Shown here in pieces: positions 1-64,000 of a stretch of DNA of 64,000 nucleotides. This DNA comes from a bacterium (GTDB lineage Bacteria; Hinthialibacterota; Hinthialibacteria; H5-UNCL2): contig JABTUV010000013.1 of assembly GCA_015075175.1 (NCBI GenBank), positions 61,355 through 125,354 on the forward strand, in the 5' to 3' direction. Position 1 is the first letter of the stretch. Every line of letters begins with the position of its first letter. The notes beneath the pieces are model-generated. The model did not search any database and was not told the origin of the DNA. It saw only the letters and a program-made list of their open reading frames with translations. Made by a program: the position numbers and the translations under genes.

Positions 1-171
1 CGTCATGGCGCTGTAAACAATGCGCCGCGTCTCTTCCGGCGTGAGCACCGGATGGTTGGTCGTGGGGACCAGCTCGCCGTCCAGGCGCAGCATGGGCGGC
101 ACCCCTGCCACGATGTGCAGGTCGGAGGCCTTGCTGGAAATCATCTCGCGCAACAGGTCAACCAGTTCCAC
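1..171 (-). CDS. pilT: Type IV pilus retraction ATPase PilT, N-terminal part (runs off the window)
   Basis: The first 57 codons of a minus-strand gene read into the window edge. It starts at a GTG (169-171) six bases after a GGGAG ribosome binding site. The protein begins VELVDLLREMISSKASDLHI and continues through VAGVPPMLRLDGELV. The SDLH motif and the following G-x-P-P-x-x-R-x-D-G pattern are hallmarks of the N-terminal domain of PilT-type secretion ATPases, which power pilus retraction at the inner membrane. It lies downstream of pilQ on the same strand, at the end of the pilMNOPQ cluster. The ATPase core is outside the window, so PilU or another PilT paralogue cannot be excluded. Confidence 0.82.
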   Translation of the reverse strand, partial: MELVDLLREMISSKASDLHIVAGVPPMLRLDGELVPTTNHPVLTPEETRRIVYSAMT

Positions 172-206
172 GGTGTTCTCCCAAGTCAGGCGGAGCGGAA
201 GGGAAT

Positions 207-240
207 GGGACCCATGGGACGTATGAGACCGATGGGACTT
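207..240. repeat. Degenerate 9-bp direct repeat (GGGACCNAT-type), downstream of pilQ
   Basis: About four tandem units, GGGACCCAT, GGGACGTAT, GAGACCGAT and GGGACTT, lie between pilQ and pilT. Related arrays occur at 1979-2014 and, in opposite orientation, at 26202-26244. The rest of the 172-299 gap holds a GC-rich stretch with no gene. Confidence 0.75.
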
Positions 241-299
241 TTTCCCGCGGCGCGGGTTCGACTCCCGAGCCGGCTTGTTCCGTGCTCCGCGTGACGCAC

Positions 300-1943
300 T
301 TATTCATCCTCTTTGCGGGCGTCGCGTCGCTCTTTCTCTTCCTCTTTGCGTTGCTGTGCGGCGGCCTTCTCGGCCTCCTTCTGCGCCTTTTCGGCCTGCC
401 GCGCCGCCTGTTCCGCCTGCTTCTGCGACTGACGCCGGGCCTCCTCTTCAGCCGCCAGGATGGCCTTCTCACGCGCCTCGATCTCCGCCAACCGCGCCTT
501 CTCCGCCTTCTGGGCGCGCTTCTGCCGCTCCTTCTGCTGATATTCGTAAGTCTTGTCCCTCAGCGCGTCGAAGTCGGAGAGCGCCGGCCCGAACTCCGCC
601 AGCGCCGTCTCCTGCCGCGGCGTCAGCCGCTGATGCTCGCGGATGACCGTGGGCGTCAGGAATAGAATCAGCTCCGTCCGCTCCTCGTCCGTGCTCTTCT
701 TCTTGAACAGGGGACCCACCAGCGGCACGTCGCCCAGAATCGGCACCTTGTCGTAGCTCCGCGACAGGTTGGTGTTGACCAGCCCGCCCACCGCCACCGT
801 CTGCCCCGACAGCACGATCAGGTCATTCTCCGCCTTGCGCCGCTGCACGTCGAAGGCGTTCGAATTGCCCAGCGTGACGCGCGGACCCGCGATGCTCTGG
901 TCCACCAGCGTGTGCATCACCACGTGATCGTCTTCGGTGATGTGCGGCGTCACCAAGAGCTTGATGCCCACCGTCATGAACTGCACCGACTCGGTGATCA
1001 CGCCCTGGGACACGTTGGTCTCCACGAAGGGAATCTGGTTGGTGATGTCGATGCTGTTGGTCTTGTTGTCGAGCACGATGATGTTGGGATTCTGCAGCAC
1101 CTTCACGCTGGTCTTCTGGGACAGCGCGTTGAGGAAGCCGGTGACGCTGCCGAAGCCGCGGGTGTAGCCGAAGTCCAGGCTGCCGCCGGACAGCAGGCGG
1201 TTGGCGGGCGCCGTCAGGGCGCGCCCCAGGTTGCTGTCGCCGGTCAAAGACAGCCGGTCGCCGGAGTCCGTCGCCTTCACGAAGCCCCAGTCGATACCCA
1301 GGTCCAGGTTGTCGCCCAGCGTGATCTCGACCAGGTGCGCCTCGACGTTGACCTGGGCGCGCGGGCGGTCCATCGCCGCCAGCACCCGCCGCAACTGCGC
1401 GATCCCCTGCGGCGTGTCCTGCACCACGACCGAATTGGACTCCTCGTTGACCGAGATGGTCCCCTGCGAGGTCTTCAGCTCCTTCAGGCCCGCCTCCAAC
1501 TCGCCCACCGACAGGTACTGGGGCGTGATCACGTCCACGTCCAGGATGGCGCGCTCCTCGCCCAGCCGCGCCGCCGGCAGCACCACCACGATGTTTTCCG
1601 AGACGATGTAGGAGAGGTTGTTGAGCCGCAGCACGGTCTCCAGGGCGTCCTTGACGCGCACGTTCTCGAAGTAGACGGTCGCCGAGCCCTGCACCTCGGG
1701 GCCGACGGCGATATTGAGGTTGGAGAACTTGGCGATGCCGCGCAGCACCCCCTGCAAGGGGGCGTCCGAGAAATTGAGGCTGTCGATGATGATGTCCCCC
1801 TGCGGCCCCAGGTCCTTGCGATTGGCGGCGACCGAGGCGCCCTCGGGCGTCTGGCCCCACAGGGGCGCCCACAGGAGCCCGAAGAGGATGAGGGCGGCCG
1901 CCCACGCGCGCCGTCCGCTGTGGATTCGTGTTGCCGTGCTCAT
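300..1943 (-). CDS. pilQ: Type IV pilus outer-membrane secretin PilQ
   Basis: A 547-residue protein starting at the ATG of MSTATRIHSG; the longer upstream frame only translates a 9-bp repeat array. Residues about 13-34 form a signal peptide. An STN-like domain follows (IIIDSLNFSDAPLQGVLRGI, then an alpha/beta stretch), then a secretin N subdomain (YLSVGELEAGLKELKTSQG), then the secretin barrel. The barrel carries the diagnostic VPILGDVPLVGPLF and ends LFLTPTVI. Such secretins make the outer-membrane pore for the pilus. After the barrel an unusual tail of about 90 residues, almost all K, E, A, R and Q, is predicted to be coiled coil. Its place after pilMNO and a pilP-like gene supports PilQ over a type II secretion GspD. 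Confidence 0.9.
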   Translation of the reverse strand: MSTATRIHSGRRAWAAALILFGLLWAPLWGQTPEGASVAANRKDLGPQGDIIIDSLNFSDAPLQGVLRGIAKFSNLNIAVGPEVQGSATVYFENVRVKDALETVLRLNNLSYIVSENIVVVLPAARLGEERAILDVDVITPQYLSVGELEAGLKELKTSQGTISVNEESNSVVVQDTPQGIAQLRRVLAAMDRPRAQVNVEAHLVEITLGDNLDLGIDWGFVKATDSGDRLSLTGDSNLGRALTAPANRLLSGGSLDFGYTRGFGSVTGFLNALSQKTSVKVLQNPNIIVLDNKTNSIDITNQIPFVETNVSQGVITESVQFMTVGIKLLVTPHITEDDHVVMHTLVDQSIAGPRVTLGNSNAFDVQRRKAENDLIVLSGQTVAVGGLVNTNLSRSYDKVPILGDVPLVGPLFKKKSTDEERTELILFLTPTVIREHQRLTPRQETALAEFGPALSDFDALRDKTYEYQQKERQKRAQKAEKARLAEIEAREKAILAAEEEARRQSQKQAEQAARQAEKAQKEAEKAAAQQRKEEEKERRDARKEDE

Positions 1944-1978
1944 GGTCGTCAATCGGTTCCTCTCTTTCGCCCTCGAAT

Positions 1979-2014
1979 AGGACGGATAAGACCTATAAGA
2001 CCTATAGGACCTAT
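1979..2014. repeat. Degenerate 9-bp direct repeat (AAGACCTAT-type), upstream of pilQ
   Basis: Four tandem units, AGGACGGAT, AAGACCTAT, AAGACCTAT and AGGACCTAT, lie just upstream of the pilQ start codon. With the array at 207-240 they flank pilQ in direct orientation. Confidence 0.75.
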
Positions 2015-2041
2015 GCCAACTCTGCGGCCTCTGCGTCTCTC

Positions 2042-2072
2042 TGCGCGGCGCGGCACGCTGCGCGACTACGGC
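2042..2072. repeat. Dispersed short repeat (GCACGCTGCGCRACTACG family), copy 1
   Basis: A copy of a short repeat with core CACGCTGCGC followed by RACTACG. Other copies lie at 19341-19362 (inverted), 40861-40885 and 62517-62534. The complement of CTACG supplies the TAG stop codon of the pilP-like gene here. Confidence 0.6.
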
Positions 2073-2584
2073 TTGACCGGGGCGGGAGCGGAACTCTGGT
2101 CGCGGCCCGCTCCCCTCCGTTCGTCTTCTTCCACCAGGCGCCAATCGCTGGAGGCGGCGTGCGTCCAGCGATGGCCCTGGTATTCCAGCGTGATCTTGTT
2201 CTTCTGGATGCGCCGCAACAGGATGCCGGCGTCGCCGAACACGTCGCCCTCCTCCACCAGTTCGCCGTTAATCACCGCCAGGGCGAAGCCGGGGCGGATC
2301 AGAATCGCCTCCAGGTTGAAGGGAGGCGGGACGAACTCGGTCGGCGTGGGCGTGGGCGGCGCAAATGAACGCGGCAACTCGCCCGGCCGCAGCGTCGGCG
2401 TCGGCGTCGCCGTCGGCGTGGGCGGCTGCGTCGGGGTCGCGGTCGGTATGATCAGCGGCACGAAGGGATTGCGCTGGCCGTGACGATTGTAGCGGAACTG
2501 CGGTCCGGCGCTCTCCTGGGCGGTCACCGAGACCAGTCCCAGCATCGCCAGGGCCGCCGCCAATAGCAAAACGATCCGACCCAT
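2066..2584 (-). CDS. PilP-like pilus assembly protein
   Basis: 172 residues with an N-terminal signal peptide (GRIVLLLAAALAMLGLVSVTAQ). Next come a short RNPFVPL motif, typical of PilP and GspB-type periplasmic proteins, and a low-complexity proline/threonine linker (TPTPT). The C-terminal domain (FNLEAILIRPGFALAVINGELVEEGD) matches the beta-rich PilP fold, with the I-x-P...AVINGELV pattern. PilP links the inner-membrane PilNO complex to the secretin. Its position between pilO and pilQ is the canonical order. No clear lipobox cysteine is visible, unlike classical PilP. A dispersed repeat forms the last codon and stop. Confidence 0.72.
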   Translation of the reverse strand: MGRIVLLLAAALAMLGLVSVTAQESAGPQFRYNRHGQRNPFVPLIIPTATPTQPPTPTATPTPTLRPGELPRSFAPPTPTPTEFVPPPFNLEAILIRPGFALAVINGELVEEGDVFGDAGILLRRIQKNKITLEYQGHRWTHAASSDWRLVEEDERRGAGRDQSSAPAPVKP

Positions 2585-2684
2585 AAAGGCTCAACCTCCC
2601 GCCCGGCCGCCGCACGAGGCGACGGCCTTCACCCGATCTTGTGAGTTGTCTATGGTCTCGTCGCGGTAAACTGTCCGCTCGTTG

Positions 2685-2980
2685 TCTTACTCTTACTCTT
2701 ACTCTTAATCTTAATCTTAATCTTAATCTTGGTCTTGCTCTTAATCTTAATCTTACTCTTACTCCTGCTCCTAATCTTTCTCTCTACGGCCATCATATCC
2801 CGTCCCAGCTATCAACTGCGCCCATCGCGTGTTGAAAACACAGCCGCGCCAGTCGGGCGTGGTCAGCATCGGTAGCGTCTCCTGACATGCGGAGATGTCT
2901 CTCCAGCGTTGGATCCTGCTTGGATAGGAAATACGAGCAGGATTAAGATTAAGAGCAAGAGCAAGAGTAAGATTGAGATT
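2685..2980. repeat. Inverted pair of degenerate hexamer arrays (TCTTAA/TCTTAC)
   Basis: A run of TCTTAC, TCTTAA, TCTTGG and TCTTGC hexamers at 2685-2779 faces an inverted run of the complementary TTAAGA/GCAAGA units at 2941-2980, across a spacer of about 160 bp. The right array runs into the 3' end of pilO. The same architecture recurs at 62256-62750. No gene is visible in the spacer. Confidence 0.8.
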
Positions 2981-3500
2981 TCGCCGTTGTTGATGACCAG
3001 GCCGTCCACGCGCATGAAGCGCTCGCCGTTCTCCACGTCGTTGATGAAGCGACCCAACCCGTGGTAGTCCACGCGCAGGTTGATCTTCATGGCGATCTTC
3101 TCGTAGCCTTGTCTTCCTGGGCTTCGCCGCGGACGCCCGCGCGCGCCGCGTCGGTGATGCCCTCCAAGGCGTCGAAACGGATGTTGTTTTTGGCCCCCAG
3201 CATGTTGAGATGCCGGAACAACTCGTCATAGTTGCTGGTGCGCGGCAGGCGCCGTTCCTGCGCCTCGATTTCGGGGCGCAGCCGGTTGTACTGGTCCTGC
3301 AGCGACTTCAGCCGACCCGCCGTCTCCTTCATGTCCGCCAGCGTCTTCTCCGCTTCGGCCAGCTTCTTGTCCAGCGCGGCGATCTTGGTGCGCGTGTCGT
3401 TGACGCCGAAACCCGGGGCGAAGATAGAGGCGGCCACCACCGCCAAGACGATGATGCCGACCTTGATCAGGTTGTTGCGTTCCTGCGGCGTCAGAGCCAT
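2863..3500 (-). CDS. pilO: Type IV pilus inner-membrane protein PilO (frameshifted; 3' end merges into a repeat)
   Basis: The first frame (3087-3500) gives a short cytoplasmic segment, one membrane helix (VGIIVLAVVAASIF) and a coiled coil (DTRTKIAALDKKLAEAEKT). It continues into the start of the PilO ferredoxin-like domain. One missing base near 3106 moves the reading to a second frame, where similarity continues as YEKIAMKINLRVDYHGLGRF and then RFMRVDGLVI, the conserved PilO core. Beyond that the frame enters the hexamer array and reads as poly-leucine, so the native C-terminus appears replaced or extended by repeat. PilO pairs with PilN in the alignment complex. The single-base slip is probably a sequence error; the repeat junction looks real. 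Confidence 0.8.
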
Positions 3501-3512
3501 GATTGTACCTCG

Positions 3513-4247
3513 TCAGCTGCGTGCCGCCGCCGCGGCGGCGTCCGCCACTCTCTCGCTGCCCGTCTTGTCCTGCGGCTTGCCCTTGCGCGCTTCCATGTTC
3601 ACCTGCATGGAAATCCGGAACCGCCACACCGGCCGCTTGGCCCCGGGCGCGCTCACGTTCGGCAACCATTCCTCCGCCCGCTGATACAGCGGCTTGATCT
3701 CGCCCACGATGTCGGCCATGAAGGGCGAGTTCTGCAGCCGGCTGATGAACTCCGCCACCAGCGTCTGCCCGTTGGCCAGATCCTCGGTCACTCCCGTCAA
3801 CGTCAGCGTGGTGTACTCGACCTGCACCGTCCGGGTGGTGCGGGTCTCGCCCTGCATGACCACGCGCTGTTCCTGCTTCTTCTCCACTTCCATGCGAATC
3901 TCTTCCAGCCACACCTTGGCGGGGGCCAGGTCGCTGATCTGGTTCAGCTTGCGGGCCACCTCAGGACCCGAGAAGAGCAGCTCGTCGATCAGCGCCTTGC
4001 GTTTCTGCAACTGGTCCAGGCGGGCCTGGTAGTCCTGGGCGATGGCCACGTCGGCCTTGTAGGCGTTCTGCTCGTCCTCCACCGCCGCCAGCCGCGCCCG
4101 CCGCCCCGACAACTCGTGCCGGTAGTAATAGGCCACCGCCAGTGAACCCGCTGCCAGCACCCCCGCCAAGAGCATGATGACCGCCTGGTTGGGTTGGGGC
4201 GCGGTGACGCGCTTGCGCTGGGTGGGAAGAAGATTGATGGTGATCAT
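3513..4247 (-). CDS. pilN: Type IV pilus inner-membrane protein PilN
   Basis: 244 residues beginning MITINLLP, the conserved cytoplasmic PilN motif that docks into PilM. One membrane helix follows (residues about 23-42, AVIMLLAGVLAAGSLAVAYY). Then come a coiled coil and a periplasmic ferredoxin-like domain (VEYTTLTLTGVTEDLANGQTLVAEFISRLQNSPF). The alanine-rich tail is low complexity. The gene is 12 bp upstream of pilO, and a repeat-filled gap of about 100 bp separates it from pilM. The family and operon order leave little doubt. Confidence 0.88.
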   Translation of the reverse strand: MITINLLPTQRKRVTAPQPNQAVIMLLAGVLAAGSLAVAYYYRHELSGRRARLAAVEDEQNAYKADVAIAQDYQARLDQLQKRKALIDELLFSGPEVARKLNQISDLAPAKVWLEEIRMEVEKKQEQRVVMQGETRTTRTVQVEYTTLTLTGVTEDLANGQTLVAEFISRLQNSPFMADIVGEIKPLYQRAEEWLPNVSAPGAKRPVWRFRISMQVNMEARKGKPQDKTGSERVADAAAAAARS

Positions 4248-4258
4248 TCGTTTAATCC

Positions 4259-4326
4259 CCCCTGACCCCCCTTGTTAAGAGGGGACACGATTCCCCCCTG
4301 GCCCCCTTTGTCAAGGGTGGGACGCT
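4259..4326. repeat. GC-rich palindromic repeat (CCCCCCTTGTTAAGAGGGG type), two units
   Basis: Two adjacent units between pilM and pilN, each a run of C, a short AT core (TTGTTAAG or TTGTCAAG) and a run of G, can fold as hairpins. The same family appears inside coding sequence at 15383-15420, 16880-16965 and 17938-17975. Confidence 0.7.
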
Positions 4327-4350
4327 CCGGCTTCCTGCTCAGGTTCCGTT

Positions 4351-5709
4351 TCATGACTTGTGGAAGAACGACCGCAGCGACAGCCCGATGCCGACGCCCA
4401 GAAGCGGATACAACGCCTCCGCCTCCTGCCGGCTCATCTCCGAGCGAATGCGGGTAAGCGGCTCCAGGCGATGGCACTTCACGTCCAGGACGTGCTCGAA
4501 GTACTTCTCGATGTTGCGCATCTTGGACAGCCCGCCCGACAGGATGATGCGGCTGATGACCTCCCCGCCCAACTGGTTCTCGTAGTAGAGAAACGAGCGC
4601 TTGACCTCGCCGATGATCTCGCCGATGAAGTGCTCGCAGATTTCGGCGACCCGCTGCCCTTCCGGTCCGTATTCCAGGGCGGTCGCGTCCACTTCCGGCG
4701 TCAACTGGTCGATGGTGCGCGAGATGTCGGAGAGAATGTCGCGCGGAGCGGGTTGACTGAGCTTGATTTCGGGTTCCGGCTCGGGCGTCTCGTAGAGCGA
4801 CTTGAAGTCGGCTTCGGATTCGTCGTAGAGCGACCCGCCGGGCTTCTCCTTCTCTTCGTGGAGCACGTGGCCGCCGGAGAGGAGATAGTCGTCGTGGGAG
4901 GGAGCCTGCGCGCCGGGGCCGCGGCTCTCGCCCGTCTGCGCCGACAGGAGAATGCCGTACTTGTGCGTCAGCCCTTCCGCCTCCCGGCGGTCCACTTCCA
5001 ACTCCCCCGTGATCGCGTCCAGGATGTTCCTACCGCCGATGGACAGGTCGCGGGTGAAGCGCGTCACCCCGTCGCGCAGGATGGCCACACTGGTCGTCTG
5101 GCCGCCGATGTCCACCAGGGCTACCGCCTCGCCCGCCTTGATGGCCCCGCACTCCGACAGGGCGTTGCAGAGCGCAAAACTGGCCACGTCGATCACCACC
5201 GGCTCCAGCCCCGCGTCGCGCAAGAGCGAGAGCCGCTCCTCGATCACGTCCTTGCGCACGGCCACGATCAGCACTTCCGCCACCCGGCTGTTCTCGTGCT
5301 CCAGCTCGCCCAGCTTCTGGAAATCGAACACCACGTCTTCCATGTCAAAGGGGATGAAGTCGCGGGCCTCTCCGCGCACCGCGAACTCCAGGCTCTCTTC
5401 CGAGGCGTCGAAGATGGGCAGGCGCAGGATGCGCACGATCACGTTCTCGCCCGACACCGCGGTCGCGACCCGCCGGGTCGAGAACTTGTGCTCGCGCATC
5501 AGCGTCTTCAGCGCCGCCAGCGTCGCCCCCCGCCGCTCCGCCGGGTCCGTCCCCGCGCTGATGGGTACGATCCCGTAAGGCGCCAACTGGTAGCCCCGCT
5601 CGTCGCGGTACAACTCCACCCCCTTCACCGAGTCGTACCCGATGTCTAAACCGATCAGGTTTTTTGATCTGGAAACAAGGCCGGTTAATCGCTCCACAAT
5701 GCCCGACAA
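4351..5709 (-). CDS. pilM: Type IV pilus assembly ATPase-fold protein PilM
   Basis: 452 residues of the actin/FtsA-like PilM family, which binds the PilN N-terminus on the cytoplasmic face. The start is a TTG seven bases after a strong GGGAGGG ribosome binding site. Visible motifs are phosphate-1 (NLIGLDIGYDSVKGVEL), a second nucleotide-binding strand (VALVDIGGQTTSVAIL) and the C-terminal IILSGGLSKMRNIEKYFE. Residues about 255-345 are an acidic, proline-rich insertion (GPGAQAPSHDDYLLSG through ETPEPEPEIKLSQP) that usual PilM proteins of about 350 residues lack. It is the first gene of the pil operon. Confidence 0.9.
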   Translation of the reverse strand: MSGIVERLTGLVSRSKNLIGLDIGYDSVKGVELYRDERGYQLAPYGIVPISAGTDPAERRGATLAALKTLMREHKFSTRRVATAVSGENVIVRILRLPIFDASEESLEFAVRGEARDFIPFDMEDVVFDFQKLGELEHENSRVAEVLIVAVRKDVIEERLSLLRDAGLEPVVIDVASFALCNALSECGAIKAGEAVALVDIGGQTTSVAILRDGVTRFTRDLSIGGRNILDAITGELEVDRREAEGLTHKYGILLSAQTGESRGPGAQAPSHDDYLLSGGHVLHEEKEKPGGSLYDESEADFKSLYETPEPEPEIKLSQPAPRDILSDISRTIDQLTPEVDATALEYGPEGQRVAEICEHFIGEIIGEVKRSFLYYENQLGGEVISRIILSGGLSKMRNIEKYFEHVLDVKCHRLEPLTRIRSEMSRQEAEALYPLLGVGIGLSLRSFFHKS

Positions 5710-5802
5710 CAGATCACCCTCCCGTTTGCGCCGCTCGACGCGTTCCCCCCGGAACTACCCCGGACAGCCTGTTCTCAAGGCCTTCTTTCGCTCGGCAAGC
5801 AG

Positions 5803-5830
5803 AGTATAACGCGAATCCATCAATATTCAA
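5803..5830 (-). promoter_or_regulatory. Sigma-70-like promoter for the pilM operon
   Basis: On the minus strand a -35 TTGAAT (5825-5830), a 16-bp spacer and a -10 TATACT (5803-5808) lie about 95 bp before the pilM start. The surrounding gap (5710-6010) is AT-rich compared with the rest of the window and holds no gene. Confidence 0.6.
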
Positions 5831-6010
5831 AAAATGGCCTGGAGCTTTGCACGACTGTAATAATTTGTTATGCTCTTCCGTTCGCGGCAGGGCCACCGGG
5901 AAAAACTTAAACCCATATAGCATCCCGCCGTGGTTAAACTTAGTCTTTGACGGATATTATGTCAATGACCAAATTCCCACTTCGGGTTTTCGGCGGTTCC
6001 AGCCGAATCT

Positions 6011-8090
6011 TTACGGGTTTTCCGATTGGGACGGGCTTTCCTTGAGGTTAGTGAGCTTCTCTTGAACTTGGTTGTTAGACGGGTCCAATTCCAGCGCCCG
6101 CAGCCACTGCTCGCGGGCTTTTTCGGGCCGCTTGGCGGCCAGGTACGCGTCTCCCAGATGGTCGATGATCGGGTGAATCAGGCGAGAGCCGGGCCGCCCG
6201 CTCCAGCTCCGCGATGGCCTCCTCGACTCGCCCCTTGCGATACAAAACCCAACCCAGGCTGTCCACGATGCTGCCGTTGTCCGGCGCCGCCTCCAACGCC
6301 CGGCGGATCAGTTGCTCCGCCTCCTCCAGCCGCATGTTCTTGTCGGCGAAGGCGTACCCGAGGAAATTGAGCAGATGCGCGTTGCCCGGATGCCGCGCCA
6401 GATACTGCCGGGCGACCGCTTCCATCTCCTCCAGCCGCCCCTCCTCCAGGTAGGTCTGCGCGATCAGCATGGCGGCGTCCTCATCGTCCGGATCCAGGCC
6501 GGCCGCCTCTCAGCCGCCGCCCGCGCCTTCCTCGTAGCGCGCCAGCGAAAGCAGCGTCTGGGCGCGGAAATCGTGAATGAAACCAGTTGCTTGCGCTTTT
6601 CCGGCTCCGCGGAGGCCGAGGTTCCACCAGCCGCGCCGCCGCTTCCAGATGCGGGCAGCACGGCCTCATGATTCTTGTCCCGGCGATACAGTTTCGACCA
6701 GGTTGATGTGCACGTCCAGGGCATCGGGATTGCGCTGGATAGCGGCTTGAAGGCCGCCTTGGCCTACCTCCTCCCGCCCATGTCCAGATAGGCCAAAGCC
6801 ATCCCCTTGTCGGCCAGGTGGCCGTCCGGATCGGCCTGCTTCAGCAACTGAAAGACCCGCAGCGCGCTCGAAGCGTCCCTTGACCAGTTGCAGGTACGCT
6901 CCACCCATCTGAAACGCCAACCGGTGCGCTTCCGCGCTGCTCGATGCAGCCGCAACACCTCCGCAAGGTACTCCTCCGACTTGGTGTACTGTTTGAAGGT
7001 GAAATGCAGATAGGCCAACATGCGCAGGCCCTCTTCGTCGTTGGGCACGATGCGCAGCACGTCCTCGAACCAGTCCGCCGCCGCGCGGTGGTCCCTGGGG
7101 ACTGCCGTATTTGACCAGAAGACGCGCCAGGCGGCGGCGCGACTCACGTCGTCGCGCTGGCTGTGGGCCATCAGCGAGTAAATGCGCTGGGCGTCGCCGA
7201 CGTCGCCCTTGCCCTCCATCGCCTCGGCCAGGGCCAGGTAGGTCTCGCGGTTGGGATACTTCTCCAGCACAAGTTTGAACTGGTCGATGGCGGCGTCATA
7301 CTCGCGCAGGCGCAGCCGGCACGCCCAGGGCATGTCGCACCGGCAGCTTGCCCGGGTCGCGCTTGAGCAGCCTCGAACCAGCGGGCGGCGGGCGCCCAGT
7401 CGGACTGGTTGTAGTACTGCTGCGCCATGGCCGCCAGCGGCGTCGTCGCGGGAGAGGCTCCAGGACGCGCTCGAAGACGAGGTCGGCGCCTGTCGCGTCG
7501 CCCACGGCGTAGAGCGCTTGGGCGTAGGTCATCAGCACGTCCGCGTCCCGGGGCGAGAGCCGTGCGGCCTCCTCGGCCACGGGCAGGGCGGCCTCCGGCG
7601 ACCCCTGCTCTAGGCGCAGCCGGGCGACTTTCCAGAGCAATACAGAGGTGACGCTGGCCGCCGCCAATGCCTCTTGATAGGCGGCCAACGCCTCCGCCGG
7701 ACGGCCGTCGCGCTCCAAGAGCATGGCCCGCATAGTGGCATGGCGGGCGGCCGCTTCCGCCTCCGCCGCCGCGGTGGGCGCAGGCGGCGCGATCGGCCCC
7801 TCGACCCTCATCCCCGGCTCCGCCTCGCGCGTCGCCGCCGGCGGGATCACCTCAAGTACCGGCGCGACCGGCGCAATCTCCCCCTCCGGCGTGGCCGCCG
7901 GAATTCTCGCCTTCTCCAACTCCTCCTCGTCGCGCCGCTCCTGCCGCCGTTCCTGCCGCTCGGCCTCGCGCTCCAACGCCTCTCGCGCCGGCGTCTCACC
8001 CCTCCGCAACCCCGGCACACTCACCCCACAGCTCCATAAAAAGGGCAAAAGCAACGCTAATATCAAAAAGATCAAACGACTTGTTTTCAT
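6011..8090 (-). pseudogene. TPR-repeat lipoprotein, broken by several frameshifts
   Basis: The gene starts MKTSRLIFLILALLLPFLWSC, a lipoprotein signal with the cysteine in place, so it should be anchored in a membrane. A charged linker and then tetratricopeptide repeats follow. Good matches occur in successive frames: AAYQEALAAASVTSVLLWK (first frame), YDAAIDQFKLVLEKYPNRETYLALAEAMEGKG (second) and AEQLIRRALEAAPDNGSIVDSLGWVLYRKGRVEEAIAELERA (last). The end reads LRALELDPSNNQ to a TAA at 6011-6013. The whole would be about 690 residues. At least five single-base indels interrupt it, so it is either decayed or, more likely, badly sequenced. It starts 10 bp after nadK, suggesting one operon. The function is probably an assembly scaffold. 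Confidence 0.75.
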
Positions 8091-8100
8091 CCGATATCCC

Positions 8101-8976
8101 TTACGGTTTCTGTAACCCGCCCAGATAGAACTTGTTTCTTAAAACGTCAAAATAGGTCCGCCGCGGCGACTTGACGAGTATGAACCAGTACTTGTCGCCG
8201 CACAACTCGACGCTGCCCTCCGGCGGGACCTCCAGGTTGAGCTGGCCGTCCACGGTAGCTACCACCGTCTCCTCCCCCTGGCCCGTGACCTCGAATCGCA
8301 GCCGATCGTCGGCGCGCAGCACCAGCGGCCGCGCCGCCAGCGTATGCGGGCAGACTTGCGTGACGATGGTCGCGTCCACGTCGGGAACCACGATGGGGCC
8401 GCCCGCCGACAGCGAGTGTCCCGTCGATCCCGAGGGCGTCGAGACGATGATGCCGTCGGTGCGAAACTCGATGGTCGAGCTCCCGTTAACCGTCATGCGC
8501 ACGTGAAGCAGCCGGCGCGCGGAGAAGCGCGCGATGTACACGTCGTTGACGGCGGCGGTCTCCGCGACCAGCCGGTCGCTCTTGTCCCTCACCTGGCAGG
8601 CCAGGGCGCGTCGCCGGGAAGTGGAATAATCGCCGTTCGCGATATGTTGCAGCACTTCCGGCAGCTCGGGCACGGAAGCGCTGGCCAGGAAACCGAAGTT
8701 GCCGATCTTGACACCCAAGAGCGGCACGGGCCGGCGGCAGTAGGCGCGCGCCACCGAAAGGAGCGTGCCGTCCCCCCCCAAGACCACGATCAGATCGCTC
8801 TCGTTCAATACTTCCGGCTCGGGCCGGCCGGATTCCCCCAGCCGCGCCGCCAATTGCTCCTCCACCAGCGGCTCCAGCGACAGGCCGGCGACCAGTCGCA
8901 CCGCATCCCGCGCCACCGCGCAGGCTTCCGGCTTGTCCAGATTGGCGATCAGTCCGATTCTCCGGGGCGGCTCCAT
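8101..8976 (-). CDS. nadK: NAD kinase
   Basis: 291 residues of the ATP-NAD kinase family, which phosphorylates NAD to NADP in the cytoplasm. The nucleotide-binding motif LIVVLGGDGTLLSVAR is intact, and so is the substrate loop TDGIIVSTPSGSTGHSLSAGGPIV. The family's usual TAYSLSAGGP reads TGHSLSAGGP, a small departure. I chose the ATG at 8974-8976, six bases after GGAG, over the upstream GTG. It sits between the prepilin peptidase and the TPR lipoprotein genes on the same strand. Confidence 0.92.
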   Translation of the reverse strand: MEPPRRIGLIANLDKPEACAVARDAVRLVAGLSLEPLVEEQLAARLGESGRPEPEVLNESDLIVVLGGDGTLLSVARAYCRRPVPLLGVKIGNFGFLASASVPELPEVLQHIANGDYSTSRRRALACQVRDKSDRLVAETAAVNDVYIARFSARRLLHVRMTVNGSSTIEFRTDGIIVSTPSGSTGHSLSAGGPIVVPDVDATIVTQVCPHTLAARPLVLRADDRLRFEVTGQGEETVVATVDGQLNLEVPPEGSVELCGDKYWFILVKSPRRTYFDVLRNKFYLGGLQKP

Positions 8977-9015
8977 CCCGTGCTCCACCGCGCGCGGCGT
9001 GACGATTGCGCGCGC

Positions 9016-9906
9016 TCATGCTACTCCTTCGCGCAAAATCACCATAGTGAAAAAGCGGTGCAACGCATCGGAGTAAATGAAGGCGAACAACCCCGCCAGC
9101 GACAGGTAGGGACCATAGGGGACCTCGGTCAGGGCGCCGTAGCCCTGCTTTCGCGCCAGCGCCACCAGCTTGCCCGCAATGCCCACGACCGAACCCAGAA
9201 ACGCCGACAGGACGACCGTATAAAGCGCGCTCTCCCAGCCGATCCAACTGCCCAGCATGGCCAGCAGCTTCAGGTCGCCCAGCCCCATCGCCTCCTTGCG
9301 GAAGAGGAGCGTCCCCGCCCAGCGCACGATCCAGAGGACTCCGTATCCCACCGCCGCACCCAGCAGCGCCTCGCCCGGATGTTGCACCGGCAGACGCGGC
9401 GACAGGGGGACGAGCCACGCGACGCACGAGAAGAGCAGGCCGGCCGCCAGTCCTCCCAGCGAGATCGAGTCGGGGATGATCTGCCGATCCACGTCGATGA
9501 GAAACACAACCGTCAGCGAGGAGGCCAGCGCCAGGTAGACGCAGAGCGGGACGAGGTCGGCCCCGAAAAGAAAGAGACCCGCCGCGAACAGCAGGCCGGT
9601 CGCCAGTTCCACCCAGAAGTAGCGCATGGAGTACGGCGTCTCGCAATGCCGGCACCGCCCTCCAAGCCACAGGTAGCTGACGAGGGGAAGATTGTCGTAC
9701 CAGGCGATGGGCGTCTTGCAGGTGAAGCAAAAACTGCGGCGCGGGTTGGACAGCGACAGTCCGCGCGGCAGCCGGTAGATGCAGACGTTCAGGAAGCTGC
9801 CGATGCAGGCCCCGAACATGAACAACACCACGGCCCAGAATCCCGCGTGGGCAGGCAGGGGCGCAAGCGTAAAGAGTTCCCGCATGAGGGCAAGGAGGGG
9901 CGGCAT
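9016..9906 (-). CDS. pilD: Prepilin peptidase / N-methyltransferase (PilD/GspO type)
   Basis: 296 residues with about eight membrane segments. The N-terminal domain has FGACIGSFLNVCIYRLP and two CxxC pairs (FCFTCKTP, CRHCETPYS) typical of bifunctional prepilin peptidases. The catalytic aspartates are visible in FLIDVDRQIIPD and in GLGDLKLLAMLG (GxGD motif). It cleaves and methylates prepilins such as the two pseudopilins at 24.6-25.9 kb and the pilins made with the pil operon. A GGAG lies five bases before the ATG. It is followed about 40 bp later by nadK. Confidence 0.92.
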   Translation of the reverse strand: MPPLLALMRELFTLAPLPAHAGFWAVVLFMFGACIGSFLNVCIYRLPRGLSLSNPRRSFCFTCKTPIAWYDNLPLVSYLWLGGRCRHCETPYSMRYFWVELATGLLFAAGLFLFGADLVPLCVYLALASSLTVVFLIDVDRQIIPDSISLGGLAAGLLFSCVAWLVPLSPRLPVQHPGEALLGAAVGYGVLWIVRWAGTLLFRKEAMGLGDLKLLAMLGSWIGWESALYTVVLSAFLGSVVGIAGKLVALARKQGYGALTEVPYGPYLSLAGLFAFIYSDALHRFFTMVILREGVA

Positions 9907-10031
9907 GAAGACTCCACGGGCTGCCGGAGATGGGAATTGACAGTAAGGCGGCGCCCGCCCGCTGTCAACGCCGGCCTATATTCTCCACTGACAGCTGCCA
10001 ACAGAGTCGCGGCGCCGCCCCCGGAACCCCG

Positions 10032-10448
10032 TCAGTCGGGCCGCCAGACGGCCACGTCCGCCTCCCCCGCGGCGCACCGAAGACCATCATCCAACGTCGC
10101 CAGCGGCAACCCCGTCCGCTGCGCCAACTCCAGGTAGGTCGCCTCGTACGCGCTGAGATGATGTTCACGCGCCAATGCCCGTACTGATCCAATGTACGTC
10201 TTGTCGAAGCTGGTATCCGTCGTAATCGGAAGACCATCAAGCAACCGCAGGAGGTCGTCGCCTTCTCGTCGAGTGAGGCTGGCGCGGCGTTCTCCTACCA
10301 GCAGCACGTTGGCAACTTCAAGAAAAAAATGGCATGGAACAACCGCCGGCTCATGTTCCAACCGCTCCTGTGCGGCCATCGCATAAGGATTGCGCTCATC
10401 CCTGAAAAACCAGCTCGCGGCGACCGAACAATCCAGTACAAATGCCAT
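10032..10448 (-). CDS. vapC: PIN-domain toxin, VapC type
   Basis: 138 residues beginning MAFVLDCSVAASWFF, the first catalytic aspartate strand of PIN ribonucleases. A conserved glutamate lies in FFLEVANVLL and a later acidic cluster in AYEATYLELAQRTGLPLATLDDGL. The usual SAYDAAY aspartate is glutamate here (AYEATY), a conservative change seen directly. VapC toxins cleave RNA and are held inactive by the antitoxin encoded 2 bp upstream. The longer open frame to 10703 only overlaps the antitoxin gene out of frame. Confidence 0.85.
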   Translation of the reverse strand: MAFVLDCSVAASWFFRDERNPYAMAAQERLEHEPAVVPCHFFLEVANVLLVGERRASLTRREGDDLLRLLDGLPITTDTSFDKTYIGSVRALAREHHLSAYEATYLELAQRTGLPLATLDDGLRCAAGEADVAVWRPD

Positions 10449-10450
10449 GC

Positions 10451-10696
10451 TCAGTACCTGCGGCCTTCCTCGATCAACTCGCGAATCGACAGTCCCCCCA
10501 GCGTGAGGTTGTCGCTGATTCTCCGCATTTCGGCGATGATCTCGCTCACCGGCCTCTCGGAGTTGCTCTCGACGCGGACCAACCTGGCGACCGGCACGCC
10601 ATGGCGCGTGATGACAATGCTCTCCCCCCGCTCGACGCGATCCAGGAGCTTGGAGAGATTCGTTTTCGCCTCGTAAGCTCCGACCCTTGCGGCCAT
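10451..10696 (-). CDS. Phd/YefM-type antitoxin (VapB partner)
   Basis: 81 residues: MAARVGAYEAKTNLSKLLDRV and GESIVITRHGVPVARLV match the Phd/YefM DNA-binding fold. The C-terminal RELIEEGRRY tail is typical of the toxin-neutralising segment. A GGAGG precedes the ATG. The toxin start follows the stop codon by 2 bp, so the pair is co-translated. It probably represses its own promoter through the repeats at 10709-10738. Confidence 0.87.
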   Translation of the reverse strand: MAARVGAYEAKTNLSKLLDRVERGESIVITRHGVPVARLVRVESNSERPVSEIIAEMRRISDNLTLGGLSIRELIEEGRRY

Positions 10697-10708
10697 TTTT
10701 CACCTCCG

Positions 10709-10750
10709 ACCAGTCTAAACCAGTCTAGACCAGTCTGTTGGCAAAGTCAA
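10709..10750 (-). promoter_or_regulatory. Promoter and repeated operator of the toxin-antitoxin pair
   Basis: Three direct repeats of ACCAGTCTA(A/G) at 10709, 10719 and 10729 are spaced exactly 10 bp, one helical turn. On the minus strand the -35 is TTGACT (10745-10750) and the -10 is TAGACT (10722-10727), with a 17-bp spacer. The -10 lies inside the middle repeat, so antitoxin binding would block transcription. This is read directly; the regulatory role is inferred from the Phd family. Confidence 0.72.
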
Positions 10751-10774
10751 GCGATGAACCTGCTCCTAAAAATG

Positions 10775-10915
10775 CGCCTTGGTAAGCTTGCGAGAGAAAG
10801 AAAAACCGAGTCCTCGAGTAACGGCCCGTCGAATCGCCCGCTTGAGGTGCGAGCTGTATCTTCGGGCCGCGTATCGAGAGGACGGGCTGGTTGCGCCCGG
10901 ACCGTCTTCGGAGCC
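10775..10915. repeat. Dispersed about 140-bp repeat with palindromic CGAGTCCTCGAG core, copy 1
   Basis: It shares long blocks with 15017-15155: AAAGAAAAACCGAGTCCTCG near the left end and TATCGAGAGGACG near the right. The two blocks are partly complementary (GTCCTC/GAGGAC), so the element may fold as a long hairpin. It occupies the gap between the toxin-antitoxin promoter and mnmG and contains no gene. Confidence 0.7.
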
Positions 10916-11001
10916 GGCTTGTTTTTCACCCTCTATGGTTGAGGCAAAGCCTCATGAGGGACTTTCCCCGGGCCGGGCATCCGTGGTAGCGTGACCGCGC
11001 T

Positions 11002-12894
11002 ATGGCGGCGGGACGTTGCGACGTGATCGTGGTCGGAGGCGGCCATGCGGGCTGCGAGGCGGCGCTGGCTTCGGCGCGGCTGGGATGCCGCACTCTGCTG
11101 GTCACTCACGACGCGCGCACCATCGCCGCGCTCTCCTGCAATCCCGCCTGGGGCGGCGTCGCCAAGGGCCAACTGGTGCGCGAGATCGACGCTTTGGGCG
11201 GCGAATGCGCCCGGAACACAGATCGCACCGCCATCCACTGGCGCATGCTCAATCGCGGCAAAGGCCCCGCCGTCCATTCGCCGCGCGCGCAGGTGGATAT
11301 TTTCGACTATCCGGCCGAGATGCAGAAGGTCATCGCCGGCCAGGATGGCCTCACCCTGCACGAGCGCGAAGCGGCCGGCCTCCTGGTCGATGGGCGGCGA
11401 ATCGTGGGCGTGCGCGACGCCGATGGCAATGAGTTCACGGCCGACGCGGTCGTGTTGACCACGGGCACGTTCCTGGGGGGACGCATCTTCATCGGCGACG
11501 TGGTGCGACCGGCCGGGCGGATCGACGAACCCGCCGCCCTGGCCATGTCGGAGAGCCTCCGCTCCCTGGGGCTTGCCATGCGCCGTATGAAGACGGGTAC
11601 GACTCCGCGTCTCGACCCCGCCAGCATCGACTTCTCGCGCTTGGAGAAGCAGCCGGGCGACGAGCCTACCGAGCGCTTCTCCTTCCGCGACTCGCCGCAA
11701 ATCAACAACCGGATTTGCTGTTACATCACCTACACCAACGAGGCGACGCACCGCGTTATCGGCGACAATCTCGGCCGCTCACCTCTCTACTCGGGCAAGA
11801 TCACCGGCATCGGGCCGCGCTACTGCCCCAGCATCGAAGATAAGGTCAAGCGCTTCCCCGAGCGCGCGCGCCATCACGTATTCCTGGAGCCGGAACGGCG
11901 GGAGGGCGGGCGCATCTATCCCAACGGGCTGTCAACCAGCCTGCCGGAGGACGTGCAACTGGCCTATCTGCGCACCATCCCCGGCTTGGAGGAAGTCGTC
12001 GTCCTGCGGCCCGGTTACGCGGTCGAGTACGACTGCGTCGATCCCACAGAGCTGCGACACACGCTGGAGTTGCGCGACTGGCCGGGGCTGTTTCTGGCCG
12101 GACAAATCAACGGTACGTCGGGATACGAGGAAGCCGCCGCGCAGGGGCTGGTCGCCGGCATCAACGCGGCCCTCTCGGCGCAGGGCCGGCCCGCCTTTAT
12201 CCTCTCACGCCGCGAGTCCTACATCGGCGTCTTGATCGATGATCTCGTGATGAAGGGAACGGACGAGCCCTACCGCATGTTCACCAGCCGGGTCGAGACT
12301 CGACTCAGCGTGCGGCAGGACAACGCCGACCTGCGCCTGATGAAGTACGGGCGGCAGCTGGGACTGATTACGGAGGAGGAATTCTCCCGTGTTGAAGAAC
12401 TCTCGCGGGCCGTCGAGTCGGAGCGGGCGCGCCTGGATCGCCACGTGGTCGTGCCGGACGGCCCGACGCAGGCGCGACTGTCCGCGGCGGGCGCCGCTGT
12501 TTTGACCAAGCCCGCCCGGCTGTCCGAGCTCCTGCGCCGCCCCGGCGTCACGTATCACGACCTGGCGCATTACGGTCTCTCGGAACCCGTCAACGGACGC
12601 GTGGCCGAACAGGTCGAGATTCTCTGCAAGTACGAGGTGTATCTGGAGCGGAGCCGGCGCGAGGCGAGCCGGGCGGAGGCCTGGGAGACCCTGCCCATCC
12701 CCGCCGATGCAGCCTTTCACGGCATTCCCAGCCTGTCGCGCGAGGCCGCGGACAAGCTGGCGCGCTACCGGCCCGCCACGCTGGGCGAGGCGTCGCGCAT
12801 TCCCGGCCTGACGCCTTCCGACCTGGCGGCGCTCTTCTGCCGCCTCGCCCGGAGTACAGGCTTCAGCCCGCCGGCCGAGCAAACTGAAGTTTGA
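11002..12894 (+). CDS. mnmG: tRNA uridine-5-carboxymethylaminomethyl(34) synthesis enzyme MnmG (GidA)
   Basis: 630 residues. The FAD-binding motif [20 protein letters not shown] is at residues 7-26, followed by the family signature [20 protein letters not shown]. Further conserved blocks include [22 protein letters not shown] and the second nucleotide motif [21 protein letters not shown]. MnmG works with MnmE to modify the wobble uridine of several tRNAs. The C-terminal recognition domain is present (SSERTIG-like region, RSTGF tail). The last dozen codons and the stop lie in a copy of the GGAGTACAGGCTTCAGCC repeat. It stands alone on the plus strand. Confidence 0.96.
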
Positions 12895-12951
12895 ACTCCC
12901 CCGGAGTACAGGCTTCAGCCTGCTTGCCATCCAAACTGAAGTTTGCACTCC
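12850..12951. repeat. Tandem copies of an intergenic hairpin repeat (GGAGTACAGGCTTCAGCC...)
   Basis: Two copies, 12850-12899 and 12902-12951, each read CGGAGTACAGGCTTCAGCC, a variable middle, then CAAACTGAAGTTTG and ACTCC. The arms are complementary (GGAGT/ACTCC, CTTCAG/CTGAAG). The first copy encodes the C-terminus and stop of mnmG. The convergent neighbouring gene ends at 12969, so the pair may act as a bidirectional terminator. Confidence 0.75.
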
Positions 12952-12968
12952 GACGCCCTCGACACGAC

Positions 12969-14930
12969 CTACTGCGCCGGCGCCTCCCCCACGATCCCCG
13001 ATATGTCGATCATGTACATCTGCCGCGTGCCCTCGTGCGTCGAGTCGATGATCACCTTGCGCGCGTCCCGCGAGAGACGGGGATGGTTGTCGCAGCGCAC
13101 GTCCCCCCAGTACTGCCGCCCTTGCGGAAAATGCCCCAGCGGGATGAACCGCTTGGTCGGGATGTGCATCAGGTACACGTGTTGCACCCGGTCGGGTCCC
13201 TGCGGAATCGTGTCCGACAGAAACCACTCCCTGCCCGGCAGGAGCGTGTGATGCCCCGGGGGAGCGGCGACCAGCCGCTCTCCCTTCATCGAGCCGTCGT
13301 CATTGAAGAGAAAGAACCCGCCGCGACGCGGGATCTCGATCAAGAGCCGCGTCGCGTCCCACCAGTCGTAATGCGACGCCATGTACGTAACGACCCGGAT
13401 GTCCGAGCCGTCCATGTTGGCCGTGGTGATGCGCGAGTCGATGGTGTCGCCCCGGTTGAAAAAGAGAAACCGTTTGCCGTCCGGACTCCACTGCGTGTGC
13501 GCCACATAGAGCCGATCGCCGGGTTTCTGCTTGGGATAGGGAATCTTGGCGATGTCGGCCACCGACACGATCAGCTTGTGCTCGCCGGTGTCCAGGTCCA
13601 TCAGCCAGATGCCGGTATCGTCGGGCGCGGGAACCTTGCGAAACTCCTCGGGATCGCGCACGGCGTAGCCGACGACCGTTCGCAGGGCGCCGGCGCGCGC
13701 AAAATCCTGGCAGGTGGCGTGCCGGCCGTCCGGATGCACCTGGTCGATGGCCAGGGGCAGCGTGCGCATCGCCCCCGTCTTCACGTCCAGCACCCGGCAG
13801 ACGAAGCGGTCGCCCTCGCGGTCGTTGTAGAGAATCTCGCGGTCCGAGCCGGGCCGCCATTGCAACATGCAGCCCTGCTGGAAGTTCCAGGCGCCCGTCT
13901 CCGCCAAGGGAATCCACTTGTCGCCGTCCTGGGTGTCGATCATGCCGATGCGCGCGACATCCGAGGGACCGGGGACGCGGAGATCGAAATCGGCCTCCAG
14001 CGAGAGCACGTAGCGGTCGGTCGGATCCGTCTGAAACTTGTCGTAGTAGCCGAACCAGTGCGGCTTGGGCCCCTGCGTCAGGGCGCGTATCGGCGCCGGC
14101 TTCGCGTCCGGGTCCAGCACCGCCTTCTCCCACTCGGTGCGCCCGTCGGGAGGCTCTTCCGTCAATCCCAACGAGGCCGCCCACTTCTGGATGGCCTCCC
14201 CCTCCAACGCTACGGGATGGATCCAGACGTCCCCCAGGATCGCGTCGGCGTGCACATCCGTGCCGGGTCGCGCTCCCAAAAGAACCGGGGTCTCGTTTTC
14301 ATGGATGCGGTCGGGTATTCTCCGCGTCAACTCCCCGCTGAGATGTCCATTGACGTAGAGCGCCATGCGCCTGCCGGGATCGAACACGGCGGCCACGGCA
14401 TAGGGGCGGCCACGCTGCAGGCCGTGCCGCCCATCCATCTTGATCCGGCGGCCGTCCGCCAGCCCGCTCGCACTCACCTGCCAGTACAGCCGCCCGTCGC
14501 CGGAAAAGCCGAACTCGAACGAGCGCAGTCCGTCACGGGGATTCCACTTGGAGCAGAGCGGCGACTGCGTCTCCTCCAGCATCGTCGGCTGCACGACCAT
14601 GGCCAGCGTGAGCGGTCCGCGTCCGGCCCAAAACTCTCGCCCGGGATGCCCGTTCAGCTCGAAGCGGGTCTTGCCTTCCGACACGAACAGCAGTCCCTGG
14701 CCGTCGCGAAAGGACGTAACTTTAGGCGCGTCGGTTTGCCCCGACGCGTCGCTCTTCCAACTGAAATGCATCGCGGCATCCTCCACTTGCATCATCAAGA
14801 TTCCATCCCTTTTCCCCGGCTCCGCCCACATGAAAACCGGAAGCGACACCGCCAGCACCCAGACCATCCCCCACACCGCGCCGGTCGTCCGCGCGCCGGC
14901 CCCCGGCTTCCGCCGGCGCCTCTCCTTCAC
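12969..14930 (-). CDS. Secreted protein with LamG-like lectin domain and seven-bladed-type beta-propeller
   Basis: About 650 residues. I prefer the GTG at residue 19 of the open frame, giving a basic start and the hydrophobic segment VWGMVWVLAVSLPVFMW; the start is uncertain. A concanavalin A-like (LamG) domain covers the first third: GPLTLAMVVQP, RLYWQVSASG, AVAAVFDPGRRMALYVNG. The rest begins GPKPHWFGYYDKFQTDPTDR and repeats WSPDGKRFLF and DVRCDNHPRLSRDARKVIID strands, as in TolB or oligogalacturonate-lyase-like propellers. It is a close paralogue of 15182-16761. Binding or processing of a polysaccharide outside the cytoplasm is likely; no catalytic residue is identified. Confidence 0.72.
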   Translation of the reverse strand: MKERRRRKPGAGARTTGAVWGMVWVLAVSLPVFMWAEPGKRDGILMMQVEDAAMHFSWKSDASGQTDAPKVTSFRDGQGLLFVSEGKTRFELNGHPGREFWAGRGPLTLAMVVQPTMLEETQSPLCSKWNPRDGLRSFEFGFSGDGRLYWQVSASGLADGRRIKMDGRHGLQRGRPYAVAAVFDPGRRMALYVNGHLSGELTRRIPDRIHENETPVLLGARPGTDVHADAILGDVWIHPVALEGEAIQKWAASLGLTEEPPDGRTEWEKAVLDPDAKPAPIRALTQGPKPHWFGYYDKFQTDPTDRYVLSLEADFDLRVPGPSDVARIGMIDTQDGDKWIPLAETGAWNFQQGCMLQWRPGSDREILYNDREGDRFVCRVLDVKTGAMRTLPLAIDQVHPDGRHATCQDFARAGALRTVVGYAVRDPEEFRKVPAPDDTGIWLMDLDTGEHKLIVSVADIAKIPYPKQKPGDRLYVAHTQWSPDGKRFLFFNRGDTIDSRITTANMDGSDIRVVTYMASHYDWWDATRLLIEIPRRGGFFLFNDDGSMKGERLVAAPPGHHTLLPGREWFLSDTIPQGPDRVQHVYLMHIPTKRFIPLGHFPQGRQYWGDVRCDNHPRLSRDARKVIIDSTHEGTRQMYMIDISGIVGEAPAQ

Positions 14931-15016
14931 AACCCCTGCCGTCAATCGCCTGTCTCCCTCGTAAGGACGCCGCCCTGCGCCCAATGGTCAATACAAATAC
15001 CCACTCCGAAAAAAAG

Positions 15017-15155
15017 GCGCCTGCGCGAGGTGGCGCGAAAAAGAAAAACCGAGTCCTCGAGTAGCGGCGCGCCGGGTCGCCCGCCAAAAGCGCGCGACGT
15101 AACTTCGCGCCGCGCATCGAGAGGACGCAATGGACGCGCTCGGCCCGCCTTCGCA
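15017..15155. repeat. Dispersed about 140-bp repeat with palindromic CGAGTCCTCGAG core, copy 2
   Basis: It matches 10775-10915 in the AAAGAAAAACCGAGTCCTCG block and in the CATCGAGAGGACG block, with a diverged GC-rich middle. It separates the two LamG/propeller genes and holds no gene. Confidence 0.7.
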
Positions 15156-15181
15156 GCCCCCCCTGGTTAAGGGGGGTGAAA

Positions 15182-16761
15182 TCACGATCCGCCCGCCGCC
15201 AGTCGGCCCACGATCCCGGCAATGTCGATCATGTACATCTGCCGCGTGCCGCTGTGGGCCGAGTCGATGATGATCTTCCGCCCGTCGCGGCTCTGGCGCG
15301 GATGGTTGTCGCATCGCACGTCGCCGCTGTACTCCGGCGGCTGGTGGAAGTGCCCCAACGGCACGATGCGCACGTCGGACTCATCCCCCCGGTATCCCTT
15401 GGACAGCGGAGACGAAAGGAACTCCACCAGGTAGGGATGCTGTTCGCGTTCAGGCCCCATGGGAATGGTGTCCGATACCAGCCAACGATGACCCGGCAGG
15501 TAGCTCTGATGTCCCGCGGGCACAGCCAGAATGTTCCGGCCCCGCATGGAGCCGTCGTCGCGAAAGAGAAAGAAACCTCCCCGCATCTCCACCAGAATAT
15601 GCTGTCCGTCCAGCCAGTCGAAGTGCGAGGCGCCGTGCGTGAGCGGCCGCAGCTCGGATCCGTCTCGGTTGGCCGTCATCATGCGCGAGTTGATATTGTC
15701 GCCGCGCGCGATGAAGAGAAACCGCTTTCCGTCCGGACTCCACTGGGTATGATTGCAGTAAAGCCGTTCCGCCGGCGTCTGGTTGGGATAGGGGATGCGC
15801 GCCACGTCGGCCATCGAGACTACGATGCGGCTCTCGCCGGTCTCCAGGTCCATGAGCCAGACGCCCGAGTCGGCGGGCGCGGCTTCCTTGAGATACTGCG
15901 TCGGATCCGCCACGGCGTAGCCGATCACCGGGCGCATGGCCCTCATGCGCGCGAAGTCCTCGCACAGGGCGTACTTGCCGTCGGGCGAGACGTGCCCGAC
16001 GGCCCGCGGCAGCGTGCGCGTCCTGCCGGTCGAAACATCCAGGATGCGGGCCACGAAGCGCTCGCCTTCCCGGTCGTTGTAGATGATCTCGCGGTCCGAA
16101 CCGGGCCGCCATTGCAACATGCAGCCCTGCTGCCAGTTCCAGGCGCCCGTCTCCGCCAGGGGTATCCACTTGTTCCCATCCTGCGTGTCGATCATGCCGA
16201 TGCGCGCCACGTCGCCGACGACCGGCAAGCGCAGATCGAAGTCCGCCTCCAGCGACAGGACGTAGCGGTCCGTCGGGTCCGTCTGAAACTTGTCGTAGTA
16301 GCCGAACCAGTGGGGTTTGGGTCCGGTCGTGAGCGCGCGCACGGGAGCGGACGCGGCATCCGGCGCAAAAACGGCCCGCTCCCAGAGGAAGCGCTCGCCG
16401 GGCCGCTCGGTCAGCTCCAGCTCCCGCGCCCACCGGGCGATGTCCGCCTCCTCCAGCGCCCGCGGAGACAACCGCACCTCACCGATCACCACGTCCGCGT
16501 GCGTCTGGCCCGGCCGCGACCCCAGCATCACCGGACTGTCGCAGTCAAAGACCCGCTCGGGCACGTCCTGCGCCGTCTCCACGCTGAGATGCCCGTTGAT
16601 ATAGATCGCCAGGCGCCTGCCCGGATCATACACCGCCGCCAGCGCGTAACTCTTGCCGGCCTCCAACCGGTGCGGGCTTTGCACGTGCCGACGTTGCCGG
16701 TCGGCGCGCCCGCTGCCGCTCACCGCCCAGTAGATCCGCCCACGGTTGTTCAGCCCCAGAA
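15182..16761 (-). CDS. LamG/beta-propeller half of a fused esterase-LamG-propeller protein (after a frameshift)
   Basis: Similarity starts in this frame at about 16761 with LNNRGRIYWAVSGSG, the second half of a LamG domain. The beta-propeller then begins GPKPHWFGYYDKFQTDPTDR and is near-identical to that of 12969-14930. The frame is open further upstream, but that sequence is a shadow of the esterase gene. One missing base in a GGGG run near 16757 separates it from the esterase frame, so the real gene is probably 15182-19287. Inside the propeller, residues SSPLSKGYRGDESD come from an in-frame palindromic repeat at 15383-15420. It ends MYMIDIAGIVGRLAAGGS. Confidence 0.7.
15383..15420. repeat. 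Palindromic CCCCCC-TTG-GGGG type repeat inside coding sequence
   Basis: A diverged unit (TCCCCCCGGTATCCCTTGGA and following bases) adds about 12 in-frame codons to the propeller. The paralogous gene lacks them: there IPTKRFIPLGHF is continuous. Confidence 0.6.
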
Positions 16762-19287
16762 AACCGCCCGCTTTCCATCCGTGGCGATCCATTTCGAGAA
16801 TAGCGCCGCCTCCGCGACCACCAGCTTCTCCGGCCGCACGACCATCTGGAGGGTCAGAGGCCCGCGGGTTTTCCAAAACCGGGAAGAATCCCCCCCACCC
16901 CCCGTCATCAAGGGGGGAGCCGTTGTCTCCCCCTCTTCCCCCCTTGTTAAGGGGGGAGAGAAGAGGATCAGCTCGTTCTGGCGGCCGGCGTCGAACTTGA
17001 GGCCCCATCCCCCGCGGAACGGTACCACTTTGGGCGCCTTGGCGGGCGCGGCGCCCGGCGTCCAGCTGTACGCGAGACTGCCGTCTCGCTCCGACTTCAC
17101 GTGGATCATCTCGCCGGTCAGCGGGACGGTCTTTTCGATAGTGACGCCCCGGGCGTTGCCGACCGCCGCAAACACGCCCGACAGCCAGCCCGCGTCGCCC
17201 GCCTCGGCGGGCAGGTTGCGCAACACCATCTGCCGGTCGGCCGACAGCGCCGCCCACTGCAACACGTCGCCATGCCGCAGGATGAACGGGACCATCGACA
17301 GGCCGTTGGCCGGCCGCACGGAGGGATCATAACCCGGCGGCAACCACCAGCCGCCGAAAGTCTCGGTCTTGGCGAAGCAGGCGTCGGCCAGGTCGGCGTC
17401 CACGCGGCGGATGCGCTCGTCCAGCGCCGCCGCAAACAGCGCCGCGACCGCCAGGTCCGCCGAATCGCGCGTAATCACCGTCACGTCGCCGCCGTCCACG
17501 CCGTCAGCGCCCGCGCTCCCCAGGTGCTTCAGCACCCCGTCCAGCGTTCTTATCAAATCCGTCGCCATCATGCCCGCGATGGGCCGGCCCCACACGATCG
17601 AGTTGCGCTCCCAGGCGCGCGGACTGACCGCGTTCAAGTAACGGATGTGCTCATAAGTGAGGATTCGCTCGCCCTCCTCCTTGGTGGCGAACAGTCGCTC
17701 ATAGTGGCGCCAGTCCAGTTCACCGATGAAGCGCGTATCCAGCACCACCACCAGATTGCCCTCGCGCGCCAAGGCGCGCGGCGAGCCGGGCCCCTCGCCG
17801 GCAAGCAGCCAGTCGCGCCCGTCGCCGGAAACCATGAGGACGATGGGCGCGCGCCGGCCTGTCTTCCTGGGCAAGACCACGCTGGCCGGCAGCATCAACC
17901 CTCCCTCGCTGGGAAACCGAACTTCAACGACCTCCTCCGCTCCCCCCTTAACAAGGGGCGCTGGGGGGGATTCCTCCCCGCCGCGCCCCTTCGGCTTCTC
18001 ATTCCGCGACGGCAGCTGCGCCGCCTCGCCCAACAAGTCCGCCAACGCCGCCCGCATGCGCGCCCGATACGCCTCCCAGTCGGCCCGTGCCGCGATCTCG
18101 GGCGCCTTGAAGAGATACCGCTCGCGGTAGTAGTCCGAAATCGCCCGCCAACCCTTGTTTTCCGGAAACGACAGCATCAGCTTGTCGAACGCCCGCACCG
18201 GGAAGGTCCCCTCGTCCTCCAGCGTCGCCGGCTCCTCGGGAAACCGGCTGCTCTCCACCCCGCGCAGCCATTTCTCCATCCACCAGTAGGTGCGCTCGCG
18301 CTTGGGACGGGCGTAATCGTGCGGCGTGTCGAAGTAGGCCACGTCCGTCCGCCCCGACGCCCCGTTGACGCGAAAGAGGTCCTGCACGATGGGATAGTGC
18401 GAATAGGGGAAAAACTTCGTCTGGTCGTTCATCACCATGTACTGGATCGGCTTGGGCATCCCCAGGCAACTGATCTCGGTCTGGTCGGTGTAGCGCATCA
18501 CGTTGGGGATGTGGTTGCAGACGCAATGGCTGGTCTGGGGAAAGAGGATGGAGCGATACTCTTCGCTGTAGCCCACGTCGGAGCCGACGACCACGCGCGG
18601 TTCCAGGGCCAGCATCATGGCGGTCTGGTAGCCGCCGCCCGAGCAACCCGCCGAGCCGATGCGCGCGTCGTCCACTTCCGGCAGCGAGCACAAAAGGTCG
18701 ATGGCCCGCATGTTCTGCCAGACGAGGAGCGTCTGCTGCGAAACGCCCAGCGACATGACCTCGTAATGGCTCTGGAAGGGGCGAAGACCACGTACCTGAG
18801 CTGCGCGAAAGAGGGCGCGCGCCTGCTCGCCCTTGTAAAGGTTGCTGTCGGGGAAGTGCCCCGCCGGGCACAGCATGGCGGGAGCGGGCTTCTCCCGAAA
18901 CGCCTTGGGCATGTACAAAAGCCCGTGCGCGTACACCCCGGGCCAGAGCTGATAGTAGACGCGCCGTACGCTCGCCCATTCGTGCTCGAGGGGCTCCGAG
19001 TAGCGCAGATCCAGGGGCACGCGCTCCGGCAGCGGCGACAGCCCCAGGTCCGCCAAGAGCCGCGCGCGGATGGCGTCACGGTGTTTCTGGATCTCCTCCC
19101 CCCGCCGCGGATCGAACGGCTTAGGGATGCACATCTCCTCGAAATACTCGGCCATCATGCGGGCGTTGGACAGACGGGTCGCCTCGGAGAGGGCCGCCCC
19201 CTCCGCCTCCGCCAGCCGCGGCAGCGCCAGCAGTCCCAGCGCCAATCCCAACATGGTCCACGCCGATGCGGACGCCGCATCCATCAT
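16750..19287 (-). CDS. Secreted acetyl-xylan-esterase-like alpha/beta hydrolase, continuing into a LamG domain
   Basis: Start ATG 19285-19287, five bases after GGAGGG, gives a signal peptide (SAWTMLGLALGLLALPRLAEA). The hydrolase has RYSEPLEHEW...YAHGLLYMPKAF, the nucleophile elbow GSAGCSGGGYQTAMM and a probable catalytic His in FDTPHDYARPKR. This resembles large acetyl esterases of carbohydrate metabolism. A second hydrolase-like half follows (RAPIVLMVSGDGRDWLLAGE). The frame ends in the first half of a LamG domain (GPLTLQMVVRPEKLV) and hits a stop at 16750, where a one-base slip links it to the next frame. A compensated double frameshift also seems present near 18800. In-frame repeats lie at 17938 and 16880. 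Confidence 0.74.
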   Translation of the reverse strand: MMDAASASAWTMLGLALGLLALPRLAEAEGAALSEATRLSNARMMAEYFEEMCIPKPFDPRRGEEIQKHRDAIRARLLADLGLSPLPERVPLDLRYSEPLEHEWASVRRVYYQLWPGVYAHGLLYMPKAFREKPAPAMLCPAGHFPDSNLYKGEQARALFRAAQVRGLRPFQSHYEVMSLGVSQQTLLVWQNMRAIDLLCSLPEVDDARIGSAGCSGGGYQTAMMLALEPRVVVGSDVGYSEEYRSILFPQTSHCVCNHIPNVMRYTDQTEISCLGMPKPIQYMVMNDQTKFFPYSHYPIVQDLFRVNGASGRTDVAYFDTPHDYARPKRERTYWWMEKWLRGVESSRFPEEPATLEDEGTFPVRAFDKLMLSFPENKGWRAISDYYRERYLFKAPEIAARADWEAYRARMRAALADLLGEAAQLPSRNEKPKGRGGEESPPAPLVKGGAEEVVEVRFPSEGGLMLPASVVLPRKTGRRAPIVLMVSGDGRDWLLAGEGPGSPRALAREGNLVVVLDTRFIGELDWRHYERLFATKEEGERILTYEHIRYLNAVSPRAWERNSIVWGRPIAGMMATDLIRTLDGVLKHLGSAGADGVDGGDVTVITRDSADLAVAALFAAALDERIRRVDADLADACFAKTETFGGWWLPPGYDPSVRPANGLSMVPFILRHGDVLQWAALSADRQMVLRNLPAEAGDAGWLSGVFAAVGNARGVTIEKTVPLTGEMIHVKSERDGSLAYSWTPGAAPAKAPKVVPFRGGWGLKFDAGRQNELILFSPPLTRGEEGETTAPPLMTGGGGDSSRFWKTRGPLTLQMVVRPEKLVVAEAALFSKWIATDGKRAVFWG
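16880..16965. repeat. Two palindromic CCCCC-AAGGGGGG repeats inside coding sequence
   Basis: Two units (core CATCAAGGGGGG and TTGTTAAGGGGGG) encode the low-complexity stretch SPPLTRGEEGETTAPPLMTG between the hydrolase and LamG parts. The reading frame is kept across both. Confidence 0.68.
17938..17975. repeat. Palindromic CCCCCTTAACAAGGGG repeat inside coding sequence
   Basis: One unit encodes GRGGEESPPAPLVKGGAEE at the junction of the two hydrolase halves. The frame is preserved. Confidence 0.65.
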
Positions 19288-19340
19288 GCATTCCCTCCGT
19301 GTCGCGTTCGTCATTGCGCAGCCAGCTGCGCCTCCCACAC

Positions 19341-19362
19341 CGTAGTTGCGCAGCGTGCTGCG
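19341..19362. repeat. Dispersed short repeat (GCACGCTGCGC family), inverted copy 2
   Basis: The minus strand reads GCAGCACGCTGCGCAACTAC, matching 40861-40885 exactly in the core. It lies just upstream of the esterase start, in the gap between it and the beta-helix gene. Confidence 0.6.
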
Positions 19363-19452
19363 CCTCCCGCCCTCACGCATTCCCGTCTGAGATGAAAGGG
19401 GCGGGGGGAGCGGCACCCCCGCCCCGGACACTACCACAGGCGGCAGGCGGCG

Positions 19453-22400
19453 TTAATACAGACGCCAGCCCCCAATACCGACCGTGCCTCCGATGTAGTC
19501 TCCATAACCACTCAGTGGCGTGCCGCCGGTTCCCTTGTCGCCGAAGTAACTCGAATCCACGTCCACGAATCCCGGATTGTCCGGATCGATGGAAATGAAA
19601 ATCGGATCGCTGGGAATCACCGCCGTCTGGGTGACGGTCCCGCCCGGATTGCCGCCGCCCACGACCACGGCGCTCGCCAGGCCCCGCCCGTTGACGTTGT
19701 CCGTCGTCAGGGCTGAGTTGGACACCTGCACGCGCGGAGCCGGCGATCCGGTTCCCACGACCAGGTTGGGCACGTCAATGCCCACGCCCGTGCCGTTCAT
19801 GCCGGTGATGATCGAGTCCGTCACGGCCAGCCGCTGCATGTTGAACTCTTCATAGCTGATGCCCACCGGGCTGCCCAGGATGGTGGAGTCGGTCAGCGTC
19901 ATGGTCGGCTTCGTGTTATCGCCCTGCACGAAGCGGATGCCGCCCAGCGTGTTACCCACGAGGGCCAGACGCGACAGCGTGCCTACCCGCATCGGCCCGG
20001 CGACCGGAGCCGTGGCCTCGCCTACCGACACCCCGTACCGCGCCGCGTTGACGACAACCACGTCGTTCATCGACACCCCTCCGCCCTGCACCGAGATACC
20101 GCTGCCCGCCGTAACGTTGCGAATATCCGCTCGGTTGACCACCAGCTCTCCGTTCCAGGATGTATTCATCTGGATGGCGTTTTGACCCACCGTGTTGATC
20201 ATCACGTCTTCCAGCGTGTACGTCCCAGCGTTGGCGCCGAAATACCGGTTCTCCAGCACCGGCCCGGCCCATCCCGTCACGAACAGGTTCCGGACGTTGG
20301 CGGTGGCGTTCTGGAACCAGAGCGCCGGCACGCCTCCCGGCGTCTGCAACATGGGATTGCCCGTGGTCCAAACCCCGTTCACGTCCACCACGTTGGTCTG
20401 GTTGGGATCGCACGACACCGTGAAGAGATTGTCCCGGCAGTTGACGAAGGTGACGTCGTTGAGTTGCGCCGTCGCGGTGGCGCAGTTGACGGGGGAGTTG
20501 GTGACGAACAAGGCGTGGATCGCGTCCCCGCCGCAATCCTCGATGACGGTGTTGTTGACCACCAACTTGTAACCGGACAAGAGCGAAATGGGCGCGAACT
20601 CGTGGCCGGCGGCGGGCGTCTGGTCCCTCACCGGAACGCCCAGGTTGTGGCCGTTGCCCAACAGGTAGCAGTTCTGGAAGCGCAACTCGGCGCGCGCGAT
20701 GTCCGCCGGGTTGGCCAGCACGTTGGGCGTGTCGCACAGATTGGCGCGCACCGCCGCGCGGTTCCAGCCCGCAAAGAAGCAGTCGGTGAAAGTCGCCTGC
20801 AGCGGATCGACCATCCACACCCCCCACCACACGTTGGCGACCGGCGTGGTCGGACCCGTCAGGATCACCCGCTCGAACGTGACCACGTCGTCCAGCATGT
20901 AAAAGCCGTTGCGATACGTGTCGGTGTTCTGCGTGGGATTGAGCTGATGATGGTTGATGTTGGTGAAGGTGCAGTCCCGAATCGTCGTCGAGCGCCGCCC
21001 CCAGTTGACGTTGGCCGGGTTGTTGGAACGACCGAAGCCGTTGCGCTCCGAGAAGATGTGCCCGTCGAAGTTCTCGAACACGCAGTTCTCGATCAGGCCC
21101 ACGTAATGCGCCCGCGGAAAAATGCCCAGCGTCACGTCGCGGATGGTGGTGTTGCGGATGGTGAAGTTGCGCGGCGTGGGGTTGGGATCGCTCTGGCTGG
21201 CCGGGTTAGGCAGCCCCGTGTACGTGAAGTCCAGCGCCGAGCAGTTCAGCGTCGGATTCTGCAGGTTCTGGATCAGGCAGCCGTCCAGCGTCACCTCCTG
21301 GCAGTTCTCGAACCACATGGCGATCAGAATCGGCGGGTTGGTCGGCGTCTGGTAGGTCAGATCCTTGATGGTGACGCGCGTCGCGGTCACGGCGCGCTGC
21401 CAGTACATGTGAACCGCGTTGACCTGCGCCGCCGTGTCCCCGATGTAGCAGTCCGTCATGGTGACGGTCGGATTCAGCACCCGGAACGCCGCCTCGGCGT
21501 CCACCAGGAACATGGTCACGTTGCGATGCGCGGTCGAGATGGCGGTGAAGCTGTCCGTGAGCGAGGCGTTGCGCACGTTCGCCGTCTGCACGTTCAGGAT
21601 GTCAATGCCGTTGACCACGAACTGGGTCGCGGTGAAACCGTTGATGTTGAGATTGTAGCAGTTGGCGACGCGCAAGGCGTCGTCGGGGATCGTGCCCACG
21701 CCGAAGGAGTTCGTGACGCTCACGTTGGTCAACCCCGCCACGTCCACCAAACGTCCCGCGATGGACGTGCCGAAGGTGCAGTTGATCAGCCGCAACGTGT
21801 TGTTGACGGTGAACGCGCCGCCCACGTCCAGCGTGCCCCCGATGTGCAGCGCCGAGATGTTGGCGTGGCTGGAAACCACGTTGGTCAAATAGAAGCTGTT
21901 GTTCAACGCCGCCGTGGCATTGGTGTCCGCCACGTTGATGTTGGCGTAGCCGAACACCGTCGGGTTGGTGAAGCCGCCGATGTTACCGGTACCGTCGGTG
22001 CTGAGCGGACCGTTGGCGTTGTTGTTGCCCGTGATCAGCATGTTCACGAAGTGAAAGCTGCTGCCGGTGCAGGTCTCGGCGATGCCGATGCCGTTGGTGT
22101 TGCCTACCGCCGGGCTGCTGCCCGTCACCGAAAACGCCGGCGGCAGCAGCGTGAAGTTCTCGAACCCCAGGCTGCTGTTCACCAGATTGGTGACGGTGAA
22201 GACGCCTTCGTGCGAATCCGCCGTGGTGGTGAAGTTGGACCCCACCAGGATGGCCTTGGTCGCCCCGTCGCTGGTGATGGTCACGCTTTTGGCCGTGCCC
22301 GAAATGAGCAGCCGCGCGTCCACCACGTAAGTCTGGCCCGACTGAAGCAGCACCCGGTTGGGTCCGGCGTCGCCCAGCGCGCTGTTGATGGCGGCCTGAA

Positions 22401-22527
22401 TGTTGGTGCTGTTCTGGGCGGGTGTGCCCGGCGCCCCCACCGCGTAGTCGGCGGCTCCGGCGCCCACGACGCCGAAGATCGCGACCGCCGCCAAAATGAT
22501 GATAACGAGGTGGTATCTGATCCTCAT
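19453..22527 (-). CDS. Large secreted right-handed parallel beta-helix protein
   Basis: 1,024 residues from the ATG seven bases after AGGAGG. A signal peptide (MRIRYHLVIIILAAVAIFGVVGAGA) is followed by a pectin-lyase-fold entry (NIQAAINSALGDAGPNRVLLQSGQTY). Dozens of short strands rich in N, T, V and G follow, such as LDGCLIQNLQNPTLN, FTIRNTTIRDVTLGIF and STTIRDCTFTNINHHQLNP. Such beta-helices are found in polysaccharide lyases and in adhesins; no catalytic residues could be assigned. There are no frameshifts over 3 kb. It is 31 bp downstream of another beta-helix gene, so the two are probably co-transcribed. Confidence 0.8.
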   Translation of the reverse strand: MRIRYHLVIIILAAVAIFGVVGAGAADYAVGAPGTPAQNSTNIQAAINSALGDAGPNRVLLQSGQTYVVDARLLISGTAKSVTITSDGATKAILVGSNFTTTADSHEGVFTVTNLVNSSLGFENFTLLPPAFSVTGSSPAVGNTNGIGIAETCTGSSFHFVNMLITGNNNANGPLSTDGTGNIGGFTNPTVFGYANINVADTNATAALNNSFYLTNVVSSHANISALHIGGTLDVGGAFTVNNTLRLINCTFGTSIAGRLVDVAGLTNVSVTNSFGVGTIPDDALRVANCYNLNINGFTATQFVVNGIDILNVQTANVRNASLTDSFTAISTAHRNVTMFLVDAEAAFRVLNPTVTMTDCYIGDTAAQVNAVHMYWQRAVTATRVTIKDLTYQTPTNPPILIAMWFENCQEVTLDGCLIQNLQNPTLNCSALDFTYTGLPNPASQSDPNPTPRNFTIRNTTIRDVTLGIFPRAHYVGLIENCVFENFDGHIFSERNGFGRSNNPANVNWGRRSTTIRDCTFTNINHHQLNPTQNTDTYRNGFYMLDDVVTFERVILTGPTTPVANVWWGVWMVDPLQATFTDCFFAGWNRAAVRANLCDTPNVLANPADIARAELRFQNCYLLGNGHNLGVPVRDQTPAAGHEFAPISLLSGYKLVVNNTVIEDCGGDAIHALFVTNSPVNCATATAQLNDVTFVNCRDNLFTVSCDPNQTNVVDVNGVWTTGNPMLQTPGGVPALWFQNATANVRNLFVTGWAGPVLENRYFGANAGTYTLEDVMINTVGQNAIQMNTSWNGELVVNRADIRNVTAGSGISVQGGGVSMNDVVVVNAARYGVSVGEATAPVAGPMRVGTLSRLALVGNTLGGIRFVQGDNTKPTMTLTDSTILGSPVGISYEEFNMQRLAVTDSIITGMNGTGVGIDVPNLVVGTGSPAPRVQVSNSALTTDNVNGRGLASAVVVGGGNPGGTVTQTAVIPSDPIFISIDPDNPGFVDVDSSYFGDKGTGGTPLSGYGDYIGGTVGIGGWRLY

Positions 22528-22558
22528 GATGTTTCCTCCTGCTCTCATGGTCATCCTC

Positions 22559-23130
22559 CTATCGGTACATTTCCCACACGCCGGCTGGCACCGACGTGTC
22601 GGTCACCGCTCCCACCTGGATCGCCCCGATGTCGGTAAAGTAGTCCGGGTTGATGCCGTCCGAAGACCCGGCCGCCAGCGCCGGCGAACCCGGCAGCGGC
22701 GTCACCCCCGCCCGCGAGTTCGGGAACGTGCCCCCGGCCAACTGCGGATTGGCCACGATGTCCGTGGTGGGCGGGTTGAGAATGTTCTGATACCCGCTGT
22801 TGTGCCGCAGGTTGAACCCGAACCGGGCGAAGGTCGCGTTGCCCGCCGTACTCACGTCGCGCAGTCCGCCCCCGCCGCCCATCAGGATGTTGTTGTAAAC
22901 CTGGTTGTCGTCGCCGTTCACCACCATGTTGAACGTCTGCGAGTTGACCACCGTGTTGTTGATGTACCGGATGTTCCGCGAGCGCCCCCGATAGGTCCCC
23001 TGGGCGTCGCTGGAGGTGGCCGGAACCAGACTGTGGTCGACGATACCGTAGGCGCCCGAGAGAATCACGATGTTACGGGAGATGGTCAGATTGCGCGGAT
23101 GCCGCTCGGTTTGCGGAGCCGATGGATCCC
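22559..23130 (-). CDS. C-terminal part of a secreted beta-helix protein (after a frameshift)
   Basis: The frame carries beta-helix strands (PRNLTISRNIVILSGAYGI, NIRYINNTVVNSQTFNMVVNG, DNQVYNNILMGGGGGLRD). It ends with the PGSPALAAGSSDG and DIGAIQVGA motifs that normally close choice-of-anchor or right-handed beta-helix proteins. It directly continues the protein of 23086-24492, which loses frame near a CCCCC run at about 23110. The open frame extends upstream only as a shadow. It should be read as one gene, 22559-24492, of about 640 residues. Confidence 0.7.
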
Positions 23131-24492
23131 CCGCGCCCCGCGCGACCAGCGCGGAATGATGCCCGACGGACAACTGATGATGAAAGTGTCCGTCACCCCG
23201 CTGTCGTTCACCGCCAAGACGATGCCCCCGTTGGCCGTACCCACGAAGTCCGTCGATTGCCCGCAGCGGGTGATGTGGTTGCCCCGCACCAGCACCGAGC
23301 ACGGCTCCTCGAAGAAGCCGATCCCCTCCCGGCCCGTGTCGACGAGCGTGTTGTTCTCGATCACAATTCCGTCCACCACGTTCCACTCGAACACGATGCC
23401 GGCGTTGTCGTTGCCGTCGATCACGCAGTTCCGGACCACGAAGCCGTGGATGAAACCGCGCGGGTCCCCCTTGGGATAGAAGACTTCGCCGGCGAAACCG
23501 CCGGTGCCGCCGATGCCCTGCCGCGTCCCGATGCGCATCACGCAGTTGTCGATCACCGGGCCTTCGCCGCGGCCGATCCAGCGGATCGCGTTGGCCATGT
23601 TGGCGGAAATGAAGCTGCAGTTGCGGATGACCACGTTCTCGGTGCGGGCGCTGGGGCAGTAAATGCCGCGCGCCCCGATCCCGTTGCCCACGAAGCTGCA
23701 GCCCTCGATCAACAGGTTCCGGATCACTCCCTCCGGGTCCGCGTCATCGGGAAAGAGATACACCCCCGCCGCGCTGCCCGCGCCTGTACCGTAGTTGCGG
23801 AACGTGCAGTTGCGCACCGTGATGTTGGACCAGCCCGCCTGGAAGTCGATGTTGCGCTTCTCGGCCGCGAAGGCCGTGTTCTCGATCAGCACCGGTCCCA
23901 CCGCGTTGATGGCGTTGCGGAAGTGCAGGTTGACGATGTTCTGCGCCCCGGTCCCCTCGGTGTAGTCCTCGCACACGAAATCGCAGTTGCGGATGGTCAG
24001 CGGCCCCGGCGTGCGCACCTCGATGCAGGTCCCCGGGTTGGAGTGCTGCGCCGGGTTGGTGTCCGCCGCACCTCCGTCCCCCTCGCCCGTCGCCGGATTG
24101 ATGATCTTGCAGTCGTCAAACGTGACGTTGCTGCTCGTACCCTCCAACAGCACCAGGTCCTGCGCGGTGGTGCTGCGGGCGCCCGCCACGCTGTTGCCGT
24201 TGATGTCCACCCCCTGGAAGGTCACGTTCTGCGCGCTCACGGCGAAGCGGGTCTCCCGCAGGTCGGCGCGCGTCGCCCCGCTGGTGATGGTCAGATTGTT
24301 GACCGACACGTTCACCAGCCCGTTCTCCACGTGTTGGCCCGTAATCACGATCCGGTCCCCCGGTTGGGCCGCCGCCATCGCCGCCGCGATGGTCGAATAG
24401 GTCCCGGGAACCGCCCGGTCCGCCGGCCAGGCGGGAACCATGGCCGCAGCCAGGCAGCCTACAAGACAGGCGATGCAAATGCTTCTCTTCAT
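23086..24492 (-). CDS. Secreted right-handed beta-helix protein, N-terminal part
   Basis: Start ATG 24490-24492 follows GGAGGAGG; a signal peptide (RSICIACLVGCLAAAMVPAWPA) is clear. The sequence YSTIAAAMAAAQPGDRIVITG is the usual N-cap of pectin-lyase-fold proteins. Helical coils follow (NLTITSGATRADL, NVTFQGVDINGNS, NVVIRNCSFISANMANAIRW). Genuine similarity ends near residue 445 and resumes in another frame (22559-23130). It is probably cell-surface or secreted and may bind or cleave polysaccharide; the function is unassigned. Confidence 0.75.
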   Translation of the reverse strand: MKRSICIACLVGCLAAAMVPAWPADRAVPGTYSTIAAAMAAAQPGDRIVITGQHVENGLVNVSVNNLTITSGATRADLRETRFAVSAQNVTFQGVDINGNSVAGARSTTAQDLVLLEGTSSNVTFDDCKIINPATGEGDGGAADTNPAQHSNPGTCIEVRTPGPLTIRNCDFVCEDYTEGTGAQNIVNLHFRNAINAVGPVLIENTAFAAEKRNIDFQAGWSNITVRNCTFRNYGTGAGSAAGVYLFPDDADPEGVIRNLLIEGCSFVGNGIGARGIYCPSARTENVVIRNCSFISANMANAIRWIGRGEGPVIDNCVMRIGTRQGIGGTGGFAGEVFYPKGDPRGFIHGFVVRNCVIDGNDNAGIVFEWNVVDGIVIENNTLVDTGREGIGFFEEPCSVLVRGNHITRCGQSTDFVGTANGGIVLAVNDSGVTDTFIISCPSGIIPRWSRGARGIHRLRKPSGIRAI

Positions 24493-24587
24493 CTTCCTCC
24501 TCCTTGTCAACTCACGGTTGCACTTCTATCCTCCCCCGGCTCGCCCTGGAACCGGGGGAGGCTCCGCTATGTTCACCTTCATCCCGC

Positions 24588-25174
24588 TCAGGGCGGGCCG
24601 AAGCCGATGATGTCCCCCGGCGACATGACGCCGTTGGAAATGTCATACAACACCCCGCACGGCGCGTTGTGGATGCGATTGGGCCCGGTCGACAGCGTCA
24701 GATACTGCTTGCCCTGCTCCCGGTACGCTTTGCGCGTCATCAGGTCCCCTTCCGGCAGCCAGCCCGGCACCGTTCCCGCCAGCGACGACGGCTCGCTGAT
24801 CATCGGCTCCAGATGGTACAGGCCCCAGACCCGCCCGTAGATGTTCGTTCCCACGCAGTTCATCACCGTGTTCGAGTTCTTCAGGTAGAACGGGTCGAAC
24901 AGCCCTGCGACATGTACTTGATGGCGTGGTGAAAACCGATGCTGGCTGCGCTCGTGGTTGTGCAGGTAGGTCTGCACTTCCGTGGCCGAGATCAGCCCCA
25001 ATCGACGCGATAGGCCTCCACCGCCAGAAAGAACGTGTGGAAATCCCCCTGCACCCGCGACACCTTGGCGCGGATTTGCGCGGTCAGAAAATTGGGGACC
25101 GCGATGGCCGCCAGGATCGCAATGATGGCGACCACGATCAGGAGCTCAATCAGTGTAAAACCTCTCCGACGCAT
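24588..25174 (-). CDS. Type IV pilin-like / pseudopilin protein (frameshifted)
   Basis: The first frame starts at the ATG after GGAGG and reads MRRRGFTLIELLIVVAIIA: a prepilin cleavage site G|FTLIE plus the hydrophobic helix. ILAAIAVPNF and the alpha-helix AQIRAKVSRVQGDFHTFFLAVEAYRVDWG follow. At about 25001 a one-base slip in a GGGG run shifts reading. The next frame carries the C-terminal globular part (YGRVWGLYHLEPMISEPS, ending MSPGDIIGFGPP). A second slip near 24930 hides a GFHHAIKYMSQ helix. PilD would process it. It belongs with the pseudopilins common in this type of genome rather than the main pilin, which is not in the window. Confidence 0.8.
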
Positions 25175-25278
25175 TGCCGAACCTCCTTGTTTGCGCCCGA
25201 GGCGCAATTGCTGTTCCTTCCTTGACACGATGTCGCTCGCAACCCGTTTCGCTGGCGATGCGCGGCGCGGGCGCGCCG

Positions 25279-25866
25279 TCATATCGCCATGCCCGGGCCT
25301 TTCTGAATGAAATAGTTCCCCGGCCCCAAAAGAAAGATGTCGCCGTCGCTGATGAGGCCGTTGCTGGGATCATAAGTCGGCTCCCGCCATTGGGCCTGCA
25401 CGTCGCGGTCGGGCCCGAAGCTGTACGTGCTGTACCAAAACGTCTTTCGCGCGAACGACTGCCAGCGCCTCTGCCAGAGATAGTCCAGATACACGCTCCC
25501 GTCCGCCTGCTGCCAGACCACCAGGTTTTGGTAGTGGTAGGGGCCTTCGGGAAATGGCGTGGCCACGCCGCTCTCGACCCAGGAGGCGTTCTTGGAGAAG
25601 GGGTCCCACGGCAGCCGCGCCAGATAGGCCACCGGCGTCGTCAGCTTGTTGAGCCGCGTGTACTGCAGCGGCGTGGTCGGCGGGTAGTGGCCGTAGTCCG
25701 TCATGTAGGCCTCGATGGCCACTACCAGGCTGGAAAGGTCGGCCTGCACGCGCGCCACCCGGGCGCGCGTCTGGGCCTGCAGATAATTGGGTACCGCAAT
25801 CGCCGCCAGGATCGCGATGATGGCGACCACGATCAACAGCTCGATGAGCGTGAAACCTCGTCTCAT
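25279..25866 (-). CDS. Type IV pilin-like / pseudopilin protein
   Basis: 195 residues starting MRRGFTLIELLIVVAIIA, with a prepilin cleavage motif and an intact ILAAIAVPNYLQAQ helix, then ARVARVQADLSSLVVAIEAYMTDYGHYPP. The C-terminal domain has LTTPVAYLARLPWDPF and ends SNGLISDGDIFLLGPGN, the same terminal motif as the neighbouring pseudopilin. The long upstream open frame is not coding. A GGAGG lies ten bases before the ATG. The two genes are tandem paralogues and follow the promoter at 26015-26043. Confidence 0.88.
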   Translation of the reverse strand: MRRGFTLIELLIVVAIIAILAAIAVPNYLQAQTRARVARVQADLSSLVVAIEAYMTDYGHYPPTTPLQYTRLNKLTTPVAYLARLPWDPFSKNASWVESGVATPFPEGPYHYQNLVVWQQADGSVYLDYLWQRRWQSFARKTFWYSTYSFGPDRDVQAQWREPTYDPSNGLISDGDIFLLGPGNYFIQKGPGMAI

Positions 25867-26014
25867 GCCGCGAGACCCTCCCTGGCGCCTGCGAGCCGAA
25901 TGGCGTTCTCCGCAAGAAAGACTTCCCCGATTCCGTGGCAGCGAGTGGTTCTGTATGGGGAAACCGACATGCGAAACACACGTGCGCGACCCAATCTGAC
26001 CGCGACGGAAGATG

Positions 26015-26043
26015 AAATTACGTCTCGATTTAACCGATGTCAA
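26015..26043 (-). promoter_or_regulatory. Strong sigma-70-like promoter upstream of the pseudopilin genes
   Basis: The minus strand has a perfect -35 TTGACA (26038-26043), a 17-bp spacer and a -10 TAATTT (26015-26020) in an AT-rich stretch. Transcription would start about 140 bp before the pseudopilin at 25866 and could continue through the second pseudopilin and beta-helix genes. A GGCGTAA...TTACGCC inverted repeat further upstream (26154-26186) could be a regulator site. Confidence 0.65.
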
Positions 26044-26201
26044 GCAAATTATCGAATCGATTCGCGCGCATCCATTCAAAAGCGCCCAATAGTTATTGTA
26101 AGTCATTAAAAATCAATGGAATGCGTAGAAAATTTGGTCGCAGTATGCACGCTGGCGTAATTATCGTTTATGTTATTATTTACGCCATGGTGGGTCGCAC
26201 G

Positions 26202-26244
26202 TGCCCATCCGTCCCATAGGTCCCATCGGTCCCATAGGTCTCAC
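26202..26244. repeat. Degenerate 9-bp direct repeat (GTCCCATAG type)
   Basis: Units TGCCCATCC, GTCCCATAG, GTCCCATCG, GTCCCATAG and GTCTCAC lie just downstream of the LacI-type gene. This is the reverse-complement orientation of the arrays around pilQ. Confidence 0.72.
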
Positions 26245-26269
26245 TCTTCTTGCGGGCAAAACGCGGGTT

Positions 26270-27355
26270 CTACGAGCCGGTTTTGGGCAGGGGGACGGCG
26301 TTCTCGGGAAGGTAGCCGAAGAGGCGCGCGCCGCAACTCTCGCGCACGACCAGCCGCGGCGGAACCACGATCGTCACCGGCTCGGGCGGCGCTTCGCCTT
26401 CCGGCCAGCACATCAAGTCCCAGAGCATCTGCGCCGCGGTGCGCGCGATCAGTTCGTGATTGTGGTCGATGGTGGTCAAGGGTATCGACTGGTACTCCGA
26501 CGCGGCCAGGTTGGTGAAACCCATCACCGAAATGTCCTCGGGTACTTTGACGCCCCGCTCCGCCAGCCCCTGCATGAGACCGATGGCGTACACGTCGTTG
26601 GCGCAGATGATGGCGTCCATTGGGGGCATGTGGGCGACCACGTCCGCGGCCAGCTCGCGCCCGTCTTTGAAGTAATCCGGCGAACTCCCGCCGGACAAGA
26701 GCAGCTCCTCTTCGTAGGGCAGCCCCAGCTCCTCCAGCACGCGACGGTAGCCTTCCAGTCGTTCCTTCCCCGAGAAATACGACGGGCGCGGCGACACGAT
26801 CCCCAACCCGATGTGCCGGCGGCCCAGGCTGTAGAGGTGCCGCACCGCCAAAACGATCCCCTCCTGCCGGTTCTTTTTCACTGACGGCAGGCGCGTCCCG
26901 TCCGGCCCGTCCAGCAGCACGATGGGAAAGTCCATCGTTTCATAGAACTCCAGCACGCTGGGATTGAGCGTGCGCACCGGCTGGACCATCACGCCGTCCA
27001 CCCGACCGTTGGTCATCTCCTCCACGTACCGTCGTTCCTCCAGGGCGTCCGCGTTGGAGAAGCCGGTGATGACGTGGTAATCGTGGGCGCGGAAGAACTC
27101 CTCCACCGGATAGGCCAGTTCCAGGCAGTCGTGCCAGCGCAGGCGGGTCATGACCATGCCGACGACGAAGGTCTTGCGGCTGCGCAGCGAGCGGGCGGAG
27201 AGGTTGGGGCGGTAGTTGAGTTCGCGGGCGGCTTCCAGCACGCGCTGGCGGGTCGCCTCGCTGATGAGCGCGCTGGGCCGCTGCCGGAGGACCATGGAAG
27301 CGGTCGAGGTCGCCACCTTGGCGCGTTGTGCTACATCCTTGATGGTAGCCGTCAT
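26270..27355 (-). CDS. LacI-family transcriptional regulator
   Basis: 361 residues. The helix-turn-helix TIKDVAQRAKVATSTASMVLR and the hinge helix YRPNLSARSLRS are at the N-terminus. A periplasmic-binding-like ligand domain follows (VGMVMTRLRWHDC, DGVMVQPV, LYSLGRRHIGLG, AIICANDVYAIGLMQGL, ISVMGFTNLAASEY). Such regulators usually bind a sugar and control nearby transport or degradation genes. No transporter is adjacent. The beta-helix and pseudopilin genes on the same strand are the natural candidates for its targets, which is inference. Confidence 0.9.
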   Translation of the reverse strand: MTATIKDVAQRAKVATSTASMVLRQRPSALISEATRQRVLEAARELNYRPNLSARSLRSRKTFVVGMVMTRLRWHDCLELAYPVEEFFRAHDYHVITGFSNADALEERRYVEEMTNGRVDGVMVQPVRTLNPSVLEFYETMDFPIVLLDGPDGTRLPSVKKNRQEGIVLAVRHLYSLGRRHIGLGIVSPRPSYFSGKERLEGYRRVLEELGLPYEEELLLSGGSSPDYFKDGRELAADVVAHMPPMDAIICANDVYAIGLMQGLAERGVKVPEDISVMGFTNLAASEYQSIPLTTIDHNHELIARTAAQMLWDLMCWPEGEAPPEPVTIVVPPRLVVRESCGARLFGYLPENAVPLPKTGS

Positions 27356-27523
27356 GGGCCGCCTCCTCCCGCCTCTTCACTTAGAGATCACGACGTCCCA
27401 GTTTGACCGAAGACGACTTTTCTGTCAACCACCAAGAAACGTGGGGGGGCACACCGCGCACCGCCCGCTGCTCCCGTCAGCGGCGTCGCAGGGGCCCTGC
27501 CGGCGTGACATCGCGCCGCCGAC

Positions 27524-27782
27524 TTACGCCAGCCGCACCCCGCGCTGCTTGATATCGGGGCCGTAGGGCGAGTCCAGCTCTTCCGCCGTGTAGATATGCG
27601 GTTCGATGCGGGTGTCTATGCCGCGGCGATACTTGACCAGCTCGACTTCATGCAGAAAGCGCCCGCCCCTCGGCATGTGAGCCGAACAGGTAGGCGGCGT
27701 CAAGGGCGACGCGCCCGGCGCGTAAGGCGGCCAGGTAGGCCTGGGCCACGTCTAGCATCTCTGAAGGAACCCGCGTAGCCAC
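27524..27782 (-). pseudogene. Remnant of a MNT-type nucleotidyltransferase (antitoxin-like)
   Basis: A GTG start eight bases after AAGGAG reads MATRVPSEMLDVAQAYLAAL then AAYLFGSHAEGRALSA and stops. YLFGSHAEGRA is the GS-x(n)-GxA nucleotidyltransferase signature. The next frame continues HEVELVKYRRGIDTRIEPHI and YTAEELDSPYGPDIK, the C-terminal end of the same family. The central part with the catalytic D-x-D (normally SDIDLAV) is missing, so this looks like a real internal deletion and not only a slip. It lies just downstream of a HEPN remnant, the order of HEPN/MNT toxin-antitoxin pairs. Confidence 0.6.
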
Positions 27783-27820
27783 TGCCGAATCTCCTTGATG
27801 GAATTCAACACGCCCTCAGT

Positions 27821-28045
27821 TTATTCCCTGGTGCACAACGGGTAAACACCCTCCCGCTCATCCGGGTATCGGACCGCCAGGTTGAACCGGCTGATCATTT
27901 CAAGCTGGTTCAAGACCGGCGGTTCCGGTACCAGTCCGCACTGCTCCGCCAACCGCGCAAGGTCCTGAATACGTGGCGCGTTGCAAGTGGGAAGACAGAG
28001 AACGGGCATGATGGGTTCGGTCGCGGCGAAGGACCGTGTCGGCAT
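27821..28045 (-). pseudogene. C-terminal remnant of a HEPN-domain protein
   Basis: The segment APRIQDLARLAEQCGLVP through NQLEMISRFNLAVRYPDE matches the second half of HEPN proteins (H-D-L-x-x-L ... Y/F-x-x-x-R-Y-P-D). The first half is absent; the 5' end instead reads through a GTCGGCATCCTGCCGAC hairpin from the repeat family seen at 43.3 kb. With the nucleotidyltransferase remnant it suggests a dead HEPN/MNT pair. Assignment is from pattern recognition only. Confidence 0.5.
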
Positions 28046-28211
28046 CCTGCCGACGCGGCGGCGGACGTGCGCAGCGACACCTGAAACCGCGCTTCCTGTA
28101 AGCGCTTCTACGTTGACCCGACGGTTGCGTTGTGCTATTTTTTACACGTCCCCAGTTGGACTCGGAGATCTCGCCAGGCAAGGCCACATATGCTGACGCC
28201 TGAATGCGGCG

Positions 28212-29907
28212 TACGTAGTTTCTGTTGCGGAAAGGGCTTTTGGCACGGAAATGTGGAGCGCGGCGAACGGTTGACGCTCTGAGCATCGCTCGCAGAGACG
28301 GCGAAGGCCTGTCAGAGTAACATTTCGTACTGAGATCACGATGCCTGATTTCGGGCAGACTCCTTCCCCTCAACATTTCCGCAGTCCTTTTTCAGCCCGC
28401 CCTGGCGCCAGCGCAACCAAGCTACAGTCGCGTCAGCAGCACCAGGGTTGTGGCACAGCACCGCGCAGCCCACGCTGGCGGCGAAGTTTTAAATCCCTCA
28501 TAAAGGCACCGATTCGTGCTGTAGGCCCGTTTTAACACTGATCGGCCTCCGACCCCGCGCCGGAATCGCTGTCCCGCCTTAAGATCCTCGCTCCTCTCCG
28601 TGCCGTCTCCTCCTTGGTGCGGCGCCCCAGGTTGGCGATCGAGACGGTCTTGATTTTCTCCCGCAGGCTCGCCAACTGCCCGCGCTCCGGTAGAACCCCC
28701 TGTCCGCCGCCAGCACCTCGGCAGACTCCCAAACAGGTTGCGGTGCGACTCCAGCGCCGGCGTCAAGACTCCCTGTCGTCCAGGTTCCTCTCCAGCACCT
28801 GGTAGTGTGTGATGAACTCTCCCTGCTCTGCGACAGCAGCACGCAGCCTGAACTCGATCGGTTTCGGCTTGCACTTGCATCAACAACTCGGTGTGCGGCC
28901 TGAACAGGCTGAACACCTTCTCGTCGTTGGGGACCTGCTCCCCAACAGCACCCGCCGCTCGGCTTGGTCGATGATCCGCTCCACCGTCGGCAGGCAGGTT
29001 TGTAACTCCTCGCAGGTCGCTTCCGCCAGAATCAGCGCCCCCTGTGTCCCCTGCACGCCAGCCCGTGTTGGCCAGCAGTTCGACGACTCGCGCCTGATGC
29101 CGCGACCCAGCGCACGCGTTCAATCAGCACGCGGTAGCGCGCCTTGACCCGCCGCTGGGTGGAGCGGCTGGTACTCCTTGCCGTTGCGGGCCAGGAAGGT
29201 GAAGAGCCATTTGGCAGCTTGCGTGTGGTAGCGATGCGCCAGCCCAAGCCCGGCAGTCCCTTTTGCGCCCGCTTCAGGACTCGCCGCCAGCACCCGGTAA
29301 CTGTCCCACAAGAGCGAGGCGTCGGTCAGGAAGTGATGTTGGTCGTAGGCGGTCGAGTCCATGCGCAACTTCCTCCGCTGATCTTCTCCTGGTTCACCGC
29401 GAACTCGGCCAGCGCCTGGTTCATGGCCTCCAGCGTCCGGGCCGAGAGCGCCCATCGCCTTGCAGAGGAAGGTGTGAGTCCATCATCGGGCGCGTCCCCA
29501 GCCCGACGAAGCCGCGCAGAAAACTCGCTGGTATCGATGCGACTCACTGCCGCCCGGTAGGGCAGCTGCTCGACAAACATCACCACCAGCGCCCGCAAAA
29601 TCTCCTCGCAACTGTAGGCTGCGCGGCGTCCCCTGCCGGGAGGTGGATAACTTGCCCGCCCAGTCGCGGTGCGCCAGGCGCAGCAACTCGGGTTGGCGGC
29701 CAACAGCGTGGCGATCCGCTCGTGCTTCTCCTGGTACTGCCGGACCACCTTTAAAGTTGACTTCCCGCCCCAGTTGAAGTACTGTTGCAGGTATTTTCAA
29801 GCATGGCCTGCTCCTTTCGGGTTTTGGTCTCACAACATTTACCCTACAGGGAGCAGGCCTTACTTTTACGATGGTCGATTCTGCTTTTCCGCAACAGGAA
29901 CTACGTA
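28212..29907 (-). mobile_element. Insertion sequence with terminal inverted repeats
   Basis: The left end (28212-28236) reads TACGTAGTTTCTGTTGCGGA and on. The complement of the right end (29883-29907) reads TACGTAGTTCCTGTTGCGGA and on, an inverted repeat of about 25 bp with few mismatches. Between them lies one transposase gene on the minus strand, about 100 bp from each end. The size of about 1.7 kb fits a simple IS. The palindromic TACGTA edges make the target duplication hard to define; a TA or GTA duplication is possible. Its right end lies 18 bp before the start codon of the next gene. Confidence 0.78.
28336..29804 (-). pseudogene. Transposase (ISNCY-like DDE type), frameshifted
   Basis: From the ATG at 29802-29804 the protein would read MLEKYLQQYFNWGG once a missing A is restored. 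Pieces in successive frames are VVRQYQEKHERIATLLAANP, CEEILRALVVMFVEQLPYRAAVSRIDTSEF, RMDSTAYDQHHFLTDASLLWDSYRVLA-like and the C-terminal SVLKRAYSTNRCLYEGF. DTTVYETNIHYPTDSSLL-type blocks and the LKR...RALYKGF end are known from ISNCY-like transposases. At least six slips occur over 1.4 kb, so the gene is either inactive or poorly sequenced. Confidence 0.68.
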
Positions 29908-29925
29908 TGGGTGGAAAGTCGATTT

Positions 29926-30687
29926 ATGAGTCTGAGTGACGACGCGAAAGAATTGGGCAAACTGGCGAAAAGACTGGAGATCGCCGGGAGGGACGGTGAT
30001 CCGGTTGAATTCCAGAAAGTCGTCGGGAAGCTTTCCCAACTCGCCGCGGCCATCCCTGGCCGGTTTGAGTCGGCGCGCAAGGAAGTGGAATCCGAACTGG
30101 AAACGCTTCAGCCGGAAATGCCCGGGTATTACCCAGAATTAGAAGGGGAGCTTCGCAACAACGGATGCGATTTCACCGGCGCCTTTCCAGAATACTCGAT
30201 TTTTCCGTGCGTGTTGAAGATTCGCGTGCAGGAGAAACAGGCGGAGCTCAGCCTGGGACGAACCGTCAGGAAAACTACGAAGCTGCGCCCTGCGGTACTT
30301 GCGAAGTGGGCCAAGCAACAAAGCATTGCCTTGCAGAAGGTCCGTTTCAACCGCGAACAGTTCATGAAGAACTTGCGCAAGGCTTACGAATTGGCTACCC
30401 AGTTGCAGTACGGCGAGACGGCGGACAAATGGGACCGGCCTGCCTCACTTCACCGCATATACGAGCTGCTCGCAGGCATTGCCGCCGGCAAGCAGGGTTA
30501 TCCACGCGAACAGTTCGAGAGCGACCTAACGCGCCTAGCGAATGGCGATCCGATGATCGACGTCGAACACGGACTCACATTCGAATTGGGGTACTCTCGC
30601 AGTCAATCCGGAACTTTTCTGATCCGCCGGCCGCATGGCGCCGAGGAACGGGTGAAGACGCTCACCATATACAACAAGAAGCGCTGA
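29926..30687 (+). CDS. Conserved-looking protein of unknown function, first gene of the paired-ATPase operon
   Basis: 253 residues from MSLSDDAKELGKLAKRLEI; the frame is open upstream only through the IS end. I do not recognise a named domain. The N-terminal half is helical and charged, with a likely coiled coil (FESARKEVESELETLQPEM). A beta-rich centre reads SIFPCVLKIRVQEKQAELSLG. The C-terminal part has a helical bundle (FMKNLRKAYELATQLQYGE) and ends with a short strand FELGYSRSQSGTFLIRRP. There is no membrane segment or signal peptide. Base composition is visibly less GC-rich than the neighbours. It precedes the first ATPase gene by 21 bp, so it is likely part of the same complex. Confidence 0.75.
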   Translation: MSLSDDAKELGKLAKRLEIAGRDGDPVEFQKVVGKLSQLAAAIPGRFESARKEVESELETLQPEMPGYYPELEGELRNNGCDFTGAFPEYSIFPCVLKIRVQEKQAELSLGRTVRKTTKLRPAVLAKWAKQQSIALQKVRFNREQFMKNLRKAYELATQLQYGETADKWDRPASLHRIYELLAGIAAGKQGYPREQFESDLTRLANGDPMIDVEHGLTFELGYSRSQSGTFLIRRPHGAEERVKTLTIYNKKR

Positions 30688-30708
30688 CGGAGCGATCGGA
30701 GGTCCACC

Positions 30709-31932
30709 ATGCCGGTATGTCGTTTCGATCTTGATCTACTTCGGCGGGGGCAGCCACCCGTCGCGGACAGCGACTTGCTCCTGGACATGACGGTCGGGAC
30801 AGAATTGTGGCTCGAGCGCGTGCGTGAACACTACCTGGAAAACTTCATTCGTCATGGAGGCAGTAAGGTCAAACTTGTAGTCGGCGGTGCGGGAACGGGG
30901 AAGAGCCATCTCCTGCGGTGGATCGCGGCGACGGCCGCGAGGATGGATTATGCCACGGTCTTTCTGAGCCTCCGGGAACCGGACGCCGAAACAGGCGACT
31001 TGCTGCGCTTCTCCAATATCGTTGAATTTTACAAAGCTGTTGCAAAACGCCTCGATCTGAATTCTCTTTGGAGCGGTGTTTGCACAAGGGTCGTCCGTGA
31101 GCTCGGTTATAAACCGGAGGACTACGACTTCGACAGGCCCATCATTTCCATGCTGGTAGAGAGAGAGCGTCTTCCTATCGCTGAGGCAAAACGGAGACTT
31201 TCGGAGGCTACAGCCAGCGCTTGGTCACACTGCGGGTTGAGCCTCGCCTTTGTGACCTTTTGCTTCAGACTCGTCGCCTGCCGAGGGGAATCCATAGAGC
31301 AGGCGCGTGCCGACCTATGCTTCCGATGGCTTTCCGGGGAGAAACTCGACTTAGCCGATGCGCGGCGAGTCATGCTTTTTGAGCGCCTCTCGAAGCCGAA
31401 TGCCCGCGTCTGGTTGTATTCGCTCGTGCGCATGCTTACGCTGGCGGGATGGTCCGGCGTGGTCGTCCTTATTGACGACCTCGATTTTCTCCCTGATGGC
31501 CTGAATCTTCAAACGGGGAGACCGTTCTACACGCCGAACCAGTGCAAAGACATTTGGGAATCGATGCGACAGCTGATCGACGAGGGCGAAAAGCTCCCGC
31601 ATCTTTTTGTTGTTCTGGGCGGGCGCTCCCCATTTATTGAGGACGAGAAAAAGGGAGTGAAAAGCTACGAGGCGCTGTGGATGCGGTTGCAGAGCGGCCT
31701 GGCGCCCGGTACCGATTTTAATCCCTGGCGTGACATCGTGGATGCCGACCTGCTCTTACGCGCCCTTGGGGGAAATAGCTTCTGCGAGCAAGTGGGAACC
31801 TCCTTGTCCAATGTGCTCGAGCAGCGCGGTCATGCGCGGCTATACAAGGAATTCACGCCGGATGCTGAAGACTCGCTGCTCAGGCAGCGCGTGCGAGAGG
31901 CCGCAACCATGGCGGATGGTGAGGTAGCATGA
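30709..31932 (+). CDS. P-loop ATPase A, BrxD-like (DUF2791-type)
   Basis: 407 residues. Walker A GGAGTGKSHLL is at residues 59-69, Walker B VVVLIDDLDFL at 251-261, and a sensor-like strand LFVVLGGR at 299-306. The long insertion between Walker A and B and the LxxRxPD-like AAA layout recall the BREX ATP-binding protein BrxD. A GGAGG precedes the ATG. The stop overlaps the start of the second ATPase by four bases. The BrxD resemblance is my reading of the motifs, not a search result. A role in DNA-targeting defence is inferred from that family. Confidence 0.72.
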   Translation: MPVCRFDLDLLRRGQPPVADSDLLLDMTVGTELWLERVREHYLENFIRHGGSKVKLVVGGAGTGKSHLLRWIAATAARMDYATVFLSLREPDAETGDLLRFSNIVEFYKAVAKRLDLNSLWSGVCTRVVRELGYKPEDYDFDRPIISMLVERERLPIAEAKRRLSEATASAWSHCGLSLAFVTFCFRLVACRGESIEQARADLCFRWLSGEKLDLADARRVMLFERLSKPNARVWLYSLVRMLTLAGWSGVVVLIDDLDFLPDGLNLQTGRPFYTPNQCKDIWESMRQLIDEGEKLPHLFVVLGGRSPFIEDEKKGVKSYEALWMRLQSGLAPGTDFNPWRDIVDADLLLRALGGNSFCEQVGTSLSNVLEQRGHARLYKEFTPDAEDSLLRQRVREAATMADGEVA

Positions 31933-33215
31933 TGCATGAATACCCCAAGGAACGGCAGCGGGCGATAAGGATTATCGAGTCATTACGCTCCGGCGTGCCC
32001 ACGCGGGAATCCACGCTGGATCTGCCTGACGTGCGCCCCGGCCTGCGGGACCTTATCGAAAAGGACCTCGATCGGCTCGCTGCGGGTGAAAGGGTATGCG
32101 GCAGGATCATTTGGGGCGAATATGGCCAGGGCAAGTCGCATCTCCTTCACATGGTGGCCCATTGGGCCCTCGATCGGGGGTTCGCCGTCAGCCTGCTCAC
32201 CCTCAGCCGGGAAATCTCGGGACAGAGTCTGTTCCAACTCTTTCGCCGTGCGGCTCCCATCGTTTGCGCGGCACATTCCAGCGTCCCGGGGCTGCAATCT
32301 CAGCTCGCAGGGCTGTCTCCGACAGCGCTAGTCCAGTCTCCCATTCAGTCCGACGGCCGCTATTGCCATCCCCTACCGGCGCGGGTGGCAGAACTGATGT
32401 GGCGTGTGGGTGCACCCGAGGACACGGACCAGCTTTACTACCATCTCGCGGGCGATCTCTTGAAGATGCCCGACTTGCGGCAAATCGCCAAACACGCGGG
32501 GCACGCGGATCTTCTGAAGGGTTTACCCTCATTCAGGCAGGAAGAACACGCGCCCGCGCTGTTCGGCTTATGGAGCGATCTGGCGCGGCTGTGTGGCTAT
32601 CATGGCTGGGTGATTCTCATCGACGAAGTCGAGCTCGTTTCTCGCTTGGGCAAGATAAGCCGAGCGCGGGCCTATCTCAATCTTGCCCGACTCCTACAAT
32701 GGGTAGACGGCGCGGCAACGCAGTATTCGATCTATACCTTGGGCGCCGCCGCAACTTCGCTGAAAGGTTTTTGGAACGATGGGCAACGCGGCCAACCGGG
32801 CGACATCGAGGCGATCCCGCCACTGTGCGTGGAGCGCCCAAAATTCGGTCAAGCCGGCGCCGAGGCGTTGGAAAACTTCTTCCGCCAATGCATGGACGAC
32901 GACCAGTGTCCCACGTTGCAGCCGGTAGACGAAAAACATCTAAGTAAACTCTTCGACAGCGTTATTACCCTTCATGGCGAAGCCCACGCCTGGAAGGCTT
33001 CCATGGTGCGCGAGAACCTCCGTGACTTGCCGCAAAACGCTCCTATCCGGACCCGCATCCGGGCGTTGGTAGAGATGTTGGACCGCGCCTCCGTTACCGG
33101 GATAGTCGTCCCGCCAACAACAGATGTCCTCGTCGAACCCACCGTGGGCGAGGAGCCAGGATCCTTCTCCGAGGATGACGTTGATGAAAACGGTGGAGAA
33201 CCCATTCCGACCTAG
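31929..33215 (+). CDS. P-loop ATPase B, BrxD-like (DUF2791-type)
   Basis: 428 residues. The N-terminus RAIRIIESLRSGVPTRESTL closely follows the BrxD pattern (RxxIexLRsGvPxR). Walker A GEYGQGKSHLLHMVAHWAL is at 63-81, followed by AVSLLTLSREISGQSLFQLF. Walker B GWVILIDEVELVSR is at 226-239. This is the clearer BrxD relative of the two. It overlaps ATPase A by ATGA, implying translational coupling and equal dosage. No BREX methylase (PglX), phosphatase (PglZ), BrxC or helicase is in the window. The acidic C-terminus (VGEEPGSFSEDDVDENGG) is low complexity. Confidence 0.78.
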   Translation: MMHEYPKERQRAIRIIESLRSGVPTRESTLDLPDVRPGLRDLIEKDLDRLAAGERVCGRIIWGEYGQGKSHLLHMVAHWALDRGFAVSLLTLSREISGQSLFQLFRRAAPIVCAAHSSVPGLQSQLAGLSPTALVQSPIQSDGRYCHPLPARVAELMWRVGAPEDTDQLYYHLAGDLLKMPDLRQIAKHAGHADLLKGLPSFRQEEHAPALFGLWSDLARLCGYHGWVILIDEVELVSRLGKISRARAYLNLARLLQWVDGAATQYSIYTLGAAATSLKGFWNDGQRGQPGDIEAIPPLCVERPKFGQAGAEALENFFRQCMDDDQCPTLQPVDEKHLSKLFDSVITLHGEAHAWKASMVRENLRDLPQNAPIRTRIRALVEMLDRASVTGIVVPPTTDVLVEPTVGEEPGSFSEDDVDENGGEPIPT

Positions 33216-33287
33216 GGAGATCCCATCTTCTTCGCGGGTCAGCACCGGCCGTGGGGCGTGCGGGTGGTGCGGAGGTACACGGCCAAG

Positions 33288-33372
33288 CGTCGTGTCGGCG
33301 TGCTGCCGACACTCACGTGCGCCATCGGGGACGCGACGTCCCCGCCACCGGCGACTGCAAGTCGCCGCTACG
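33288..33372. repeat. Three-hairpin dispersed repeat
   Basis: Three consecutive perfect stems: GTCGGCGTGCTGCCGAC, GGGGACGCGACGTCCCC and GGCGACTGCAAGTCGCC. The same order occurs twice at 43.3-43.5 kb. It lies between the convergent ATPase operon and BNR fragment. The rest of the gap (33216-33287) holds no gene. Confidence 0.78.
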
Positions 33373-33373
33373 G

Positions 33374-34246
33374 TCAGAAAATGCGCACCGCTTGCACCGG
33401 CGGCAGGTGCTCGGAGAGCGTGCGCCAACTCTCCCCCTGGTCCTCGCTCACCCATAGCGACCCCGTCGTGCTCCCGAACGCCAGCAGGTCCCCCTCCTCG
33501 CTGATGTCCAAGCCGTGCCGATAGGTCAGATCGTAGGCGTGCTCCTGCGGCAGTCCCTTGCGCAGCACCTCCCAGCTCCGGCCCCCGTCGCGCGTGCGCG
33601 ACACGACCACCTTCCCGTCTACCGCCATGCGCTGCTCGTCCTTCACCGCCGGCACGGTCCACACCGTCTTCGGGTCCTTGGGATGCACCACCACGGCGAA
33701 ACCGAAAACGGAAGGATCGACGTTGGTGATCTCCGTGAACGTCTCGCCCCCGTCCTCGCTCTTGAACACGCCGTTGTGGTGCTGGACCCAGAGATGATCG
33801 GGCGCGGCCTGGCACTGCGCCAGCCGATGCACGTCTTGGTTGACCAGATCATAGGCCTGCTCGGGCGGCACGTAATCCTGGCGCAAACCCTTGCCGACGT
33901 TGCGCCAGCTCCCGCCGCCGTCCTGGGTCTTCCAGACGCCGCCGCACGAGATGGCCAGCCGCAGCACGTTGGAATCGCGCGGATCCACGAGAACGGAATG
34001 AATGCCGGGATAGTCATAGCCGCCGCCGAACCAGCGCCGTCGTTCGGGCCGATCCCAAAGGGATTGCACAATCCGCCAGCTCCGACCGGCGTCCTCGGAA
34101 CGAAACAGCCCGCCCGGCGCCGTCCCGCACCACAGGACGCCCGGCTCCTCCGGCCCGCCCGCCACATTATAACTGGAGCACACCTCGGTGGTCTTGGGAA
34201 GCCCGCCCGACGGCGCCGGTGCGACCGGCCAAACGTGCGCCCGCAC
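33374..34246 (-). CDS. BNR/sialidase-like beta-propeller protein, N-terminally truncated
   Basis: 290 residues with repeated Asp-box motifs: SEDAGRSW, TQDGGGSW, SEDGGETF, TRDGGRSW, SEDQGESW. FGSTTGSLWVSEDQGESWRTLSEHLPPVQAV is the usual C-terminal blade of the exo-alpha-sialidase/photosystem-stability-like family. The first blades are absent. The only start is a GTG, and upstream in frame is a TGA inside a CCCTTCGACTCGGCTCAGGG repeat, so about 70 residues were lost at that point. There is no signal peptide. It may be a non-functional fragment. Confidence 0.7.
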   Translation of the reverse strand: MRAHVWPVAPAPSGGLPKTTEVCSSYNVAGGPEEPGVLWCGTAPGGLFRSEDAGRSWRIVQSLWDRPERRRWFGGGYDYPGIHSVLVDPRDSNVLRLAISCGGVWKTQDGGGSWRNVGKGLRQDYVPPEQAYDLVNQDVHRLAQCQAAPDHLWVQHHNGVFKSEDGGETFTEITNVDPSVFGFAVVVHPKDPKTVWTVPAVKDEQRMAVDGKVVVSRTRDGGRSWEVLRKGLPQEHAYDLTYRHGLDISEEGDLLAFGSTTGSLWVSEDQGESWRTLSEHLPPVQAVRIF

Positions 34247-34258
34247 ACGCCGGCAGAG

Positions 34259-34282
34259 ACCCTTCGACTCGGCTCAGGGGAG
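34259..34282. repeat. Short dispersed repeat (CCCTTCGACT...CTCAGGG type)
   Basis: A degenerate unit of the family better seen at 46.7-46.9 and 58.4-58.5 kb. It carries the stop codon that closes the frame upstream of the truncated BNR gene. Confidence 0.5.
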
Positions 34283-34306
34283 CTGCCGGTGGTACCGGGT
34301 ACGGCG

Positions 34307-37300
34307 CTACTCGCTGGCCTGGAAGCGGAAGGTGGGCGCGCTCTGGCCCAGGTCGCTACGCAGGAACTGCGCCTCTTTGGACGGATCCACCCCGCCCGCG
34401 CCCGGCGACGCCAACAGGCTCGCCCGCACAAAGACCGTGCCCGAATGCCCCGCCAAAAGCTGCGAAAGATTGGCGTTCACGTCGTTGTTCTTGAAGCCGT
34501 TGGGCTGGCCGATGGTCAGGAGCGTGCCGACGGTCGTCCAGCTCGCGCCGTCGCGGCTCACCGCCAACGTGAGGTCGCCGTTGCTCGTGGGCGCCGTCAA
34601 TCGCGCCTCCAGTTGCGCCGTCTTGATGGCGAACTCGACCGGAATGGCAAAGACCACCGAGCCTTCCAGACCGGCCAACAGCGGGGCAAAGAAACGCTGA
34701 TTGTCCAGCCGCGTCAGGTCGGCGTTCTCATAGCTGACCGCCATGCCCGCAATCACAGCAGGCTGGAACGGGCGCTGCAACCCCGGCGCCGGGATGCCCG
34801 CACTGAACAGGTTGAAGGCGACCTCCATGCGCCGCGGCGGGTTGGTCGGCGTTACGGTCGGCGTATGCGTGGGGGTACTCGTGGGCGGACGGGTACTGGT
34901 GGAAGTCGGCGTGCCCGTATCCGTCGGCGTGGGCGTAAGGGTAAACGTCGGCGTATCCGTCGGCGTGGGGGTAGGGGTGCGCGTCAGGGTGGCCGTGGGC
35001 GTGGGCGTGGCCGTGTTTTCCGGCTGCAACCCCACCATGATCTCCTGGAAGGTCATATCCACGCGCGGCACAATGCTGCGCACGCGAATCTTGTACGCCT
35101 TCCCATCGCGCGTCAGGATGGCGAACACGTCGCCGATGCGCGCGTCCAGCGGGAAGACGGTGTATTGCGACGGCGGCGGCGCGGGCTGCTCGTTGAAGGC
35201 CGTCGCGGGCAGCTGCAAGGCGCCCGTGAAGCGCGCGTGCAGCTGCGCGAATCCCGGCTGCACGAACACCAGCACGAAATCGTCCTCTCCGCTGCCGTTG
35301 GCGGGCGCGGGAACCATCCCACCCAGATCCTGATTGGCGGAGAAGTCCCAACCCAGGTTGCCGTTGGTCTGCCAGTTGGTAATGCGGTGCGCGCCGGCCA
35401 TGGGACGATCCAGCGCATCCAGGAGGCTGCCGCGGCGCGCCAGCGTGCGCCGAAACATGGGCCAGTAAGGCTCCAACAGCGGAGTTCCGCCGTGGAACTG
35501 AGAGATGAAGAAGGAGAGCGCGCCCTCGCCGAGGACCCCGCCCTCCCCGTAGAGCGCCAAGTCGCCCACCTTGCCCGCGCCCGCGCTCTTCCAGGCGTGC
35601 GACATGATGAAAAGATCGCGGCTGTCGACCTGGCCGTCGCCGTTCAGGTCGGCGACCGAACCGGATACCGGCGCGGGCGCCAGCCCCGCCAGATCGTAGA
35701 GATAGAGGCGTCCGCCCAGGCGCGCCTCATCATAGACGCCGAAGCCCAGCTCCAGAAAGCCGTCGCCGTCCACGTCACCCAGAACCGGCGTGCAGCGGAT
35801 GCCGTTGTCCAGGCCGTCATGCCGGCTGGTATCGATCGGGAACCCGACGACCGGCGAGCCGTCGATCTCGAATCCGTAAACCTTGCCGTCGTCGCAGCCG
35901 ACCACGATCTCGGGCGCGCCGTCGCCGTCCACGTCGCCGAGTACGGGCGACGAGAAGATTTCTCCGCCCAGTTGGATGGGCCAGCCGGGCAGGTAGACGG
36001 CGACGTTCTCCGTATCGCTGGGAGGCAGCGCCAGGGACAGGACGTGCAGAAGGCCCGAATCGCTGCCCACGATGATGTCCAGTTTGCCGTCGCCGTCCAG
36101 GTCGGCCAGCGTGGGCGAGGAGTCGATGTCGGCGTCGCCGGTCGGAGCGGCCAGACGGCTGATGGGCCGCCGGCCCGCGGTACTGGCGGGCGCCGTCTGC
36201 AACACGGGAATGCGCGCCAGCAACCGGCCGATGTGGTCGAGCACGTACAGCCGTCCGTCGGACGAGCCGACCACGATCTCGGGCCGGCCGTCGCCGGCCA
36301 CGTCGCCGATGGCGGGTGAGGAGACGATGGTGTCGCCGGTCACTACCCGAGCGCGCTCTGCGCCGTTGTCGTCGATCAGGTAGATCAGACCGTCGTACCC
36401 GGCGGCGACCACTTCATCACGGCCGTCGCCGTCCAGGTCGGCCAGGGCGGGTGAGGACCGCATGGGCAAAAGCCCGGCGGTCGCTGAGAACGGCCAGCCC
36501 GCGACCAGGCTGCCGTCGATGTTATGGGCATACACCTTGCCGTCCTCGCAGGTGAAGACCATCTCGCGATCCGAATCGCCGTCAAGTTCTCCCACCGCGA
36601 CCGTGGAGTAAACGTCGGCGCCGACGCGGATGAGGCGCAAGAAGTTGGCCTGTTGCGCGGGCGTCGTTCCCGCCTTGGCATCTGGAGTGCGGCTGCTTGC
36701 TGCCGCCTCGGGGGCGAAGCTGGCGAAGCCGCCGCGATCGTCGCTTCTGTCCACGACCGAGAAGGCGACCTCGGGCGCCCACTCCGCCCCGGCCGCCTGC
36801 CAGCCGGGCGCGGCCTTGCTGGGACCGGGCGCATTCACCTTCACGATGTGCAAAGCGTCGCTGTCCGACCCGAAGATGAGTTCGGGCCGGCCGTCGCCGT
36901 CCACGTCGGCCAACGTGGGGGAAGAAATGATCGGGAGAGGCCGCGTGGCCCCGCCGACCACGCCGTTGACGCCCGCCAGCCGTCCCTGGCTGTCCGCGCC
37001 CAGCGCCGGGCGGCCGTCCGCCTTGAAGGCGTAAATGTTGCCATCGAAGCTGCCGATCACCAGTTCGTTCACGCCGTCATGGTCCACGTCGCCGATGAGC
37101 GGCGAAGAGCGGTGCGAGCCGCCGGTCAGCTTGGGCCAGCCGGCGACCAGTTGCGGAGCCACGCCCGCGGGAGGCGGCGTGACGATCGGCGTTTCGCTGC
37201 GCGTGGGCGTCGGGGTGCGCGTGGGGGTGGGTGTGTTGGTATCCACCGGCGTGGTGGGGCTGGGCGTGGGCGTGAAGGTGGGCGTATTCACGCCCGGCGT

Positions 37301-38567
37301 CACGGTTACCAGTTGCAGGGGCGGCACGACCACGGAGAGTTGCGCGGTCGCGGCGTCAGGTCCGGCGCCGACCGGCTGGGAGGACACCTCCAACTGGAAG
37401 GGATAAACGCCGCGGGCCGAGACATCGGGATAGTAATACAGCGAACCGGCGCCCGCGCTGTTGGGCGCGACCTGATTCAAAGCCACGGTCGGCGCGGAAG
37501 GCAACACGTTGCCATCGTCGTCGGTCGGGCGCAGGAGCGAGGGCAAAACGAGGCGCCCGGAAAAGTCGCGGGCGGCCGCGCCGCGGTTGAACACGGCGAA
37601 TGCGGCGGGCACGGCGGGATAGGGCATCCAGACGGCCAAGACGCCCGCGGTTGGAGGGCCGAGAGTGATGGGGAAAAGATTCTTCGGCGTGACGACGACC
37701 GCGGTCCAACTCTCCCCTGCGCCGGCGATCAGCTCCTGGCTGCCCGGACCGAAATAGAAGCTCATCTGAGCCGTCTCGCCCGGTCCCAGGACGACGGGCC
37801 TGTTGGACACCGACACCGCGCCGTTGTCGATGGCGCCCTCTCCAATCTGCGGCGGCGCGATCGAAGGCGACTGCACCAGCGTGTTGTAGTCCGCCAGCGC
37901 CAGGTACTCGGGAGGCTGATTGACAAATGACAGACCCATGGCCGACACGCCGACGGACCCTTCCTCCAGGAAGGCGTCCATGGCCAGAAAGGCGCCGACC
38001 ATGCCCTCGCCCAGGCCGACCTCGCGCGGCGTGTTGAACACCTGGCCGTTTTCGGTCAGCAGCGTGGGGGTGTCGTCCTCGGCCAGCAAGAGGTCGAACA
38101 CCATCTGCCCGGCGATACTGTGCGGGACGTTGTCCACGTTGGTCGCCGACAGCGTCACTTGGATCATGGAATCGCCCGCGAAGAAGGGATTGGGGATGAT
38201 GGTCCAAGCCAGGAACACCTGCAGCTGGGGCAGCTCCTGCAGGGTGTAAATCAAGAACTTGCCGCCCTCGTTGGTAGGCGCGGCGACCACGCTGCCGAAC
38301 GGCTGCAGTCGGTTGGTGTGGAGGACCCCGTCCACGGTGATGGCGAAATAGCCAGGCGGCCCCCCGCCGCCCGAGGGATGGTGAGTCGTAAGTCGCCTCG
38401 CCGGCGTGCTGGCGTATCGCGAAGGCCCAGTGCCCGTCCACAAGGCATCGAATCTGTTCATTCTCGATGCAGACCAGTTGGGCCGGAGCGGACCGCCCCA
38501 GGAGAGAGACGAGGCAAAGGGCGAGCGCAAGCCCCAGGGGTTTATGAATGAGTGGATTCGGCCGCAT
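34307..38567 (-). CDS. Giant secreted FG-GAP/VCBS-repeat protein with dockerin-like module (one frameshift near the start)
   Basis: The start MRPNPLIHKPLGLALALCLVSLLGRSAPAQ is a signal peptide at 38567. A one-base slip in a C run near 38368 moves to the main frame (34307-38530). About 400 residues of unknown beta-rich sequence follow, then a TPTPT linker and six or more FG-GAP/VCBS repeats (SSPLIGDVDHDGVNELVIGS, SSPTLADVDGDGRPELIFGS). Next come a dockerin-like EF-hand ADLNGDGQVDSRDLFIMSHAW, a second long TPTPT linker and a C-terminal beta domain. The propeller of FG-GAP repeats resembles integrin-like adhesion or calcium-binding surface proteins. It overlaps the upstream cyclase stop by 26 bp. 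Confidence 0.82.
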
Positions 38568-40671
38568 AGCTGGGCTCCTTTACGTCCAAAATTTCATATA
38601 CGTCCACGGGCTGCTGGCGGCCCTTGACCACCAGCGGCGGCTTCTTGTGCGCGATCACTTCGTCGGCGACGTGCTGATAGGTGTACTGGCTGATCAGCAC
38701 GCCGTCCACGGGGGCGTTGGACTCCAGTCGGCTGGCCAGGTTGACGGCGTCGCCGATGACGGAGTACTCCAGGCGCTTGATGCTGCCGATGTTGCCGGCG
38801 ACGACTTCTCCGGTATTGACGCCGATCCTCATGCGCAGCATGGGCAGGCTGCGCTCGCGGTAGTGCTCTTGGAGTTGGCGCATCTTCTTCTGCATCTCGA
38901 CCGCGCAACGCACCGCGCGGCGCGGCGCCTCGTCCCGGCTGCCGTACGGCCGGGGCGCCCCGAACACCAGCATCATGGCGTCCCCGATGTACTTGTCCAA
39001 CATGCCTCCGTGCTTGAACACGATCTCCACCATCTCGGTGAAGTATTCGTTCAAGAGTTGCACCACGCCCGCCGGCGGCATGGCCTCCGAGAGCGAGGTA
39101 AATCCCTTGATGTCGGTGAAGAGGATGGTCACCTCGCGGCTGGCGCCGCCCAGCGCCAACGCCTCCGGGTCGGCGATCAGCTCCTCCATCACCTCTTTGT
39201 TGACAATCCGCGAGAAGACGCTCTTGATGGCGGCTTTCTCGCGTTGCTCGCCCACGTAGGCGACCAGGGCCGAGCCTACATAGGCGACCATGCCGGACGC
39301 CAGGGGATGGAACAGGTCCACCCACAGCCGCCCGTAAACGAACGTCCAATAGGCGCCGGCGGCGTACAGCGTCAGCGTCAAAAGCACCAGCGCGGCGTAG
39401 CGGCTGCCGCGCTGCGTCACCCCCAGCGCCCCCACGAGGAGCCCGAGGGCGAGGATGGCCGCCAGGTCCATCCAGCCCGGCGCCGCCCGCAAGAAGCGCC
39501 GATCCAACAGGTTTTGCACCGCGGTCGCGACCGTGCCGACCATCGGATAGGCCCCCGCCAGCGGCATGGGGCGGATGTCGGTACTGGCGGTCGCGGTCAC
39601 GCCGAGGAGCGCGATGCGGTTGCGCAACTCGGAGAGCAGCGCCACCGCGCCGAACACCTCGTCCGGCGTGATCTCCGCCTCCTCCAGCCGGTTGCCGACT
39701 TCCCGCAAATAAGCCGGCTCCCGCAAGCGGCCGGCGTCGATCTCCAGGTCTCGGATCGCCGCCAGCGTTCCATCGCCAGGTAGAAGTCGGCTATGGAAAC
39801 AGCCAAGTAGCGCCTCACCTCCGCGTCGTAGTGGTTCAACAACATGCGCCCGTGCCGGATCGTGGGCGCAAGCACGTCACCGCCAGGCGCGCGGGATACG
39901 CAGATGCCGCGGAACACCACCTGGATGGCGCGGAAGTCCCGCCCAGCCGATGGTATCGCCAGGGCACGGGCGGGGACGGTGGGTAATCCCGTCCGCACTG
40001 CATGACCAGCGGCACGCCAGTTTTCCATCCTCGTCAGGGGGGATGACGGTGAATCCACCCCATCCGCCAGCTCCGCAGAAGAGGAGCGCGAGAGCGCGTC
40101 CAAGCTGTCCAGGGCGTCGCCGGCGCGCGTATCCGCGCAGGAGTCCAACCGGAAGCTCGGTAGAGGGGCGAAGCTGACCCGGAACCCTCCGCCTGGGCCG
40201 TGCCCGGCGCGTAGCGGTTGGCCAGGCGCTCGGCGGCCGCCGCCCGCTCGCTGGCGCTGTAGACGCGCGCGCGCTCCGACTGCAGCGCCGAAGCCAAAAA
40301 CACCGCTCCCGGCCCCGCGATCACCTCCGCAAATTGGGCGTCCTGCTCGGCCTCGTAGTTCTGGCCCTCGGCGAAAATGATGTCGAAGGCTACCGCGGCC
40401 GCGCCCGCCTGGAACGCTTCACCAGCCCAAAGGCCCTGGGCGTCCCGCCCACTGCCAGGCTGCGCCAGATGGCCGACATGTCGTGCAGCGTGCCGTCGTC
40501 CACCGCCAGGATGGCCAGGTCCGGCTTTCGCCCGCCGCCTCGCCCGCAGCCTCATGCGCAGATCGTACAGCGTCAGCTCATAAGTGCGAAAGAACCCCGC
40601 CTCCCGCCGCCGCCCATGCGATTCCCGCTACGAGGCCCAGCGCCAACGCGCTCCAGTGGCGTCAGGTGCAT
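38542..40671 (-). CDS. CHASE2-like membrane adenylate/guanylate cyclase (5' half frameshifted)
   Basis: The intact frame 38542-39726 holds three membrane helices (LAAILALGLLVGALGV, YAALVLLTLTLYAAGAYW, ASGMVAYVGSALVAYV). A class III cyclase domain follows: VTILFTDIKGFTSLSEAM with metal-binding aspartate, DKYIGDAMMLVFG and INTGEV-like GVNTGEVVAGNIGS plus YSVIGDAVNLASRLE. Upstream, in other frames, are TYELTLYDLRMRLR and AAAVAFDIIFAEG..DAQFAEVI, matching an extracellular CHASE2 sensor. The gene probably starts near the ATG at 40669-40671, giving about 700 residues, with several slips between 39.75 and 40.6 kb. CHASE2 cyclases make cAMP in response to an external signal. Confidence 0.82.
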
Positions 40672-40689
40672 CCTCCCTTGCGTCGCTCC

Positions 40690-40885
40690 ACGTCGGTAGT
40701 CACCTCTCCGGGAGAGGTCGCCCTCGCAACGCGGGCGGGTGAGAACGGCGCCTCCCGACGACCCCTCGCCCGCAAGACTGGCACCAGATGCACCTTCCCC
40801 TCACCCGTGCGTGCGCCCGCCGCGGCGGACGAACGACCTCTCCCCCTGGGAGAGGTGAGGAGCGCAGCACGCTGCGCAACTACGC
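40690..40885. repeat. Repeat-filled gap: CCTCTCC...GGAGAGG palindromes and a GCACGCTGCGC-family copy
   Basis: It contains CTCCGGGAGAGG near 40710 and CCTCTCCCCCTGGGAGAGG near 40840, and ends in GCAGCACGCTGCGCAACTAC (40865-40884). I see no gene in this stretch between the cyclase start and the outer-membrane protein stop. Confidence 0.6.
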
Positions 40886-40887
40886 CC

Positions 40888-42060
40888 TTACCACTCCCAG
40901 CGCAGCGTCATCCAAACGAGGTTCTCGTCGTACTCGCTGGAGTAGTCGTTGGAACTGTTGGTCAAAAAACTGTAATCCAGCGCCACGTTCAACCGCTCGA
41001 TGAAATTCCGCGACAGCCCCGCGTTGATGTACCACTGCTCGTCCTCGCGCACCCCGTCGTCCGCCAGCGTGGGCACCTTGGGATCCAGCACCTTCTGGGC
41101 GACCTGATGGTCGTAGTCGCGCCAGCGGAAATGCGTATAGAGCTTTCCCTGAAGCCCCTCCCAGAAGTGGAAGTTGCGCAGGAGTACCGCGCTGATCTGA
41201 TGCTCGTCGTATTGATAGAACTCGCCGTTGCTGTCGTTGATCTCAAAGTCGTAGCCGAGCCGGCCGGCGGTGTCCTCGCTCCAGGCGTGCGTGAGGGCGG
41301 CGCGCAGATGCACGCGGTCGTCCTCGCGGTCGGATCCGCCCTTGCGCGCACCGTGCTCGTCCAGTGGGTCCTGGTCGTAATCGCGATTGATCCAATTGAT
41401 CCCCAGGTCCGTGCGCCAGTAGCTCTGCGCCGGCCAGACGTGCTGCCAGACCAGGTCCGTCTCCGGCCCCTGGTAGTCATGAAACGGCGAGTCGCCCAGC
41501 GGTTCATAATCGCGCCAATGGTACGTGAATCGCCCCTTCAGCGTGTCGTTGTCGTCGATTTTCCAGTCCAGGCCGGTGAAGGGACTGTAATTCCAGTAAT
41601 CGGTGAGCAGATATTCGGCGCCGGGAAGATAATTCTGCTTGGCGCCGTCAAAACCGACCCTCCACAACCACGCCTCGGAGAGGTTCAGCTCGTTGGCCAC
41701 GTTGAGATCGTGATGCTCGGTGTTCTCGTCGTCCTCGTCGGTGTAGAACTCGGCCAGATATTGGTAGCGCATGCGCACGCGCCAGTGGTCGTTGACGGTG
41801 TAGGTCGCGCGGGAACCGAACAGCGCCTCCCAGATGACGTCGTCGATTTCGGCGTCGCCGACGTGGGAGAGCTTGCGCGCCTCCACCTCCGCGCCGTCCG
41901 CGCCCAGCAGGATGTTGTCGGAATAGCTGAGCCGGAACTGAAGGTAGGGCGTCCAGTCCCACTCGCCCGCGGAAGCGGTCGCGCCGAGGGAGAGGAGAAG
42001 GGCGAAGACGATCCCCGAAAGGAGCGCCGCCCGGTCAATCGCAGCCGCGTGTTGCTTCAT
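40888..42060 (-). CDS. Outer-membrane beta-barrel protein
   Basis: 390 residues from MKQHAAAIDRAALLSG. A signal peptide (GIVFALLLSLGATASA) is followed by alternating aromatic strands: WDWTPYLQFRLSYSDNILLG, YTVNDHWRVRMRYQYLAEFY, LKGRFTYHWRDYEPLG, LQGKLYTHFRWRDYDHQ and a terminal NLVWMTLRWEW, with the aromatic C-terminus typical of barrel insertion. Acidic turns (DEDDENTEHHD) are frequent. It resembles the uncharacterised barrels annotated as capsular or outer-membrane beta-barrel proteins. It follows the FecR gene on the same strand; the pair could form a surface-sensing or polysaccharide-export unit. Confidence 0.75.
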   Translation of the reverse strand: MKQHAAAIDRAALLSGIVFALLLSLGATASAGEWDWTPYLQFRLSYSDNILLGADGAEVEARKLSHVGDAEIDDVIWEALFGSRATYTVNDHWRVRMRYQYLAEFYTDEDDENTEHHDLNVANELNLSEAWLWRVGFDGAKQNYLPGAEYLLTDYWNYSPFTGLDWKIDDNDTLKGRFTYHWRDYEPLGDSPFHDYQGPETDLVWQHVWPAQSYWRTDLGINWINRDYDQDPLDEHGARKGGSDREDDRVHLRAALTHAWSEDTAGRLGYDFEINDSNGEFYQYDEHQISAVLLRNFHFWEGLQGKLYTHFRWRDYDHQVAQKVLDPKVPTLADDGVREDEQWYINAGLSRNFIERLNVALDYSFLTNSSNDYSSEYDENLVWMTLRWEW

Positions 42061-42107
42061 GCTTGTGCCCCCTGTGAAGCTGTGATCTGTTCCTTCCACG
42101 GGGGTGG

Positions 42108-42150
42108 GTCAGGCATTCCTGCCTGACTCACGGGCGGTCATGCCCGTGCC
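42108..42150. repeat. Double hairpin between the FecR-domain and barrel genes
   Basis: Two perfect stems: GTCAGGCATTCCTGCCTGAC (8-bp stem, 4-base loop) and CACGGGCGGTCATGCCCGTG (7-bp stem). It could be a terminator or an attenuator between two co-oriented genes. No T-run follows, so classic intrinsic termination is doubtful. Confidence 0.55.
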
Positions 42151-42171
42151 ACCCGATTCTTTTCCCCACGT

Positions 42172-43039
42172 TCAGAAGCGATCGTCGTCGTCATCGTCCA
42201 CCCGCTGGCGGACGGCGCCGCGCACGTCGCTGCTGCCGACGGTCTCGTCGATCTGCTGGATGATCTCCTGCACGCGGTCAGCCGACCTGGCCGACCTGCT
42301 CGACCACGCCGCCCTCAACGCCGGGCGCGGCGCCGGTCTCCGCCGCCGCCATCTCGAACGACTCGAACGACTCCTCCAGGTTTTGCACCTCGGTCGGCGG
42401 CGCGCTTTCCACCGCGCCCGCTCCCAACTGGTCGATGGCCATCATTTTCTCGTTGTCCAGCACCCCCACTTCTCGCCCCATGCGGTCCAGGACGGCGACC
42501 ACGCCCTCCAGCACCACCACGGTTGTGGCGAAGTCGCCCCGGCGGCGCGGAGGCCGGTCGCTGTAGCGCACCACGAAGCGGGTACCGCGAACCGCCGCGG
42601 TCGCCGTCGGTGTGCGCACTTCGTAACGGTCGCCGCGCTTCTTGAGGGCCTTGACGGCCGAGAAAACCTCACCTTCCTTCAGGTCCAGGCGGGTCACGTT
42701 GCCGGCTCGGCGCGCCAGCTTGCGCAGCTCGGCCAACTCCAGCGTGGTCTCCGCCGAAACCGCCACGATGCGCTCGTTGCCCAGGTCGATTTTGGCGGTC
42801 GAGTCGCGCCCGCAGCGTATCCAGTCCCGTTCCTCCAGGCGCTGTTTTTCAGCCGCGGGCCGATAACTGTTCCCGCCGTCGCGGCTGATCTCGACCACGC
42901 CGGTCTTTTCCACCAAGCGGGCCTGCTCCGCCGACCCCGGCGGTTGCGGTTGGGCCCAAGCGCCCGCGGCCACCAGCAGCCAGACCCATCCGATGAGGCC
43001 GATCCGTCCCAATGAGGGAAAGCGATTTCGGCGTGCCAT
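42172..43039 (-). CDS. FecR-domain periplasmic protein (C-terminal frameshift)
   Basis: Start ATG six bases after AGGAGG; a signal peptide (LGRIGLIGWVWLLVAAGAWAQ) follows. The FecR domain reads AEKQRLEERDWIRCGRDSTAKIDLGNERIVAVSAETTLEL, then FSAVKALKKRGDRYEVRTPTATAAVRGTRFVV, the usual signature. The first frame stops at 42278. A one-base slip there opens ADRVQEIIQQIDETVGSSDV and VRQRVDDDDDDRF to a stop at 42172, which looks like the true C-terminus. No anti-sigma membrane helix is present, so this is the secreted FecR type often paired with barrels or cyclases. Confidence 0.82.
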
Positions 43040-43222
43040 GAGCATCCTCCTGGTGCGTGTTTCTCGGATTTGAAAACGGGGACAAGAAAAAAAAGCGGGC
43101 CAAGCTTGTCTCGGCGATTCGGGATCAAGACACATGTGCACTACCCCCTGCCTGTCCGGCGACCCCGGCCCGAGTCGCAGAGGCAGGTCGAAATCAAAAC
43201 GAAAATCCCCTTGACAACGCGA

Positions 43223-43252
43223 CTTATATCACTCGGGCGGGCCGCCTGTCAA
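43223..43252 (-). promoter_or_regulatory. Sigma-70-like promoter upstream of the FecR-domain gene
   Basis: On the minus strand the -35 is a perfect TTGACA (43247-43252), the spacer 18 bp and the -10 TATAAG (43223-43228). The leader to the FecR start is about 175 bp long. Confidence 0.6.
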
Positions 43253-43266
43253 GCCGCGACACAACC

Positions 43267-43516
43267 CGTAACGGCGACTTTTAGGCGCAGCTCGTGTCGG
43301 CATCTTGCCGACCCTTGCAGCCCACCACCGGGGACGAGACGTCCCCGAGACCGGCGACAAGATGTCGCCGTTACGGCTGGCGCGCGTGGCGACAGGTTCG
43401 TAACGGCGACTTTAAGTCGCCGGTCGTTCGGCATCTTGCCGACACGCAGCCGACCATCGGGGACGAGACGTCCCCGAGACCGGCGACAAGATGTCGCCGT
43501 TACGGCTGGCGCGCGT
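43267..43516. repeat. Tandem duplication of a multi-hairpin repeat overlapping the coaX 3' end
   Basis: Two copies of about 120 bp (43267-43388 and 43399-43516) each carry TCGGCATCTTGCCGA, GGGGACGAGACGTCCCC and GGCGACAAGATGTCGCC stems, then TTACGGCTGGCGCGCGT. In the second copy that last block is the coaX C-terminus and stop, so a piece of gene end was duplicated. A further GGCGACTTTAAGTCGCC stem lies at 43405-43421. Confidence 0.82.
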
Positions 43517-44273
43517 GCAGCCGCTGGTAAATCAGCCGCAGGCCCTTGTGCACCAGGTGCGGATCGACCACGTCGATGCCCTCGCAGTCTTGCGCGATCA
43601 GCTCCGCCCAGCCGCCGGTCGCGATCACCTTGGGCGCGTCGCCAAGTTCGCGCGCGATGCGGCGCGACAGGCCCTCAATCGCGCCCACCGTCCCGTAGTA
43701 GATGCCTGACTCCATGGCGTTGATGGTGTTTCTGCCGATGGCCACGTGGGGCCGCTCGATGCGCACCTTGGGCAGCTTGGCGGTGCTTTCGGCCAGGACG
43801 CGGGTGGCCGGCTCGATGCCGGGGGCGATGGCGCCGCCTAGAAAGTCCCCCTTGCGATCCACCACGTCCCAGGTGGTAGCCGTGCCCAGATCGACCACGA
43901 CCACGGGAGCGCCGTAGAGTTCGCGTGCGGCAAAGGCGTTCACGATCCGGTCCGCGCCCACCTCGAAGGGACGATCGAGCCGGATTTCCATTAGGTTGAG
44001 GTGGCGCGGCGACAGCATCTGCGGCGCCATGCCCAGGTTGGTGAGCGCGCGGTGCACGTTGACGCCGATGGGCGGAACCACGCTGATGAACACGGCCGCC
44101 TGAATGCGGGCCGAGTTGAGAAAGTACGCGAACAGCACCTCCCACTCGTCCGCGGTGCGCTCGCGGGAGGACGAGAGAGTGAAATACCTCTCGATGCGCT
44201 CGCCCGCAAACACGGCGCCGCCGGTCTGCGTGTTGCCGATATCCACGGTGAGAAGATGCAAGTCGGGGTCCAT
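43500..44273 (-). CDS. coaX: Type III pantothenate kinase
   Basis: 257 residues of the CoaX family, which phosphorylates pantothenate in the first step of coenzyme A synthesis. The N-terminal phosphate motif LLTVDIGNTQTGGAVF, the FISVVPPIG strand, the substrate block FEVGADRIVNAFAA and the second motif VVVVDLGTATTWDVVD are all present. GGAIAPGIEPATRVLAESTAKLP and VIATGGWAELI follow. It is upstream of nothing obvious on its strand and follows mqnD by about 50 bp. Its final codons belong to the multi-hairpin repeat. Confidence 0.94.
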   Translation of the reverse strand: MDPDLHLLTVDIGNTQTGGAVFAGERIERYFTLSSSRERTADEWEVLFAYFLNSARIQAAVFISVVPPIGVNVHRALTNLGMAPQMLSPRHLNLMEIRLDRPFEVGADRIVNAFAARELYGAPVVVVDLGTATTWDVVDRKGDFLGGAIAPGIEPATRVLAESTAKLPKVRIERPHVAIGRNTINAMESGIYYGTVGAIEGLSRRIARELGDAPKVIATGGWAELIAQDCEGIDVVDPHLVHKGLRLIYQRLHARQP

Positions 44274-44321
44274 GGCGCCTTGGGATGCTGCGGAGAGACC
44301 GTTCGGTGCGCGGTGCGCACC

Positions 44322-45164
44322 CTACCTCTCGCGCGCGTATTCTACTCGTACCTCCTCGCGAATCAACCCCGCCGCGAAGGCGCGCGACAAGAGTTCCTCG
44401 ACCGCCCTCCGTCCGCGCGGGCCGTAATCGACTGTGAAGTCGTTTACGTACATGCCGACGAACCGATCCGCCAGCTGGTGGTCCAGCCCGCGTCCGAAGC
44501 CCAGCGCATAGGCGACGGCCTCCCGCCGATGCGCCAGGCTGTACTGGATGCTCTCGCGCAGAACGCGCGCCACGCGCCCGATCAGTTCCTCGCCCAGGTC
44601 CCGCCGAACGGCGTTCACGCCCAGGGGCAGCGGCAATCCTCCCGTCGTCTCATACCACCACTGCCCCAGTTCCAGGCACAGCGCCAGGCCGTGCTTTTCA
44701 TACGTGAGCTGTCCCTCGTGAATCAGAAGACCCGCCGGGACCCGGCCCGAAGCGACCGCCTCGGGGATGGCGTCAAACGGCATGACCTCGTAGTCAAAGC
44801 GCCCGATCGCCAGGTTGAGCACGAGAAAGGCCGTCGTCATGGTTCCCGGCACGGCGATCTTCACCTGCGGCAGCCGATCGATGGGAATCTCCTCCCGGGC
44901 GACGACCATGGGGCCGTAGTTGTCACCGATGGAGGCGCCGGAGCAGAGGAGCGCGTACTTGTCCCGCACGTAGGCGTAGGCGTGCAGCGAAACCGCCGTG
45001 ATGTCCAGCGCGCCCCGCATGGCGCGGCGGTTCAGCGTCTCGATGTCGGCGAGGACATGCTGGAAACGCAAGTCGCCCGTGTCCAGCTTGTCCTTGGCCA
45101 AAGCGTAGAACATGAAGGCATCGTCGGGATCGGGACTGTGCCCCAAAGTCAGCGTGCGCGTCAT
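44322..45164 (-). CDS. mqnD: 1,4-dihydroxy-6-naphthoate synthase (futalosine menaquinone pathway)
   Basis: 280 residues starting MTRTLTLGHSPDPDDAFMFYALA, the conserved MqnD N-terminus. DIETLNRRAMRGALDITAVSLHAYAYV and SGASIGDNYGPMVVA follow, then PLPLGVNAVRRDLG. MqnD converts cyclic dehypoxanthine futalosine to 1,4-dihydroxy-6-naphthoate, so the organism probably makes menaquinone by this route; other mqn genes are outside the window. The ATG overlaps the mgtE stop (ATGA), so the long upstream open frame is not coding. Confidence 0.93.
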   Translation of the reverse strand: MTRTLTLGHSPDPDDAFMFYALAKDKLDTGDLRFQHVLADIETLNRRAMRGALDITAVSLHAYAYVRDKYALLCSGASIGDNYGPMVVAREEIPIDRLPQVKIAVPGTMTTAFLVLNLAIGRFDYEVMPFDAIPEAVASGRVPAGLLIHEGQLTYEKHGLALCLELGQWWYETTGGLPLPLGVNAVRRDLGEELIGRVARVLRESIQYSLAHRREAVAYALGFGRGLDHQLADRFVGMYVNDFTVDYGPRGRRAVEELLSRAFAAGLIREEVRVEYARER

Positions 45165-46564
45165 GGATGGCCACCCGTCATTGACCCGAGGCCCGCCATC
45201 GATGCGGCCACGCTGGCCACGGTCAGATAAATGGCCAAGCTGGAGGTGTCCGTCACCGCCGTCAATACCGGCCCGCTGGCAATCGCCGGATCCAGCCCGA
45301 TGCGGGTCAGGACGAACGGAATGACCGATCCGATCAGGTTGGCGAAGGTCACGGCGGCGAACACGGCCACCCCCACCGCCGCCGAGACCTCGATGGGGTC
45401 GTGCCGCCGGAACACCAGGTGCACGACCACGAAGGTGATACAAGCAAAGGCCACTCCGATCAGCGCCCCCACACGGATTTCCCGCAGCACGTAATGCAGG
45501 AACTGGTCGCGCCGCACGTGGCCCGTCGCCAGCCCCCGGATCAGCACCGTGCTGGCCTGGTTGCCGGTATTGCCCGACATGAGGGGGATGAGCGGCATGA
45601 AGGCCACGAACAGAATGTTGAGGCCGTCCTCAAAACCCGAGACCACCGTGCACATGAAGAAGCCGGCCGCCAGCGAGATCAGCAGCGCGGGCGAACGCAA
45701 CCGGGCGACCTCGAAGACGCTGCGGCTGGTCAGCTCGTCCGCGTCGGTGCCCGCCATCATCAGGAAGTCCTCGCTGGACTCCTCCAGGAGCACGTCCAAA
45801 ATGTCGTCGTGGGTGACCCGCCCCACCACGCGCCCCTCCTCGTCCAGCACGGGCACCGAAACCACGTTGTACTTGCGCATGGTGAGGCGACTTCTCCTGG
45901 TCGTCCAGCACGTTGACGAAAACCCGGCGCGAGGCGTCGAACAGGGACACCAGGCACGTCTCGGGGCGGGCGGAGATGAGCCGGTGCATAGAGATGGTTC
46001 CCCAGTGAAGCGCCCGTCCAATCACGACAAAGACGTGGTACGATTACCTCGCCGTCGTGGACCTTGCTGCGGATGGTGTCGATGGCCTCCTCAGCGGTCG
46101 TGTGGGGTGAGGGCGACGAAATCCGGGGACATGATGCCGCCGGCGGTGTCCCCGATGCTGCATGAGGGCGCGGACTCGTGGGCCTCTTCCGGCTCCATGC
46201 CCGCCAGGATGCGGTCGCGCGGACCGAGTCCTCCTCGCGCAGCTCGCCCAGGACGTTCGGCGGCGTCGTCCGCGTCCATCTCCTCCAGGTCGGAAACGGT
46301 CGCCTCTGGAATGGCGGCCAACAGTTCACTGGAGACGTCTTCGCTCGGCTTCCGCCGCCATCTCCAGGTCAGGGATGATCAACGCGAAGAGCCTCGATCC
46401 TCCTCTCTGTCGTCCAATTCATCCAGGATTTCGGCGATGTCGGCGGGATAGTGGCGGCGGAACCACTCGCGCTGGACCGCGGGGTCCTGGGCGAGAAGCC
46501 ACTCGACGATCTGTTCGGAGGACCACTCCCGACCGGGAGTCGGCCACGGCGCCACGCGGTTCAC
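45161..46564 (-). CDS. mgtE: Magnesium transporter MgtE (N-terminal part frameshifted)
   Basis: The C-terminal frame (45161-about 45890) has a CBS-domain end (VVSVPVLDEEGRVVGRVTHDDILDVL) and five membrane helices. These include the pore signature PLIPLMSGNTGNQASTVLIRGLATG and GVAVFAAVTFANLIGSVIPFVL. Upstream pieces in other frames give the N domain (WLLAQDPAVQREWFRRHYPADIAEILDEL), GELREED and the first CBS unit (GGIMSPDFVALTPH, TCLVSLFDASRRVFVNVLDDQE). Restoring about five single bases gives about 467 residues from a GTG at 46562-46564 preceded by GGGAG. MgtE is a Mg2+-gated inner-membrane channel. Confidence 0.88.
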
Positions 46565-46664
46565 TTACTCACGCTCCCTTGCGAGGATCCACGGGAGCCT
46601 AGCATGGGCGCTCGGCAGCGGCAAGGCGTTCCGGGTTTCGTCGGACCACCGCCATCCCGACAGC

Positions 46665-46930
46665 CCTGTGCGAAGCCTCCACCTGCCCCGACAGCACTGA
46701 GCGAAGCGCGAAGCGCGAAGTCGAAGTGCGGTCTTGAGCGCGGGCAGCTTGCGTGCACGCACTATCCCCCCACCCCCCTTTAAGGGGGGAGCGGAGGCCG
46801 TGCAAAGCCGTTCCTCAGCATCCAAGCCGGCCCTTCGACTCCGGCCTTCGGGCTTCGCTCGGGGCCTTCGGTTTCTGTTGATGCCGCTTCTCAGCCCTGT
46901 CGATTCCGGTTTACGCTGCGGATGCCCGGG
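46665..46930. repeat. Repeat-filled gap between mgtE and the isomerase gene
   Basis: It holds three repeat types: GAGCGAAGCGCGAAGCGCGA with AGTCGAAG (46690-46725), a CCCCCCTTTAAGGGGGG palindrome (46773-46795) and the segment from CAGCATCCAAGCCGGCCC through CCTTCGGTTTCTGTT (46822-46885). The last matches the reverse complement of 58453-58527. No gene is visible from 46565 to 46933. Confidence 0.7.
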
Positions 46931-46933
46931 TAA

Positions 46934-48726
46934 TCAGGCCGGACCGGGCAGGGGTACGAGAAAGCGAAAGCCGGCGGCGCTCAAGCGGGCGTCCAACTCA
47001 TACTTGAGCAACGCCGGCTCCAGCGAGCGGCGGTAGTCGGCCTCCACGGCGGCGCGACATTCCTCGAAGTCCATGGCCCGCGCCGGCTGCACTTCGGCCA
47101 GGCGGACGATGAGAAAGTACTCGCCCGCCCGCACGGGTCCATAGAGCGCGCCGGGCGCGGCCTCCAGCACGGGCAGCGGCGAATACTGCAAGTCCGGCGA
47201 CAGCAGCTCGCGCAGGATGGCCGGTAACTGATCGAACTCCTGCAAGGGGCGGCGCGACACGACCACGCCGGCTGTTTCGGAGAAATCGCGCGGCGCGGCC
47301 CCTTCGGCCAGTTTGGCCGTGATCTGGCCGGCGCGTTCCGCGGCCGCGGCGATACGCACCTCCTCCGAGTCTCCGCTCAACCCGCTCCAACTCACGTGAA
47401 TCTGCTCCAGCCCGACCTTCAGGGGCGTGATGAAGCTGCCGCGATGTTCCTCGTGATGATTGCGCAGCGTGCCTTCGGGGGCGGGAGCGGCGGCGGCGCG
47501 CGCCTCGATCAGCGGCGCCATGAACGCCTCCGCCAGCCGCAACTGCCGCAGCGCCCGGCGGCGCACCACCAACCCGGGCCTCTTGTCCAGTCCGACCAGC
47601 CGCGCATATTCCACCAGCAGCTCACGCTCGTATTCCTCGCGAAAGTAGCGCTGCCGGCTTTCGGCGTCGTTGTAACGCTCGATCTCTTCCAGCGACAGGT
47701 TCTCGCGCCAGCGCCCAACGTCGCCGCCGGACTTGATGCGCTCGCGCACACGGTAGAGCAGCGCGTCGGCGGGCGCGTCGGGCGCCAGAGCCTGCGGATG
47801 GAACACGGCCCCGACCGTCGCTTCCGCCTGCGCCAGCGCCTGCCGCCGCGCTTCCCCGCGCCGCGCCGCCGTCAGTTCCTCCGCCAACTCCGCCGCGTGG
47901 ACCTCGAACGGCTCCACTTCCGTCGCCTGGATCGCCAAGAGATGAATCAAGTGGTAATCCTCGCCCACTTTGACGGGCGCGGAAATCTCGCCCACTTCCA
48001 GGCCCCACAACGCGTCCGCAAATTCCTCCAGCACGTCCTCCGGCGGAGGTTCTCCAGCACACCTTCGTTCTCGACCGACGGCGAGTCGGAGTATTCGTGC
48101 ACCAGTTGCCGGAAGTCCTGGCCCGCCTCCAGGCGTTTGGCGACCTCCGCCAGGCGGGACTGCGGCGCTTTTTCCTGCGGGCCGGATCGGAGGTTGGCTG
48201 GAAACGTAAATGTGGCGGCAGGTGCGGGTTTCTGGACGGTATAGAGGGGCAGGCGTCGCAGGTATTCTGCCGCACTTCGTCCGGCGTGGGCGGGGTGGTG
48301 GAATCAAGGATGGCTCTTCTGGCCGCCTCCATCAGCCAGGGACGCTCGGCCTGGGTCAATTGCTTCGACCCGGCGCACCAGCGAGGGCCGCTGTTCAGCC
48401 TCGCGCGCGACCAGGCGCACGGCGGCGCAGAGGCGCGCGGCGCGCGCCAGGTCCGCCTCGCTCTGTACCTCGGCCACGTCGAAGAGTTCCGCCCACGCGC
48501 TCTCCAGTACTTCCGGCATGGCGGCGAAGGCCGCCACCTCGTCCCGGGTCAGGAATTCCCCGCCCACCTGGACCAAGGCGCCCGGTGGGGGGGGCGGACC
48601 CTCCCCGGAAGCCCAGGACGCCGGCCGGCTGCGCGGGTCCCACGATTTCAAGGTAGCGGCGGAATCAAACCAGGACAGGGCGACGGTGATCCCCAGCAAT
48701 AGCACGGCGCTCCAGTTGCGGCTCAT
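46934..48726 (-). CDS. SurA/PrsA-like periplasmic peptidyl-prolyl isomerase (parvulin type; frameshifted)
   Basis: The first frame starts MSRNWSAVLLLGITVALSWF, a signal or anchor segment. Then come VGGEFLTRDEVAAFAAMPE and a helical chaperone part (DLARAARLCAAVRLVAREAEQRP). Slips between 48.34 and 48.01 kb interrupt the parvulin domain, whose pieces read EAGQDFRQLVHEYSDSPSVENEG and EEFADALWGLEVGEISAPVKVGEDYHLIHLLAIQ; the second is the classic parvulin end. The main frame (46934-48040) continues with helices and a second parvulin-like segment (GALYGPVRAGEYFLIVRLAEVQPA). It would chaperone outer-membrane or secreted proteins such as the barrel and secretin. Confidence 0.78.
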
Positions 48727-48894
48727 GGCCACAGGCTAGCAGAATCCATCCCTCATCGCAATCCGACCGGCGACCGCGCAGAAGCGCCCGTGGCATCCGG
48801 GACGGGCTGCCTCACGCTTTCGCCTTGCCCTACCCAAACGGTGCGGATATGCTCCATGCGCTTCCCATTCAAGATTCGCCGGGAACGGGACACC

Positions 48895-51800
48895 ATGCGC
48901 GAGGACCTCGAAACGCTCATTCGCAACCACGCTCAGGCGATGGCGAGCCGCATGGTGGAAGCGGCGGAATCAAGCTTTTCCGAAGAAGACATCCGTCATG
49001 AATGCAACAAGATGATCGACGAGTTCGTGGAGCGGGCCGAGCTGGGAATCAAAGGCCGCCACGAATACGGCCTGGCCGGCGGATTCGTGGACTCCAAGTA
49101 CGGCGGCGTCGTCATCGAGTACAAGTCTCCCAAGGGCGCCGCCAGGATCACCGAGGCCGCGGACGCACCGGCGGTCGCCGCCCTGGCCCGGCAGATTGAA
49201 CGACGCTTCCGCGACCTGGAGGCCGAAGAGCACGTCGCCATGGAGCGCATTTTCGGGGTGGGATGCGACGGAAAGAGCTTCATTTTCGCGCGCTGGCGTG
49301 GAACGCGGCTGGAGATTGACAAGCCCCAGCCGGTCACGCCCCATACGGTCGAGCGCCTGTTGCGGGCCGTCGTTTCCGTGGGGGTGCACGGCTTTTCCTT
49401 CACGCCGACCAGTCTCGCCCAACACTTCGGAGCGGACAGCCCGGCGGCTCGGGACGGGATCCGTCGCTTGCACGAAGTGATTTGCGGCAGCGACAATCCC
49501 AAGGTGCGCACCTTTTTCCATCAATGGCAGATTCTATTCGGCGAAGTCTGCGGATACGACATTCACGGGCAGAGCGCCCGAATCCGCAAATTGGCCGAGC
49601 ATTACGACGTCCGAGTCGCAAGACCCGCCGAGCTCCTTTTCGGGGTGCACACTTACTATGCGCTTTTCATCAAGCTCCTGGCGGCGGAGATTGTGACCGC
49701 GTTTTCGCCGCTGGGGGTTTCCACGCTGAAGCAATTGGCGTCCGCACCGACGTCGGAGCGGCTGGCGCAAGTGCTTGGCCGCCTCGAGCAGGGCGGCATC
49801 TGGTCGGAACTCGGGATTCGCAACTTTCTGGAGGGCGACCTCTTTTCCTGGTATCTGGACGCCTGGGACGAGCGTTGCGCGACGGTCGTCAGGGACATGG
49901 CCCGGACCTTTGATCGCTTCGATCCCACCACGCTCAGCATCGATCCGCTGGAATCGCGCGACCTTCTCAAACATCTCTATCAGCAGCTCTTCCCGCGATC
50001 GGTGCGTCACGATTTGGGCGAGTATTACACTCCGGACTGGCTGGCGGAATTGGTCCTGGATGAGCTGGGTTACGACGGGAATCCCGACAAGCGCCTGCTT
50101 GATCCGGCCTGCGGCTCGGGCACGTTTCTCGTCATGGCGCTGAATCGAGTGCGCAACTGGTTCGCCGAGCACCGCCATGCCTGCGGTTTTCGCGAGGACG
50201 GATTGGTCCGGAAAATCCTCAATAACGTGATCGGTTTCGACCTGAACCCGCTGGCCGTCATGGCCGCCCGTACCAACTACCTGCTGGCGATTCGCGACCT
50301 GCTGCGATACGCCGGGGAGGTGGACCTTCCTGTTTACCTCTGTGATTCCATTATCACTCCCTCCGAATACGGAGACTTGTGGGAGACGTCGGAGGGACGG
50401 GGCCGCGTAGCGCGGCAGCTCCCGACGTCCGCGGGCGTCTTTCTCATTCCCAATGAGATCAGCCAGAACCGGGAGCAAATCGGCCGCTACGTCGAAACCC
50501 TGGAGTCTTGCATCGGACAGGGCTACTCGCCGGAGGCGTTCCTGGAACGGTGTCGCGCCCAGGGGATCAACGGAACGGAGGACGCAATTCACAAGCGCCT
50601 TTACGAGCAGTTGCGGCAACTGGCCGCCGAAAACAAGAACGGGATATGGGCGCGCTTGATCAAGAACCACTTCGCGCCGCTTTTTGTCGGCAAGGTGGAT
50701 TTCGTCGCCGGCAACCCTCCCTGGATCAATTGGGAGAGTCTTCCCGAGGAGTATCGGGACCGCATGAAGCCGCTATGGCAGAAATACGGGCTCTTCACCC
50801 TGTCGGGCGCGGCGGCCCGCCTGGGAGGCGGCAAGAAAGACCTTTCCATGCTTTTCGTTTACTCCGCCGTCGACAATTACCTTGAAGACGGCGGGCGTCT
50901 GGGGTTCGTGATTACTCAGACGGTTTTCAAGACTCACGGCGCAGGCGACGGGTTCCGGAGATTGCGTTTCCCCAGGAACGGCGGCTTCCATCATCTCAAG
51001 CCGCTTTCCGTCTTGGACCTCTCGGCGATGCAGGTGTTCGAGGGCGCCACCAATCGAACGGCGGTATTCGCGTGTGAAAAGCGCAACCGCTCGTTCAAGT
51101 ATCCCGTTCCCTACTCGGTCTGGCGCGGGCCGTCCAGCCTGCCGCAGGAGGTCACGCTGGCCGAGGCGCGCGCGCGGACCTCGGCGATCGCGATGGGAGC
51201 CGCGCCGGTCGATCCCGAAAACCCGTCCTCGCCCTGGCTCACCGCTCAAAGAGCGGCGCTTCCCGGCATCCGAAAGGTGGTCGGTCACAGCCCCTACGAG
51301 GCGTATGCCGGTTGTTGCACGTGGCTGAACGGCGTCTTCTGGTTGCGCGTGCTGCGCAAGGAACCGAATGGAAACCTGGTCGTCGGCAACCTGTTCGACG
51401 TGGGCAAGATCAGGGTCAAGGAAGTCATGGAAACGGTTATTGAGCCCGACCTGGTTTATCCCCTTCTGCGGGGCCGGGACGTGAAGCGCTGGCAGGCGAC
51501 GCCCTCCGCCCATATTCTTCTCACCCAGGATGCGGAGACCCGTCGTCCCCTTCCGCTTGACGTGATGATGCTCAAGTATCCCCGCACCTATGCGTATCTG
51601 CGTCAGTTCGAGGGCGACAAGGCCCGCCCGGAGCGGGGCACGCTGCGGGCGCGTTCCGGCTACCGTCAATACTTCAAACCCACCGACCCCTTCTATGCCA
51701 TCTATAACGTCGGAACGTATACGATGGCCAGGTGGAAAGTTGTGTGGCCCGAAGTGGGGCACAGCGTTCGCGCCGCAGTGGTAGGTTCAAAACGAGTTCG

Positions 51801-52212
51801 AAACGTCAAGCCGGCTCTTCCCGACCACACACTCGTCGCAGTTTCCTGCGAATCCTCCGAAGAGGCGCATTTTCTGTGCGCGCTTCTGAATTCCTCGCCG
51901 GCTCAGCTGTTTGTCAGAGCCTACATTGCGTTGCACCCCTCACCACATATCATGACCCATGTTCGGATGCCGAAATTCAGGCGCGACAGTCGGATGCACA
52001 ATCAGCTTGCGGAACTGAGCGAACAATGTCATTTCCTGGTTGCCAGGGGTATCACGGACACTCTCGCAGGGATGCACGCTGAGATCGACCGTGTGGCGGC
52101 GCGAATCTGGGGCATTACGCCGAGCGAACTCCGCGCGATTCAGGAGGCCTTGGCGGAGTGGTCGGCGCGCGACGGCGACCCCCAGGCGGACGGCGACGGA
52201 CAAGATGATTGA
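48895..52212 (+). CDS. Type IIG-like restriction enzyme/N6-adenine methyltransferase
   Basis: About 1,105 residues from MREDLETLIRNHAQAM; earlier in-frame starts exist and the start is uncertain. Near residue 65-80, KYGGVVIEYKSPKG has the E-x-K of a PD-(D/E)XK nuclease. Methyltransferase motif I LLDPACGSGTFLVMAL is near residue 400 and motif IV VAGNPPWINW near 605. A target-recognition region follows, with NVGTYTMARWKVVWPEVGH and HTLVAVSCESSEEAHFLCALLNSSP, as in Eco57I/MmeI-type enzymes. Such proteins cut and methylate DNA in one polypeptide, so no partner gene is needed. It is intact while many neighbours are frameshifted. Confidence 0.85.
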   Translation: MREDLETLIRNHAQAMASRMVEAAESSFSEEDIRHECNKMIDEFVERAELGIKGRHEYGLAGGFVDSKYGGVVIEYKSPKGAARITEAADAPAVAALARQIERRFRDLEAEEHVAMERIFGVGCDGKSFIFARWRGTRLEIDKPQPVTPHTVERLLRAVVSVGVHGFSFTPTSLAQHFGADSPAARDGIRRLHEVICGSDNPKVRTFFHQWQILFGEVCGYDIHGQSARIRKLAEHYDVRVARPAELLFGVHTYYALFIKLLAAEIVTAFSPLGVSTLKQLASAPTSERLAQVLGRLEQGGIWSELGIRNFLEGDLFSWYLDAWDERCATVVRDMARTFDRFDPTTLSIDPLESRDLLKHLYQQLFPRSVRHDLGEYYTPDWLAELVLDELGYDGNPDKRLLDPACGSGTFLVMALNRVRNWFAEHRHACGFREDGLVRKILNNVIGFDLNPLAVMAARTNYLLAIRDLLRYAGEVDLPVYLCDSIITPSEYGDLWETSEGRGRVARQLPTSAGVFLIPNEISQNREQIGRYVETLESCIGQGYSPEAFLERCRAQGINGTEDAIHKRLYEQLRQLAAENKNGIWARLIKNHFAPLFVGKVDFVAGNPPWINWESLPEEYRDRMKPLWQKYGLFTLSGAAARLGGGKKDLSMLFVYSAVDNYLEDGGRLGFVITQTVFKTHGAGDGFRRLRFPRNGGFHHLKPLSVLDLSAMQVFEGATNRTAVFACEKRNRSFKYPVPYSVWRGPSSLPQEVTLAEARARTSAIAMGAAPVDPENPSSPWLTAQRAALPGIRKVVGHSPYEAYAGCCTWLNGVFWLRVLRKEPNGNLVVGNLFDVGKIRVKEVMETVIEPDLVYPLLRGRDVKRWQATPSAHILLTQDAETRRPLPLDVMMLKYPRTYAYLRQFEGDKARPERGTLRARSGYRQYFKPTDPFYAIYNVGTYTMARWKVVWPEVGHSVRAAVVGSKRVRNVKPALPDHTLVAVSCESSEEAHFLCALLNSSPAQLFVRAYIALHPSPHIMTHVRMPKFRRDSRMHNQLAELSEQCHFLVARGITDTLAGMHAEIDRVAARIWGITPSELRAIQEALAEWSARDGDPQADGDGQDD

Positions 52213-52230
52213 GCGGTGGTAACGGCGGCT

Positions 52231-53343
52231 TCATCGGGATCGTGCAGCCAGTGAACCGGCCGCCGTGGTCCGCAGCGCCTCCGCGACCGCCGCGGCCGCC
52301 AGATCGTGGCCGCGCGCGTTGGGATGCAGATGGTCCACCCGCAGCCCATCCTCGTCCTCGCCCGCAAGTACCCGACCGCGAAAGACGGGCAGGAGGTCCA
52401 AGACGGGCAGGTTGCGCGCCGCCGCCGCCGCCGCGACCTGTTCATGCGCGTACTGCGAGGGATAATCTGCAAGATGGTCCATGGCCGGAAAGATGACGAT
52501 GAGAACTTCGAAATCATACTCCTCTGCCAGCGCCGCCAAGCGGTCCAGCCCCGCCTCCAGGCGCTCCCTCACTACGGGATAGCCGTACAGCCGCGTCCAG
52601 TAGTCGCGCGTGCGTTCGTCGCGCGGCAGTTGCCGCCAGCGGGGACTGGCCACGGCCGGATTCTCCACTTGTCCCTCCAGCGTCAGCGACTCCCAGGTGT
52701 AAAGCCCCAGCGCGTACAGCCGGCTGTGGCGGATCAACCAGCCGCCGGTTCTCCCCAACGCGCGGTCGCGGAAATTGCTCTCCGCCGCGGAAAGCCGATT
52801 GGTCAAGCGCATCAGGTCGAAGCTGAAAGGATCGGGGTCGTTGAGCGAGTAGGCGTAGACCACCAGGTCGGGCTGGTAGGCCAGGCCGCGCACGGCCAGG
52901 TTCTCGACCGCCTGCGTGATGCTGTAGCCGGTGACGCCCAGGTTGAGCACCTGGATCGAGTCGGTCGCGCCGGCGGCGGCCAGGTGCGCCTCCAGTCGCG
53001 CGGGGAAGGCCTCGTGCCGCGCGACCGCGTAGCCGTAGCAGATGGAGTCGCCGATAGCGGCGATGCGGCGCACGCCCGGCGGCTTGGCGCGGGCCAGCTC
53101 GCGCTCGCGCATTCCCGCCGAGTTGATGCGCTCGGAGCCGTCCGGTGCACCCGGCAAAAGCTCGTACTCAAGCACCGGATTGGCGGAGAGTCGCAGGCTC
53201 TCGCGGATCACGGGAGTGACCTGGGGTCCCAGCGAAAAGACGCGCACCAGCCCCTCGCAGAGGAGCAGCGCCAGGCACGACGCGCCCAAGCCCAGCGTCA
53301 CGCGCGCCGCCCGCGGATGCCGCCGCCAAAACCGAACCGCCAC
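52231..53343 (-). CDS. Membrane-anchored SGNH/GDSL hydrolase
   Basis: 370 residues from a GTG five bases after GGGAGG. One N-terminal membrane helix (VTLGLGASCLALLLCEGLV) precedes the catalytic domain. Block I RIAAIGDSICYGYAV holds the nucleophile serine. LNLGVTGYSITQAVENL carries the block II glycine, VYAYSLNDPDPF the block III asparagine, and VDHLHPNARGHDLAA the D-x-x-H pair. Such enzymes often remove O-acetyl groups from polysaccharide. Its neighbour is an O-antigen-ligase-like gene, consistent with modification of a surface polymer. Confidence 0.87.
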   Translation of the reverse strand: MAVRFWRRHPRAARVTLGLGASCLALLLCEGLVRVFSLGPQVTPVIRESLRLSANPVLEYELLPGAPDGSERINSAGMRERELARAKPPGVRRIAAIGDSICYGYAVARHEAFPARLEAHLAAAGATDSIQVLNLGVTGYSITQAVENLAVRGLAYQPDLVVYAYSLNDPDPFSFDLMRLTNRLSAAESNFRDRALGRTGGWLIRHSRLYALGLYTWESLTLEGQVENPAVASPRWRQLPRDERTRDYWTRLYGYPVVRERLEAGLDRLAALAEEYDFEVLIVIFPAMDHLADYPSQYAHEQVAAAAAARNLPVLDLLPVFRGRVLAGEDEDGLRVDHLHPNARGHDLAAAAVAEALRTTAAGSLAARSR

Positions 53344-53516
53344 AGGAGCCTCCCGTTCGTGGGCCGCGCCGCATGGCCGCGCGCCCCATCCCGCTCAACG
53401 ACGTCCCCGCTTCGGATGATACTGGGCGGCCTGAATTCCGCCAATCCGAAATCGCGGGACGGATGGCCCAGGCAGCGAGGCGCGTCGCGTGAAATCCGGC
53501 CCCGAGCGCCGGCCGC

Positions 53517-55823
53517 TTACGGTTGCGCGGCGGCGAGGAGGCGCTCCAGCTCGGCGCGCCGGGGGTAATCGGGCGGCGCGGCGCGCAGCGCGGACGCCAG
53601 CGTCTCGCGCGCCTCGGCTGTCCGGCCCAACAGAAGATAGCAGTGCCCCAGGTGGTGCAGCGTCTGATACAGCGGAATGCGGTTGCCGGTCTGGGTGCGC
53701 AGAGCGGCGGCCGCGCGCTCGAAGGCGCCCGCCGCCGCCGCGTAGTCTCCCCCATCCATTTGCACCGCCGCGATCATGAAATACGTGTCCGCCATGCCGC
53801 CGTCGCGGCGCAGCTTCTCCTGGTAGACGGAGAGCGCACGCGCCCCGTCGCCCAATCGTAGGTAGCAGGTCGCCAGATGCTCGTAGTCTTCGGCGGCGAG
53901 GCCCGTCTCGGCGGCCCGCTTGCGGTACAATTCCGCCGCCTGCTCGTAACAGGGCGTCGCCTCTTCGATGCGACCGCACAGCCACAGCGTCGTACCCAGT
54001 TGAAAGTGGTAGTCGGCCTTGCCCGGGAAGTCCCGGATCGCCTGGCGATAAAGGCGCTCGGCCTCGCCGTATTCGCCCAGGAAAAAGTGGCACGTGCCCA
54101 GGTTGTAGACCACGTCGGCGAAGCGCCCGTCCGTCGCCAGCAGTTCCCGGTAGAGGTCGCGCGCTTCGGCGAAACGGTTGGTGCTGTAGTAGAGCGCGCC
54201 CAGGAAATAGCGGGCGGAGCGGCTGTACGGGGAGAGTTTCACGGCGCGTTGCGCCGCAGCCAGCGCGCCCTGCAAGTCGGCGGGCCGTCCATCCGCGGGA
54301 CGCGCCGCCCTCAGCGCCTGGTAGTGCAGCGCGTCGGAGAGATAATCCCGCACCGCCACGCTGGTACTCCAGACGGCCACCGGCACAACCAGGAGAAAGG
54401 CCAATCCCCGCACCGGAGCGGGACGCGGACGCGTCCACAGCGTGGCGGCGATCCAACCCAGTAACGTCCACATGAAGCACGAATACGACAGCTGCTGCAA
54501 GAGTACGTCCGCCAGATTGGCAGCCAATCCGGACACGACGGCCACGGTCGTTCCCAGGAGAATGAAACTCGCGCGATCCGGCGGCTCGCGCCGCAAACGC
54601 CCCAGCGCCGGCACAAGTATCGTTCCCAGGAACAGGACGTAAAACAGGAGGCCGGGAAGTCCCAGCTCGACCGCCTGCTGCATGAACTCGCTGTGCGCGT
54701 ACTCGTTGACCTCCCGCGAGGGATCATGCACGGCGGTGAATGACGTGTCGCGATAGTCGCGGAAGAAGCTGATGTAATTACCGGGCCCGAGGCCGAGGAC
54801 GGGGTGGGCCGCGATCATGCGTAGGTTGGCTTCATACATGATCTTGCGGCCTTCCAGCATGGCCGCGCTTCCGCGGCCGGACAGGCGCTCGATGATGCGT
54901 TGACTGAGGTCCCGTTCGTGAAGCCCCACAGCTACCACGACGACGCAACCCAGCGCGACCAGCGTCCAGCGCAGCCAGGGCGTAAACGGCAAGACGCGCC
55001 GAAAAAGACCGGGATGCTGGCGGCGATGAATGATCCCATAGAGGGCAAGGGCCGCCATGCTGACCGCCAGCGCCAGCAGGGCGGAGCGGCTGAAAGTGAG
55101 GACCATGGCCAGGAGCACCGCCAGCCCGGCCAGCCATACCAACCGCGCGTTGCGCGCGCGGCCCTCGGGCATGGCGAAGAGAAATCCCGCCCCCAGCGCC
55201 AGGCATCCCGCCAGGTAGCCGCCCAGGTAGCCGGGATTGCCCAGCGATCCCGTCACCCGCCGCAGGACCTCGCCCCGGAAGCGCACGCCGAAATCGAAGG
55301 TGGGCCGCTCAACCACGTCTAGATTGAAGAACTGGAAGAAGGCGTATACCGCTTGTACCACCGCGATGACGAGAAACACCGCGAGCAGTCGGTTGCGTTC
55401 GTGGACCTTGGGGAAGAAGAGTCCCACCCCGAAGAGGCAGCCGAGGTAGAGACTCCAGTTGGCCAGTTGTGCGCGCGCGTGGTGGGGATAGGGCGAGAGC
55501 GTCCAACCCAGAAGAAACCAGCCGAAATAGGCGGCCAAGGCGGCCCAGAAATACCACGGCGGGACCATCCGCTCCTCCAGCGCGATGGGCGGGGGGGCCT
55601 TGCGCTTGCGCGAGGGTTCGGGCGGGGGAGAGAGCAGGGCGTCCAATAGTTTGCCGAGCGCAAACAGCGTGTAGGCGAAGGCCAGACCGAGGGCCAAGAC
55701 GGGCTGCTTGATCGCGCCGATGACCACGTTAAAGCGGGTAAACCCCAAGAGCGCGCCGGCCAGGCCCAGCACAAACGCCAGCTGGCAGCCGCGGTACACG
55801 AGCGCGCGCAGTCGAGGATTCAT
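53517..55823 (-). CDS. O-antigen ligase/polymerase-like membrane protein with C-terminal TPR domain
   Basis: 768 residues. The first about 480 hold about eleven membrane helices and a Wzy/WaaL-type periplasmic loop (GRKIMYEANLRMIAAHPVLGLGPGNYISFFRDYRD, then NEYAHSEFMQQAVELGLPGLLFYVLFLG). This H-x-x-x-x-x-x-E-x-G-x-x-G pattern is typical of O-antigen ligases. The last about 270 residues are TPR repeats (SARYFLGALYYSTNRFAEARDLYRELLATDGRFADVVYNLG and following). Fusion of a ligase to TPRs is common in glycoprotein-linked or exopolysaccharide systems. It is an intact frame. Confidence 0.85.
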   Translation of the reverse strand: MNPRLRALVYRGCQLAFVLGLAGALLGFTRFNVVIGAIKQPVLALGLAFAYTLFALGKLLDALLSPPPEPSRKRKAPPPIALEERMVPPWYFWAALAAYFGWFLLGWTLSPYPHHARAQLANWSLYLGCLFGVGLFFPKVHERNRLLAVFLVIAVVQAVYAFFQFFNLDVVERPTFDFGVRFRGEVLRRVTGSLGNPGYLGGYLAGCLALGAGFLFAMPEGRARNARLVWLAGLAVLLAMVLTFSRSALLALAVSMAALALYGIIHRRQHPGLFRRVLPFTPWLRWTLVALGCVVVVAVGLHERDLSQRIIERLSGRGSAAMLEGRKIMYEANLRMIAAHPVLGLGPGNYISFFRDYRDTSFTAVHDPSREVNEYAHSEFMQQAVELGLPGLLFYVLFLGTILVPALGRLRREPPDRASFILLGTTVAVVSGLAANLADVLLQQLSYSCFMWTLLGWIAATLWTRPRPAPVRGLAFLLVVPVAVWSTSVAVRDYLSDALHYQALRAARPADGRPADLQGALAAAQRAVKLSPYSRSARYFLGALYYSTNRFAEARDLYRELLATDGRFADVVYNLGTCHFFLGEYGEAERLYRQAIRDFPGKADYHFQLGTTLWLCGRIEEATPCYEQAAELYRKRAAETGLAAEDYEHLATCYLRLGDGARALSVYQEKLRRDGGMADTYFMIAAVQMDGGDYAAAAGAFERAAAALRTQTGNRIPLYQTLHHLGHCYLLLGRTAEARETLASALRAAPPDYPRRAELERLLAAAQP

Positions 55824-55878
55824 GGCCCGTCACGCTATCCGCGTGGGGATGGGCTGTCAACCCGCCAGCGGCTGTCGC

Positions 55879-56664
55879 CTACAGACGCTCGACCTCTCTC
55901 CCGCTCGAGTCCTCCCAGCGGCGGAGGGCGATCTCGCAGTATTCCGGTTTCCGCTCCACCAAGAGGGCGCGGCGTCCCGTCGCTTCCGCCGCCACAAGCG
56001 TGGTACCCGAGCCTGCAAAGGGATCCAGAACCCAACCGCCCCGCGCCACGTAGGCCAACAGACAGCGGCGCGGAATCTCGCTGGGACAGACCGAGGGATG
56101 CCCCAGCCGCCGCATCTGCCGCGTCACCTTGGGAATCTCCCACACGTCCGTGTGGAACTGCGCCATGCAGTCCCGCTCGACGCCGTCCATCCGGTAAAGG
56201 CGGCCGGGCTTGCGATAAACAAGCAGAGTCTCCCAGCGGAAGGCGCGGATAAGTAGAAACGTTGCAGCGGATGTGGCAGAACGCCGGCTGGCGGTTGGCC
56301 TGCGGCTTCCGACCCAGGCGATGGCATCCCGGAAGTAGAGGCCCTGTTGTTCCAGGAGAAGCGAATGGTAGGCGACGTGGTCCAGTGCTCGCGCGCGAGC
56401 CGCGCCCGACCAGCCATGCCGCAACTCCGCCCGCGGAAAGCCGCGCGAGGGCGGGCGCCAGCGTGGCCGCCATGCCCGCCAGGTAGGCGGGGTAGTCGGT
56501 CCAGCCGCAGTAGTCGCGCTGATTATAGTAGGGAGGGCTGGCGAAGAGCAGGCCGACTCTTCTTCTCCCGCCGTCTCGCAGCACGGCCGGGTCCGGGAGT
56601 CGCCGCACACGAGGCGGTGTCGGCCCAGTCGGAAAAGGTCACCGGTCGCCACGCGTCGCGTCAT
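55879..56664 (-). CDS. Beta-class DNA methyltransferase (local frameshifts)
   Basis: About 261 residues beginning MTRRVATGDLFRLGRHRLVCGDS, the usual start of orphan N4/N6 methyltransferases. A nearby frame carries the catalytic motif LLFASPPYYNQRDYCGWTDYPAYLAGMAA. The main frame resumes with the motif I region WVLDPFAGSGTTLVAAEATGR near the C-terminus. Motif IV before motif I defines the beta class. The displaced SPPY motif between two slips (about 56420-56600) means the frame as given would lack it, so these are probably sequence errors. No restriction partner is adjacent. Confidence 0.75.
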   Translation of the reverse strand: MTRRVATGDLFRLGRHRLVCGDSRTRPCCETAGEEESACSSPALPTIISATTAAGPTTPPTWRAWRPRWRPPSRGFPRAELRHGWSGAARARALDHVAYHSLLLEQQGLYFRDAIAWVGSRRPTASRRSATSAATFLLIRAFRWETLLVYRKPGRLYRMDGVERDCMAQFHTDVWEIPKVTRQMRRLGHPSVCPSEIPRRCLLAYVARGGWVLDPFAGSGTTLVAAEATGRRALLVERKPEYCEIALRRWEDSSGREVERL

Positions 56665-56779
56665 GCAAGGAGAAGTGGGCGCAGGCCGCCCGCCGGGACG
56701 GGCGCCGTCGGCAAGATGTGAATCGTCAATAGATGAAAAAATGGCGCGTTGTTCGGGCCGGCAGGAGACTGCCGCATTG

Positions 56780-58277
56780 TCACGACTTGATGCGATAGGC
56801 CTGAAACTCCGCGTTATCGAAAATCAGCTCCCATCGGTCCTGGTTCCGCTGGAGAAAGGCCGGATCAAGCGCCACGTCCTCCTCGAAGACGCTTCCGACC
56901 ACGACCACGCCTGCGCGCACGCGCGAGAGATACCTCAATAGCGCCGCGTCGTCGGTCTCCTTCGCCAGCCGGCCGTGGCAGGCCGGACAGGAGCGCCATC
57001 ACGCGCGGCTTGCGGAACACGATCGTCCCCGCATCTTCGCCCCAAGTCGCCAGTTGGCTCCACAACTCGCGCGCGGCGGGCCGCTCGATGCCGACCGGGA
57101 TTTCGCCGAACGGCAGGCTCCCGTACTTTCCCAGATACGTTGCCAACAACAACGCCACGCCCGCGACTATCACGGCCTTCCGGCCCCGCCCGTCCAGTCG
57201 CGCCAACAGCGTTTCAAGACCCATGAGTCCGTAACCAACCGCCAGTGGAAAAAGCGGGATGACCAAGCGATACCCTTGTGGAAACGGCCAGAAGCAAAGC
57301 GGCAGGAGGTAGAACAGAGGGTAGAGTTCCAGGGGTCCGCACCGCCGCCGCGCCTGTCGCGCGTATCCCACGAGCGCCAGCAGCAGCACGCAGAAGTACA
57401 CGAGGAGGCGTCCCCAGAGCACGTACCCATTGTCCCAGAATACCGAATAGGCGACGCCGAGATGGACCACGTTGCGACAAACCGACGCGGGATCGAGGCG
57501 AAACAGCGACAGATAGCCCCCCGCGCCGGGGAGGAGCGCGGCCTGCGCGGCGATCCAGACGGCCAGCGTGGTCAGGGCCAAGACGGACGCGCGAGAGAGG
57601 CGCCGCCGCGCCACGAACTCGCAAAGCGGCAGGATCGGCGCCAACGCAAGCCCCACGCTGCGCGTGCTGTAGGCCAGCCCGATGGCGATGCCCAACCACA
57701 TCCCGAGCAAGGGATGGGAGGCGGGGCGAACCGCGCGCTGCATCAGGCGCAGCGCCAAAAACACGAAAAAGAGAAAGGGCAGGTCGGAGAGAAGCTGGTC
57801 CTTGAAGTCCCAGAGAAGCGGATTGAGGCCCACCAGGAGAATCAACGCTGTCTGCGTCCGCGTTGAAAGTTGCGTCTTGAACGTTTCATGGATCAGTACG
57901 AGCGATGCGACCAGGAATCCGACCAGCAGCAGCTTCATGGCGAAAAAGTTGAGGCCCCAAACGCGATAGATGGGCGCCAGAAGCAGCGGAAAGCCGGGGG
58001 GATAGTAGGCGGGGCCGAGGTGCGCGGTTTCCGGGGTGCGCCGGTACGACGTGGCCGCGTAGGGCCGCCCCTCCACCAGGTTCTTGGCGTGCTGGAGGTA
58101 CTGGCTGAAGTCGCCGCCCCAGTCGTGCCCGGAACGGATGGTGCACACATGAAAGGCCAGGATGGCCAGGAGCATCGGCAAGAGAATGGAGCGCGACAGC
58201 GGGCGCGCTTCATCATGGACCGGCGGGCCGCACGCGGGCAGGAACGCCGCGATATGATTGAGCAAGCGAGGCGCCAT
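56780..58277 (-). CDS. Membrane glycosyltransferase of the dolichol-phosphate-mannosyltransferase (ArnT-like) type (C-terminal slip)
   Basis: The main frame (56865-58277) has about ten membrane helices. An early periplasmic loop motif, IRSGHDWGGDFSQYLQHAKNLVEGRPY, and PPGFPLLLAPIYRVWG are typical of ArnT/PMT-like GT-C enzymes with the conserved acidic pair. Helices such as LLLVGFLVASLVLIHETF, LLVYFCVLLLALVGYA and AVIVAGVALLLATYL follow. Near 56985 a slip leads into a frame ending DDAALLRYLSRVRAGVVVVGSV...FQAYRIKS, a better C-terminus with stop at 56780. It probably transfers a lipid-linked sugar onto a surface molecule. Confidence 0.75.
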
Positions 58278-58387
58278 GCCGCTTTCCCCTGTCCGTCCCA
58301 GCTGCCGGATGGACGATGATGATTCAGGAACACATGGGCAAGGTCAAGGGAGCTGTTGGCGCGCAGGCTTCCCGTAGGGCACGCCGC

Positions 58388-58515
58388 CCTTCGACTTCGG
58401 CCTTCGGCCTTCGCTCAGGGCTGTCGGTTTGGGATTTCGGGACAGCACAGATGTAACAATAAACAGAAACCGAAGGCCCTGAGCGCAGCGCGAAGCGCGA
58501 AGTCGAAGGGCCGGC
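58388..58515. repeat. Inverted pair of CCCTTCGACTTCGGCC-type repeats
   Basis: CCCTTCGACTTCGGCCTTCG at 58388 is mirrored by GAAGCGCGAAGTCGAAGGGC ending at 58515, with a spacer containing GGTTTGGGATTTCGGGACAG. A long hairpin is possible. The rest of the 58278-58740 gap has no gene. Confidence 0.72.
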
Positions 58516-58740
58516 CTGGATGCTGTTGACTTCCCTAATGCAGCCTTGACTCGCCCCATAACAGGGTGGGGATCAAGCGCACGCACAGTCCGCAGCATAG
58601 GGACAGCCGCCGATTCTCGTGGGCTTGCACCAAACCCGCGACTGTCCCCACCTCCGCCTCCTCCGACAAAGGGCTGGAACGCCGCCGGCAAACTGGCTAG
58701 CATCGCCGTCATCCGGCTCCCGACAGGGACGAGGTGCAAC

Positions 58741-61356
58741 ATGAGAATCGCCGGCATCGCCTTGGGCGCGTTGATGATGCTCTTCCCGACATTCGTTCAG
58801 GCGCAAGACGACCTCACTCCCTCATCGCCTGGGAATTCGAGGGGAACGTGGACGACCGCGACCGCTACCATCCGGCCAGGGCGTGGACATCCGCTACGAA
58901 GCGGCCACGTGGGCCGGGCCGCGATCTTCAACGGCCGCACCTCGGTCGCCAACTACGGCAGCCAGTCGCGCTGGACCTTCTCCCGCCGCGACGACTTCAC
59001 CCTCGACTTCTGGCTGAAAACCTCGCAGACGCCTGAGACCATCGCCACCGTCATCATGGCGCAATCCGGGCGAGAATCCCAACTGGAGTTTCGTTCTGGC
59101 CGGCCGCAACTCGCGCGGGCGCATTCCCGGCCATCTAGTTCGAATCGTGGACCTGGGACAGCCAGCGCATCAACCCAGCTTCCGTCAACGACGGCCGCTG
59201 GCATCACGTGCAGGCGTACTTGACCGGCGCAGCTGCGCGGTTCTCCTGGTGGACGACGAGATTTCCGGCGCGATGAAAGTGGAGATGCACTACCGGCACG
59301 CCGCCCGGCTCTGTTTCGGCAACAACATCGGCGACCATCAACCCTACGAGGGAATGCTGGACGATCGCTTCTACCGGGCGTTCCCCGGTCGGTGGCGCGG
59401 TTCGCCCGCATGTTGGACGAGACCACGCAGGGAGCACACGGTCCAGGCCAATGACGACGCCTGGCTGGCGCGCGTGACGGCCCCGCAACCCATCCATGCC
59501 GCTGACCTCCCCAGTGGAGGGCGCGCCGCCAGGCTGCGCCGCCAGGTCCTGGCCTGTCTGGGACTCTCGCCTTTTCCCTACACGAAGGACCAACCCGGCG
59601 ATCTCCTGCCGCTGGACGTGCGCTGGGGCGGCAAGCGCGACTATCCTGATTTCAGCGTGCAGGCGCTGGCCTGGCAGACCTGGCAGGGCGTGTATGCCCA
59701 CGGTTATCTCTATCTGCCCAAGGCGGATCGGCGCCCTATCCGGCCATCCTGCACCCGCACGGCCACTTCGCGCTGGGCACGGCCGCGCCCGAGGTGCAAC
59801 GCCGCTGCATCGCCCTCGCCAAGCAGGGCTACATCGGCCTGTCGGTCAAGAGCACCCATCCCGAGAGCCTGCCCTGGGGCATTTCCCCCCTGACCGGCAT
59901 GACCTGGAACAATCTGCGCGCGCTGGACTATCTGTGCAGCCGTCCCGACGTGAACCAGGCGCGCCTGGGTTGCACCGGCGCCTCCGGCGGCGGCCAGCAG
60001 ACCCACTTCCTCATGTGTATCGACGACAGGTTGGACGCGGCCGTGCCCGCCGTCTACTCCAGCTATATGAAGGAGATTATGACCGGACGCACCTGGGTCC
60101 ACTGCAACTGTAACTGGATTCCGGGGCTGCTTGCGGTCACGGACGAGCCGGAGATGGCGGCGGCCTTCGCGCCCCGGCCGCTGCTCTTCATCTCCAACCA
60201 ACAGGACTGGACGGCGCGCTGGGAGACGGAGGGGCTGCCGGACGTGCGCAAGGTGTACGGCTGGCACGGCGCGGAGGGCGCGGTCGAGAACGCGCAGTAC
60301 AGCGAACCCCACGGCTACCCCAAGCCCTGGCGCGAGCGCATGTACGCCTTCTTCAATCAACATTTCATGGGCGGCGGACTGGCGTCGGTGGTCGAACCGG
60401 ACTCGCTGCCCGAGCTGTCGCCGCGCGAGATGGCGGCCATGCTGCCGGAGGTTCCCACCTGCCAGGAGCGCGTGGACCGGCTGGAGGCGGAGTTTGCGGC
60501 GCGGCTGGGCAAGCGGCTGGCGGAGCCGCGCGACCGCGCCGACGCCGCGCGCCTGCAGCACAACCTGCTCGAGCATCTGCGCCGCTTCCTGCATGAACCC
60601 GCTCCCACGCGCCGCGCCTCCCCGCCGGCGACCGTGCACGAGGACGTCTCGGGCGACTGTCGCCTGCGCGTCGTGCACGTCTCCACCGAACCCGAGATCA
60701 CCGTGCCCGCGCTGCTCATCACCGCGCTGGGCGGAGCGTCCGCGCGGTCGCTGGTGATCCTCGTGGACGGGCGCGGCAAGGAAGTGGTCTTTGCGGAAGA
60801 GGAGAAGTTGTGGCGGGGACTATTGGCTGCGGGCGCGGGGATACTCATCCCGGACGTGCGCTACTGGGGCGAACTTTCGACCCATCCCGCCTGGCCGCGC
60901 GCCTATGGGACCCTCGTGGGGCGTCCGCCGGCAGCCGTGGCCGCGCACGACGTACTGGAACTGGCGCGCAGCCTGCGCACGACCGGCGAGTTCGACCGGC
61001 GGCGCATCGTGGTGATGGGCATCGGCGACGGGGCCGTGCCCGCCCTCTTGGCCGGCGCCCTGGACGAGGAGCTGGAGGGCGTGGCCGGCACGGACGTCGG
61101 TCCGACCTATACCGAGGGGCGCACGACGCCGGTCTGTACCGGCATCCTGCAAGTCTGCGACCTGCCGGACCTGGCGTGTCTGCTGGCGCCGCGTCCCCTT
61201 TTCTGGGCGGGCGTTCCCGACACCGCGGCCTACGCCAGCGCCGACCGCTTCGCAAAGGTCGTGCGCGCCCGCGGCCATCTGATCACCAGCGAACGCGAAA
61301 ACGCCGAGCGACCGGGGCTTCTGGCCTGGTACTCGACCCTCCGGGAGCGGCGATGA
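58741..61356 (+). CDS. Secreted LamG-domain acetyl-esterase-like protein (5' part frameshifted)
   Basis: The start MRIAGIALGALMMLFPTFVQAQ is a signal peptide. LIAWEFEGNVDDRDRYHPAR, FNGRTSVANYGSQSRWTF and DFTLDFWLKTSQTPETIATV show a LamG domain read in alternating frames up to about 59750. The esterase part is then intact: GLSVKSTHPESLPWGI, ALDYLCSRPDVNQARLGCTGASGGGQQTHFLM with the nucleophile serine, and APRPLLFISNQQDW. A second hydrolase-like domain follows (RIVVMGIGDGAVPALLAGAL). The layout parallels the esterase at 16750-19287 but with LamG first. It probably deacetylates a polysaccharide outside the cell. The stop overlaps the next start by four bases. Confidence 0.78.
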
Positions 61357-62261
61357 GCCGCAGTCCCGAGGGCGCGCGCGTCTTCTGGGGCGGCGTCTCC
61401 CTGGTCCTCATCGCCCTGGTCTGGGCGACCACCTTCGGCATCGTGCGCAGCACCGTCTCCGGCTATGCCTTTCCCCCCTTCGCCTTTCTCTTCTGGCGTT
61501 TTCTTTTAGCCTCGGTGTTCGGAACGGCTTATTACTTCCCGGCTTTAAAGGGAATCACGCCGCGCACCGCCTGGGCGGGCTTTGTCTGCGGCGGATTTCT
61601 CTTCGTGGGCTTCGCCGGCCAGACCCTGGGGCTTATGACCATTCCCGCCGCCCGCTCCGCGTTTCTTACCGGCCTGTTTGTTTTGATGGTCCCCTACTTG
61701 GCGTGGTTGACGCTGGACCGGCCGCTGGAGACGCACATCGTGCTGGCCGCGGGCATGGCGGCGGTGGGACTCTTTTTCATCACCAACCCCGGAACCGACA
61801 GCCTGTCGCGCGGCGATCTCTACACGCTTCTCTGCGCGCTGGGTTTCGCCGGCCAGATCGTGGCGCTGGAGGAGGCGGGACGACTGGCGGACTATCGCCA
61901 GCTCTTCATCGTGCAACTCGTGACGGTTCTGGTGCTGTCGGGGGCGGTGATGCTGTGGCGGGAGGGATTCCACGTCCCGAGCGTGAACTTCGTGTGGATG
62001 ACGATTGCTTTCACCGCGCTGTTTGCGACCGTCCTGGCCTACGCGGTGCAAACTTGGGCGCAGCAGATCGTGCCCGCCGCGGAGACGGCGCTGCTGCTGG
62101 CCCTGGAGCCGGTCTTTGCGCTCTTCGTTTCGGCGTTCGTGTACCGCGAGTTTTTCACCCACCTTCAGGCGACCGGCGCCTCGCTGATCCTGGCGGCGAT
62201 TCTGGTGGTGTCGCTGGTGGGCGTTCCGGCGGCAAGCTCCCGCTCCGCCTCGGAATCTTAA
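61353..62261 (+). CDS. DMT-superfamily permease (EamA domains)
   Basis: 302 residues with ten membrane helices in two EamA repeats: LVLIALVWATTFGIVRSTV, PFAFLFWRFLLASVFG and GFAGQTLGLMTIPAARSAFLTGLFVLMVPYLAWL in the first; AETALLLALEPVFALFVSAFVYREFFTHLQATGASLILAAILVVSL in the second. The family exports small metabolites; the substrate is unknown. The ATG overlaps the upstream stop (ATGA). The stop TAA and the base of the next hexamer array are the same bases, so the repeat directly terminates the gene. Confidence 0.88.
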   Translation: MSRSPEGARVFWGGVSLVLIALVWATTFGIVRSTVSGYAFPPFAFLFWRFLLASVFGTAYYFPALKGITPRTAWAGFVCGGFLFVGFAGQTLGLMTIPAARSAFLTGLFVLMVPYLAWLTLDRPLETHIVLAAGMAAVGLFFITNPGTDSLSRGDLYTLLCALGFAGQIVALEEAGRLADYRQLFIVQLVTVLVLSGAVMLWREGFHVPSVNFVWMTIAFTALFATVLAYAVQTWAQQIVPAAETALLLALEPVFALFVSAFVYREFFTHLQATGASLILAAILVVSLVGVPAASSRSASES

Positions 62262-62750
62262 TCTTAATCTTACTCTTAATCTTAATCTTAATTTTAATCT
62301 TGCTCTTAATCTGTTAATCTTAATCTTGCTCTTAATCTGAAACCGCCGCTGCCGGTGTTACTTGCTGCTCAACCACGCCTCCGTCCGCCGCGATCCCAGC
62401 CGTCTGCGTTGCCGCTGTTGCAATGGTTTTACTATGGCGGCCAGGGAATATCTGGCTTGGCGGGATGGGCGCAGGCGCAGCACCCCTCGATACGGCCTCC
62501 GGCCTACTCGGGGCAAGGCGCTGCGCAACTACGGCGGCTCGATGCCAGGCAAAATGTGGCCGACGTAGTACCTGACGTGTCCACGCGAAGGCAATGCTCT
62601 GCCCTGAGGCGGATCAGGAAGCACGCAAGAAGTTGGATTAAGATCAAGATCAACAGTAAGATTAAGAGCAAGAGTAAGAGCAAGAGTAAGAGCAAGAGTA
62701 AGAGTAAGAGCAAGATTAAGATTAAGATTAAGATTAAGAACAAGAACAAA
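62256..62750. repeat. Inverted pair of degenerate hexamer arrays with about 300-bp spacer
   Basis: TCTTAA/TCTTAC/TCTTGC units fill 62256-62339, and their complements (TTAAGA, GTAAGA, GCAAGA) fill 62636-62750. The junction before the right array reads GGATCAGGAAGCACG...GGATTAAGAT, similar to GGATAGGAAATACG...GGATTAAGAT at 2921-2950. The spacer includes a GCACGCTGCGC-family copy (62517-62534). No convincing gene lies in the gap; a poly-leucine frame on the minus strand is a repeat artefact. Confidence 0.8.
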
Positions 62751-62773
62751 GAAACGGATACGAGTGAGATAAT

Positions 62774-64000
62774 ATGAATCGTCTGATGCAGGCCTGCCCG
62801 TTGTGGACGGACCTCTACGAGCTGACCATGATGGGAGGCTTCTTTCGCAGCGGCGTGGCGGAACGACGCGCCGTGTTCGACCTCTTCTTCCGGCGGATTC
62901 CGCACGACGGCGGCTACGCGGTGGTCGCGGGCCTGCAGGACGCGCTACGGTTCCTCTCGGATCTCCACTTCGAGCCGGACGAACTCGAGTACCTCTCCGA
63001 GCTGGGGCTGTTTCCACCCGGCTTCGTCGACCGCCTGGCGGACTTTCGCTTCACCGGCGACGTTTACGCCCTGCCCGAGGGGACGCCCGCCTTCGCCTAC
63101 GAGCCGCTCTTGCGGCTGGAGGGGACGCTCCTGGAGGCGCAATTGGTGGAAAGCGCGCTGCTGAACCTCATCAACTTCTCCACGCTCATCGCCAGCAAGG
63201 CCGCGCGGGTAGTGCAGGAGGCGGGTTACGACAAGGTCGTCGAGTTCGGCCTGCGGCGCGCGCAGGGACCGGACGGCAGTTTCTCGGCCACGCGCGCCGC
63301 CTACATCGGCGGAGTTGCGGCGACTTCCAACACCTTCGCGGGCGCGCGCCTCAACATCCCCGTGCGTGGGACCCACGCCCACTCCTGGGTGATGGCCTTC
63401 CCCGACGAACTCTCCGCCTTCCGCGCCTATGCCGAAAGCTATCCCGACAGCTGCATTCTCCTCGTGGATACCTACGACACGCTGGGCAGCGGCGTGCCCA
63501 ACGCCATCACCGTGGGCCGTGAGTTGCGCGCGAGGGGGCATGACCTCTACGGCATTCGTCTGGACAGCGGTGACCTGGCCTATCTCTCCATCGAGGCGCG
63601 GCGCATGTTGGACGCGGCCGGTTTCACCTCCACCCGCATCGTCGCCTCCGGCGATCTGGACGAGTGGATCATCCACGATCTCTTGTCGCAAGGCGCGCGC
63701 ATCGACGTGTGGGGCGTAGGCACGCGGCTGGTCACCGGCGGCCACGATTCCGCCCTGGGCGGCGTTTATAAACTGGCCGCCGTCGAGCGCAACGGACACC
63801 TGCTGCCGGCCATGAAGGTCAGCGACAATCCCGCCAAGGAGACGCTGCCCGCCAAGAAGCAGGTCTGGCGCCTCTTCGACGGGAACGGGACCATGATGGC
63901 CGACGTGATCGCACTGGCCGACGAGGAGTTGCCCGAGCGCGACGGCTGCGTGCTGGGCTACAACCCGCATCATGAATATCAGCGCAAGGACTACGCGTAC
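62774..64000 (+). CDS. pncB: Nicotinate phosphoribosyltransferase (runs off the window)
   Basis: 409 codons are visible from the ATG at 62774 and the frame is open to the window end. MNRLMQACPLWTDLYELTMMGGF is the conserved N-terminus. FDLFFRRIPHDGGYAVVAGL, LLNLINFSTLIASKAARV and EFGLRRAQGPDG match the substrate-binding blocks. RGTHAHSWVMAFPDELSAF, LLVDTYDTLGSGVPNAI and GIRLDSGDLAYLS carry the active-site H and the D-S-G-D motif. It makes nicotinate mononucleotide for NAD salvage, which feeds NAD kinase (8101-8976). Usual lengths are 450-490 residues, so only the C-terminus is missing. Confidence 0.95.
   Translation, partial: MNRLMQACPLWTDLYELTMMGGFFRSGVAERRAVFDLFFRRIPHDGGYAVVAGLQDALRFLSDLHFEPDELEYLSELGLFPPGFVDRLADFRFTGDVYALPEGTPAFAYEPLLRLEGTLLEAQLVESALLNLINFSTLIASKAARVVQEAGYDKVVEFGLRRAQGPDGSFSATRAAYIGGVAATSNTFAGARLNIPVRGTHAHSWVMAFPDELSAFRAYAESYPDSCILLVDTYDTLGSGVPNAITVGRELRARGHDLYGIRLDSGDLAYLSIEARRMLDAAGFTSTRIVASGDLDEWIIHDLLSQGARIDVWGVGTRLVTGGHDSALGGVYKLAAVERNGHLLPAMKVSDNPAKETLPAKKQVWRLFDGNGTMMADVIALADEELPERDGCVLGYNPHHEYQRKDYAY

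Follow-up and report, generated by a model that had tools for sequence, protein, structure and literature searches.

A recurrent three-gene cassette pairing two unlike BrxD-family ATPases may encode a mixed AAA+ ring acting on DNA

BrxD and SngB are ATPases of known phage defences, and archaeal Orc1/Cdc6 and eukaryotic ORC bring unequal ATPase subunits together in one complex. In Type-2 BREX (Pgl) a single ATPase, BrxD, forms a dyad with BrxHI, and in Shango a TerB-like protein (SngA), a BrxD-family ATPase (SngB) and a helicase (SngC) make up a three-gene operon. BrxC of BREX is described as combining an ORC/Cdc6-type AAA+ domain and winged helix with an alpha+beta domain and a coiled coil (PMC12839542), and another report describes paired Orc/CDC6 genes that accompany a KAP NTPase, the second protein having a disrupted Walker B motif (PMC10853773). 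Here we analyze an operon of three genes, G1, A1 and A2, in a 64,000-nucleotide stretch of a bacterial genome (the window). A literature search over titles and the beginnings of abstracts, with supplements and subscription papers outside its scope, returned no paper describing this trio.

Both ATPases exceed the 22.2-bit cut-off of the Pfam profile BrxC_BrxD (PF10923), A1 with 78.8 bits (5e-22) and A2 with 72 bits (6e-20), and both stay below the 350-bit cut-off of the NCBIfam BrxD equivalog NF033438 (67.2 and 53.8 bits, respectively). The initial annotation had considered the second ATPase BrxD-like and the first its diverged cousin, an assignment that our data reverse: the PADLOC BrxD model matches A1 over residues 8-372 (1.5e-19) and A2 in two stretches (1.4e-14), and BrxD and SngB fall with A1 in our trees, which were built quickly and have long branches flagged, with A1 and A2 as separate clades. 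Protein searches returned 63 relatives for each ATPase, of which the alignments include 45 for A1 and 37 for A2. The same annotation had described Walker A and B as intact in both proteins. The motifs are indeed present, but the Walker B of A1 reads DD; the catalytic glutamate is missing in 50 of 51 A1 sequences and kept in 47 of 47 A2 sequences, and R287 and R326 of A1 are invariant (51/51). Judged from these residues, the ATPase pair looks asymmetric, with A1 lacking the catalytic glutamate and A2 canonical.

Structure models were made for G1 and A2. The structures that match the A2 model best are those of archaeal Orc1/Cdc6 and eukaryotic ORC proteins, and its predicted fold appears to contain an ORC/Cdc6-type ATPase core. 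G1 is predicted to consist of a long helical hairpin (residues ~1-62), a small alpha/beta part (63-140) and a winged-helix-like C-terminal domain (141-253), the last of these a candidate assignment based on a weak structural match. The product of the first gene had been called unrecognised, and this stands: Pfam, PADLOC and NCBIfam profiles gave no match over cut-off; the TerB models of Pfam did not match it, and neither did any PADLOC model at E<=1. A TerB-like entry was likewise absent from the structural matches of G1, an absence that carries no weight because the second comparison only re-aligns the Foldseek list. Sequence comparison with solved structures yielded weak matches in the helical part, mostly to designed helical proteins, and the viral structure library returned nothing at E<=0.001. 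A protein search with G1 as the sole query recovered only G1 itself because its sequence diverges fast; its relatives were instead gathered from the loci.

These features place the trio close to several described systems without equating it with any of them. The trio resembles the Type-2 BREX dyad in that BrxD clusters on the A1 side in the tree and in that, on the Desulfomonile plasmid pDESTI.01, the three genes are followed by a BrxHI/SngC-type helicase. It differs in having two ATPases and G1 where the dyad has one ATPase, in missing the BrxD equivalog cut-off, in the lost glutamate of A1, and in the absence of any PglZ match at E<=1e-10 from the window's genome, which is 84% complete. A search for BrxC with PF10923 found only A1 and A2 in that genome. 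The window contains no BrxHI/SngC-type helicase; a BrxHI-type query does match proteins on other contigs of the genome, one of which (744 aa) scores 6e-45 against SngC and 1e-42 against BrxHI but fits the DECH_helic model far better. The likeness to Shango lies in the three-gene operon with a BrxD-family ATPase and in the grouping of SngB with A1, whereas G1 lacks a TerB match, a second ATPase is present, and the SngC-type helicase is found only on pDESTI.01. Parts apparently comparable to those of BrxC are here split over three proteins with two unlike ATPase subunits. The paired Orc/CDC6 set, as described, likewise joins two ATPases of ORC type, one with a changed Walker B, in a single mobile operon; in the trio, however, the change lies in the first, BrxD-side gene, and G1 stands in the place of the KAP NTPase. 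Unlike Orc1/Cdc6 and ORC, which the A2 model matches best, the trio is bacterial, keeps its winged-helix candidate in a separate protein and lacks a demonstrated link to an origin.

Table 1. Features of the operon and its borders, in window coordinates
Feature	Position	Strand	Remarks
G1 gene	29926..30687	+	253 aa, outside known families
A1 gene	30709..31932	+	407-aa AAA+ ATPase, BrxD/SngB side of tree, Walker B DD
A2 gene	31929..33215	+	428-aa AAA+ ATPase, clade of its own, canonical DE Walker B
A1 Walker A GGAGTGKS	30883..30906	+	lysine in 51/51 sequences
A1 Walker B VVLIDD	31462..31479	+	second acidic position D; E in only 1/51
A2 Walker A GEYGQGKS	32115..32138	+	lysine in 49/49 sequences
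A2 Walker B VILIDE	32610..32627	+	E in 47/47 with a letter; gap in 2/49
IS element	28218..29901		inverted ends; inserted 24 bp upstream of G1 start codon
IS target duplication TACGTA (6 bp)	28212-28217 and 29902-29907		exact
Hairpin repeat, left copy	28037..28054	+	dispersed repeat
Hairpin repeat, right copy	33293..33310	+	dispersed repeat, orientation as left copy
Promoter-like site	28113..28141	+	left of IS; consensus match only

The tight operon read by the initial annotation agrees exactly with the coordinates (Table 1), which give a 21-bp gap between G1 and A1 and an ATGA overlap between A1 and A2. Its impression of a less GC-rich operon holds as well: the three genes have 57-60% GC against mostly 60-70% in the surrounding 1-kb windows, and their GC3 of 66-69% is likewise below the 85-88% of three neighboring genes. 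The operon had also been placed between an IS and a hairpin repeat. The IS is present with a target duplication, and the genome holds two more copies, one 94% identical and the other 83% over a part; the repeat, on the other hand, flanks both sides, and 31 genome matches at <=1 mismatch include these two copies. Because the IS sits between them, the promoter-like site is separated from the operon. That site comes from a scan with one consensus only, in which 2 sites were found in the region against 1.1 expected and none on the plus strand inside the IS.

The trio is a recurrent unit. Among 49 loci found through A1 alone, G1 was present at all 49 and A2 at 48, the contig ending first at the remaining one, so the two distinct ATPases do travel together, as had been proposed; the order G1-A1-A2 is constant, and the trio is spread over many bacterial phyla. 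All seven further cyanobacterial loci carry the trio, six of them alone, and one copy has internal stops. Whether the set recurs alone was a check that the initial annotation had proposed, and it does: 29 of the 49 loci have no adjoining motor of the four classes searched, a scan that other helicases or nucleases would escape, while 13 are linked to an SF1 helicase, 5 to SNF2 and 2 to BrxL. Allowing for contig ends, the idea of a minimal three-gene module with no BREX core genes nearby is supported by this recurrence. In 10 of the motor-free loci the contig runs on for 5 kb or more on each side, whereas L036 and L039 end before the expected motor position; the motor tree has 22 rows labelled 'none' (11 with <5 kb on one side) and 8 without a label, and omits L053. 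No SngC-type helicase lies beside the 49 trios, save for a weak Cas3-like match at L052, where a Cas3-like protein 4 kb off gives one 23-bit match to the DEAD profile. In viral contigs, 59 stretches matched the search pattern for A1 relatives and 1 encodes a relative. This single A1-like piece stands beside Mu-like portal genes and has an unrelated-looking end, possibly on a chimeric contig. The A1 of L023, the window's nearest, has no relative in 50,697 phage records.

We tentatively propose, at somewhat short of even confidence, that the conserved cassette encodes one mixed AAA+ ring that sits on DNA, recognizes invading DNA and loads or blocks motors there. By analogy with asymmetric loaders of the ORC type, A1 would hold ATP, hydrolyze little of it and play a structural part, A2 would drive the ring by hydrolysis, and G1 may supply the DNA contact, since its model ends in a winged-helix-like domain. 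Where a helicase or translocase gene is linked, the ring would hand that motor onto the target DNA; in solo cassettes it may borrow a host motor or act alone as a DNA roadblock. Its kinship with ATPases of defence systems, which are its nearest relatives, and its patchy distribution suggest that the cassette would target foreign DNA, and from the same two observations we infer a defence role.

A somewhat unlikely alternative is that the same kind of ATPase ring is an accessory factor for the host's own DNA, helping to restart chromosome replication or taking part in repair or segregation rather than in defence. Solo cassettes do lie near housekeeping genes (alanyl-tRNA synthetase, GcpE, S41 peptidase, a ClpB/C-type ATPase, a carbamoyl-phosphate synthase chain, iPGM, glycogen debranching enzyme), related cyanobacteria share flanks around the trio, which suggests vertical keeping, and the ORC/Cdc6 fold of the A2 model fits such a role. 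No defence enrichment was seen around 19 solo loci, with 70 PADLOC families over 102 ORFs against 133 over 102 control ORFs, in a small sample of family tallies only (102 of 130 neighbor ORFs, 28 dropped at random; 102 of 102 controls from 16 stretches). Against a host function, however, just 9 genomes among 242 from a single cyanobacterial class carry the trio, a lower bound with 7 candidates scored per genome, and 2 of 14 genomes of the window's phylum have it full-length; one copy is plasmid-borne, the GC3 of the window's operon is low, the tree places BrxD and SngB as the nearest ATPase relatives, and the partners include BrxL and a BrxHI/SngC-type helicase. Searches with SNF2, SF1 and PglZ for a partner in trans of the solo form gave no consistent candidate across genomes of which many are incomplete. 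SNF2 proteins of the linked family were found at E<=1e-20 in 21 of 34 genomes, the match in the window's genome being weak and partial, and the cyanobacterial matches carry no weight because the family is common there. SF1 was found at E<=1e-10 in 8 of 38 genomes (4/4 SF1-linked controls, 0/6 SNF2- or BrxL-linked, 4/28 without a linked motor), and PglZ in 9 of 38 (4/4, 2/6 and 3/28 in the same groups).

The surroundings of the operon suggest further readings. It is quite improbable that the operon is a silent passenger in this host, having arrived by transfer and lost its promoter to the IS. An IS with an exact duplication does separate the start of G1 from the promoter-like site, G1 of a relative (L014) is broken by an ISL3 transposase, and one cyanobacterial copy has internal stops; yet all three frames are intact in the window, and an outward-facing promoter may lie within the IS, although the one-consensus scan gave none there on the plus strand. 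We consider it very improbable that the genes form a TnsC/MuB-like module whose ATPase filament picks the insertion site of a mobile element: no transposase appears among the Pfam-annotated neighbors (selected genes only), the one at L014 interrupts G1, ORC/Cdc6 structures rank higher among the A2 matches, and the linked partners are helicases and BrxL. Most improbable of all is that the operon is a stranded fragment of a BREX or Shango system, the other genes lost at the repeats, a form of the initial annotation's suggestion of a larger system cut by the repeat. Both ATPases match BrxC_BrxD, and the operon has an IS and hairpin repeats at its borders, but this reading is left unsupported because the trio recurs alone elsewhere, at the 10 motor-free loci whose contigs extend 5 kb or more each way and at six of the seven further cyanobacterial loci, and the window's genome, 84% complete, has no PglZ match at the threshold used and no other BrxC/D match.

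Within the preferred reading of a mixed ring on DNA, a more specific version, which we hold to be unlikely, is that the trio is a split, asymmetric origin-recognition-like machine of bacteria in which one subunit holds ATP, another burns it and a winged-helix protein of its own acts as the reader. Such a machine would have spread by transfer and would defend by assembling on foreign DNA, with interchangeable motors (SF1, SNF2, BrxL, BrxHI-type) in some lineages and alone in others. If this were true, defences based on BrxD and SngB would have the trio as their shared core. The trio, with its canonical second ATPase, its DNA-binding candidate and its often motor-free form, offers a very small system for asking what a BrxD-type ATPase does: motors are exchanged around a constant core, so the loader idea is directly testable, and the lost glutamate of A1 provides a clean mutational prediction.

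The compact three-gene operon proposed in the initial annotation is borne out: 21 bp separate G1 from the first ATPase gene, A1, which overlaps the second, A2, by ATGA. Both A1 (78.8 bits) and A2 (72 bits) match Pfam BrxC_BrxD well beyond its cut-off of 22.2, and G1 has no above-cut-off match among the Pfam, PADLOC and NCBIfam models.

Genes of the cassette, in window coordinates
Gene	Position	Product
G1	29926-30687	253-aa protein
A1	30709-31932	BrxC_BrxD-family ATPase
A2	31929-33215	BrxC_BrxD-family ATPase

A protein search with A1 returned 64 proteins, the window's own included, and a scan of species genomes with an alignment of the window's A1 and 45 of the 63 others yielded 49 loci. When these were searched with profiles of G1 (built on 42 loci), A1 and A2, G1 turned up in all 49 and A2 in 48. 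The order is invariably G1-A1-A2 on one strand; one locus stops inside A1 (L036) and three start inside G1 (L021, L034 and L051). The hosts belong to the Bacillota, Cyanobacteriota, Atribacterota, Coprothermobacterota, Cloacimonadota, Armatimonadota, Actinomycetota, Myxococcota and Thermodesulfobacteriota, with one Kazan-division genome. The trio is also present in 7/7 further cyanobacterial loci, and contigs of at least 2.6 Mb supplied five of these. Pairwise identities of the three proteins parallel one another (r 0.93-0.97), as expected if the trio were inherited jointly, although common host ancestry would contribute too. Some copies are damaged: in a different genome of the window's phylum G1 is interrupted by an ISL3 transposase (L014:8490-9713, minus strand), and one of the seven further cyanobacterial cassettes (L125:6656-9947, minus strand) is likely decaying, since both ATPase genes contain internal stops. 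A viral contig (L053:1-3629) carries an A1-like piece, without A2, directly 5' of Mu-like portal and F-protein genes; it may be chimeric because the end of this piece looks unrelated.

The two ATPases are unlike each other. In a joint tree of 69 rows, made by a quick method and covering the window and 31 of the 49 loci, A1 and A2 (32 rows each) each make up one side of a branch (support 100 and 99, respectively). BrxD, two SngB proteins (named from operon context, a TerB-like gene and a helicase) and the first ATPase of the Desulfomonile tiedjei plasmid pDESTI.01 group with A1, and the second plasmid ATPase groups with A2 (support 98). This reverses the earlier view that the second ATPase is the BrxD-like one. 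The Walker A lysine of A1 is kept in 51/51 sequences, but the residue after its Walker B aspartate is D in 36, N in 9, S in 3 and G, Q or E in one each. That residue is E in all 47 A2 sequences with a letter there, as it is in the compared sequences of BrxD, SngB and the plasmid. From this pattern, A1 is likely to bind ATP yet hydrolyse it poorly, with A2 the likely engine. An aspartate at that position can sustain slow hydrolysis, so this division of roles is one that we infer.

Profiles of four motor classes were run against the 49 loci. An SF1 helicase with a topoisomerase-type zinc ribbon accompanies the trio at 13 (downstream at 12, upstream at L038), a divergent SNF2 helicase at five, and BrxL lies immediately downstream at two. 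None of the four classes was found at 29 loci, bar a weak Cas3-like match at L052, nor within the fetched flanks of the seven further cyanobacterial loci; at least 5 kb is available on both sides in 10 of the 29. Behind the trio on pDESTI.01 lies a helicase that PADLOC matches best to its BrxHI and SngC models. When motor labels are placed on a tree of 54 ATPases, 46 of which carry one, the label switches at least seven times, with SF1 forming a single clade and BrxL gained twice; the method was quick, long branches are flagged and short flanks underlie some of the "none" labels. The motors beside the trio are exchangeable. The SNF2-linked loci are L015 and L024-L027; the L015 helicase matches NCBIfam SCO1167/SCO6262 best and also sll1366 (below cut-offs), and its relatives occur in many genomes with solo cassettes, which lack a linked motor. 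Type I CRISPR-like genes (TM1802-like, Cas3-like) come after the cassette at L052:3983-9851. In one cyanobacterium a 991-aa CHAT-TPR protein is encoded about 100 bp after A2 on the same strand (L119:12271-15243, plus strand) and is a possible effector.

The trio may be a defence system. Kinship of its ATPases to BrxD and SngB, partners that include BrxL and a BrxHI-type helicase, the presence of one copy on a plasmid, and a shifted GC3 in the window's cassette (66-69% vs 85-88% in three flanking genes) speak for defence. So does a patchy spread: full-length A1 occurs in 2/14 genomes of the window's phylum, with one more showing just a partial match of 20 bits, and the cassette in at least 9 of the 242 genomes from one cyanobacterial class (centre included; seven candidates scored per genome). 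However, no enrichment of PADLOC families was seen around solo loci in a small sample (70 vs 133 in control regions, 102 ORFs each), housekeeping genes are neighbours, and related cyanobacteria have flanks in common. The solo form is unlikely to be a helper of BREX in trans in most of these genomes, because PglZ was mostly not found: of the 28 genomes searched that lack a linked motor only 3 gave a match, and the window's genome gave none. PglZ is present somewhere in all four SF1-linked genomes searched (L035, L037, L044 and L048). Elsewhere in the window's genome (L080, contig C12), genes for a 1699-aa DruE-like helicase (3023-8122, minus strand) and, about 2.5 kb away, a DrmMI-like methyltransferase (10649-13885, minus strand) could possibly form a Druantia/DISARM-like system.

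The window's cassette is flanked by two hairpin repeat copies at 28037 and 33293. This palindrome, TGTCGGCRTSCTGCCGAC, belongs to a REP-like family with 31 genome matches at up to one mismatch (backward control, 0). A 1684-bp IS lies immediately 5' of the operon, its ends adjoined by a TACGTA duplication; another copy in the genome has identical ends and the duplication TAATTA. Because the IS sits between G1 and a promoter-like site (a consensus match only), this copy of the operon may be silent or IS-driven. Inspection by eye suggested pilin-like leaders (GFTLIELLIVVAIIAILAAIAVPNF and similar) on ORFs at 24992-26106 (minus strand).

The BrxC_BrxD family is already known, and the pairing of ORC-type ATPases in itself has a precedent, since PMC10853773 describes paired Orc/CDC6 genes together with a KAP NTPase. 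No description of the trio, the A1/A2 asymmetry or the motor exchange was found in the literature searched. We propose that G1, A1 and A2 together would form a mixed AAA+ loader, in which G1 would read or grip DNA, A1 and A2 would form a ring on it, A2 would hydrolyse ATP and the whole complex would position a motor. PMC12839542 gives the proposal that BrxD loads BrxHI, and describes a single BrxC chain with AAA+, winged-helix, alpha+beta and coiled-coil parts; in the trio, unlike in BrxC as described there, comparable parts would be divided among three proteins. The window's genome encodes two DEAD-type helicases on other contigs, with partial matches to BrxHI/SngC models, and no link between these and the trio was found. 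Solo cassettes may rely on a motor of the host, or their ring may act as a roadblock by itself.
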